IMG/VR virus record: IMGVR_UViG_3300045941_000062
Span: 1 to 36,333 of that record
Strand: one strand, 5' to 3'
DNA length: 36,333 nucleotides
Source of the DNA: a virus
The position numbers and the translations under genes are program-made. Shown here in pieces: positions 1 through 36,333 of this stretch. The notes beneath the pieces were generated by a model. That model saw only the letters and a program-made list of their open reading frames with translations. It was not told the origin of the DNA and searched no databases. Positions within the stretch are counted from its first letter, which is position 1. The number at the start of each line of letters is the position of its first letter.

Positions 1-2
1 AG

Positions 3-1583
3 GAGCGGGAGTGGCGTCGTTGCGCCCCGGACTGGAAGAAATCCACGATCCAGCAGAAGCTGGATGCGTTCACCTACTTCTGCTCGAAGTACTGGTGGAT
101 CCGCCACCCCGAGCGAGGGCGGATCCGCTTCGATCTGTTCGATGCCCAGGTCGAGTCGGTGGACATGTGGTTGCGCGATCGCTACTCGATCTTGTTGAAG
201 GCCCGCCAGATCGGATTCTCGACCCTCGTGTCGACGTACTGCTTCTGGCTGACGTTCTTCTACGGGGATCGAGTCATCATCATGCTGTCCAAGACCGAGC
301 GCGATGCCGTGAAGCTGTTGGAGAAGGCCAAGTACGGAGCTCGGTTCCTGCCGGACTGGATGAAGTTCCGTGGTCCGGTCATGTCGATCAACCAGACCAA
401 GATGGCCTTCTCCAACGAGTCGTACCTGGAATCGTTGCCATCGGCATCAGACCCCGCTCGGGGCGAGACCGTTCATCTCGTCGTGGTGGACGAGTTGGGT
501 CTGTTGCCGAATAGCGAGGAGGCATGGGCAGCGATCGAGCCCATTGCCGACGTTGGTGGCCGGGTGATCATGCTCGGCACCGCCCATGGCGAGGGCAACC
601 TGTTCCACAAGCTGTGGGTGGGTAGCCAGACCAAGACCAACCAGTTCAAGGGACTGTTCCATCCGTGGTGGGCGGGCGACCGCGATCAGGACTGGTACGA
701 CGACAAAGTTCGCAACCTGCCCGACTGGCAGGTCGCTCAGGAGTACCCCTCCGATCCCGATGAGGCGTTCCTGCGTTCGGGTCACCCGGTGTTCAACATC
801 GACGCTCTGCTGGCGCTGGAATCGATGACCCCGCGGTCAGGGTTCCTGACCAACGACAACGGGCTGTTCACCTTCGATGACCGAGGTGGGCCGCTCAAGG
901 TGTGGGAGGAGCCCGATTCCTCGATGCGCTACGTCATCGGGGCCGACGTGGCCGAGGGCCTCGAGCACGGGGACTTCTCAGTGGCTCAGGTCATCGAGGC
1001 CAAGACTCGCCGGGTCGTCGCCTGCTACTGCGCCCGGATCGATCCCGACCTGTTCGGCAGCGACATCCTGTTCAACCTGGGTAAGTGGTACAACCAGGCT
1101 CTGATCGGGGTCGAGTCCAACAACCACGGACTCACTACCAACAAGGCCCTCCACCGGGTCTATTACCAGCCGCTGTACAAGCAGCGGCAGATCAACCGCG
1201 TAGGTGGCAATCCACCTACGGATGTCCTCGGGTGGCGTACTACTTCCATCACCAAGCCCGTCTGCATAGACGAGTTGAACCGGGAGCTTCGGGACGGGGG
1301 GCTTGCGGTCTACGACTCCGACACTATTACCGAGCTCCGCCAGTTCGTCCGGGAGGGCGACGGCAAGATGCACGGCTCACCGTTCGATGACCGGGTGATG
1401 GCGCTGGCGATCGCCGCCCAGATGTTGAAGTACGTGTTCTTGCGCGAGTACCAGCCGCTGAAGGAGCCGCCGCCGGGCACCTTCGGATGGTTCGAGAAGA
1501 TGATGTTCGGCGAGATGGCCAAGGACCTGACCAAGACCAAGCAACGCGCCCCGATCGGGGCGCACTTCACCAGGAGTAGATGA
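3..1583 (+). CDS. terL: Terminase large subunit (5' partial)
   Basis: This is the ATP-driven DNA-packaging motor and headful nuclease that docks on the portal. The frame is open to the left window edge, so the N-terminus is missing; 526 residues are visible. The ATPase domain shows a deviant Walker A, KARQIGFST (about residues 66-74 of the visible part), whose lysine sits ahead of the RQxG core, and a Walker B ending VVVDE (about 159-164). The C-terminal RNase H-like nuclease domain is suggested by an acidic strand, IGADVAEG (near nt 932), then GVESNNHG (near nt 1108) and DDRVMALA (near nt 1387). A GTG at 159 could be read as a start, but the upstream segment (FCSKYWWIRHP and RFDLFDAQVESV) is normal terminase sequence, so the gene begins outside the window. 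It overlaps the next gene by one base. The small subunit is not in the window. Confidence 0.95.
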   Translation, partial: EREWRRCAPDWKKSTIQQKLDAFTYFCSKYWWIRHPERGRIRFDLFDAQVESVDMWLRDRYSILLKARQIGFSTLVSTYCFWLTFFYGDRVIIMLSKTERDAVKLLEKAKYGARFLPDWMKFRGPVMSINQTKMAFSNESYLESLPSASDPARGETVHLVVVDELGLLPNSEEAWAAIEPIADVGGRVIMLGTAHGEGNLFHKLWVGSQTKTNQFKGLFHPWWAGDRDQDWYDDKVRNLPDWQVAQEYPSDPDEAFLRSGHPVFNIDALLALESMTPRSGFLTNDNGLFTFDDRGGPLKVWEEPDSSMRYVIGADVAEGLEHGDFSVAQVIEAKTRRVVACYCARIDPDLFGSDILFNLGKWYNQALIGVESNNHGLTTNKALHRVYYQPLYKQRQINRVGGNPPTDVLGWRTTSITKPVCIDELNRELRDGGLAVYDSDTITELRQFVREGDGKMHGSPFDDRVMALAIAAQMLKYVFLREYQPLKEPPPGTFGWFEKMMFGEMAKDLTKTKQRAPIGAHFTRSR

Positions 1584-1885
1584 TGGCAGTAGCCCGGATG
1601 CACAAGCAGCGGACCGTGCTGCGCGAGAACATGCGCTGGGATCGCCAGCGCCCGATCACCCGCGGGGGTGCCCCCGTTGAGGTGGTCCCGGCGACGGGGG
1701 CCATCGCTGGTACTCCGGGGACTTGGACGCCGCCAGGATCGACGCCGCCCGCAACGAATCAGGACCTTGGCGGGATCACCGCTACGCCGACCACGCCCTG
1801 GACGGTTGGTCAGAACGTGGTCTGCGGGGATGCTTCGACGGCCCACTGGAATGGATCGGCGTGGGCGGCGGGAGCCGCCACGTGA
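1583..1885 (+). CDS. Small virion-type protein, 100 aa
   Basis: Hypothetical protein between terminase and portal. AGGAG at 1572-1576 lies 6 nt before the ATG at 1583 but only 3 nt before an in-frame ATG at 1580, so 1583 is preferred (product 100 aa). The N-terminal 35 residues are basic and the middle is Gly/Pro/Thr-rich. The C-terminal segment contains ATPTTPWTVGQ and AHWNGSAWAAG, a Trp-Gly-Asn pattern I associate with short surface or decoration proteins of actinobacteriophages. That association is from memory of similar sequences, not a domain match. Its place in the packaging/head block supports a virion role. It overlaps the next gene through GTGA. Confidence 0.7.
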   Translation: MAVARMHKQRTVLRENMRWDRQRPITRGGAPVEVVPATGAIAGTPGTWTPPGSTPPATNQDLGGITATPTTPWTVGQNVVCGDASTAHWNGSAWAAGAAT

Positions 1886-2097
1886 TCTGTACGTCGTGCT
1901 GCCTGAAAGATGCTGAACCCGGCAGCGATGAATGTTTCCGCTGCCGGGTCCAGACCGTGGGGTTCCAATTCCGCGGTGGCGGTGGATATACCCGCCAGAT
2001 GTTCCACGAACACACCATCGAGTCCCGGCGCGCCGAGATTCTCGGTGACCGCGTACTCGGCGTGGATGCCGTCCCCTCCTCCGAATTCGGGTGGTGA
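1882..2097 (+). CDS. Small zinc-ribbon protein, 71 aa
   Basis: Starts with GTG inside the stop codon of the preceding gene (GTGA overlap) and ends 3 nt before the portal ATG, so it is probably translated by coupling. A CTSCC motif near the N-terminus and DECFRCR about 13 residues later form a CxxC...CxxC knuckle expected to bind one zinc ion. The rest is Gly/Arg-rich and then a short charged segment (residues about 40-71). Small Zn-ribbon proteins next to portal genes occur in actinophages, but their role is unknown. A longer reading of the same frame from further upstream would overlap the preceding gene completely and is not favoured. Confidence 0.7.
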   Translation: MICTSCCLKDAEPGSDECFRCRVQTVGFQFRGGGGYTRQMFHEHTIESRRAEILGDRVLGVDAVPSSEFGW

Positions 2098-2100
2098 TCC

Positions 2101-4014
2101 ATGAAGCAGGCCGACCTGTTGAAGTTCATGCGCTCGGAGGTGGACCGCTCCAAACGGTGGCGGGACAACGAGGATATGGACGATCTGTGGAAGCGGATGA
2201 TCGACCTGTACCGGGGCAAGCACTACGAGGGGTCGTCGGGTAGCGACCGCTTGGTGGTCAACATGATGTTCGCCACCAAGAACATCATCGCCCCGGCGGT
2301 GGCGATCAACAATCCACGCTTCGTCATCAACGCTCGCAAGCCCGAGAACGCTCCGATGGCGGTGATCGTGGAGGAAGTCTTGAACTATCTCTGGCGCTGC
2401 CACCACTACCAGGACGAGATCCGTCTGGCCGTGGACGACTGGATCGTGGCCGGGCACGGCTGGATCAAGACCGGCTACAAGTTCAACAAGGAACCGGTGG
2501 CCAAGAAGGTTCCTGACTCTGACATCGAGAACTCCGAGAACCCCGTCGATGGGGCGACCACCGAGGAGGGAATCGATGACCGGGCCCCGGTGCCAGGCAA
2601 CGTCGAGACCGAGATGGTCATCACCGACGATCGTCCGTTCCTCGAACGGATCTCGATCTTCGACATGTTCGTGGACCCCGATGCCCGACACATGAAGGAG
2701 ATCCGCTGGATCGCTCAGCGCACCTGGCGAGCGCTGCAGGACGTGCGGGTGGACGAGCGCTACGACACCAAGGCCCGCAAGGCAGCATCGGCGACGAGTT
2801 GGTCGCGCTGGGACTCGGCCGATGCTGATGGCCGGGACAGCGACACCATGCCCGATCAGGGGGCGGTGAGCTACTGCGAGGTGATCGAGTTCTACGACGT
2901 ACGCCGCAAGATCGTCGCCACCTTCGCGATGAACGGGGACAACTCCGAAGATGGCAGCAACGTCAAACAAGGTGGGTTCCTGATCCGCCCGGATGAGATG
3001 CCCTACGCCTTCGGGCACCCGTTCTTGATGCTGCGCAACTACGAGGTGCCGGACAACTTCTACCCGATGGGCGAGCTCGAGTCGATCGAGTCACTTCAAC
3101 TCGAGCTCAACGAGACCCGTACCCAGATGATCAACCACCGCAAGCGCTTTGCCCGCAAGTGGGTCTACTCCCGAGACATGTTCGATGAGGATGGGGTGCG
3201 GGCATTGGAGTCCGACGTCGACAACACGATGATCCCGATCCTGGGGGACGCCAACCCGTCCAACTACATCGCCCCGCTGCCCTCGATCGGGACGCCGCCG
3301 GACTTCTACAACCAGTCCGAGACGATCACCAATGACATCAATACCGTCGCCGGGGTCAGCGATTACATGCAGGGGGCGGCATCGCAGTCGATCAACCGTT
3401 CGGCCACCGAGGCGGCGATGATCCAGGACGCGGCCAATGCTCGCAGCCGGGACAAGCTGACCAAGATCGAGTCGTTCCTCGCCGATGCGGGCGAGCGGAT
3501 CATCCTGCTGATGCAGCAGTACCTCACCGGGGACCACGTGGCCCGGATCACTTCGGTCGCTGGGCGGGCGTGGGTCAACTACGACGCCGACTACTTGCAG
3601 GGCTCCTACGACTTCGAAGTCGAAGGCGGCTCCACCGAACCGCTGAACGAGACCTTCCGTCGCCAGTCCGCGCTGCAACTGGTGGATGCCATGGCGCCCT
3701 TCGTCGGGGCTGGTGTCGTGAACCCACTTGGGTTGGCACGGTACGTGTTGCAGTACGGCTTCAACATCAAGGATCCCTCCCAGCTGCTCAACGGTCCAGT
3801 GGAACAGCAGATGCAGCAGGCGGGTGTGCCGCCAGAAGAAGCGGTTCCCGGCGAGGAGTCGATGCTGCCGCCGGGCGCGCCGTCATCGATGGCCGAGCTC
3901 GGTTCTCCCGAACCGGTTCCTGCCGAGTTCGGTGGCGGACCCCCGATCGAACAGATGCCCATGGGCGGGCCTCAGATTCCACCGGAGTTGATGGCCCAGA
4001 TGGCTGGTCCATAG
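2101..4014 (+). CDS. Portal protein
   Basis: 637-aa protein expected to form the dodecameric portal at the capsid vertex through which DNA is packaged and ejected. It starts at ATG 2101, 3 nt after the upstream stop. The N-terminal region (DLWKRMIDLYRGKHY, VVNMMFATKNIIAPAVAINNP, LAVDDWIVAGHGWIKTGYKF) is typical of podovirus-style portals: helical wing segments, then a conserved 'G.gw.k.gy' strand. Residues about 400-520 (near nt 3300-3660) contain the stem/clip helices with the TEAAM...ANARSRDKLTKIE pattern. The C-terminal 70 residues are rich in Pro, Met, Gly and Glu and look disordered. Size (about 600-700 aa) and position between terminase and scaffold fit the call. Confidence 0.92.
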   Translation: MKQADLLKFMRSEVDRSKRWRDNEDMDDLWKRMIDLYRGKHYEGSSGSDRLVVNMMFATKNIIAPAVAINNPRFVINARKPENAPMAVIVEEVLNYLWRCHHYQDEIRLAVDDWIVAGHGWIKTGYKFNKEPVAKKVPDSDIENSENPVDGATTEEGIDDRAPVPGNVETEMVITDDRPFLERISIFDMFVDPDARHMKEIRWIAQRTWRALQDVRVDERYDTKARKAASATSWSRWDSADADGRDSDTMPDQGAVSYCEVIEFYDVRRKIVATFAMNGDNSEDGSNVKQGGFLIRPDEMPYAFGHPFLMLRNYEVPDNFYPMGELESIESLQLELNETRTQMINHRKRFARKWVYSRDMFDEDGVRALESDVDNTMIPILGDANPSNYIAPLPSIGTPPDFYNQSETITNDINTVAGVSDYMQGAASQSINRSATEAAMIQDAANARSRDKLTKIESFLADAGERIILLMQQYLTGDHVARITSVAGRAWVNYDADYLQGSYDFEVEGGSTEPLNETFRRQSALQLVDAMAPFVGAGVVNPLGLARYVLQYGFNIKDPSQLLNGPVEQQMQQAGVPPEEAVPGEESMLPPGAPSSMAELGSPEPVPAEFGGGPPIEQMPMGGPQIPPELMAQMAGP

Positions 4015-4030
4015 CCAGCTTGACCAGGGG

Positions 4031-4039
4031 TGGTACAAA
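4031..4039 (+). promoter_or_regulatory. Possible extended -10 promoter before scaffold/capsid
   Basis: The 61-nt gap between portal and scaffold is the widest gap in the left arm and contains TGGTACAAAT, resembling an extended -10 element (TGn plus TACAAA). A TTGACC at 4020-4025 lies too close to act as its -35. This is a weak suggestion that the scaffold and capsid genes have an extra promoter. Confidence 0.2.
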
Positions 4040-4075
4040 TAGGCCAGGCACTCGAGCAACCGAAAGGACTCATAC

Positions 4076-4984
4076 GTGTCGGACTACAACCCCTTTACGG
4101 ACGAAGGGGACACTGGTCCTGTCGATAGCGGTCCCGAACCAGGGGTAGCCGAGGGAGACGGACAACCCACCGAACCCGCACCCGAGGAGGTATACGAACC
4201 TCGGGACTACCTGGACCTCGATGAAGTCGGAAACCGATACGTCTCCGTCAAAGTTGATGGCCAGGTGGAGGAAGTGCCCCTCCGTGAGGCACTTCAGGGA
4301 TACAGCCGCACGGCCGACTACACCCGGAAGACCCAGGAAGTAGCGGAGAAGGCCAAGCAGGCCGAGTACGCCCTCGCCGTCCAGCGAGCATTGCAAGCTC
4401 AGCCCGAGGAGACACTCCGTCTCCTCGGCCGTCAGTACGGCGTCAACTTCGAGTCGCAATCGCCACCGCCAGCACCCCCGTCATATCCGGGGAGCCGGTG
4501 GGAGCAGCCGTCCTACGACGATGGCGGCTACGACGAAGACGATCCCTATGCCGATCCCGTTCAGAAACGCCTCAACGCCCAAGATCGAATGCTGAGTCAG
4601 ATCCAGCAGCAGATGGAGGAGCGGGAGGCGAACGAGACCTTGCGTGCGGCTGTCGGTGGGCTCCAAAGGAAGTACCAGCTGGATGAGACCACCGTCCAAG
4701 AAGTCGTATCGACCGCCCTGCAAGCCGGAATGGGACCAGGCGCGTTCGAGATGATCTACAAGAACATCGCATTCGACCGAGCTCAGCGGGCTCGAGAACT
4801 GGCGATGCAACAGCGGACCGAATCCGACGCCGCTCGCCAGGCGGCTAAGGCTCGTGGTCAACAGCTAGTGGGGTATGGGGGATCAGCCGCTGCGGCTGGT
4901 GGCCCACCTCCGGTGCCTCCCGAGGGACAGCCCATTTCCCTCACGGAGGCTTTCGAAGCGGCCTGGGACCAACACACCAGGTAG
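4076..4984 (+). CDS. Capsid scaffolding protein
   Basis: 302-aa protein starting at GTG 4076, with an AAAGGA ribosome site at 4062-4067. The call rests on composition and position: a very acidic, Gly/Pro-rich N-terminus (residues 1-55), a short globular patch (VKVDGQVEEVPLREALQGYS) and long charged helices with coiled-coil character (about 85-125 and 160-210), directly between portal and major capsid protein. The fold is the usual one for internal scaffolds that guide procapsid assembly and then leave. The segment YVSVKVDGQVEEVPLREAL...YSRTADYTRKTQE resembles a motif common in phage scaffold proteins. No protease signature is visible, so scaffold removal by an internal protease is not supported. 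Confidence 0.85.
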   Translation: MSDYNPFTDEGDTGPVDSGPEPGVAEGDGQPTEPAPEEVYEPRDYLDLDEVGNRYVSVKVDGQVEEVPLREALQGYSRTADYTRKTQEVAEKAKQAEYALAVQRALQAQPEETLRLLGRQYGVNFESQSPPPAPPSYPGSRWEQPSYDDGGYDEDDPYADPVQKRLNAQDRMLSQIQQQMEEREANETLRAAVGGLQRKYQLDETTVQEVVSTALQAGMGPGAFEMIYKNIAFDRAQRARELAMQQRTESDAARQAAKARGQQLVGYGGSAAAAGGPPPVPPEGQPISLTEAFEAAWDQHTR

Positions 4985-5016
4985 TTCGGGCCTCCGTCTC
5001 CTAACAAGGACGGCCC

Positions 5017-6036
5017 GTGGCAGGTAACCCACAGCACATCCCGGTCAACTGGGACGACATCTTGTCGACCACGATGCACAACTACCGCAAGACGTTGACC
5101 GACAACATCTTCAACGGCCGACCGCTGTTGAACTACTTCATGTCCAAAGGGCGAGTGCGCACCATCGATGGTGGTGTCAGCATTGTCGAGCCCGTGATCT
5201 TCGCCGAGGGTGAGGCGGGCAGCTACTCCGAGTGGCAGCAGCTGACCATCACTCCCCAAGAGGGCATCTCGTCGGCGCAGTACCCATGGCGTCAGGTGTA
5301 CGCCACGATCGCCATCTCCGGTTTGGAGGAGGCCCAGAACAATGGCAAGGCCCAGGCGATCAACCTCTTGGAGGCCAAGGTCATGCAGGCGGAGGAGACC
5401 CTCCGCAATCGGATGTCCAAGCAGCTGTACGGCACGCTCGCCGCGCCGGACCCGAACAAGGATTTCCTCTCCCTCGATGCGGTGATCGATGACACCGCTC
5501 CGGTGGGTGGCATCGATCCAGCTGTGGCGGGCAACGGATGGTGGGCGTCGTTCGTGGCTGACGTCGGAGCGGTGGATGCGACCGGCCTCGAGGCCGCGCT
5601 GTCCAACGCCTACCACGTCTCGTCGGACTCCGGGTCGGATCGCATCGATGCGATGTTCACCGGCCAGGGCGTGTACGAGTTCTACGAGTCCACGCTCACC
5701 CCGCAGGTCCGCTACACCGACACCAAGACGGCGAACCTCGGCTTCATGAACCTGCTGTTCAAGCAGACGCCGATCTACTGGGACTTCGACTGCCCGGTGG
5801 GAGTGGTCTACGGGATCAACTCCAAGTACGTCGGACTGGTCATCCACTCCCAGCGGAACTTCGCCCAGACCCCGTTCTCCAAGGGTCTGTCGGGGAACAT
5901 GGCGTCGGCCAACGCGACGACCGGCGTGGCATCCAGCGTCGATGCCCGGTACAGCTTCATCACCACCTACGGAAACCTCACCACCCGGCAGCGGCGTCGG
6001 CTGTTCAAGCTCACGAACGTGTCGGCGGCTCCGTAG
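5017..6036 (+). CDS. Major capsid protein (HK97-fold type)
   Basis: 339-aa protein expected to build the icosahedral shell. It starts at GTG 5017, with AAGGA about 8 nt upstream. Features consistent with an HK97-fold coat protein lacking a long delta domain are an N-terminal helix (YRKTLTDNIFNGRPLLNYF), a glycine-rich turn (IDGGVSIVEPVIF), the QEGISSAQYPWRQVYATIAISG strand region of the E-loop/P-domain, and a long spine helix (AQAINLLEAKVMQAEETLRNRM). The C-terminal part (DFDCPVGVVYGINSKYVGLVIH) resembles the A-domain end. Position after scaffold and before the adaptor supports the call. The gene is followed by palindrome copy 1, which merges with the ribosome site of the next gene. Confidence 0.93.
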   Translation: MAGNPQHIPVNWDDILSTTMHNYRKTLTDNIFNGRPLLNYFMSKGRVRTIDGGVSIVEPVIFAEGEAGSYSEWQQLTITPQEGISSAQYPWRQVYATIAISGLEEAQNNGKAQAINLLEAKVMQAEETLRNRMSKQLYGTLAAPDPNKDFLSLDAVIDDTAPVGGIDPAVAGNGWWASFVADVGAVDATGLEAALSNAYHVSSDSGSDRIDAMFTGQGVYEFYESTLTPQVRYTDTKTANLGFMNLLFKQTPIYWDFDCPVGVVYGINSKYVGLVIHSQRNFAQTPFSKGLSGNMASANATTGVASSVDARYSFITTYGNLTTRQRRRLFKLTNVSAAP

Positions 6037-6041
6037 GAATC

Positions 6042-6057
6042 GTTTCAGCGCTGAAAG
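6042..6057. repeat. 18-bp palindrome family, copy 1 (fused to SD)
   Basis: GTTTCAGCGCTGAAAG lies in the 29-nt gap between capsid gene and next ORF. Its right arm is altered from AAAC to AAAGGA, so the palindrome runs straight into the Shine-Dalgarno sequence of the gene at 6066. It is one of only two copies in the left arm. Confidence 0.85.
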
Positions 6058-6065
6058 GACTCGTC

Positions 6066-6338
6066 ATGAGCGACGTTGGCCCGTACGGGTTCACCGACCG
6101 CGCCAGCGATCAGGGCGTGACGGCCAATCAGATGGTTGGGGAGAGGGCCGGGTCGACAACGGCAAACGCGACATCGCCGACGTCGACACCGGCCTTCCTC
6201 TCCACCGCTCCGTACAACCCGCGGTACGGCAAGGAGGACCGCAAGTTCATGTGCCGGGGGAAGAACAACACCTGCCGGGCTTACCGAGTGCGGGGCACGG
6301 AGTGGTGCGTCTTCCATCGACCCGCGGAGGATGAGTGA
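6066..6338 (+). CDS. Small Cys/His putative zinc-binding protein, 90 aa
   Basis: Starts at ATG 6066 behind AAAGGA, which belongs to palindrome copy 1. The first 50 residues are Ser/Thr/Ala-rich and look flexible. The C-terminal 30 residues contain C-x6-C (MCRGKNNTCRAY) followed by TEWCVFHR, which would supply three cysteines and a histidine for a small zinc knuckle. It sits between the major capsid protein and the head-tail adaptor, where podoviruses often encode a decoration or head-completion protein, but no family is recognised. The stop overlaps the start of the next gene. Confidence 0.7.
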   Translation: MSDVGPYGFTDRASDQGVTANQMVGERAGSTTANATSPTSTPAFLSTAPYNPRYGKEDRKFMCRGKNNTCRAYRVRGTEWCVFHRPAEDE

Positions 6339-7018
6339 ACCTTCAGAACCTCCGCGACTACATCCGCGTCCAGCTGGACATGGACGAGGAGGAGCTCCCC
6401 AATGCCCTGTTGGACTCCTACCTCCACGAGGCCTACCTGCGCACGATGTCGATGGAGCGGCGGTGGCCATTCTTCGAGACCTACTTCGAGGTGGCCAACA
6501 CCCCTGATGCCGACCTAGTGGCTCTGCCCGCGGAGTGTGACGAGAACCAGATCATCAGCCTGATCAAGCTGCCCGAGAACATCCGGCTGATCCAGATCGC
6601 TCCCGAGATGGGCGATGATCGCTTCACCGGAACCGATGCCACCTCGAATGCTCCCGTCTACTACTCGATCTGGGGCAATGCCATCAGCCTGTGGCCCCGG
6701 CCCTACCCCGACGTGACGACGAACTTCCGTATTCGCGGGTACCGCAAACCGACCAACTGGGTCGCCCAGGGATCGAGCGCCGAAGTGGATGCTGACCCTC
6801 GGCTGCACATCCTGCTGGCCCACTACGCCATCGCTCTGTGCTACGCCCAGCAGGAAGATGAAGTTCTCGAAGACGTCTACATGAAGCGGTGGCAGGCCTC
6901 CTTCGCTGCCGCTCGCTCGGCTATCTGTGGGCCGCGCCATCACCGTCCCCTTGTCCTCAACGGGGGGCTGATGGTGGGGACCGTTGCACCCGATCTCGCC
7001 TGGAACCTGCCGACCTGA
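6335..7018 (+). CDS. Head-tail adaptor / tail tubular A-like protein
   Basis: 227-aa protein starting at GTG 6335 inside the stop region of the preceding gene. It begins NLQNLRDYIRVQLDMDEEELPNALLDSYLHEAY, a helix bundle like the N-terminus of podovirus adaptors, and later has IRGYRKPTNW and HILLAHYAIALCYAQQEDEVLEDVYMKRW. The pattern (two-helix start, a beta-rich middle with YSIWGNAISLWPRP, a C-terminal helical pair) is that of gp4/gp11-type adaptors (P22, T7) that form a ring under the portal. The call depends on size, pattern and position between capsid and nozzle-like protein; a general 'head completion protein' is the alternative. Confidence 0.75.
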   Translation: MNLQNLRDYIRVQLDMDEEELPNALLDSYLHEAYLRTMSMERRWPFFETYFEVANTPDADLVALPAECDENQIISLIKLPENIRLIQIAPEMGDDRFTGTDATSNAPVYYSIWGNAISLWPRPYPDVTTNFRIRGYRKPTNWVAQGSSAEVDADPRLHILLAHYAIALCYAQQEDEVLEDVYMKRWQASFAAARSAICGPRHHRPLVLNGGLMVGTVAPDLAWNLPT

Positions 7019-8706
7019 TGCCGAACCGTCTCGAGCCCGTCAACTTGGTGGACTTCACAGGCGGCCTCAATCTTCGTTCCAACCAGTTCCAGCTGACTCC
7101 CAACGAGTCACCGGAGATGGTCAACATCAACATCGATCCTCTCGGTGGCTTCTATACCCGCCTGGGCTGGGAACGGTGGAACGAGGACGACATCGTTGAC
7201 GTCGAGACGGTGGAGTGGGATCCCCGCCGGGCGTTTCTCCATCAACTCTCGGACGGATCTGACGTGGTGTACGTGGCGGCGAGCGGCGGCATCTACTGGG
7301 CCCGAGAGGACGCGGTGTTTGCGGGCCCACTGCCCCCGGTCGCTGAAGCCGATCCCCACATGGCCGACTTCGCTGCCTGGGGCGATGACTTGTACGTCAG
7401 CGTCGGCCATACCCAGCCGATGTGGCGTCGGACCGGGGTCGGCACGATGACGTCGCTGACACCGGGTGGCTCGGCGACGTGGAACGACGAGTACACCGCA
7501 CCCGCTGGGACAGTCGGCCCCCAGGCCGAAGTGAACGAGCCCCATGGGGGCTACCTGTTTGCCGCCAACACCCAAGAGGATGGGCTCTGGCATCCCAACC
7601 GGGTGCGCTGGTCGCATCCCAACCGCCCCGATAACTGGGCCTCGACCGACTACATCGATATTGGTACCGGGGGGTCACAGATCACCGGGATGATGAGCTA
7701 CGAGGATCACCTGCTGATCTTCAAGAACGACTCGATGTGGGCGTTGTATGGCTACGACCTGGATTCGTGGCAGTTGGTTCAGAAGTCATCCACCATCGGG
7801 GCCGTTTCGCCCCAGGGGATCACCCGCAACGAGGCCACGGTGTTCTTCTTCTCGGCGTCAGACCGTGGGGGGATCTACGCCTACGGCGGTGAACGTTCTC
7901 AGGAGATCAGCATCCAGCTGCGGCGCGCCTTCTTCGAGATCCTTCATCCCGACTTGGTGTGGGTCGGGTGGATCGGCCGCAAGCTCTACGTCACCCTGCC
8001 GTGGAACTACGCGGGTCCGACCGCCAACAACTACGGCGTGTTCGTCTTCGATCCCTCGGTGGGCGATGGGGCCTGGACATTCTTCCACTCCACGCATGGG
8101 AGCATCGGGCCGATCGTGGCCCACTCCAACGTGGACAGCCAGCCCTATCCGTTGGCGGTGGTCCGCGAGACCGATACCGCTTGCGTGGTCCAGTTGATGA
8201 AGATCAACGATGCCTACGACAAGATCCACCAGGAACACTCGCTGGGGACGAGCACCGGGGGCTACCTGGTCACCGATACCGATGCCGAGATCTTGCTCAC
8301 GGGTGAGATCAACCACGAGCCCTTCGACACCGTGTACCGCACTCCGTGGATCACCGCCGAATGGCCCACTCGCAAGAAGTCCTGGCGACGGCCCGACTTC
8401 GTGTGCCGCGAGACGGGCTTCACTCATCAGCTGGCGGTGCGGTCGTATCGGGATTACGAGGAGACCCAGCCCAAGCGGCAGTACAGCCTGCAGGTTCCCT
8501 CGACTGGGGCTGAGGCTCGCTGGGGTGCGTTCACCTGGGGTGACGGCACGATTTGGGGTGCGGGGAAGTCGGGGGCATCGATCCGGCGGGGTTCGAGCTT
8601 CGGAATGTGTCGGGCGTTGCAGCTGCGGGTGGCTGGCGCGACCCCGCTGCACAAGTGGGGGGTCGACGCCATCATCTTGAAGATCGTGCTCAGGAGGTTC
8701 CGCTGA
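7018..8706 (+). CDS. Tail nozzle / DNA-stabilisation protein
   Basis: 562-aa protein with ATG at 7018 overlapping the previous stop (TGATG), chosen over an upstream in-frame start that would sit inside the adaptor gene. The opening VDFTGGLNLRSNQFQLTPNE and NINIDPLGGFYTRLGWERW match the 'GGlN...l.pne.p...N...d..G....r.Gw' signature of podovirus stabilisation and nozzle proteins (P22 gp10 or T7 gp12 type). Repeated beta segments with aromatic and Gly turns (VYVAASGGIYWA, DDLYVSVGHTQPMWRR, HLLIFKNDSMWALYGYD, KLYVTLPWNYAGP) suggest a beta-propeller. It likely closes the tail and holds DNA before ejection. Confidence 0.78.
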   Translation: MPNRLEPVNLVDFTGGLNLRSNQFQLTPNESPEMVNINIDPLGGFYTRLGWERWNEDDIVDVETVEWDPRRAFLHQLSDGSDVVYVAASGGIYWAREDAVFAGPLPPVAEADPHMADFAAWGDDLYVSVGHTQPMWRRTGVGTMTSLTPGGSATWNDEYTAPAGTVGPQAEVNEPHGGYLFAANTQEDGLWHPNRVRWSHPNRPDNWASTDYIDIGTGGSQITGMMSYEDHLLIFKNDSMWALYGYDLDSWQLVQKSSTIGAVSPQGITRNEATVFFFSASDRGGIYAYGGERSQEISIQLRRAFFEILHPDLVWVGWIGRKLYVTLPWNYAGPTANNYGVFVFDPSVGDGAWTFFHSTHGSIGPIVAHSNVDSQPYPLAVVRETDTACVVQLMKINDAYDKIHQEHSLGTSTGGYLVTDTDAEILLTGEINHEPFDTVYRTPWITAEWPTRKKSWRRPDFVCRETGFTHQLAVRSYRDYEETQPKRQYSLQVPSTGAEARWGAFTWGDGTIWGAGKSGASIRRGSSFGMCRALQLRVAGATPLHKWGVDAIILKIVLRRFR

Positions 8707-9518
8707 TGCTCGTGCTGCCCAATGACATCGAGAACGAGACCCCAGCTGATGCGGTCGAAGTCGAGCAGAACTACAACGTCATCGAGCAGTACATCAACTC
8801 CGCCGTCATCACTCGCGATGGCACGGTAGCGATGCAGGCGCCGTTGCAGTTGTTCGGCGATCCGCTCTCGGCCGATGACGCGGTGCGTAAGTCCTACGTT
8901 GATGCAATCCTGCCGATCGGGATCATCTTGCCCTATGGCGGTGCGGTCGCTCCCGCTGGCTCATGGGCGTCGTGCAACGGGGCGACGGTGCAGACTTCGG
9001 TATACCCGAAGCTGTTCGACGTGCTGGGGTACCGCTTCGGGGGTTCGGGTGGATCGTTCATGCTGCCCAACCTGGCGGGGAAATTCCCGGTGGGGTATTC
9101 CTCATCGGCGACCAACTTCAACACGGTGGGCAAGGCGGGTGGTACCTGGGATGTGCCGGTGCCTCAGCACGCTCACGCCATGCCGCACTCCCACACGATT
9201 GCTCACACCCACACCATCAACCACGATCACGGCACCGTGAACACATCCAGTGCCTCGGTGAGTAGCAGCAATCTGTGGGTCAACAACACCTCGGGTGGTG
9301 GCGACATCCCCGGACAGCAGGGGAGTCCCAACGCCCTGTCGGCTGGGTCCAGCCACTACCACTCGGTCAACTTGCCCAGCTACAGCGGGAGCTCCGGTGG
9401 GGCATCGACTGGTTCATCGGGTGGTAGCTCGGCGGCCAACACTTCCAACGCCGGAACGGCTAGCGCCGATCACGTCTCGCCCTACCTCACGCTCTTGTTC
9501 GTCATCAGGGTGGGGTGA
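8706..9518 (+). CDS. Tail fibre with phage tail-collar domain
   Basis: 270-aa protein, ATG at 8706 overlapping the nozzle stop. Residues about 70-140 (ILPYGGAVAPAGSWASCNG, YPKLFDVLGYRFGG, FMLPNLAGKFPVG) form a clear tail-collar domain like those of microcin-J25-type and T4 gp12-type fibres. It is followed by a histidine-rich segment (HAHAMPHSHTIAHTHT) typical of metal-stabilised fibre trimers, then a long Ser/Gly-rich repeat region and a conserved end (HVSPYLTLLFVIRVG). The N-terminal 60 residues are probably the virion attachment part. It is expected to be a host-contact fibre or spike. The receptor cannot be guessed. Confidence 0.9.
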   Translation: MLVLPNDIENETPADAVEVEQNYNVIEQYINSAVITRDGTVAMQAPLQLFGDPLSADDAVRKSYVDAILPIGIILPYGGAVAPAGSWASCNGATVQTSVYPKLFDVLGYRFGGSGGSFMLPNLAGKFPVGYSSSATNFNTVGKAGGTWDVPVPQHAHAMPHSHTIAHTHTINHDHGTVNTSSASVSSSNLWVNNTSGGGDIPGQQGSPNALSAGSSHYHSVNLPSYSGSSGGASTGSSGGSSAANTSNAGTASADHVSPYLTLLFVIRVG

Positions 9519-9967
9519 TGTCCAACAGCTACGTCGACCCCGGCTACTACGAGAGCCAGCGCCGCGGTGTTCAGAGCCAGTACGCCGCGCAGATGGCGGC
9601 CAACACCTACGGCCGCTTCGTCTCTCAGCAGCGGGGGCAGCGCGAGCTCAACGACATGACCCGTGGGTTCCAGCGCGGCTTTCCTTCCTACTCGGCGCAG
9701 TTTGGCCAACGGGGAATTGGCCAGGGCGGCATCCAGTCCGGAGTGATGCAGAAGGCGATGGGCAACTACCTCGGTGACTATCAGCGGGAGTTCTCCCGTG
9801 GCACCCAGGACCTGACCGAGGAGCTCCGCCAGTTCGACCTGCAGCGGACCCAACTTACCTCGGACCGCAACTCTGCGCTGGCTGACATCAAGATGGCCAA
9901 GGCCAAGGAGATCGCCTTCGCTGCCCAGAACATCGAGGCGTTGAAGCAGATCCTGGGAGGTTTGTGA
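9518..9967 (+). CDS. Small internal-virion-like protein, 149 aa
   Basis: ATG at 9518 overlaps the fibre stop; a GTG at 9515 is possible but would overlap more. The product is Gln/Arg/Tyr-rich and almost entirely helical (AAQMAANTYGRFVSQQRGQREL, MQKAMGNYLGDYQREFSRGTQDLTEELRQFDLQRTQL), with a C-terminal amphipathic helix (KEIAFAAQNIEALKQIL). No cysteine and no catalytic motif are visible. Its position before three larger proteins of the same style suggests a role like the small internal core proteins of T7-type phages (gp14-like), which are ejected to form the DNA channel. That role is inferred from position and composition only. Confidence 0.7.
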   Translation: MSNSYVDPGYYESQRRGVQSQYAAQMAANTYGRFVSQQRGQRELNDMTRGFQRGFPSYSAQFGQRGIGQGGIQSGVMQKAMGNYLGDYQREFSRGTQDLTEELRQFDLQRTQLTSDRNSALADIKMAKAKEIAFAAQNIEALKQILGGL

Positions 9968-11166
9968 TGGTCTCGTACTCCGACCTGTACTCCTCGAAGA
10001 AGTACAACCCCACGGGCGTGGTGCCGACGTCATCGATGCCGGGTGCATCGCGTGGGTCCTATGCCTGGTCATCCATCGTTCCCGCTTCTCAGCGCAGGAC
10101 CGACGATGCCTACGGCGCCTACCACGCCTTCGTCGGGGACTGGAACGCCAACGAAGCAGCGATGGCCCAGCAGCAGCCCGGCATCCCCGGATCGCCCGGC
10201 TCGGGTGGCAGTGGTGGCGGCTGGGGTGGCGGTGGCGGGGGCGCCGCGGCCATGTCTCAGGCTCAGTGGGACGCCATGCTCCGCGTGCTCGGGACCCGCC
10301 CGCCCGACCTGGATCTGCGGCGACAGAACTTGGCCCCGTTCCGGGGTCGGAACATCTCTCCGTTCCAGGGGCAGTTGTACAACCGAATGCAGCAGCGACT
10401 GACCCAGGGGGCGGCGGCCGACCGGGCCACCGTGGAACGCCAGATGAGCCAGCTGTCGTCGCAGCTGAAGTCGGGCTACTCCAATCCCTACCAGAGCGCT
10501 GCCTACGCCACGAACCCGGTGATGCGCGGGGAGATGCAGGCGCTGATGCAGAACACTGGGGCGAACCCGCTGTCCAACACCTATGCCGAGGCGGTCAACG
10601 CCGAGAACGCTTATGCCCAGAACTCCGATGCCGCCTTCGGCAATCTGCTGTCGGTGCTCGGGGCGGCCAACCAGGAGGAACAGACGTCTCGGTTGGCCGA
10701 AGTCGGTATGAACAGGGTCGAGGCGCAGAATCGGATCGCTGCCGACGAGCTCGCCCTGGGGACCGGGATCGATCTGGCCCGGGGCAAGGCGAAGGAGGCC
10801 TGGCAGGTCCGAGCCGACGAGCGCAAGTACCAGAACACGCTCACCCGCCAGCAGTGGAACCGTGAGGAGCGGATGCGGAACCAGGATCTCCGCAACCTCG
10901 AGCGGACGACCGAGTACAAGACTGGGGTCGATCTGCAAAACACCCGGATCCAGGCTCTGTTGGACATGCTCGGTGCCTCCACCGGGGCCAAGATCGACTT
11001 TGGTGGGATCGCCAAGCTGATCCAGGGCTGGGGTGGCACGACCACCCCGGCGGGTCGGGCTGGGCGTAAGGCCGGGGCCAAGGGTGGGGGGAAGCCGAAG
11101 CTCGGGAAGGGCAAGCTCCACGCCGGTAAGGGTGGTGGCGGCAAGGGCAACAAGGGGAAGGGCTGA
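9967..11166 (+). CDS. Internal-virion-like protein with Lys/Gly-rich tail, 399 aa
   Basis: ATG at 9967 overlaps the previous stop (TGATG). The first 100 residues are low complexity with a Gly-rich stretch (about 75-95). Residues about 120-330 form long charged or Gln-rich helices with probable coiled coil (ADRATVERQMSQLSSQLKS, RADERKYQNTLTRQQWNREER). The last 48 residues are very basic and Gly/Lys-rich, resembling histone H1-like tails, and could bind packaged DNA. It belongs to the run of internal virion candidates between the fibre and the giant protein. I recognise no family. Confidence 0.7.
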   Translation: MVSYSDLYSSKKYNPTGVVPTSSMPGASRGSYAWSSIVPASQRRTDDAYGAYHAFVGDWNANEAAMAQQQPGIPGSPGSGGSGGGWGGGGGGAAAMSQAQWDAMLRVLGTRPPDLDLRRQNLAPFRGRNISPFQGQLYNRMQQRLTQGAAADRATVERQMSQLSSQLKSGYSNPYQSAAYATNPVMRGEMQALMQNTGANPLSNTYAEAVNAENAYAQNSDAAFGNLLSVLGAANQEEQTSRLAEVGMNRVEAQNRIAADELALGTGIDLARGKAKEAWQVRADERKYQNTLTRQQWNREERMRNQDLRNLERTTEYKTGVDLQNTRIQALLDMLGASTGAKIDFGGIAKLIQGWGGTTTPAGRAGRKAGAKGGGKPKLGKGKLHAGKGGGGKGNKGKG

Positions 11167-12959
11167 TGGCTTGGGATTGGGATGAGGGTCCGACTCCCGC
11201 GATGCAGCGGGCCCAGATGAACTTCGTGCTCGGGCAGGCTCCCGGTGGTGGCATCTATCAACCCGGCTTCTCTCAACAGCAGTACGGGCTGTTCGGTCAG
11301 AACGTCCCCATGGGGTCAGACGCCCTGGACTGGGAGAAGGATGCGACCAACCTGGTCCAGGACCAGATCGCCATGCTCTCGGATCCGATGACGGCGATCC
11401 TGTCGGGCGCGGGCGGGTTCGCTCCCGAAGCCTGGGAACCCACCGTCACCTACGAGCAGGTGCCTCGACCGGGTTACGATTTCCTCTCCCGCCAGATTCG
11501 CAAGGCCCCTGTCACCGACCCCACCACCGGCCAGCCGGTACTTGATCCCAACACTGGCCAGCCGGTGGTGGGGCCCGCGGCAGAGCAGACCTTCTCGGGC
11601 TACGTGGCCGACGAGATCATCAACCAGGGCGGCTCATCCACCACGGCGATGGCCAAGATCAAGACCCTCATCCAGGGCTGGGATGAGCAGGGCGTGGGCC
11701 AAGACCCCGAGCATCCCGAGTACGCCAAGTACCAGATGTTGACTAACTCCCTGCCCTCGATGCAGAGCGAGTTTGAAATCCTCGGCCAGCCCGGGGCGAA
11801 GCCGACGATCGACTGGATGACGGCACAGAACGATGCCGAGATGTGGGAGATCGCTTACCACGAAGACCCCAAGCCGGGCCCAGCGTCATCAGCGATTTAC
11901 GACGAGGAGGGCAACGTCGTCTCTGAGAGCGGAGGCGGGGTCAACGAGGTCCGCTACGACGATGCGGGCAACCAGATCCTCGTCCAACGCCACGAGGAGC
12001 CGACTCCGACGATGGAGTTGTTCTCCGAGTTCGGCCTGCCCATGCCGACCGATGTCTATGAGACGTCGGACTTCATGGGCCCGGACTGGGCTGCTCAGAA
12101 CGAGGCATACAACGCCGCCCAGGGTGAGTACAAGCAGATGGGCCGGACGATCCAGCAGGGCGGGGAGCTCCCTGGCGGCATCCAGTGGCCCGGTCGCCGG
12201 GAGATGCGCGAGACCCGCCGGGCGGTGAACCAGGCCGAAGAAGATTGGCGGTCGGCGAAGGATCTCTACGAGCAGTCGATTCGCACCCCGGCTGCTGCTG
12301 CTGGTCTCGCCGAAGCCACGACCGGTCCCGAACTGAATTGGGATCTGATGCCCCCGGAGTGGGCGGCGAAGCACGCGGCGCAGAAGCGGGCGGCGATCGA
12401 CAAGGCGTTGCGGGTGGGCGAGGGTCCAGTGAACGCGACCGGGACCGTGGAAACGGGTGGTCGCCTGATGGGCATCGATCCGCTGCGGATGCTGAACACC
12501 GCTGGCGGGATCGCTCGCAACCCTGCCGGGGCAACGACCGCCGCGGTCAGCCGGGGCGCTTACACCGCACCCGGCGCAACGATTGCCTCGATGCTCAAGC
12601 GGGCCCTGGGCATGGCGGGGACCGGCGGCGGTGAGGGCGAGGGTGAAGACAACCTCACGCCTGCTCAGCGCGAGCTCTACAACGAGGTCAACGAGAAGTA
12701 CCGCACGTACAAGAAGGGGAAGAAGGCACTCGGCCAGGCTCGGGACGTCTACCAGGGGTTGCAGGAACAGCGCACCGGGTTGCGCGAACAGCTGGGAGGG
12801 GCGCGCAACGAGCTCTACGGTGCCGACTACGGCCACGCTTTGGCGGCTTCGATGATCCTCAATCAGCAGGGCCGCACGCCCTACACCGATGCCCTGATGC
12901 AGCGGCGGATGGTGCCGATGGCGATGGGGGTCCAGCCCCAGGCCTGGACCGGGTACTGA
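11166..12959 (+). CDS. Internal-virion-like structural protein, 597 aa
   Basis: ATG at 11166 overlaps the previous TGA by one base. The N-terminus (AWDWDEGPTPAMQRAQMNFVLGQ) is acidic and aromatic. Near residues 115-135 a short tandem repeat of TGQPV units (PTTGQPVLDPNTGQPVVGP) looks like a linker, and a similar DPTTG-type linker occurs in the giant protein downstream. Residues about 340-380 and 500-560 are helical and charged (REMRETRRAVNQAEEDWRSA, NEVNEKYRTYKKGKKALGQA), with Ala/Gly-rich segments between. No enzyme motif was found. Context (between two other internal-virion-like genes) suggests a DNA-ejection protein. Confidence 0.7.
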   Translation: MAWDWDEGPTPAMQRAQMNFVLGQAPGGGIYQPGFSQQQYGLFGQNVPMGSDALDWEKDATNLVQDQIAMLSDPMTAILSGAGGFAPEAWEPTVTYEQVPRPGYDFLSRQIRKAPVTDPTTGQPVLDPNTGQPVVGPAAEQTFSGYVADEIINQGGSSTTAMAKIKTLIQGWDEQGVGQDPEHPEYAKYQMLTNSLPSMQSEFEILGQPGAKPTIDWMTAQNDAEMWEIAYHEDPKPGPASSAIYDEEGNVVSESGGGVNEVRYDDAGNQILVQRHEEPTPTMELFSEFGLPMPTDVYETSDFMGPDWAAQNEAYNAAQGEYKQMGRTIQQGGELPGGIQWPGRREMRETRRAVNQAEEDWRSAKDLYEQSIRTPAAAAGLAEATTGPELNWDLMPPEWAAKHAAQKRAAIDKALRVGEGPVNATGTVETGGRLMGIDPLRMLNTAGGIARNPAGATTAAVSRGAYTAPGATIASMLKRALGMAGTGGGEGEGEDNLTPAQRELYNEVNEKYRTYKKGKKALGQARDVYQGLQEQRTGLREQLGGARNELYGADYGHALAASMILNQQGRTPYTDALMQRRMVPMAMGVQPQAWTGY

Positions 12960-15900
12960 TGGCCAACCCCCTCGAGTGGATTGCTCAGGTACGTCAGCGC
13001 GACCTGCAGCGCCCCAGTTCGGGGGTTTCGTATTACAGCCCGGCTCAGCCGATCCGGCCAACCGGGAGCCTGGCTACCTCGGGGACAGCTAACCGCATAC
13101 TGTCCGGCGGTGCCCCACAGGTACCGGCCTACGGTGGGGGGACACCGAGCTTCCAGGGTGCTGGTCCCCAGCTGGGACAGCCGACCGAGACCCAGGTGCC
13201 CCAGCAGTTGCTCGGACCCGAGGGCCAGCCGATCACGGGGTCGGCTCCACTCCAAGGCGGGTCGCTGATCGACCAGGCGTTGGCCGCGTCCAAGCAGTAC
13301 GAGGCCCAGGCCCAGCCGCCACCAGCCGCTGGTTGGCGAGGCGTGCTCGGTACGGCGGTGAACAACCCTGTGGGCAAGGGCATCATGGGCGCCCTCAACG
13401 TGCTGGACATGCCCCGGCGGGCGGTGGTTTCCACGGTGCAGGAAACCGTGGACGCGATCAACGGTGGCGATGCCAGCTTCAGCGACTGGGCTGAGCAGTT
13501 CAACGACCCCAGCTTCGGTTTCGGCGATGTGGTCGGCTCGACCGGGAGCATCTGGGCTGATCGGCTGATCGGGCTGGCCGGTGATGTGCTGCTCGATCCG
13601 ATGACCTACGTCGGTGGCTCGGCGGTGCACGCCGGGGCTGGACGGGCGGCGCGCATCTCCGCCGGGTCGCGAGCGATCGCCGAGGGCTTCGGCGAAGACG
13701 TGTCCTCCCAGCTGGCTCGCTACGGCTACTCGGCAATGGACAACGACATGCGGGCCCAGTTGCGTCGAGCCGGGCATGTCATCGAAGACCAGGGGTGGCG
13801 CTTCCGCCTGCCCGGCCAGAAGACCGGGGTCATGATCCCCGGGACCCAGGGACTCGATGCGGCGATGGGCAGGCTCGGGGCAGGCGTCCGGGCGGGCACC
13901 TACAAGATTCCCGGCATGTCCAGGTTGCGCTCTTGGCGTACGCCCGAGGGGCTCACCGCGGCTTACGAGAAGCTGATCACCGGGCGCGGGTCGATGTCGA
14001 TCACCGAAGCGGGCGAAGTGATCAACCGCCACGAGGCCCACAAGATCGCCGCCAACACGGTGCAGGCCCGGCTCAAGCAGGAGGGCTTCAACCTCCGCAG
14101 CAAGTACACCGCCGAAGACCTGACGGCGATGATGAAGCAGGCCGAGATCGATGGCGGTACCGAGCTCAACGCCTTCTTCGAGTCGGCCGAGAAGATGGGC
14201 CAGGAATACGGCCTCTACTTCCACGGCCGCAAGAAGTACATCCCCCACCTGGTGACCCAGGACTTCGTGAAGTGGATCAATGGTGAGACTCCCTCGGCTC
14301 GAGCCTTCAAGTCCGAGCTCTCGATCGGCAAGGAGATCGAGGAAGTCTCACCGGCCCTGATGGAGCGCAAGCTCATTGCCCGCGACGAGCCCTACACGAT
14401 CATGGGCCAGAAGTTCCATGTCCCGAACGGGACCATCGATGAGTGGAACTCCGAGTTCGCTCGGCTGTTCCCCGATCAGCCGTTCAAGATGATGGACGAC
14501 AACATCGACTCCATCATGGCCCGGTACATCCTGGGCTATGCCGATGACGTCGGGGTGGTGGCGGGGGCCAAGCACCTGGTCAATTCGAAGTCCGGGCTGA
14601 CTCGTGGCTTCAACGACGAGGAGGCGCTCAAGGAAGTCATCGATGAGGTGGCCACCACCCGGATGAACGATGCCGCGGCCAACTTGCTGCGGACCCAGCT
14701 GAAGGGTGTCCAGAACGCGGCCCGCCAGATCCGCGACGACACCTTCAAGGGAGTGTCGGGGATCCAGGGCCTGCTCGGGGTGGAACTCCGCTCAGCTGTC
14801 GATGAGATCACCACCCTGTCCGAGCAGCACCGCAACTACCTCAACGATCTGCTGTTGCGGGAGGAGGAACTCGGTCAGCAGATCGGCCCGCGGGGTGTGC
14901 AGCTGCCCGAGGCCACCGGCACCAAGCCACTTGTCCCTCAGCCCACCCTCGGACCGGCGATCGGACCACCATCTTCTACTGGCGTAGTGATGACGGCTCC
15001 GCCCGAGATCCGGCTGCCCAACGGCAGGGTGATCCGGGAAGGCGGCCCGGCGTCCGCCTGGCGGCCACCCGCCCAGCGGGGCTCGATCGAAGCGGCCTTC
15101 GATGAGGCGGCAGCGGTCATCAACACCAAGATCTTGGGCTACGACCAAGAGATCGCCCGGATCAACAAGGAGATGCTGGACGCCCAGAAGGTGTACAGCC
15201 AGGTCGAGACCGCCACCCGCGGGCGGCGGATGGCCGACGTGGAGAATGTCCGCCGGGTCCGGGACAAGTGGAACGCCATCGTCCAGACGAGGGCTGCCGC
15301 CGAGCTCGACCGCAACGCCATCTACGCGATCAAGGATCGGATCGCTCAGAAGGAATTGAAGCAGTCCAAGATCCTGATGGTCCACGACAACCCGTCGATG
15401 CTCAGCCTGATGGCGGGCGAGAAGGTTCACAAGCAGCAGCCCCAGGTACCGGGAGCGGAGTACACCGCCGAGGGCAACCGGATCGTTGGATACCACCCGG
15501 TGTATGCCGAGGGCACTCGTAATCCCGACATGATCCGGGCCGACTATGACGCCCGGCGTAAGGCCGTGCTGGGGGAGAGCTCGCCCGAGACCCGGGACTT
15601 CGATGCCGAGATCCAGAGCCAGCAGGCCCAGGTCTCTCGGGCCGAGACCGAGCTCGCCGAGCAGATGGAGATCCACCGCCCGAACTTGGAGGAGGCCAGG
15701 ACTCACCTGCAAGGGATCCGCAACGAGGTGGAGGAGCTCAAGGCTCAGCGCAACTCGCTCAAGGGTGTCGGCAACACTCAAGCCCGCATCGATATCGACG
15801 CTCAGATCAAGGCGATCCAGGAAGGGCGGCTCAAGGAGGCCGAGGATCTCTACCAGCAGTTCGCCGAGCCGATCACCAGGGCCAAGGCCAACATGGAGTT

Positions 15901-18900
15901 CGCTGACAAGCGGCTGCAGACCCTGCGACGTCGGCAGGAGGAGAACGCGCTCGGCTCACCCGCTGGTGGCGGTGCCGCTCCTCGGGAGTGGCCCGAGCAG
16001 GAGCCCCTGCCGTTCACTCCCCAGCAGATGGGGCAGATGCGGGCCCAAGCGGCCAAGGACAACGCCGTCGAGCGCCAGTGGATGCGAACCCCCGAGTACC
16101 GCGAGTCCCTCGCGATCAAGGAAGAAGTTCGCCGCATCCAACTCGAGCGGATGAACGAGCAGGCGCTGCTCGACGTCAAGATGAACTCCAAGTACTCGCC
16201 GCTGGCCATGGATGGCAACGGCAACATCACCATCCCGCCCAAGGCTCGGGACCCCAAGGCCGAAGCGGTGATGGCTCAGCGAGACGAGTTGGCCGAGAAG
16301 ATCAAGATGGCTCAGGAGAGCCTGGACGCCGAGACCAATCGCTACTCCATGGTCGAATGGACCCGGCGGCCCAAGGAGCACTACGCCAAGGTCCGCCAGT
16401 ACGAGAAGGAACTGGACGGGCTGCAGGACCAGTTCAACAAGCTGAACCACGAGATCGCCGCCTACGGCTACGAGAAGTACCGGGGCACGGCGATGCAGGC
16501 GGTGTTGGATGAAGCCATCGCCCGGCAGAAGCGGATCGCTGCCATCGACAAAGAGCTCCGCCGCCGCCAGCGCAGGTTGAACCAACTCGAACGTCCGGTC
16601 AAGGCGGTTCGGGCGCGTAAGGAGGCTTACGCCCAGAAGATCGCCAAGCAGAACGACGCGATCCGCAAGAACGCCGAGCGGGCTGCGATTCCCCAGGTGC
16701 CGCGCTCGGTCCGCATCCGTGAGCAGCTGGCTTCGATCGATCGTGATGAGCAGGAGGCCCTGCGCTCGGCTCGGGCCAACTTGATCGGCTACCGCCCTGA
16801 CGTCGAAGACACCACAGTCTCGGTCCCCACCCCGGTGCGGGTGGTCCCGCTGTCGGATGACTTCCTGGTCGAGCAACGGTTCCAGGAAATGGTCGGGCCT
16901 GCCGGAACACCCCCCGGCAAGCGCGGGACCCTCCACCCCGACGACGACGCTCTGCTGCGCGACTCCTACGCCATGCTCAACGACTCCGAGTACTACAAGA
17001 TCGTGGAAGGGACCGATGATCCGATCGCCCTGCAGCACGCCCGGGCGGTGATCAAAGACATCGAGGCTCGCCGAGGTCCGGGTTACACCCGAGCTCAGCT
17101 GGCTACCGAGGCCACGCTCGATGAGTACGCCAACGAGGTGGCTCGGATCCAGCGGGCGCGGATGATCTACCCCAAGCCCGAGAAGGACACCGCTCCCTAC
17201 CTCGCTATCCACATGTCGACCCGCCCGCCGGGTGGATCGATGAAGCTGACCGATCAGGCTGAGAAGGCCGTGCAGTTCGGGAACCGCGGCCGAGATCTGG
17301 GTACCGAGTTGAAGGTGGCGGGAGCGATCAACGATCGCCAACTCGCCAGCTACGAGCATCAGCTGGCGCAACTCGAGTACTACTCCCGGCTGTACGGCGG
17401 GGACTACGGCGACGAGACCCGCCCGCTGATCAATCCCGATGACATCGATCCCAAGACCGGCAAGCCCCGGGTCATCCCCAACATCGATCCCACGACCGGC
17501 TTGCCGATGCGCGGGGCGCCTGATCCCCGCACGGCGGCGGCGTTGGAACAGGCCATCCACGACGTCAACCGCACGACGGAGTTCATGACCCGGTACGCCT
17601 CGTTCCTTGCCATGGGTGGCGAGCCTTCACCTGACCTGGGTGCCTACATCCTGGCCCAGGGTCTGCGCGACGAGGTGCGGGTGCTGGACGACCAGATCGA
17701 CAGTGTGGAGAAGCTCATCGGCGGAGGCGTCACCAAGAAGTGGGCCGCCTACGAGGCCAAGATCGCCAAGCACCAGAACGTGGTGGATGAGCAGCAGGCA
17801 ATCATCTCTCGCATCGATCGGGAGTTCGAGGAGACCGGCTACCTCGATGCCCGGGCCAAGAAGAAGGCCCAGAACAAGATGGGCGAAGCCAAGCGGTTGA
17901 TGAACGAGTTGGAGGAGCCCGACACCGGCTTCATGGATCAAGAGATCATGGCGATGCTGGACTTCGCCACCAAGCGGGTGATGGACGTGGACGATGCCGT
18001 CTCGTACCTGCGCGATGTCCGCAACCTGCGCGAGCGCATCGACTATCCCGCTCGCAGGCGAGCCGAATTGGAGCAGTACGTCCCTCGCATCGCCTCGGAC
18101 TTGCAGGAGACGAAGAACGCCATCACCCGCCGTCGCCAGGCGCTGACCAAGGCCCTCAACCGTGGCGACGAGACGGTGACCATTTCGGGGATGGCTTTCC
18201 CGCAGAAGATCAACCTCACCGTCGAGGAAGCTCAGGAGATGATCGACTCCGGGGCATACCTCAAGTCGACGGCCCAGGAAGTCCAGAAGGGAATCGACGC
18301 GGCACGCCGGGCTGGGCGCAGCCACGTGGAGATCTCCAAGTACGACCGCTACAGCGCCACGATGACCGTCGATGAGCTCGAGGATGAGATCGCTCGCCTC
18401 GAAGCCACGGTCGAGTCGGGGGCGATGACCCTCGAAGCCAACCGGCTGAAGCTGTCGGTGCTCGACGGCACCGCCAACATCGAGCGCGACCAACTCGCCA
18501 CCATCATCCAGCGGATCCACAATCCGCCCCAGCCCGACCAGCTGCAGCAGATGCGCAACGAGCTCGCTTTGATGTCAGCGAGCGACAGCGAGAGCCACCT
18601 GCGCCGAGCCGAGTTCTTGCAGCGTCAGATCGATGTGATCGAGAACCCGCCTACCGCCGAGGAGCTCGCCGAGTACACCCGTCAGTGGAAGCGGCTCGAT
18701 GATGCGATCAAGGGCTTCGAGGATTCGGTCACCACCGAGTACGCCGGGATGAAGGCGGTCATCGACAGCGGGCAGGAGTTCTTCACCCAGCTGGTCAACG
18801 GTCAGCGCTCGCCTACCCGCCAGGACATCCAGATCATGCGCGACCTGCTGGGTGCTGAAGCGGCCGACGTGGCAGACCAGTACATCCAGAACGCCAACCG

Positions 18901-21900
18901 CATCCTCAGTCAGTACGGCACCAACATGAGCCGGGAAGATCTGGTCGAGGTATTCGATTCGATCCGCCGGGTGGTGGGCGACGACTCCCTCAGCGAGTAC
19001 ATCACTCGCAACCTGTTCGGGGGGATGAGCGAGGGCGACATCATCAACGCCGACGTCTACCGCGGGGAGATCATCAACGCGATGATCGCCGCGGCCAAGA
19101 CCAAGCACTCCGACGAGATGCGCCAGTTCGCCGAGATGTTCGATCACATGGGATTCCAGGTGTTCTCCGGGCGCACGAAGTCCGAAGTCGAGCGGGACAT
19201 CAAGCTGCTCCAAGACGAGATTGCCCTCAACCCCAGCGGCGCTCCCACTTCACGCCAGGACGAGAAGATGCAGCTGCTGCAGAAGGAGCTCGTCGCCCCC
19301 GGCTCGCCGTTCACCCGCAAGACCATGTTGCAGGCGATGGGCTACAACATGAGCCGCCAGACTCTCGATACCCACCGGATGAAGCAGTTCATCATCAGCC
19401 AGTTCTCGAGGCAGGGCTTCGATCCGGTGGAGTCGTTGCGGGACAAGCTGCTCACCCTGCGGATGCGCCGTTCCCGCGTGCGCACGATGATCCGTGGGCT
19501 GGGTGGTGCGACCAACGAGCCCAAGCTGGCCAACCCCGACAACTTCTACCGCTTCATGTTCGGGGAAGCGGAGCCCAAGGTGATCGCTCCCGCCGAAGAC
19601 ACCAAGAAAGCGGTGGCCAAGTCCAAGGCGAAGAAGAAGGCTGAGGCTGCGGCGCCGCCCCCCGAGCCCGTCCCCGAGGCGGCGGTGCCGACTCCGACCG
19701 AACCCGTGGCCGAGCCCGTCACCAGCGGCAAGACCTACGACGAGTTGCAGGCGGAGATGGACGCCGTGATCGAAGATCCGAACTTGACCATGGAGGAGAA
19801 GTCCGCCCGGTTCAACGAGCTCATGGCCCAGCAGCAGAACCTGTCCCCCGCCGAGCAGGTTGAGCCGCTGCCGCCGTCACCGACCGCGCCACCCGAGCCC
19901 ACCCCGCCACCGGCTGCAGCCGCTCCGCCTGCTGGTGCGCCGCCGAAGAAGATGGCGTGGACCAACGTCACCACTGGTGGGTGGGAGACCGCTGAGGGCT
20001 ACCGGATCGTCCCGAGCCCCGAGGGCGGCTACCGGCTGAACGGACCCGCAGGCGAGGATCTCGGTGGTTTCACCAGCCCCCGCCAGGCCAAAGCCACCGC
20101 TGATGCGCATCGTTTCAGCGGTGAAACGATTCCCCCCGCGGTGCCCGAGGCAGCAGCAGCGGCCCCACCGCCGCCGCCACCACCGGAGACGCCACCAGCA
20201 GGAGCGGCAGCCCCTCCGCCTGAGGAGCCTACGCCTCCCTCGGATATCGACAAGATCGAAGCGTTCCAGCGCGGTGAGATCCCGCTCAGCGAGCTCGAGG
20301 GCCTGCCGCCAGGAGTGGGGGAGCGCCTCGAGGGTGCGATCGCCGCCGAGGCAGAGGTGCCCACCGGACCAGCGCGCCAGGAGTCAGCACGAGAGTGGCT
20401 GGTCCAGCAACAGTTGAACGAGCTCAACGACATCCAGATGATCCGCGGCGAGTTCAACGATGCCGAGCAGACGTTGTACGACAACCTGCAGGCCGAGCTC
20501 GCCCAGCTGCGTCAGGGCCGCCGGGCCGATCCGATCACCCAGCGCTACGGTCCCGAGGGCGTCAACTCACCAGAGTTCCTGGCCGAAGCCGAGGCCCGCA
20601 ACTTGTCGCCCAAGTCGTACGAGGAGCTCGTCCGCTACGAAGCTCGCCGAGCAGGGCGTCCCAACGAGGTCATCTACGACTGGGAGTCGGTGTTGTTCAA
20701 GGGCGGACCGCGCTTCGACGTGGCCCGCCGGATGCGCCGCGGTGCCGAAGGCGAGTTCGAGCGCCGGGCTGCCCAGATCTCCGGGTCCGCTGCAGTCCGG
20801 CCCTCGGGTCCGTTCACCCAGGGCGCGCTGCCCCAGCAGGCGGAGGCTGCCGCCGCCCCCTTCGCTGCTCTCGGGCGCCAGCAGGAGAAGTTGCAGGAGA
20901 TGTACGGCCGCACGGAGATGGAGCTCGAAGATCTCCACTCCGAAGCGGTGCGGCTGGCGTCCCAGGCCGAGCAGAAGGAACTGGCTGCCTCGCCAGAGGG
21001 CATCTACGGGCAGGAGTACCAGGCCGGTGTCGATTGGTTGAAGGCCCAGGACATCCGCCGCGAGGGCGAGCGAGTGCAGGAAGCGGCGCAGTCCGACATC
21101 AACGCCATGATGGTGGGCCAGTCCGAAGCCCGCCTCGAACTCCACCACGCCGAGCAGGAGTACACCCACGAACTGCTCAAGGCGGACAACGAACTCGGTC
21201 ACGTCCGCTCCCAGATCGTCGCCGCCCACAACGATGTGGCTCACCTCGACGCGGCCAAGGAGCAGTTGGAGCGGGCGATCAACGCCAGTCCGCAGACAGC
21301 GATCGAGTTGCAGAACCAGCTGAATGATCTGCGCGTCGTCAACCGGATGCGCAAGGAACTGACTGGTGCCGACGAAGCCGACATGATCTCGATCGAAGCG
21401 ATGATCGATGCCGGGCTCGAGGCCACCCGGCGCCTGCGCATCACCGAGGCCAGCGAGGGTGTGCTCGCCATGCGGCTGCGCAACTTCGAGAACGGTGCCT
21501 CGATCGTGGCCCCCCAGATGGCCAGGCGGGTGGTCGACGGGTGGAAGGAGTTGGCCAAGCAGCACCTCACGGGTGAGGACGCGGTGTACGTGGCCGATGG
21601 TCTGTCGCGGGCGCTGCACAACGCCACGGTGTCGTGGAAGGACGAGAACTTCTGGAAGCAGGTCGAGAAGTACACGGCCTTCTTCAAGACCTACGCCACC
21701 GCCACGCCTGGGTTCCACGTCCGCAACGCGCTGAGCTCGATGTTCATGAACGCCGTGGCGGGTGTGCGGCTGAAGCACACGGCTCGGGCCATGCCCGCTT
21801 GGCGGGAGTTCAGGACCAACCCGAAGCAGTTCTGGCGGGAGGCCGACGAGCAGACCCGCATGGCCTTCGCCATGGTCTTCGGGTCAGGAGCGGGCGGCCA

Positions 21901-22843
21901 GTTCATGGAGCGCGGACTCGGCACCGAAGTCACCATGGGTGGCAAGGCCTACCGGAAGTTGATGAACAACAAGATCACCGAGTGGAACAAGCGCCTCGGT
22001 GAATGGGTCGAGGGCCCGACCCGGCTGGCGATGGCGATGGACTCGGTGGACCGGGGGATGAGCCTGCACGCCGGGACCAACCGGATCACCAATTTCCACT
22101 TCAACTACAACGAAGTGAGCGGCATGGACCGGGCGGCCAAGCGGATGATCCCGTTCTGGACGTTCATGAGCAGGAACATGCCGCTGCAGATCATGCAGAT
22201 GTGGCTGCACCCTCGGGCCTACCTGCACTACCAGTCCTTGGTGCGCAACTTCTCCGAGGAAGGCGACCCGCTCACCCCGGATTACTGGTTGGCTCAGGGG
22301 GCATTCACGATGGACCCGAATGCCGCCAAGAAGGATTCTGCATGGTTCCTCGCTCCCGACCTGCCACATCTCCGAGTCTCCGAGCCATTCGTCGCGGCGA
22401 GCCAAGGGGACTGGGGCAAGGCGCTGCTGTCAGACATCAACCCGCTCATTGCTGCGCCGCTGGAAGCCTTCGGGGTGCGGCAGAAGTTCTACACGGGTGC
22501 ACCGATCGAGGGATACAGCCAACCCGAAGGAGCGATGGCGGCCTTCACCCCGATCTTCCAGATGCTCGGGGCCACCGAGACCGGCGGGACGAGCGGGGAG
22601 ACCCTGGTCCCGGAGAGTTGGCAGCACATCCTGCGCACGATGGTGCCGACCGTGGGTCTGGCTGAGCGGCTCACCTCCACCACTGGTACGAGGGCCGGTC
22701 GCCAAGGTGAGACGATCCTGCGCGCTGCTACCGGTGCACCCGTCTACAAGCTGACGCCTGAGCTCCGTCAGCAGCAAGCCCAGCGGCAGTACTTCGCGGC
22801 GAAGGACAAGCTGGAAGCCATGAAGGACCTGGCGAGGAGTTGA
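12959..22843 (+). CDS. Giant virion protein, 3294 aa
   Basis: A single uninterrupted frame of 9.9 kb, ATG overlapping the previous stop. Visible layout: low-complexity Pro/Gln N-terminus (1-110); a small-residue-rich segment with WADRLIGLAGDVLLDPMTYV (about 198-217) that could be membrane-active; a YIPHLVT motif (about 427); many long charged coiled coils (about 580-2200); an Ala/Pro-rich linker (about 2226-2428) holding a 50-residue Gly/aromatic module (about 2332-2386, GYRIVPSPEGGYRLNG); and more helices. The conserved C-terminal part has PGFHVRNALSSMFMNA and IPFWTFMSRNMPLQIMQMW (about 3063-3081). I know the 'iPF.tw..rN.Pl' pattern from other very large phage structural proteins. T7 gp16-like ejection is the best analogy by position. 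No lysozyme or transglycosylase motif was recognised. Confidence 0.88.
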   Translation: MANPLEWIAQVRQRDLQRPSSGVSYYSPAQPIRPTGSLATSGTANRILSGGAPQVPAYGGGTPSFQGAGPQLGQPTETQVPQQLLGPEGQPITGSAPLQGGSLIDQALAASKQYEAQAQPPPAAGWRGVLGTAVNNPVGKGIMGALNVLDMPRRAVVSTVQETVDAINGGDASFSDWAEQFNDPSFGFGDVVGSTGSIWADRLIGLAGDVLLDPMTYVGGSAVHAGAGRAARISAGSRAIAEGFGEDVSSQLARYGYSAMDNDMRAQLRRAGHVIEDQGWRFRLPGQKTGVMIPGTQGLDAAMGRLGAGVRAGTYKIPGMSRLRSWRTPEGLTAAYEKLITGRGSMSITEAGEVINRHEAHKIAANTVQARLKQEGFNLRSKYTAEDLTAMMKQAEIDGGTELNAFFESAEKMGQEYGLYFHGRKKYIPHLVTQDFVKWINGETPSARAFKSELSIGKEIEEVSPALMERKLIARDEPYTIMGQKFHVPNGTIDEWNSEFARLFPDQPFKMMDDNIDSIMARYILGYADDVGVVAGAKHLVNSKSGLTRGFNDEEALKEVIDEVATTRMNDAAANLLRTQLKGVQNAARQIRDDTFKGVSGIQGLLGVELRSAVDEITTLSEQHRNYLNDLLLREEELGQQIGPRGVQLPEATGTKPLVPQPTLGPAIGPPSSTGVVMTAPPEIRLPNGRVIREGGPASAWRPPAQRGSIEAAFDEAAAVINTKILGYDQEIARINKEMLDAQKVYSQVETATRGRRMADVENVRRVRDKWNAIVQTRAAAELDRNAIYAIKDRIAQKELKQSKILMVHDNPSMLSLMAGEKVHKQQPQVPGAEYTAEGNRIVGYHPVYAEGTRNPDMIRADYDARRKAVLGESSPETRDFDAEIQSQQAQVSRAETELAEQMEIHRPNLEEARTHLQGIRNEVEELKAQRNSLKGVGNTQARIDIDAQIKAIQEGRLKEAEDLYQQFAEPITRAKANMEFADKRLQTLRRRQEENALGSPAGGGAAPREWPEQEPLPFTPQQMGQMRAQAAKDNAVERQWMRTPEYRESLAIKEEVRRIQLERMNEQALLDVKMNSKYSPLAMDGNGNITIPPKARDPKAEAVMAQRDELAEKIKMAQESLDAETNRYSMVEWTRRPKEHYAKVRQYEKELDGLQDQFNKLNHEIAAYGYEKYRGTAMQAVLDEAIARQKRIAAIDKELRRRQRRLNQLERPVKAVRARKEAYAQKIAKQNDAIRKNAERAAIPQVPRSVRIREQLASIDRDEQEALRSARANLIGYRPDVEDTTVSVPTPVRVVPLSDDFLVEQRFQEMVGPAGTPPGKRGTLHPDDDALLRDSYAMLNDSEYYKIVEGTDDPIALQHARAVIKDIEARRGPGYTRAQLATEATLDEYANEVARIQRARMIYPKPEKDTAPYLAIHMSTRPPGGSMKLTDQAEKAVQFGNRGRDLGTELKVAGAINDRQLASYEHQLAQLEYYSRLYGGDYGDETRPLINPDDIDPKTGKPRVIPNIDPTTGLPMRGAPDPRTAAALEQAIHDVNRTTEFMTRYASFLAMGGEPSPDLGAYILAQGLRDEVRVLDDQIDSVEKLIGGGVTKKWAAYEAKIAKHQNVVDEQQAIISRIDREFEETGYLDARAKKKAQNKMGEAKRLMNELEEPDTGFMDQEIMAMLDFATKRVMDVDDAVSYLRDVRNLRERIDYPARRRAELEQYVPRIASDLQETKNAITRRRQALTKALNRGDETVTISGMAFPQKINLTVEEAQEMIDSGAYLKSTAQEVQKGIDAARRAGRSHVEISKYDRYSATMTVDELEDEIARLEATVESGAMTLEANRLKLSVLDGTANIERDQLATIIQRIHNPPQPDQLQQMRNELALMSASDSESHLRRAEFLQRQIDVIENPPTAEELAEYTRQWKRLDDAIKGFEDSVTTEYAGMKAVIDSGQEFFTQLVNGQRSPTRQDIQIMRDLLGAEAADVADQYIQNANRILSQYGTNMSREDLVEVFDSIRRVVGDDSLSEYITRNLFGGMSEGDIINADVYRGEIINAMIAAAKTKHSDEMRQFAEMFDHMGFQVFSGRTKSEVERDIKLLQDEIALNPSGAPTSRQDEKMQLLQKELVAPGSPFTRKTMLQAMGYNMSRQTLDTHRMKQFIISQFSRQGFDPVESLRDKLLTLRMRRSRVRTMIRGLGGATNEPKLANPDNFYRFMFGEAEPKVIAPAEDTKKAVAKSKAKKKAEAAAPPPEPVPEAAVPTPTEPVAEPVTSGKTYDELQAEMDAVIEDPNLTMEEKSARFNELMAQQQNLSPAEQVEPLPPSPTAPPEPTPPPAAAAPPAGAPPKKMAWTNVTTGGWETAEGYRIVPSPEGGYRLNGPAGEDLGGFTSPRQAKATADAHRFSGETIPPAVPEAAAAAPPPPPPPETPPAGAAAPPPEEPTPPSDIDKIEAFQRGEIPLSELEGLPPGVGERLEGAIAAEAEVPTGPARQESAREWLVQQQLNELNDIQMIRGEFNDAEQTLYDNLQAELAQLRQGRRADPITQRYGPEGVNSPEFLAEAEARNLSPKSYEELVRYEARRAGRPNEVIYDWESVLFKGGPRFDVARRMRRGAEGEFERRAAQISGSAAVRPSGPFTQGALPQQAEAAAAPFAALGRQQEKLQEMYGRTEMELEDLHSEAVRLASQAEQKELAASPEGIYGQEYQAGVDWLKAQDIRREGERVQEAAQSDINAMMVGQSEARLELHHAEQEYTHELLKADNELGHVRSQIVAAHNDVAHLDAAKEQLERAINASPQTAIELQNQLNDLRVVNRMRKELTGADEADMISIEAMIDAGLEATRRLRITEASEGVLAMRLRNFENGASIVAPQMARRVVDGWKELAKQHLTGEDAVYVADGLSRALHNATVSWKDENFWKQVEKYTAFFKTYATATPGFHVRNALSSMFMNAVAGVRLKHTARAMPAWREFRTNPKQFWREADEQTRMAFAMVFGSGAGGQFMERGLGTEVTMGGKAYRKLMNNKITEWNKRLGEWVEGPTRLAMAMDSVDRGMSLHAGTNRITNFHFNYNEVSGMDRAAKRMIPFWTFMSRNMPLQIMQMWLHPRAYLHYQSLVRNFSEEGDPLTPDYWLAQGAFTMDPNAAKKDSAWFLAPDLPHLRVSEPFVAASQGDWGKALLSDINPLIAAPLEAFGVRQKFYTGAPIEGYSQPEGAMAAFTPIFQMLGATETGGTSGETLVPESWQHILRTMVPTVGLAERLTSTTGTRAGRQGETILRAATGAPVYKLTPELRQQQAQRQYFAAKDKLEAMKDLARS
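20112..20127. repeat. 18-bp palindrome family, copy 2 (inside giant gene)
   Basis: GTTTCAGCGGTGAAAC, with flanking C and G, lies in the giant gene and is read as RFSGET in its Ala/Pro-rich linker. It has one mismatch between arms. It is the only copy deep inside the structural operon. Confidence 0.8.
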
Positions 22844-22844
22844 G

Positions 22845-23147
22845 ATGCCCGCACCACGACTGACCATCGATCAGCTGCCCGAGGACACCGCCCTGGGTGG
22901 TGCCGAGTGGTTGATCATCCAGGATTCGGGAACATCGAAGAAGGTGGCGGTCAGTGCCATCGTTGCAATCAACCAGAGCGCGCTCGATGCTCACCTCAAC
23001 AGCGCCGATGCCCATGATGCGGTGGCCGTGTCGGCCACGGCCTCGAGTGCCACGGTCAATGGTCCCAACGTCCAGTCCCAGTTGGGTCAGATCGTCGCCG
23101 AGTTGGCGGCGCTGGCTGATCGGGTCACCGCTCTCGAAACACCATAA
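22845..23147 (+). CDS. Small virion protein, fibre-like, 100 aa
   Basis: ATG at 22845, with GAGGAG about 5 nt upstream. It opens LTIDQLPEDTALGGAEWLIIQDSGTSKKVAVSAIV, the pattern seen at the N-terminus of many phage fibre and decoration proteins ('i.qLpe...l.g.d...vq....tkkvtv..i'). It then has LDAHLNSADAHDAVAVS and a C-terminal short coiled coil (SQLGQIVAELAALADRVTALE). This suggests a trimeric surface or fibre-attachment protein. There is no receptor-binding domain, so it may act as an adaptor or small head fibre. The function is inferred. Confidence 0.72.
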   Translation: MPAPRLTIDQLPEDTALGGAEWLIIQDSGTSKKVAVSAIVAINQSALDAHLNSADAHDAVAVSATASSATVNGPNVQSQLGQIVAELAALADRVTALETP

Positions 23148-23155
23148 GGAGAAAC

Positions 23156-23347
23156 ATGGCAACCAAGTCCAGCGAATCACCTGAGCCCGAGGTCAAGGGA
23201 CCCGATGGTCCCGCGGGCGACGGGGGTGCGACCCCGAAGTCACGGCCCGACTACCAGTACCAGTGGCCCGCCAACCCCGAACCCTCCGAGGCGGCCAAGG
23301 CCAAGGCCAAGGAAGATGCCGACAAGTACAAGGAGCTCCACGGATGA
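23156..23347 (+). CDS. Small charged hypothetical protein, 63 aa
   Basis: ATG at 23156 with AAGGAGA immediately upstream. The product is Pro/Glu/Lys-rich, with no hydrophobic core in the first 40 residues, a YQYQWPANPEPS segment and a short Lys/Ala/Glu helix at the end. It is probably intrinsically disordered. No family is recognised. Its stop overlaps the next start (ATGA). Confidence 0.65.
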   Translation: MATKSSESPEPEVKGPDGPAGDGGATPKSRPDYQYQWPANPEPSEAAKAKAKEDADKYKELHG

Positions 23348-23451
23348 GCGACGAGGAAGTGCAAGTCGGCGAAGAAGAAGGAGAAGGCGAGTTCGGCGAC
23401 AAGGATCCCGACGACGCCGTGGACGCTGAGGCCGACGAGGGTGGGGAGTAG
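23344..23451 (+). CDS. Acidic mini-protein, 35 aa
   Basis: ATG at 23344 overlaps the previous stop by 4 nt (ATGA), and its stop overlaps the endolysin start by 11 nt, so it fills exactly the space between two genes. More than half the residues are Glu or Asp (EEVQVGEEEGEGEFGDKDPDD). It is too short for a fold. Coupling on both sides argues that it is translated. The role is unknown; a translational-coupling leader for the endolysin is possible. Confidence 0.55.
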   Translation: MSDEEVQVGEEEGEGEFGDKDPDDAVDAEADEGGE

Positions 23452-24322
23452 ATACCTCACCGACCTGGCCAACGTCTGCCGGAACGCGGGACTGACCGTC
23501 AAGGAATATGGGGGATGGCAGACCCGCGCACGTGGGTCGGGCGGTTACGAGTCAGGTCGCCCGACCCACGTGATGGTTCATCACACGGCCAGTCCAACAT
23601 CGTGGTCAGGGCAGAAGGATGCGGATTACTGCGCCCTCGGGGACGAGGACGCTCCGCTGTCCAATCTTTACCTCGACCGGGATGGGGTCGCCTGGATCCT
23701 CGCCGCCGGGGCGACCAACACCAACGGCAAAGGTAAGGACACCTGGGGTGGGGGGGTGCCGAACGACTCGATGAATAGTTATGCCATCGGCATCGAAGCC
23801 AACGGTGGCGCAGGAGCGTCCTGGCCCGAAGTCCAGCAGGATGCGTATGTCACGATGGTCTCCGCCCTCTGTCGCCACTATGGCATTCCAACACACCAAG
23901 TGCGCGGCCACTTCGAGTGGGCTCCCGATCGCAAGGTCGATCCGGCAGGACCATCACGGTGGGCAACAGGCAACAACTCGTGGGACATGGGTGGGTTCCG
24001 CAACGCCTGCGGCGGCGCGCCGACTCCGACCCCGACACCACCACAACAGGAGGACGATGACGTGCAGTGGAGAGTGGCCAAGCTCGATTCCAACGGGGCG
24101 TACTACATCGGTGACGGCAAGACCTCGTACTGGGTCTCCGACTCCGGTGGTGACATCACCATGATCGAGGCGAACATCCGCATGGCTCCCGGTGCGGTGA
24201 ACGTGAAGCAGTTCACTGGAGCCGACGCCAACCAGAAGCCGATGGTCACGAACTGGAATGACGTCGGCAAGATCAACGCCACCAACATCAAGAAGTACGT
24301 CGGAGCGAACAAGCGGTTGTAG
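23441..24322 (+). CDS. Endolysin: N-acetylmuramoyl-L-alanine amidase
   Basis: 293-aa lysin that would cleave the bond between MurNAc and the stem peptide at the end of infection. An Amidase_2/PGRP-type domain spans about residues 35-175: zinc ligand region VMVHHTA (H47/H48), YAIGIEANG with E119, and RGHFEWAPDRKVDP, supplying H157 and D167. A Pro/Thr linker (about 196-204) is followed by an 80-residue C-terminal segment (RVAKLDSNGAYYIGDGKTSYWVSD) that may bind the cell wall. The GTG start at 23441 is chosen because the protein then begins YLTDLANVCRNAGLTV, as expected for such lysins. It has a poor ribosome site and probably relies on coupling. No signal peptide is present, which fits a holin-dependent lysin. 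Confidence 0.92.
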   Translation: MGSRYLTDLANVCRNAGLTVKEYGGWQTRARGSGGYESGRPTHVMVHHTASPTSWSGQKDADYCALGDEDAPLSNLYLDRDGVAWILAAGATNTNGKGKDTWGGGVPNDSMNSYAIGIEANGGAGASWPEVQQDAYVTMVSALCRHYGIPTHQVRGHFEWAPDRKVDPAGPSRWATGNNSWDMGGFRNACGGAPTPTPTPPQQEDDDVQWRVAKLDSNGAYYIGDGKTSYWVSDSGGDITMIEANIRMAPGAVNVKQFTGADANQKPMVTNWNDVGKINATNIKKYVGANKRL

Positions 24323-24613
24323 ATGCCGCTTCCGAAGCCGCCGGTCACGAACATGACGGAGTTCGTGGTCTTCGTCTTCGTCACCATCGTGGCGATCATG
24401 TTGATCGGTTCGGTAACGACGCTGATCGTTCTCTCGTTCACTGATCCAGATGGCGATCGTTCGGGGTTGGTCAACATCCTCACCGACACGATGAACACGA
24501 TCATCGGTGCACTCATCGGCTTCGTTGCCGGGAAGGGGCAAGGCCGCTCCGAAGTGCATGACGAGATAGCTGAGCGGGAGGCCCACAAGAAGGAGGATGG
24601 GTCATCGGGATGA
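24323..24613 (+). CDS. Holin-like membrane protein, 96 aa
   Basis: ATG at 24323 directly follows the endolysin stop. One clear membrane segment lies at about residues 13-38 ([24 protein letters not shown]). A second weaker one is at about 58-70 ([16 protein letters not shown]), followed by a hydrophilic charged C-terminus. Size, two-helix layout, charged tail and position after the amidase fit a class II-type holin that opens the membrane for the endolysin. The next gene also has a membrane anchor and could be a partner. Confidence 0.8.
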
Positions 24614-25305
24614 CGCCATACCAGGGAGCGGTCGCAGTAGGCGCGATCCTCGCGGTGCTAGGTGTCGGAGTGATGACCGGATTGATGGTGTCAGCATCAG
24701 AGGGGGGGGCATCGACTACAACAACAGTGGCACCGGCGATTCCCGTCCCCTCCCAAGGGCCGCTCGGTTCGCCGGGGCCACCCGGACCACAGGGAGAACA
24801 AGGTGAACAAGGCCCTCCTGGCCCTAGCGGGGCTGACGGTGATCGCGGTCCTGGCGGACCTGTGGGACGCCCTGGGCCGGTCGGTCCAGCCGGGCCCCGT
24901 GGACCCGCGGGTCCACAAGGCCCTTCCGGCGCGCCAGGCCCTGCGGGTGTTGATGGGGAAGTCGGAGCTCCCGGAGCCCCCGGAGCGCCCGGCGTCGACG
25001 GAACCAACGGGGTGGACGGAGCCCCCGGTTCACCTGGCCCACCTGGTCCCCAAGGGCGCCAAGGTATTCCGGGACCAGCAGGGTCGGATGGCGTTCAGGG
25101 GCCAGCCGGTGAGCGAGGACCAGTGGGTCCGGCTGGTGGGCCGGGTGTACAAGGTGAACCAGGCCCCCAGGGCGATCCGGGACCCCCAGGCCCCCCGGGC
25201 CCGCCAGGGGGACTCACCTGCCCGGCTGGGTTCTCACCGTCCGAGCTCACGCTCAACGCGCCGGGAGGGCAAGTGACCATGTACGTCTGCTTGGAAGGAG
25301 GATAG
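24610..25305 (+). CDS. Membrane-anchored collagen-like protein, 231 aa
   Basis: ATG at 24610 overlaps the holin stop (ATGA). Layout: N-terminal hydrophobic anchor or signal (about residues 5-27, [20 protein letters not shown]); a short Thr/Pro linker; then about 50 uninterrupted Gly-X-Y triplets (about 50-199); and a 32-residue C-terminal cap with two cysteines (LTCPAGF...TMYVCLEGG). It should form a collagen-like triple helix outside the membrane. Collagen repeats are usual in phage fibres, but here the anchor and the position after the holin suggest a lysis or cell-envelope role instead. The rival reading is a late-expressed virion fibre. The frame at 24803-25276 in the same region is only a shadow of the Gly/Pro codons. 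Confidence 0.82.
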
Positions 25306-25479
25306 ATGCCACATCCAGGACGCAAGCCGCCACCGCGGCGCACGCCCAACCAGCAGCTGACCCGAGGATTGAACCGCCGAGCCAGCGTGCGCGGGGCAAT
25401 CGGGCGAGGCGGCGGACCCGGGGCGGCCAACCGCCAGACCTTGAAGCGAGGGAAGCGTGCCCGCGGAACGCTTCACTAA
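25306..25479 (+). CDS. Tiny strongly basic protein, 57 aa
   Basis: ATG at 25306 immediately follows the collagen gene's stop, with GGAGG at 25297-25301 as a good ribosome site. The product is Arg/Lys/Pro/Gly-rich ([27 protein letters not shown]) with no acidic residue, so it should bind nucleic acid or be packaged with DNA. No family is recognised. It overlaps the next gene by 23 nt in another frame. Confidence 0.6.
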
Positions 25480-25612
25480 GAAGGCCACCACGCCGAAGAA
25501 GAAGCGTCAATGGGATGCGGTGTACCAGTCGGCCAAGGCCCGTGGCGCATCGCCGGGATCGGCGATCCGCCAGGCTAGTGGGGCTGTCAAGAAGGGTAGG
25601 AAGAAGCGGTGA
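25457..25612 (+). CDS. Tiny basic protein, 51 aa
   Basis: GTG at 25457 with AAGCGAGGGAAG upstream. The N-terminus is Lys-rich ([13 protein letters not shown]), followed by [26 protein letters not shown] and a Lys/Arg tail. The 'W.avY.sA.a.G.s...AirqA.g.V' helix pattern is one I know from small phage proteins at the end of virion operons. The exact role is unknown. Stop and next start overlap (GTGA). Confidence 0.6.
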
Positions 25613-25686
25613 ACTCACCCCTGGCTTACGTCCTGCTCGGCGCGGTCGTCGCAGCCGTGATCGTGCTGCTCATCATCGTTCTGTAG
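25609..25686 (+). CDS. 25-aa single-pass membrane peptide
   Basis: GTG at 25609 overlaps the preceding stop. The product is almost wholly one hydrophobic helix (AYVLLGAVVAAVIVLLIIVL). It is the last gene before the convergent terminator. Coupling and the perfect membrane helix support a real peptide, possibly an accessory lysis peptide. The function is not known. Confidence 0.5.
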   Translation: MNSPLAYVLLGAVVAAVIVLLIIVL

Positions 25687-25704
25687 CTCACCGAGGGCAA
25701 AAGG

Positions 25705-25735
25705 GGGGAGCCTGGCCAAGCTGACCAGGCTCCCC
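25705..25735. terminator. Convergent-arm terminator hairpin
   Basis: Arms GGGGAGCCTGG and CCAGGCTCCCC pair perfectly over 11 bp around a 9-nt loop. On the - strand the stem is followed by CCTTTTG, a short U-run; on the + strand by GGTTT. It lies between the + arm (last gene ends 25686) and the - arm (last gene ends 25739), so it should stop transcription from both sides. Confidence 0.8.
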
Positions 25736-25738
25736 GGT

Positions 25739-26005
25739 TTAGATGGTTCCTGACTCGTAAGCGTCGTCCAACCAGGACTGGATGATGGCCACCACCGTCA
25801 CCCAGTTCTCGATGCTCATGCTGAGCCCTTTCTTCGAAGCGTGCCACGCCCCAGCTGTGTCCTGCCAGAACGACCGGACGTCGATGGTGGTGAACCCATC
25901 GACGCTGTTCCGGTTGACCGTCACGAAGATTCGATGACCTGGGTTCTCGGTCTCGAGTTCCACCAAGTCGGCGAGGCGTTGCCAGTGGGATGCGGAGTGA
26001 GCCAT
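25739..26005 (-). CDS. PC4-like (transcriptional coactivator p15) ssDNA-binding protein
   Basis: 88-aa protein whose residues about 27-78 carry the PC4/Sub1 signature: strand VTVNRN, then DGFTTIDVRSFWQDTAGAW and SKKGLSMSIENWVTVVAIIQ, corresponding to the family's 'idiR.ywmd..Ge....rKGisl..eqw..l'. PC4 domains bind single-stranded DNA as a dimer. Phages and bacteria carry them as small ssDNA-binding or replication/transcription accessories. The start is coupled to the upstream gene's stop (TGATG). It is the last gene of the - arm. The N-terminal 24 residues are extra helix (SHWQRLADLVELET). Call from motif reading only; no structure or search was run. Confidence 0.8.
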   Translation of the reverse strand: MAHSASHWQRLADLVELETENPGHRIFVTVNRNSVDGFTTIDVRSFWQDTAGAWHASKKGLSMSIENWVTVVAIIQSWLDDAYESGTI

Positions 26006-26394
26006 CAGGCAGGCAGGTCTTCCAACGCCGTGAGTGCATCACGATGACGTTTGGTCAGGATCGCTGGTGGCACGAGCGGCCAGTGGCGGACGAGCACGAA
26101 CGTGTTATCAGCGCCCGCCCCCCATTCAGCGAGGCCGTAGCGGATGAGGCGTTCCAAGGCGGCGACCAAATCCACCTCGGTCATTCCCGTCAAGTGGGCC
26201 CATGCCTTGACCACCACCCCCTGAGTGGGAGCGACGGCGAGCCATCGATCCATCAGCCGGGCCAACACCAAGGCGTGCGGCCCGATGTACGGCAGCCAGT
26301 TGTCTTCGACGTACTCCGAACGGACTCGTTGAGTCCCCTCGGTCGGTTTGTCGTCGGCCGAAGCCAGGATGAAGCGAGTGAGCGTGATGCTCAT
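26005..26394 (-). CDS. Winged-helix DNA-binding protein, 129 aa
   Basis: Start ATG 26394 behind AAAGAGGAG; an upstream in-frame start would lie in the previous gene. Residues about 37-105 show a winged helix: IGPHALVLARLMDRWLA (helix 1), AWAHLTGMTEVDLVAALERLIRYGLAEW (helices 2-3), then a wing (NTFVLVRHWPLVPP). This style of 'GP.a..l.r.L.....G......l..aL.RL.ryGla' occurs in phage and actinobacterial regulators. A gene-regulatory or replication role is likely. It is a candidate binder of the palindromes seen across this arm, but nothing proves it. Confidence 0.68.
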   Translation of the reverse strand: MSITLTRFILASADDKPTEGTQRVRSEYVEDNWLPYIGPHALVLARLMDRWLAVAPTQGVVVKAWAHLTGMTEVDLVAALERLIRYGLAEWGAGADNTFVLVRHWPLVPPAILTKRHRDALTALEDLPA

Positions 26395-26561
26395 GTGGTC
26401 TCCTCTTTCTGTGTGGTCCACCCTGGTAGGTCGGGTGGTGGTGGTGGGTTGAGACGTTGCTCGAGCAGTTCGTAGATCGCCAACAAGGCGTAGGCCACGC
26501 CAGCTGGATGTGCAGCCAGCTGACGTGCCCTAAGCGCATGGTCGCGATGAGCGCCGCTCAC
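26391..26561 (-). CDS. Small helical protein, 56 aa
   Basis: GTG at 26561 overlaps the stop of the gene upstream (GTGA), and its stop overlaps the next start (ATGA), so it fills the gap precisely. The product starts SGAHRDHALRARQLAAHPAGVAYALLAIYELLEQRL, a helical pair, and ends with a Pro-rich stretch (NPPPPPDLPGW). The competing ATG frame from 26539 overruns the next gene and gives a His/Ser/Arg-rich, non-protein-like product. No family is recognised. Confidence 0.6.
   Translation of the reverse strand: MSGAHRDHALRARQLAAHPAGVAYALLAIYELLEQRLNPPPPPDLPGWTTQKEETT
26395..26421 (-). promoter_or_regulatory. Start-associated leader repeat
   Basis: Reads GACCACACAGAAAGAGGAGACC before the ATG at 26394: a member of the shared leader family (ACA[AC]AGAAAGG, then AGACC, then the start). 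Confidence 0.5.
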
Positions 26562-27478
26562 AGATCCCCGGCGAGCAACTCACGCAAAGCGTGCAAGCTG
26601 CCCTCGAGATGAGCGATGCGCTCCTCTTTGATGTAGACCTTGTGCTCCAACTCCTCGATGGATCGTTTCAGCGCTGAAACGTTCTCGCTGGGCCCGAGCA
26701 ACTCACGGACCTTCTCGAGCACTCGCATCGCCTCGAGCCCGGCTTCGGCAGCCTCTCGTTCGACCTGAATGATGGTCGACTGCCTGCTAACCAGCTTGCC
26801 GCTGGCATTCCGCGGCTCATCGGCGGAGATGAAGGTTCGCCTGGTGCTGCCAGGCTTGGCCTTGATCGTCTTGCCCGGGATCTCACCCCGGCGGATGTGG
26901 AACTGCTGGTGAGCCGTCACACCCTTGGGGTGCTTGGCCACCAGCGGATCGTCCTGCGGACAATGAGCGCAGGCGTAGTCCTTCGTGCCGTCCGACCATG
27001 TGCGCTCGATGATCGAGTCCGAGACCTTGCCCTTCACCGTGGCATAGGGCTCCTCTGACACGATGTACGGCCCCCCCTTGGGCAGCGGCTCATCAGCGGT
27101 GATGGGTTCGATCACGGGACCGAAATCGTCGGGCAGGAAGTCTTCCACCAGGTCGTACATCAACCGGGCATGAGATCGTTCGAGCTTGGTCGTCTTGACG
27201 ATCTCATCGATCAGCTTGCGATCGATGCTCTGCCCCGGTGAGTGCACCGCGATCTGGTGAACCCAGCTGCGGAACACGTCCGACTTGATCGAGGTGTTGT
27301 CGGGCACCCGGATCTGCTTGCCATCTTCGGCGACGAGGGCCACGGGGCCGTTCTCTCGCTGTTGGATGCGCCAACCCATCGAGTTGGCGAGCAACACGGC
27401 CGCAGCCGCATCTCGTGACCGGAAATAGGTCACGTCCATGGGCCGAAACTTGGCCACTTGTATAGTTGTATCAACCAT
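26558..27478 (-). CDS. Zn-finger/coiled-coil protein, 306 aa, hypothetical
   Basis: Start ATG 27478 behind AAAGG; the longer frame begins in the upstream leader and is rejected. N-terminal domain about 10-75 (FRSRDAAAAVLLANSMGWRI, LVAEDGKQIRVPDN) resembles small phage domains of the HicA-like 'GW..v...g....l...dG..i.vP' pattern, but the match is uncertain. Residues 170-194 have C-x2-C-x16-H-x3-H (CAHC...HQQFH), a C2H2-type zinc site. Residues about 236-303 form an acidic/basic coiled coil. Palindrome copy 3 lies in the coil-encoding part, read as VSALKR. A nucleic-acid-binding or adaptor role is possible but unproven. Confidence 0.75.
   Translation of the reverse strand: MVDTTIQVAKFRPMDVTYFRSRDAAAAVLLANSMGWRIQQRENGPVALVAEDGKQIRVPDNTSIKSDVFRSWVHQIAVHSPGQSIDRKLIDEIVKTTKLERSHARLMYDLVEDFLPDDFGPVIEPITADEPLPKGGPYIVSEEPYATVKGKVSDSIIERTWSDGTKDYACAHCPQDDPLVAKHPKGVTAHQQFHIRRGEIPGKTIKAKPGSTRRTFISADEPRNASGKLVSRQSTIIQVEREAAEAGLEAMRVLEKVRELLGPSENVSALKRSIEELEHKVYIKEERIAHLEGSLHALRELLAGDL
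26665..26680. repeat. 18-bp palindrome family, copy 3 (in CDS)
   Basis: Perfect GTTTCAGCGCTGAAAC with C and G flanks, inside the - strand gene 26558-27478, where it encodes VSALKR. Confidence 0.9.
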
Positions 27479-27505
27479 GTGAATTGCCTTTCTGTTGTGG
27501 TCTGA
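27479..27505 (-). promoter_or_regulatory. Start-associated leader repeat
   Basis: Reads AGACCACAACAGAAAGGCAATTCAC before ATG 27478; contains the consensus CCACAACAGAAAGG. Confidence 0.55.
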
Positions 27506-27515
27506 TTGGTTTGGG

Positions 27516-27555
27516 GGCCCGTGAAGCGGGCGGATGACGACCCGCTCCACGGGCC
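27516..27555 (-). terminator. GC-rich intergenic hairpin
   Basis: Outer arms GGCCCGTG/CACGGGCC and inner arms AGCGGG/CCCGCT pair around a short loop. It lies between genes 27562-27765 and 26558-27478 on the - strand. There is no good U-run, so termination is only likely. Confidence 0.5.
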
Positions 27556-27561
27556 GTGGTG

Positions 27562-27765
27562 TCAGCGCGTGAAGCGCTGAGATTGTGCACTCCGAGCCTT
27601 GGTCAGAGCGCCATCCACGGTGTGGTATTCGCTCAGGGCTTCGTCGTAGTACTTGCCTTTGAGCCTGCCCAACTTGTTGGTCAGCGCATCGTAGGTAATC
27701 GACAATGACTTGACGATGAGCCGCAACTCGTCGTCGTTGAACGTCGGGTTCCTGGCCCCGTCCAT
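27562..27765 (-). CDS. Helical hypothetical protein, 67 aa
   Basis: ATG at 27765 with AGGAGAAAG about 6 nt upstream, within a leader of the shared family; the ORF's longer start is rejected for lack of a ribosome site. The product (TFNDDELRLIVKSLSITYDALTNKLGRLKGKYYDEALSEYHTVDGAL) is two amphipathic helices. No family is known to me. It follows the stop of the gene at 27777-28334 by 11 nt and lies in the same run. Confidence 0.65.
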   Translation of the reverse strand: MDGARNPTFNDDELRLIVKSLSITYDALTNKLGRLKGKYYDEALSEYHTVDGALTKARSAQSQRFTR

Positions 27766-27790
27766 TGGTCTTTCTCCTATGGTCTCATCC
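27766..27790 (-). promoter_or_regulatory. Start-associated leader repeat (weaker)
   Basis: Reads GAGACCATAGGAGAAAGACCA before ATG 27765; shares the AGACCA-ATG end with the leaders at 33689 and 36113. Confidence 0.4.
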
Positions 27791-28334
27791 ATTCGACTCC
27801 CTCCGCTTGACCGGCGAGAGCGATGGCCTTGTAGATGACGGCGTGCTCGTGTTCATCGAGCGCGTCCATCTTGAACCATGGTCGCCCCATGAGGGCGAGA
27901 CAGGGCTCGTCCTCTCTGCCCCGCTCCGGGATGAGCGCCACCCTGACCAGGGCCTGGGCAAAAGCCGGATGCCCCGACTCGTACAGAGCGGCATGGACCT
28001 TCTCGGTCACGTCGATCCAGTCCGAGGCCACCTCGTCCCAACGCTCGAGATGAGCGCCTTCGGGGATCTCCTCGATGGACGAGAACCCGGGACCGTGCTT
28101 GATCTTGCCGTACTGGTTGAGCTCGTGCTCGCCCTGGGCGAGGGTGATCTCACCCCTCATCGTGCGGGTGGCGATCTCCAACGCCTTCATGTAGTCGTCG
28201 TCATCGAGACCGTCGAACAGGCCCGAGGCCTTGGCCTCCTTGATCACCGCCTGGGTGAGTTCGTCGTACTCATCGGGGGTGAGCTTGGCGAATGCTGCCA
28301 ATTCTTCGGGAGTTGGATCACTGTTTTGTGTCAT
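27777..28334 (-). CDS. Acidic hypothetical protein, 185 aa
   Basis: ATG at 28334; its Shine-Dalgarno AAAAGGA is formed by the end of palindrome copy 4. The product is rich in Asp/Glu (TPDEYDELTQAV, GLDDDDYMKALEIATRTM) and mostly helical, with a C-terminal part containing HPAFAQALVRVALIPERG and HEHAVIYKAIALAGQ. I recognise no domain. The start is well supported because the frame opens with MTQNSDPTPEELAAFAKL just after the ribosome site. Confidence 0.7.
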   Translation of the reverse strand: MTQNSDPTPEELAAFAKLTPDEYDELTQAVIKEAKASGLFDGLDDDDYMKALEIATRTMRGEITLAQGEHELNQYGKIKHGPGFSSIEEIPEGAHLERWDEVASDWIDVTEKVHAALYESGHPAFAQALVRVALIPERGREDEPCLALMGRPWFKMDALDEHEHAVIYKAIALAGQAEGVEWMRP

Positions 28335-28342
28335 CTGATTCC

Positions 28343-28358
28343 TTTTCAGGGCTGAAAC
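28343..28358. repeat. 18-bp palindrome family, copy 4 (fused to SD)
   Basis: On the + strand TTTTCAGGGCTGAAAC. On the - strand it reads GTTTCAGCCCTGAAAAGGA and its right arm becomes the ribosome site of the gene at 28334, the same arrangement as copy 1. Confidence 0.8.
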
Positions 28359-28361
28359 GCC

Positions 28362-28949
28362 CTAGTTGTTTTCGATAGCGAAGTGTCCTTTCATCACTTC
28401 GAGGAGCAATCCTGCGGATTGCTCGGGGTCACCTTCATCGGTCAGGTGGCGGGGTTCATCGAATTGCACCGTGCCATCGGCGTAGTAGAACGTGATCATC
28501 GAGTCGTAATTCGACACACCGCCATCGGGCAAGCGATAGACGATGATGAGGTTGAGGCATTCCTTGGCTCGAGGATCACGCTGGAAGTCACCCCGTTCAT
28601 AGTCGGGATCGAGGTCCTCATCAGGACCGAACTCGCGCATGTAGGCCTCAGCCATGAACGCCACGAGTGCCGGTTTCCCGAACTCGTTGCGAGCGGCCTG
28701 CAACGTCAGATCCAAGAGCATAGGCGGCTCGATATCGTCACCGATCACGACTGGCTGGATCATCGCCAGGGCGGGCTTGTCGGCGCTCACGTAGACCACC
28801 TGGGGGCCCAGATCCTCGGGACCGTTGCGAGTGAGCTCGATCTTGGCGGCCATCGCCGCCGTGAGCATGTGGTCCCTGATCTGCAGAGCGAATTCGGGCA
28901 TGTCTTCCAGAGGAATGTGGACGTGGCGGAAGCGGAAGGGGAAGTCCAA
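28362..28949 (-). CDS. Hypothetical protein, 195 aa (TTG start)
   Basis: The long frame reaches far into the ATPase gene, so I chose TTG 28949, which follows AAAGGA by 9 nt and gives an N-terminus beginning DFPFRFRHVHIPLEDM. The product is mixed alpha/beta (ALQIRDHMLTAAMAAKIELTR, VVYVSADKPALAMIQPVVIGDD, LNLIIVYRLPDGGVSNYDSMITFYY), acidic, with no membrane segment. No family is recognised. It follows the ATPase gene across a hairpin and palindrome copy 5, so it may be in a separate transcription block. Confidence 0.65.
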   Translation of the reverse strand: MDFPFRFRHVHIPLEDMPEFALQIRDHMLTAAMAAKIELTRNGPEDLGPQVVYVSADKPALAMIQPVVIGDDIEPPMLLDLTLQAARNEFGKPALVAFMAEAYMREFGPDEDLDPDYERGDFQRDPRAKECLNLIIVYRLPDGGVSNYDSMITFYYADGTVQFDEPRHLTDEGDPEQSAGLLLEVMKGHFAIENN

Positions 28950-28986
28950 TCTGTCTGTTCCTTTGGTTGCGGGTGGATGATGATGG

Positions 28987-29004
28987 GGCGGCCGCCCTGA
29001 GCCA
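28987..29004. repeat. NotI-containing 18-bp repeat, copy 1
   Basis: GGCGGCCGCCCTGAGCCA. The same 18 bp occurs at 33872-33889 and, with one change, at 36185-36202. Here it forms one arm of the hairpin behind the ATPase gene. Confidence 0.7.
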
Positions 29005-29024
29005 TCCGTGAGCCCAGGGCGACC
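28990..29024 (-). terminator. Hairpin after the AAA+ ATPase gene
   Basis: Arms GGCCGCCCTG and CAGGGCGACC pair at 9 of 10 positions around a 15-nt loop, just downstream of the ATPase stop on the - strand. There is no strong U-run. Confidence 0.45.
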
Positions 29025-29031
29025 GCGATTT

Positions 29032-29047
29032 GTTTCAGCGCTGAAAC
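29032..29047. repeat. 18-bp palindrome family, copy 5
   Basis: GTTTCAGCGCTGAAAC, perfect core, 2 nt beyond the ATPase stop codon and just before the hairpin on the - strand. Confidence 0.9.
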
Positions 29048-29049
29048 GA

Positions 29050-30534
29050 TCAGTCCTTGCGGACCGTTCCCGTCCAGTCGCCATCGGTGTCGTACGTCGA
29101 CATGCCGTCTTCGAGGTTCTGCTGGACGGTCCGGTGGACCGCCTGGCGGACGATCGTGGAGATCTCCCCATCGATCCCCGAGCGCTCCTGTGCCTCGGGT
29201 GCGTCCTGCATCAGGTCGAACTGCGGGCGCAGGTCACCCGCGGCATAGACCAGAGCGTCGGTTCCGATCGGTCCGATCAACCCGCCGTTGGTGACGACGG
29301 AGAACCGGACTGCCCGGTCGAACACTTCCTTGACGAAGGCAGGCATGTACCCATCGCAGGCCTGGAACACCGCAGCGAAGTCGGTGTCGTCATCGAGGTT
29401 CTCGTTCCCGATGACACGACGAGCGAGATACTCGACGCCTTCCTGGTCCATCGCCCCCAGGGTGATGAGGCTGTCCATGCGACCTGGCCGCATCATCCCC
29501 TTGTGGATCTTCTCGATGTGGTTGGTGGTGAGCACCACGATGAGCGGCATCCCTTTGGCATCGATGCCATCGAAGGCATCGAGCAAGCGGCTGATCCCAT
29601 GGGGGTCATCCTTGGTCACCAGCAGGTCAGCATCCTCGATGAGGACCACGGCCGGGCCGTAGATCCTCGCCGTCATCAGCGTCGTCTGCCAGTTGTCCTT
29701 GCCAGCCCGGTTGAAGATGAAGGTCCAGTCGTACTGCTCGCAGAGCTTGGCCGTGAGGTAGGCAGCGAGCGACTTGCCCGTGCCGTAGGTCCCGGCCAAG
29801 GTGACCACGCGCTTGATCGACTGGTTCAACTCCCGCATCGCGTTGGGGAACTTGATCCCCGCCCAGATGTGGGCCTCCAAGCTCATCTGGACCTGGCGGT
29901 GGTACACCACATCCTCGAACTTGATGTGACTGGTGTCGATGAACCCCGGAGTGTCAGCCCCGGTGATCGCCTTGCCCCGATAGATCGAGCTATTGCGGAG
30001 TTCGAGCTCGATGAGATGGAACAAGCCCTCGATCACGGCGCGGTCCTTGCGACGGCACCGAGCCGAGATCTGGAACACCTGCCCCAGTTCCTTGTCCAAC
30101 GCCACATCGAGAGCGATGACGCAATCGTCCACGAAGGGCAGGAACATCTGCCCCCACGGGACGGTCAGCGTCTCGTTGACCCCGACTTCGATTTCGATCA
30201 ACTGCGGCGGGCGGTCGCCGAAGATGGAGCGGATCGTCCGGCCCATGGTGAAGCCGAAGTGTTCCTTGATCACCCGAGCCGTGGCCGCAGCCCCGTCGAA
30301 GGGACGGAACTTGAAGGTGCGGGTGACGGTGTAGGCCTGCTCCTCGTCCTGCACTCGCTTGTTGAGGAAGTCAGCCGCTTCCTTCAAGCTCATGCGGTTG
30401 GGGATCGTGAAGTGATCGCCCCACGTGATGTCATCCTCGGACGCCAATTGGCCACCCAACTTCGCCAGTTGTTCGAGAACTTCCTTGGCGATGGCCGCTT
30501 GGCTCTTTTCTACTGACCTAGTTCGTGTCGCCAC
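29050..30534 (-). CDS. Classical AAA+ ATPase, 494 aa
   Basis: GTG 30534 follows GAAAGGGG by about 9 nt; the longer frame runs into the intergenic hairpin and is rejected. The N-terminal 200 residues are an unrecognised alpha/beta domain. The AAA module has Walker A GTYGTGKS (248-255), Walker B VVLIED (296-301), sensor-1 at N338 (LTTNH) and the SRH motif MMRPGRMD (347-354) with arginine-finger candidates R349/R352. The RPGRxD form is typical of the classical clade (FtsH, Cdc48, proteasomal ATPases), so it may unfold or remodel protein. No protease or zinc motif is fused, so a partner is needed. The - strand block upstream encodes a zinc protein, a small membrane protein and an SPFH protein. 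Confidence 0.88.
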   Translation of the reverse strand: MATRTRSVEKSQAAIAKEVLEQLAKLGGQLASEDDITWGDHFTIPNRMSLKEAADFLNKRVQDEEQAYTVTRTFKFRPFDGAAATARVIKEHFGFTMGRTIRSIFGDRPPQLIEIEVGVNETLTVPWGQMFLPFVDDCVIALDVALDKELGQVFQISARCRRKDRAVIEGLFHLIELELRNSSIYRGKAITGADTPGFIDTSHIKFEDVVYHRQVQMSLEAHIWAGIKFPNAMRELNQSIKRVVTLAGTYGTGKSLAAYLTAKLCEQYDWTFIFNRAGKDNWQTTLMTARIYGPAVVLIEDADLLVTKDDPHGISRLLDAFDGIDAKGMPLIVVLTTNHIEKIHKGMMRPGRMDSLITLGAMDQEGVEYLARRVIGNENLDDDTDFAAVFQACDGYMPAFVKEVFDRAVRFSVVTNGGLIGPIGTDALVYAAGDLRPQFDLMQDAPEAQERSGIDGEISTIVRQAVHRTVQQNLEDGMSTYDTDGDWTGTVRKD

Positions 30535-30564
30535 GTACTGGCCCCTTTCTTCTGTTGTGGTTCC
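30535..30564 (-). promoter_or_regulatory. Start-associated leader repeat
   Basis: Reads ACCACAACAGAAGAAAGGGG before GTG 30534; a variant of CCACAACAGAAAGG with an inserted GAA. Confidence 0.5.
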
Positions 30565-30607
30565 TGAGCCGGTGTGCCCAGGGGGGTCAGGGACACCGGA
30601 GAACGCC

Positions 30608-30645
30608 GACGAGCCCGCCATGCCAGCAGGCATGACGGGCTCGTC
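30608..30645 (-). terminator. Strong intergenic hairpin before the ATPase gene
   Basis: Arms GACGAGCCCG-CATGCC and GGCATG-CGGGCTCGTC pair with one mismatch around loop AGCA. Palindrome copy 6 lies just before it in the - transcript. No U-run is present, so it may attenuate or protect mRNA. Confidence 0.6.
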
Positions 30646-30652
30646 CAACAAA

Positions 30653-30668
30653 GTTTCAGGGCTGAAAC
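30653..30668. repeat. 18-bp palindrome family, copy 6
   Basis: GTTTCAGGGCTGAAAC between the stop of gene 30679-31068 and the hairpin. The centre is GGGC on the + strand, GCCC in the transcript sense, as in copies 4, 8 and 10. Confidence 0.9.
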
Positions 30669-30678
30669 GATTCGGGGT

Positions 30679-31068
30679 CTAGGTCACCTCGATTTCCACA
30701 GCCTCGTACTCGACTTCGTTGTCATCGAGATCGGGGTTGTCCTCATCGATCAAGACATAGAACGTGCCGCCGAAGCCCCCTCCTTCTTCGAGCATCTCTT
30801 TGACCACGCTCTTGACTTGCTCGGAAGTCGGCACTTCCTCCATTTCTGTGGTCGACTGCACCTTCACGTTCAGGTTGAACGAGAAGGTGTGCCGGTCCAG
30901 GGCTGGGGCTACGGAAACTTCCATCGTCTGCTGGCAGTAGTTGCATTGGTAGCCATCGGTGACCCGAGTCACGCTCAGATGTGGACAAAGATCGGCCAAC
31001 ATCATCTCTCTTTCTGGATGCGGCGGGTTGCATCCGTCGCCGTAGTAATGGGTTCGACCATCACTCAT
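30679..31068 (-). CDS. Zn-binding protein with acidic tail, 129 aa
   Basis: ATG 31068 is placed 6 nt after GGAGG. An internal in-frame start (MMLADL, after AAAGAGAG) is also possible. Cys/His pairs: C13/H17 (DGCNPPHP), C28/H30 (LCPH) and C42/C45 (CNYC) could bind one or two zinc ions. Residues about 60-95 form a beta segment (FSFNLNVKVQ) and a helix (SEQVKSVVKEML). The C-terminus is very acidic (DEDNPDLDDNEVEYE). It is coupled to the 53-aa membrane protein gene upstream. No family is recognised. Confidence 0.7.
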   Translation of the reverse strand: MSDGRTHYYGDGCNPPHPEREMMLADLCPHLSVTRVTDGYQCNYCQQTMEVSVAPALDRHTFSFNLNVKVQSTTEMEEVPTSEQVKSVVKEMLEEGGGFGGTFYVLIDEDNPDLDDNEVEYEAVEIEVT

Positions 31069-31222
31069 CGTCATCCTCCAACATTCGATCGGCCCAACGG
31101 TCTCGTCGGTCCTGCAACTCGAGCTCGTGCTGGCGTCGGTCGCGGGCCTGATAGGCCCGGACCAACACGACGAACGAAATGAAAACGACAACGATGGCCA
31201 GGATGGGAACAGCCACCCTCAT
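31061..31222 (-). CDS. Small membrane protein, 53 aa
   Basis: ATG 31222 overlaps the stop of the SPFH gene by 4 nt (ATGA). N-terminal membrane helix at residues 2-22 (AVPILAIVVVFISFVVLV), then a charged cytoplasmic helix rich in Arg and Asp/Glu (QARDRRQHELELQDRRDRW) ending in an acidic tail. Coupling to an SPFH protein suggests a membrane partner. The function is unknown. It is too short to appear in simple ORF lists. Confidence 0.65.
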   Translation of the reverse strand: MRVAVPILAIVVVFISFVVLVRAYQARDRRQHELELQDRRDRWADRMLEDDDE

Positions 31223-32268
31223 GGCTGCGTTCCCGGCGTCACCGCGACCACTGGTGGCGTGGCCGTGAACACGTCCGGGAAGTCGTTGCCTTCGGCTGCC
31301 TTGACCAGCGCACAGTCCTGATCGAGCTCGGTCAGGTACTCACACCAGGCGTAGGTGTTCGAGGCATCAGCCGCCGCCACTCGACCCTCTTGCTCGGCGA
31401 TCTGCTCCCGAGCGTTGGCCGCTTCCTCTGCGGATTCGGCTTCGATGGTCAACTGGTCGGCCACCTCTCTCGCCTTACGAGCAGACTCGGTAGCCACGGC
31501 TATCTCGTTGTCAGCCTCAGTGCGGGCGCGCTGCGGGCGAGCGATCAACTCCCGGTCGCCCTCTGACATGGTGGGCTCGGGTAGTACCACGCTGATCCGT
31601 CCGCACGCCTCCGTACCTTGGCCGTAGCGGTATGTCGGGGCACAGAAGTACCGGCCGCCCAACTGCTGAGCCAGCGTCTCGGTCAGCACCCGCCCAAACT
31701 CGGTGGCTGCCTCGTCTCTGACCCCGCCCACGTTCAACGCCACCGCTGTTGGGTCGAGCGACTGCAAGACCCGCGGGGCTACGTCTCTCACGACGGGACC
31801 CACCCTCACGTTGAGGAATTGGCTGACCCATCGTGAGTCGTCGGCGTTGAAGTCGGTGGCATCGAGTGGCCGTAGGTGCTGCTCGATCAGGTCACACCCC
31901 GCTGGCTTGTCGTCATTCATGACCGATGAAATCGTGAACGTCAACGAGGGCGAGAACGTGAGGCTGATCCCACGCACCGTGACCACGACGTCAGGCAAGC
32001 CGTCTGACTTGTCGTACTGCCTGACGTTGACCGGCACCTGATACGTGGAGCCCCCGACGTTGATGTGGGTGCGCCCTGCGCCAGGCGGGACGGCCTTCTC
32101 GAATCCCTTCGAGTCGAACATCCCGCCCTTGTAGACGCAGGTGAAGTGACTGGCGTCCGGCGAAGTTGCCGAACGCCAGTACACACAGCCACCGATCAGC
32201 CCCGTGAACACCGCGAGGATCACGAAGATCGCGATCCCGGTGATGAGGTAGAGCTTGGTGTCTCTCAT
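31219..32268 (-). CDS. Band-7/SPFH (prohibitin-like) membrane protein, 349 aa
   Basis: ATG 32268 directly follows the previous gene's stop. N-terminal membrane anchor at residues 6-28 (LYLITGIAIFVILAVFTGLIGG); SPFH-like region about 35-245, with beta strands INVGGSTYQVPVNVRQYD, VVVTVRGISLTFSPSLTFTI, then DSRWVSQFLNVRVGPVVRDV; a long Ala/Glu/Arg coiled coil (about 240-305) containing ARTEADNEIAVATESARKAREVADQL; and a short Pro-rich end. Layout (anchor, SPFH, coiled coil) fits prohibitin/stomatin/HflK. 'Band-7-like membrane protein' is a known actinophage annotation. Cellular relatives form ring complexes that control FtsH-type AAA+ proteases, notable here because an AAA+ gene lies one gene block downstream. 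Confidence 0.8.
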   Translation of the reverse strand: MRDTKLYLITGIAIFVILAVFTGLIGGCVYWRSATSPDASHFTCVYKGGMFDSKGFEKAVPPGAGRTHINVGGSTYQVPVNVRQYDKSDGLPDVVVTVRGISLTFSPSLTFTISSVMNDDKPAGCDLIEQHLRPLDATDFNADDSRWVSQFLNVRVGPVVRDVAPRVLQSLDPTAVALNVGGVRDEAATEFGRVLTETLAQQLGGRYFCAPTYRYGQGTEACGRISVVLPEPTMSEGDRELIARPQRARTEADNEIAVATESARKAREVADQLTIEAESAEEAANAREQIAEQEGRVAAADASNTYAWCEYLTELDQDCALVKAAEGNDFPDVFTATPPVVAVTPGTQP

Positions 32269-32490
32269 TCAGCCGCAATTCATCTGTGGAGCGATGCACT
32301 GGACGGTCGTGTCCACCCCATCACCCTTGGCCGTGGACCAGGCGATGAGGATGGCGACGAACAGGGCGACGAGGAGCCCGGCAGCGATGCCATCACGTGG
32401 CCCGCTGGCTTTGTCGCCTGCGGTGTTGCGCAGGCGCAGCCCCTCACCCCCATTCGGTCGCTCGTAACGGTCATCGAAATCATTCATCAT
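32269..32490 (-). CDS. Small membrane protein, 73 aa
   Basis: ATG 32490 overlaps the HNH gene's stop; ATG 32487 is an alternative one codon later. Hydrophilic N-terminus (NDFDDRYERPNGG), one membrane helix at about residues 34-53 (GIAAGLLVALFVAILIAWS), and a short outer tail with two cysteines (QCIAPQMNCG). It lies directly upstream of the SPFH gene and ends where that gene starts, so it may work with it. The function is unknown. Confidence 0.65.
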   Translation of the reverse strand: MMNDFDDRYERPNGGEGLRLRNTAGDKASGPRDGIAAGLLVALFVAILIAWSTAKGDGVDTTVQCIAPQMNCG

Positions 32491-32879
32491 TTCTTCTTTC
32501 TGTTGGTGTTGCCGCTCTTTCTGGCGGCGCTGATCTTGGCTTTGGTTTCGGCCGACAAGCGTTGGCCCTTCCTGGCTGCGCTGATCTTGGCCTTCGTTGC
32601 TGCTGAGAGGGGCCTCCTGGGGGCCCTCATCTTTGCCTTGTGCTCGTCTGACTCCGGTTTCCCTTTCTGGTGGTAGCTGGTGTGGCATTTCAGATGGCCG
32701 CATCGCAGGTTCTCCAACGAGTTGTTGCTGCGATCCTCGTCCACGTGGTGGATGATCCCATCCAATGGCCCACGACCAACGAGGGTGGTTACTGGTTCAC
32801 CACACCATTCACATGGATGAGGCAGCGAGTTCGCCGCCAGCCATATGTCCCGGTAGATGAAGCGCGAATCACGTTTCAT
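32487..32879 (-). CDS. HNH endonuclease with NUMOD3-like repeats, 130 aa
   Basis: ATG 32879 follows GGGGAAG; the 32960 start would lie inside the upstream gene. The HNH core spans residues 23-70: CEWC zinc pair (C23/C26), IIHHVDEDRSNNSLENLRC (H44/H45, N52/N53, N57) and CGHLKCHTSYH (C60, C65, H66). Behind it are two NUMOD3-like DNA-binding repeats, SAATKAKISAARKG and SAETKAKISAARKS, so it resembles free-standing homing endonucleases. It overlaps neighbours by 11 nt and 4 nt without disrupting either. No intron is evident. Confidence 0.9.
   Translation of the reverse strand: MKRDSRFIYRDIWLAANSLPHPCEWCGEPVTTLVGRGPLDGIIHHVDEDRSNNSLENLRCGHLKCHTSYHQKGKPESDEHKAKMRAPRRPLSAATKAKISAARKGQRLSAETKAKISAARKSGNTNRKKK
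32491..32512 (-). promoter_or_regulatory. Start-associated leader repeat (inside HNH 3' end)
   Basis: Reads CACCAACAGAAAGAAGAA before ATG 32490 and is at the same time the last codons (NTNRKKK) of the HNH gene. Confidence 0.45.
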
Positions 32880-33144
32880 CCGCTGCTTCCCCCACCAAAC
32901 GATCCTTGGTGTGATCGCCGTAGGGGCCCATGTAGATCCCGACAGTCGGTCGTTCAGCATCCGACTGCGGGTACAGGTAGATGTACAAGGGTTGCTGTTC
33001 TTGGTTCAGAAACTCGAGCCGCCATCCCACATACGGATAGCCCTGATCATGGTTCCCGGTCCATGGCATATAGGACCATTCGCCAGCAGCACCGATATGC
33101 GAGATTGCCTGCAACACGTGTCTGACCTTGCCCAGGTCGCTCAC
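32869..33144 (-). CDS. Hypothetical protein, 91 aa
   Basis: GTG 33144 overlaps the previous stop (GTGA), indicating coupling. The product is mixed: a helical N-terminus (VRHVLQAISHIGAAG) and beta-rich, aromatic middle (YVGWRLEFLNQEQQPLYIYLYPQSD, GIYMGPYGDH). No motif is recognised. The stop lies 10 nt inside the next gene's start. Confidence 0.65.
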   Translation of the reverse strand: MSDLGKVRHVLQAISHIGAAGEWSYMPWTGNHDQGYPYVGWRLEFLNQEQQPLYIYLYPQSDAERPTVGIYMGPYGDHTKDRLVGEAADET

Positions 33145-33689
33145 TTCGCCAAGGCGAGATGAGCGTGATGGAATTCGGTCACCATCTCGCCGACGCCATC
33201 ACGGGCATCGGCCAATGCGGCTGCGATATCACCATCGATGAGGCGTCGGTAGTTGCGGATGTTGCCCTTGCGCCGTCGCCCGTTGAGCACCCAATCGATC
33301 CGCTCCCAGCCTCTCGTCGCGGCCATGTAAGCCTCGGAGAAGTCACCCTGACGAGCGTGATCGATGGCATCTTCGAGGTAGCACCGCACCTCGGCCATGA
33401 AGTGCCGATCCTCGGCCTGCAAGCGAGCGAGCTCACCGTTGGTGAGGCTGCGCACCAGGTGTTCCATGGCCAAGAACTCATCGGGCCCCGGCAGCTTGGC
33501 CAGCATCTGATCGATCTCTTGCTGTTCGGATCGTTTCAGCGCTGAAACGGCAGCGCTCATGCCGCCCTTCGGCCACTCGGCCATCAGCGGCTCGAGAGCC
33601 GCCTTGTGCCACTGGACGAAGGCTTCGGCCTGAGCGTTGAGCAGATGGGCCCGGATGAGGGCCCGCCTGAGCTCAGGGGTGATTGTCAT
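33141..33689 (-). CDS. Helical hypothetical protein, 182 aa
   Basis: ATG 33689 after AGAAAGG; the longer frame runs into the neighbouring membrane protein. Nearly all helix (LRRALIRAHLLNAQAEAFVQWHKA, LVRSLTNGELARLQAEDRHFMAEVRCYLEDAIDHA, NYRRLIDGDIAAALADARD) with an Arg/Lys-rich patch (NGRRRKGNIRNYRR) that could bind nucleic acid. Palindrome copy 7 lies inside it, read as VSALKR near residue 50. No family is recognised. Confidence 0.7.
   Translation of the reverse strand: MTITPELRRALIRAHLLNAQAEAFVQWHKAALEPLMAEWPKGGMSAAVSALKRSEQQEIDQMLAKLPGPDEFLAMEHLVRSLTNGELARLQAEDRHFMAEVRCYLEDAIDHARQGDFSEAYMAATRGWERIDWVLNGRRRKGNIRNYRRLIDGDIAAALADARDGVGEMVTEFHHAHLALAK
33533..33548. repeat. 18-bp palindrome family, copy 7 (in CDS)
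   Basis: Perfect GTTTCAGCGCTGAAAC inside gene 33141-33689, again encoding VSALKR on the - strand, as in the unrelated gene holding copy 3. Confidence 0.9.
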
Positions 33690-33850
33690 TGGTCTTTCCT
33701 TTCTGTTGTTCGAACGGCCCTTGGAGAGCCATTGGGATGACGCCCCACCGCGGGGCGCTCGTACCAGGCAACGAGCGCCCCGATGAGGCCGTAGAGCAGC
33801 ATCGCCAGGGTGACTGCCCACAGGATCACGGTCTCGATGGCGTGTCTCAT
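33686..33850 (-). CDS. Small membrane protein, 54 aa
   Basis: ATG 33850 overlaps the upstream stop (ATGA). One strong membrane helix at about residues 5-29 (IETVILWAVTLAMLLYGLIGALVAW), then a short basic tail whose end (RAVRTTERKDQ) is encoded by the leader repeat of the next gene. Stop and next start overlap. No family is known. It is one of several mini membrane proteins in this arm. Confidence 0.6.
   Translation of the reverse strand: MRHAIETVILWAVTLAMLLYGLIGALVAWYERPAVGRHPNGSPRAVRTTERKDQ
33690..33712 (-). promoter_or_regulatory. Start-associated leader repeat
   Basis: Reads GAACAACAGAAAGGAAAGACCA directly before ATG 33689; the clearest consensus copy. It also encodes the end of the upstream 54-aa protein. 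Confidence 0.55.
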
Positions 33851-34212
33851 TGCGGCTCGGGCCCATGTGGCGGCGGCCGCCCTGAGCCACGCTCTCGCTG
33901 CAAGCGGGCAACCTCATGCAGCAATTGGGCAACGACCAGCCCCCGCTCGATGATCGCCCCAGGCAACTCGCTGGTGGCACCAGGAACCGAGCGCATCTCC
34001 ACGGGTTCATCGGGTGGGGTCAGGTCAGCGGCGCAGTCGTTGCACGACACGACGATGTGACCGTTGGCGGCCAAGAACCGCTGGGATGATGGGGCCACCC
34101 ACAGTTCAACGTCGCAGATGGCGCAATGCCAGACCGCCGAGCCCTCGACGGTCGTGTCGCCCTCGTCGCCAACCCGCAGGCAGACCAACAGGGTGGTCTC
34201 AGGCTCGGTCAT
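33847..34212 (-). CDS. Four-cysteine Zn-binding protein, 121 aa
   Basis: ATG 34212 lies within the end of the upstream gene (14-nt overlap), with GAGGCGG nearby. CAIC (C30/C33) and CNDC (C57/C60) form a CxxC...CxxC zinc ribbon around a beta segment (ELWVAPSSQRFLAANGHIVVS). Residues about 85-110 form an amphipathic helix (IIERGLVVAQLLHEVARLQRER). The C-terminus is Gly/Pro-rich and is encoded by the second NotI repeat. A DNA- or protein-binding role is plausible but unproven. Confidence 0.7.
   Translation of the reverse strand: MTEPETTLLVCLRVGDEGDTTVEGSAVWHCAICDVELWVAPSSQRFLAANGHIVVSCNDCAADLTPPDEPVEMRSVPGATSELPGAIIERGLVVAQLLHEVARLQRERGSGRPPPHGPEPQ
33872..33889. repeat. NotI-containing 18-bp repeat, copy 2
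   Basis: GGCGGCCGCCCTGAGCCA, identical to copy 1, at the C-terminal coding end of gene 33847-34212. GTGG before it and CCAC at its end form outer arms. Confidence 0.7.
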
Positions 34213-34774
34213 CGGCAGCCGCCTCGCCATAGATCGACAACTGCCGAGCGAGCCGAGTGCACTCCAACATCACGTAGTCGATGGTCTTGTAGTGCTGACC
34301 GAAGGCCATGTCGCTCAGCCCCTTGAAGCTGAGCTTGGGCCCAAGTGGTCCGTACTTCTCGGCCATCAACTTGTTGGCCTCGAGCAAGCGAGCCTCGAGG
34401 CCAGGGCTCAGGTCCCAGGCATGAGCGCAATCGAAGCCGAACCACCAGATGTCGTGCTCCTCATCGGGGCCAGGGGTATGACACACCCCTCGCTCCTCAT
34501 CCTCGCCAGGCTGACAGGGTGCCGAGTAGGTCAGCCCCCCATGCACGTCGAAGTGCGGCATGTTCTCGTCATCGGAGTACATCACCTGGTGCAGCGGGTG
34601 GCTCGGGCCCACGCCCGCATAGCCACACCAATGTCCGTTCTCGGGATGACGGACAGCGAGGCAGGGCAGCCCCGTCTTGGTGTCGGTCCACGACACCTTG
34701 TCGCTCTCGTCATCCCATGGACCCGAGCCCCAGCCATCACGGCTGAGGAAGGTCCAGTGCTTGGCCTCATGCAT
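34199..34774 (-). CDS. Conserved phage hypothetical protein, 191 aa
   Basis: ATG 34774 behind GAGGAG; an upstream in-frame start lies in the preceding gene. The sequence HEAKHWTFLSRDGWGSGPWDDE, then HGGLTYSAPC, GVCHTPG and IWWFGFDCAHAWDLSPG, is a pattern I remember from many actinobacteriophage hypothetical proteins. The several Trp, Cys and His residues suggest a compact, possibly metal-binding fold. The biochemical role is unknown. The C-terminus is helical (LLEANKLMAEKYG, TIDYVMLECTRLARQL). Confidence 0.78.
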   Translation of the reverse strand: MHEAKHWTFLSRDGWGSGPWDDESDKVSWTDTKTGLPCLAVRHPENGHWCGYAGVGPSHPLHQVMYSDDENMPHFDVHGGLTYSAPCQPGEDEERGVCHTPGPDEEHDIWWFGFDCAHAWDLSPGLEARLLEANKLMAEKYGPLGPKLSFKGLSDMAFGQHYKTIDYVMLECTRLARQLSIYGEAAADDRA

Positions 34775-34949
34775 TCTGTTCTGTCTCCTCATAATCAGGA
34801 TCGAGTCGGTACTCGGGATCGTGGATGGGACAACCAGGCACCACCCACCACACCCCGTCTCGGGGCAGGGCGTGCTCGTCAGCCTGGTGTTGTGGGCAGG
34901 TACAGCCTGCCCGGTGCGCCCGACGTGAGCCGGGTAGCTGTCGGGACAT
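34767..34949 (-). CDS. Small Cys/His Zn-binding protein, 60 aa
   Basis: ATG 34949 behind GAAGGGAG. Cysteines and histidines in GCTCPQHQ (C16, C18, H21) and PGCPIHDPEY (C40, H43) make a likely zinc site; the C-terminus is acidic. Similar mini-proteins are common in actinophage early arms. The stop overlaps the next start. It is the first gene of its block, behind palindrome copy 8 and a strong hairpin. Confidence 0.68.
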   Translation of the reverse strand: MSRQLPGSRRAHRAGCTCPQHQADEHALPRDGVWWVVPGCPIHDPEYRLDPDYEETEQNA

Positions 34950-34971
34950 GGAAACTCCCTTCTGTGGAAAC

Positions 34972-34987
34972 GTTTCAGGGCTGAAAC
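34972..34987. repeat. 18-bp palindrome family, copy 8
   Basis: GTTTCAGGGCTGAAAC, part of a 30-bp block (34971-35000) identical to 36282-36311. It sits between the terminator hairpin and the start of the gene at 34949. Confidence 0.9.
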
Positions 34988-34996
34988 GAAAACGAC

Positions 34997-35034
34997 AAGT
35001 AGGCCACCTTCCCGGCTGGGAAGATGGCCTACTT
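34997..35034 (-). terminator. Strong rho-independent-type hairpin
   Basis: Arms of 17 nt (AAGTAGGCCA-CTTCCC with GGGAAG-TGGCCTACTT) and loop GGCT, one mismatch. On the - strand it is followed by GTCGTTTTCGTTTC, a broken U-run that leads into palindrome copy 8. It ends the block 35039-36113. Confidence 0.75.
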
Positions 35035-35038
35035 GGGG

Positions 35039-35119
35039 TTACTTTCTCCGCAACCAGGCGCTCAGCCTGGCTGCGATACCGATGGTGATGAGCACACCAA
35101 CGGCTTGCAGAACGCCCAT
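35039..35119 (-). CDS. 26-aa hydrophobic/basic peptide
   Basis: ATG 35119 overlaps the stop of the upstream gene (TGATG). The sequence starts with a hydrophobic stretch (LQAVGVLITIGIAARL) and ends basic (WLRRK), like a small membrane-active peptide. It ends just before the terminator. Support is coupling and composition only. Confidence 0.4.
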   Translation of the reverse strand: MGVLQAVGVLITIGIAARLSAWLRRK

Positions 35120-35427
35120 CAGTAATCGGCGTTCTTGATCCATCTGCGGATCAGGACTCCCCCATACCAGTCAGCGAGTCGCTGCCGCTCGCTTCGTGGC
35201 ATCCCGTGGGGGAGCCTGATCCACAATTGCTGCGGCGGTTGAACGTCGCAACCTGGCCGATCGCCGTAGTTCACACGGACGATGCGGCCATGACACGGGG
35301 GCATGGCCCCCAAGCCCTGGGCCGTCACGCCGTCCACGTGCGAACCCAGGGCTGAGGTGATGAGGAGACCGGCACCGATGAAGGTGATGAGCGCGGCTCC
35401 AAGAACACGGTCGAACATGCGGACCAT
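35119..35427 (-). CDS. Membrane-anchored protein, 102 aa
   Basis: ATG 35427 overlaps the previous stop (TGATG). One N-terminal membrane or signal helix at about residues 6-28 (DRVLGAALITFIGAGLLITSALG), followed by an outside domain with two cysteines (PPCHGRIVRVNYGDRPGCD) that could form a disulphide, then LWIRLPHGMPRSERQRLADWYGG. The layout suits a secreted or surface protein, perhaps a superinfection-exclusion factor, but that is a guess. No family is recognised. Confidence 0.62.
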   Translation of the reverse strand: MVRMFDRVLGAALITFIGAGLLITSALGSHVDGVTAQGLGAMPPCHGRIVRVNYGDRPGCDVQPPQQLWIRLPHGMPRSERQRLADWYGGVLIRRWIKNADY

Positions 35428-36113
35428 CACAGAATCCCCATCCGCTCGCCGTTGTACAGCGAGCGCCGCGCCTTGTGGGCGTAGTGGCGCATGACGTGAC
35501 CGCCCGCTGTGTGGCACGGGTTGAACCGCTCGGCTTCACACATCGGGCAGGCCACGGCCTCATTGATGCGCTCGATCTCGGCCCGCTCGGCCTGCTTGAC
35601 GCTCATCATGTGGGCCATGTCCTCAGTCGTGAGGCCCCTGAGCATGGCGATCACCCGGCTGCCGTGAGCGAAACGAGGATCCGGCTCACGCCGTCCCGTG
35701 CGGGTGCAGCCGATGTTCTTTTCGGCGAAGCATTGCGGGCAGGCCAATGAGCCGATGGCATCGAGCATGAGCCCGAGCTTCTGCTCATTCTTCCAGGCTG
35801 CCCTGGCCCGACGCTCCTCAACAGCGACCGTGGCTTCGTGCTTGGCGTCCCGCTCGGCGATGAAGCGGTCAGCCTCGGCCCGAGCCTTCTTGATCTTGCG
35901 GAAGGCTGCTGAGGCTCGCTCATCGGCCGCCTTCATGTGGGCGGGCTTGGGCGCAGGCGAACCGTCTAAGGCCCAATTGGCGTTGTAGTCCCCATTCGTT
36001 TCAGTGCTGAAACGAATCGAGGGCAGGAGCGGGGAGTGGTCCCGAGCGATGAGCTCGATGAGGCCAGCGAGTTGGGCTGGGGACTCGAGGGTGATGGTGA
36101 CTTCGTAGGTCAT
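35427..36113 (-). CDS. Protein with two Zn-binding CPxC...C...H modules, 228 aa
   Basis: ATG 36113 behind AAAGG; the 36203 start lies in the leader and is rejected. An N-terminal beta segment (TYEVTITLESPAQLAGLIELI) precedes a long charged coiled coil (about 60-115). Two modules follow: C125/C128/C136/H150 (CPQCFAEKNIGC) and C189/C192/C200/H213 (CPMCEAERFNPC). I know the 'CP.C.a.....C....G....H..R' pattern from actinobacterial and phage DNA-associated proteins. Its duplication suggests nucleic-acid binding. Palindrome copy 9 lies in it near residue 34, read as RFSTET. Confidence 0.75.
   Translation of the reverse strand: MTYEVTITLESPAQLAGLIELIARDHSPLLPSIRFSTETNGDYNANWALDGSPAPKPAHMKAADERASAAFRKIKKARAEADRFIAERDAKHEATVAVEERRARAAWKNEQKLGLMLDAIGSLACPQCFAEKNIGCTRTGRREPDPRFAHGSRVIAMLRGLTTEDMAHMMSVKQAERAEIERINEAVACPMCEAERFNPCHTAGGHVMRHYAHKARRSLYNGERMGIL
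35998..36013. repeat. 18-bp palindrome family, copy 9 (in CDS)
   Basis: GTTTCAGTGCTGAAAC inside gene 35427-36113; it encodes RFSTET, the frame used by copy 2 (RFSGET) but not by copies 3 and 7. Confidence 0.85.
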
Positions 36114-36140
36114 TGGTCTGATTCCTTTGGTCTGTGGATG
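36114..36140 (-). promoter_or_regulatory. Start-associated leader repeat
   Basis: Reads CCACAGACCAAAGGAATCAG then ACCA directly before ATG 36113. It has AAAGGA as ribosome site and the AGACCA-ATG end shared with 27765 and 33689. Confidence 0.5.
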
Positions 36141-36184
36141 TTTGGTGGCCCAGGGGCCTATGAGTGCGGTGTGGCTGATGTGGT

Positions 36185-36202
36185 GGCGGCCGCCGTGAGC
36201 CA
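36185..36202. repeat. NotI-containing 18-bp repeat, copy 3
   Basis: GGCGGCCGCCGTGAGCCA, one base different from copies 1 and 2, in the untranslated leader before the gene at 36113. The similarity with copy 2 extends outward (ATGTGG before, CAC after). Confidence 0.7.
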
Positions 36203-36242
36203 CACGCTGGGCACGACGGTCGATGGATGGGAAACGACGAAA

Positions 36243-36270
36243 CCCCGATCCCGCATCAGCGGAATCGGGG
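36243..36270 (-). terminator. Rho-independent-type terminator
   Basis: Arms CCCCGAT-CCGC and GCGG-ATCGGGG around loop ATCA with one mismatch; on the - strand TTTCGTCGTTTCC follows. It closes a transcription unit entering from beyond the right edge. Confidence 0.75.
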
Positions 36271-36282
36271 TATCGGGGAATC

Positions 36283-36298
36283 GTTTCAGGGCTGAAAC
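36283..36298. repeat. 18-bp palindrome family, copy 10
   Basis: GTTTCAGGGCTGAAAC with CG flanks. The 30 bp at 36282-36311 are identical to 34971-35000, a repeated module of palindrome plus AAAACGACAAGT. Confidence 0.9.
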
Positions 36299-36333
36299 GA
36301 AAACGACAAGTGCGCCCCGTACCACAAACCGAT

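Follow-up and report, generated by a model that had tools for sequence, protein, structure and literature searches.

Two proteins encoded close together on a phage genome fragment are described in this work, one of 349 amino acids (aa) with a membrane anchor and the other an AAA+ ATPase. We accept the first as a divergent member of the SPFH/Band_7 family, by homology traced through intermediate sequences; the second, as judged from its sequence, adds a new member to a phage ATPase family already known, phrog_10440. It is reasonably likely that we are dealing with two separate accessory genes, for a membrane-anchored SPFH protein and a soluble cytosolic ATPase, that are near neighbours by chance, and the two products probably do not make up one FtsH-like machine.

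The gene block and its probable expression units

The sequence analysed, called the window below, makes up the whole of an IMG/VR record and is a linear 36,333-base fragment. Its source is an uncultivated podovirus-like phage, and its relatives make the label 'actinophage' a likely one. On the minus strand the genes follow each other in the order HNH endonuclease, 72-aa protein, SPFH protein, 53-aa protein, 129-aa Cys/His protein and, after a gap of 144 bp, ATPase. The features of the block are the following:

32487..32960, minus strand: HNH endonuclease carrying NUMOD3 motifs, whose stop and the start of the 72-aa gene overlap
32269..32487, minus strand: 72-aa one-helix membrane protein; its stop abuts the SPFH start (TGAATG)
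31219..32268, minus strand: protein of 349 aa, assigned as divergent SPFH/Band_7; N-terminal membrane anchor, SPFH domain at about residues 30-235, coiled coil at about 236-314
31061..31222, minus strand: 53-aa one-helix membrane protein; its start overlaps the SPFH stop (ATGA)
30679..31068, minus strand: 129-aa protein whose clustered Cys and His residues look zinc-ribbon-like by eye; its start overlaps the 53-aa gene
30653..30668, unstranded: copy of the palindrome GTTTCAGNNCTGAAAC, a repeat family of the record, upstream of the ATPase
30607..30645, minus strand: hairpin with a 17-bp stem in the gap between the 129-aa zinc gene and the ATPase; it resembles a terminator but has no U tract
29050..30534, minus strand: AAA+ ATPase of 494 aa with a GTG start, phrog_10440 family; N-terminal domain of about 200 residues and AAA module; soluble
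29032..29047, unstranded: copy of GTTTCAGNNCTGAAAC, same repeat family, just downstream of the ATPase

A preliminary description of this DNA had placed a 53-aa membrane protein and a zinc protein between the SPFH and ATPase genes and another mini membrane protein upstream, and the gene content was confirmed, the upstream protein being that of 72 aa. Family scans gave only a weak PspB-like match for the 53-aa protein, and the 129-aa protein had no family match in the Pfam, NCBIfam and PHROG scans. Since the five genes from HNH to the 129-aa protein overlap or abut, with junctions of the ATGA or TGAATG type, the series HNH-72aa-SPFH-53aa-zinc looks like a translationally coupled cassette. The 144-bp gap between this cassette and the ATPase holds the strong hairpin (folding z of -5.1 for the stretch 30600-30690) and one palindrome copy; the ATPase is flanked by copies of the palindrome on both sides, and a plausible ribosome site is present at its GTG start. 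The SPFH cassette and the ATPase appear to be separate expression units.

The palindrome GTTTCAGNNCTGAAAC is present at 10 sites in the window with up to 2 mismatches, against 0.02 expected. Relatives carry palindrome repeats of their own that are unrelated to it: CAGCTACANNTGTAGCTG in L007, GCTGCACGTGCAGC in L038, ATCCGGANNNTCCGGAT in L065, GTTTCTANNNTAGAAAC in L056 and ATTCAACNGTTGAAT in L067. A single-zinc-finger protein is encoded at 26558-27550 of the window. Among 88 loci, which differ in length and some of which share a record or lineage, a palindrome family, taken as at least 4 copies (a threshold set after the first cases had been seen), was found in 6 of the 8 with a zinc-finger homolog and in 0 of the 80 without one (Fisher, 5e-8). 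The simplest reading is that the zinc-finger protein is a regulator and the palindrome its putative, fast-changing operator.

Assignment and likely role of the 349-aa protein

Direct Pfam, NCBIfam and PHROG scans gave no SPFH match for the 349-aa protein, and PF01145 aimed at this record found nothing, its gathering score not being reached. Neither tblastn against phages and plasmids nor scans of viral and genome collections with the single sequence returned any match, and against the canonical phage Band_7 profile and proteins the score was not above that of shuffles. A loose genome search with the protein matched the actinobacterial protein L117 with an E-value of 0.01. L117, L123 and L125 score above the Pfam cut-off for Band_7, and a bridging profile was made of these three and the phage protein L127, the 349-aa protein being left out. 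This profile scored 17.9 bits against the 349-aa protein, its sole match among the window ORFs, whereas the maximum was 8.2 in 5000 block shuffles that preserve the composition of the anchor, the middle and the coiled coil. With hhalign the same comparison gave a probability of 94% and an E-value of 1.4e-7 over residues 24-213. The alignment to the actinobacterial subfamily is collinear end to end, and V45, G48, G49, F51, D52, P62, G65, P79 and R83, all in the SPFH domain, are invariant in four sequences.

The failure of every direct family search and the shuffle-level scores against canonical phage Band_7 proteins would fit a protein outside the SPFH family that shares with it just a membrane helix and a coiled coil rich in alanine and glutamate. 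An N-terminal anchor (hydropathy 2.57 at residue 8) and a C-terminal coiled coil are indeed present, but the match to the actinobacterial subfamily falls in the SPFH domain, outside the coiled coil, and it beats shuffles in which helix and coil composition are kept, so that such a protein is very improbable here. When ATPase-bearing phages were searched with a profile including the window protein, L127 was found with an E-value of 3e-79, which is not independent proof, as the score may largely reflect the likeness of L127 to the other profile rows. No IMG/VR relative was confirmed by a search with the 4-row SPFH profile. The single-sequence AlphaFold model of the protein is poor (pLDDT 45), its helices at 236-314 being the best modelled part.

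The SPFH call of the preliminary description was thus right, through bridged Band_7 profiles, although profile libraries miss the protein. Failure in a Band 7 profile search, named there as a ground for refutation, does occur with the direct profiles but is overturned by the bridged ones. Phage SPFH proteins extend past the detection range of Pfam, NCBIfam and PHROGs, and their number is underestimated because some escape all three.

The N terminus of the 349-aa protein is short and carries R2 and K5; it is followed by a helix at about 8-27 and then by a Cys-rich domain. A possible lipobox, LIGG-C28 (LIGGC, residues 24-28), was read by eye. The SPFH relatives L009 and L028 have lipoprotein-like N termini, and for some phage Band_7 genes the annotation reads lipoprotein. 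Together these suggest that the SPFH domain lies outside the cytoplasmic membrane, which is its probable topology; in HflKC, too, the SPFH domain is located outside this membrane. Its N terminus would fix the protein in the host's cytoplasmic membrane, as a plain helix or through a lipid anchor. HflKC and prohibitins suggest by analogy that the protein might form a ring or dome whose targets would be envelope proteins or membrane domains of the host. Host FtsH, reached from outside, could be one target, and the blocking of superinfection could be another outcome. The gene was probably gained within the packed HNH-72aa-SPFH-53aa-zinc cassette. The protein is most likely an envelope-side accessory scaffold.

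The AAA+ ATPase

The preliminary description had also reported an AAA+ ATPase with an SRH motif at 29050-30534 and had noted that it lacks a protease domain. The ORF and motifs were confirmed, with Walker A (GTYGTGKS) at residue 248, Walker B (VVLIED) at 296 and the SRH TNHIEKIHKGMMRPGRMD at 337, and with a score of 42.5 bits against PF00004; by its Walker A, Walker B and second region of homology the protein is a classic AAA member. Its lack of a protease domain also held, as the HExxH zinc protease motif is absent. No membrane helix was found in 49 ATPase homologs, none of which has a hydrophobic segment above 1.6.

The match to phrog_10440 is near full-length (residues 70-513 of a longer ORF, E-value 2.1e-81). 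Members of the family occur in 68 phages of GenBank and in 208 IMG/VR contigs, and homologs that include the N-domain occur in Gordonia phages, Mycobacterium abscessus prophages, Schitoviridae, Delftia PhiW-14 and others. The AAA sequence is nearest to CDC48/VCP. An AlphaFold model based on a 49-sequence alignment reached a pLDDT of 89, and in a fold search of the PDB Bcs1 occupied ranks 1-9 over nearly the full length (E-value 9.6e-16), with Foldseek TM-scores that are low (0.30-0.47). Bacillus subtilis YjoB was among the next PDB matches, and giant-virus Bcs1-like proteins were among those from a viral library. A profile search with the N-domain found no sequence relative in the PDB, Bcs1 chains included, and the Bcs1 family is absent among the Pfam matches listed for the 49 members. 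Because of the modest TM-scores and of an N-domain without a PDB sequence relative, 'Bcs1-like' is a fold-level lead and not a membership; as such it is a lead on a widespread, unexplained phage ATPase family. The ATPase is most likely a cytosolic protein-remodelling ring, which would remodel or unfold protein substrates.

Relation between the two genes and comparison with known systems

About 80 ATPase-bearing IMG/VR records were surveyed with Band_7 and divergent SPFH profiles, a few of them by one search only. An SPFH gene was found in about 14 of the 80, a proportion that has no matched background, as a random-contig prevalence control yielded merely 3 matches; about 66 show none, a count to be read as an upper bound, many records being fragments and the initial pass having overlooked some SPFH genes. 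In five records (G000, G311, G312, G317 and G327) the SPFH gene lies within 3 kb of the ATPase on the same strand, where random placement would give 1.6 (p = 0.013 when the window is included, 0.04 when it is left out), but these p values are generous and the excess is weak, since the null ignores the clustering of accessory genes in phage genomes. The two genes share a strand in 10 of the 13 SPFH-bearing records tested. The SPFH gene is far from the ATPase in four records (G043, G301, G302 and G309), at least three of which resemble M. abscessus prophages, and in the GenBank phages W01 and W06 the two are tens of kilobases apart.

Among relatives with long contigs the closest is G332, whose terminase is 73% identical; it carries an ATPase of only about 35% identity, and profile searches detected no SPFH gene in it. 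The L007 record has the ATPase and lacks SPFH, and the remoter complete phage MW202803 gave no Band_7 match. An 'ATPase-like protein' of MW202803, considered as a counterpart, is a different ATPase with no blastp match to that of the window. The reverse test, for ATPase genes near Band_7 genes, covered only 10 loci, and its single match was an already known ATPase phage. The survey together with G332, L007, W01/W06 and MW202803 indicates that the SPFH and ATPase genes are gained and lost independently; the two are occasional, not obligate, neighbours. The conserved neighbourhood that the preliminary description had proposed to look for is not kept, and the independent gain and loss named there as a ground for refutation is what the relatives show.

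That description had further suggested that an SPFH ring controls the ATPase as HflKC does FtsH, and for this no support was obtained. In such a phage-made assembly an SPFH membrane cage would recruit and control the ATPase. The genes do lie 688 bp apart on one strand, and the weak excess of near SPFH genes in other ATPase phages includes Band_7 genes 178 bp downstream (L073/G312) and about 0.7 kb upstream (G317) of the ATPase. We nevertheless find such a cage unlikely: the ATPase has neither membrane helix nor protease motif, the genes sit in separate units, most ATPase phages lack SPFH, as does the closest long relative, and the SPFH proteins neighbouring the ATPase belong to different subfamilies. 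Being soluble and without extracytoplasmic parts, the ATPase could hardly be caged in the way HflKC cages FtsH, but a looser link may exist through the helix proteins or a short cytoplasmic end. One could also imagine that different SPFH proteins were repeatedly and independently placed beside the Bcs1-like ATPase because both cooperate, the scaffold gathering envelope substrates and the cytosolic ring pulling or remodelling them, as a protease-free counterpart of HflKC-FtsH; we regard this as quite unlikely. We know of no earlier phage HflKC-FtsH analogue, and a paired machine, if true, would be the first to our knowledge, but the evidence opposes an obligate pair.

A different proposal leaves the phage ATPase uninvolved and has the SPFH protein mimic host HflKC or prohibitin and thereby modulate host FtsH from the outer face of the membrane. 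It draws on the SPFH homology of the protein and on the lipoprotein-like N terminus of the relative in the L028 ATPase phage, and imitation of HflKC, a comparable role, has already been proposed for the SPFH proteins of Bruynoghevirus-related phages (PMC8540360). As SPFH proteins have many other roles, we consider it rather unlikely. Prohibitin-family genes are also known in HF1-like haloviruses (PMC7230728). Two separate accessory genes remain our preferred reading.

Compared with known systems, the 349-aa protein shares with the actinobacterial Band_7 protein L117 of Virgisporangium ochraceum and with the phage proteins L127 and L128 the anchor, a GG.FD...PG motif, the domain order and a similar C-terminal tail. 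It differs from them in having about 20-24% identity, in escaping the Pfam model, and in its seven Cys and longer coiled coil. The 'Band-7-like membrane protein' of Streptomyces, Mycobacterium and Gordonia phages, for which one query matched 311 GenBank records at E up to 1, is likewise a phage-encoded anchored SPFH protein, but it belongs to another subfamily, against which the 349-aa protein does not score above shuffles. The phrog_10440 ATPases of Gordonia Ronaldovirus, M. abscessus prophages, Schitoviridae and Delftia PhiW-14 resemble that of the window over the full length (29-49% identity), whereas their carriers have no conserved neighbours in common with the window and usually no SPFH gene nearby. 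Bcs1, the mitochondrial translocase of the folded Rieske protein, offers the nearest PDB fold over nearly the full length of the ATPase, which differs from it by the absence of a membrane helix and of any N-domain sequence relation and by the low TM-scores. HflKC-FtsH shares SPFH homology on one side and an AAA module on the other, but the window ATPase, unlike FtsH, is soluble and without a protease, and the SPFH and ATPase genes of the window are not a conserved pair.

A repeated palindrome and a zinc-finger protein

A palindrome recurs in the window, which also encodes a zinc-finger protein:

6042, 20112, 26665, 28343, 29032, 30653, 33533, 34972, 35998 and 36283: copies of the repeated palindrome GTTTCAGNNCTGAAAC
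26558-27550 (-): single-zinc-finger, coiled-coil protein of 330 aa

Among 88 loci, some sharing a record or lineage, a repeated palindrome of their own (at least four copies, a threshold picked after the first cases had been seen) was found in 6 of the 8 with a homolog of the zinc-finger protein, versus none of the 80 without. Most phages with such a homolog have a repeated palindrome of their own, and its sequence differs between them. The protein and the palindrome are a candidate co-diverging regulator-operator pair.

Another strong hairpin (34996-35035; 18 pairs, T-rich tail) adjoins the palindrome copy at 34972, in a layout resembling that upstream of the window's AAA+ ATPase gene.

Other proteins of the window

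12959-22843 (+): ORF of 3294 aa in the structural region
24610-25305 (+): collagen-like protein with a G-x-x repeat

The former is a relative of a giant protein of the remoter complete phage MW202803, annotated there as 'chromosome segregation'; the latter is common to two loci from other records, L007 and L030.

Loci from other records

Read with table 11, the ATPase homolog of locus L067 (7001-8397) is interrupted by two in-frame stop codons, which may reflect stop-codon recoding, a frameshift or decay.

Three short IMG/VR contigs (L129, L130 and L131) carry an identical terminase, and in two of them further structural proteins are also identical or nearly so; they probably represent one phage population.

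Locus L011 encodes the closest homolog of the window's ATPase and, 4.4 kb upstream of it, a 153-aa phage protein (2102-2560). This protein scored 15.5 bits against the Band_7 profile (top shuffle, 3.2) and looks like a membrane helix plus a C-terminal coiled-coil tail of the SPFH type, with the SPFH domain itself missing.
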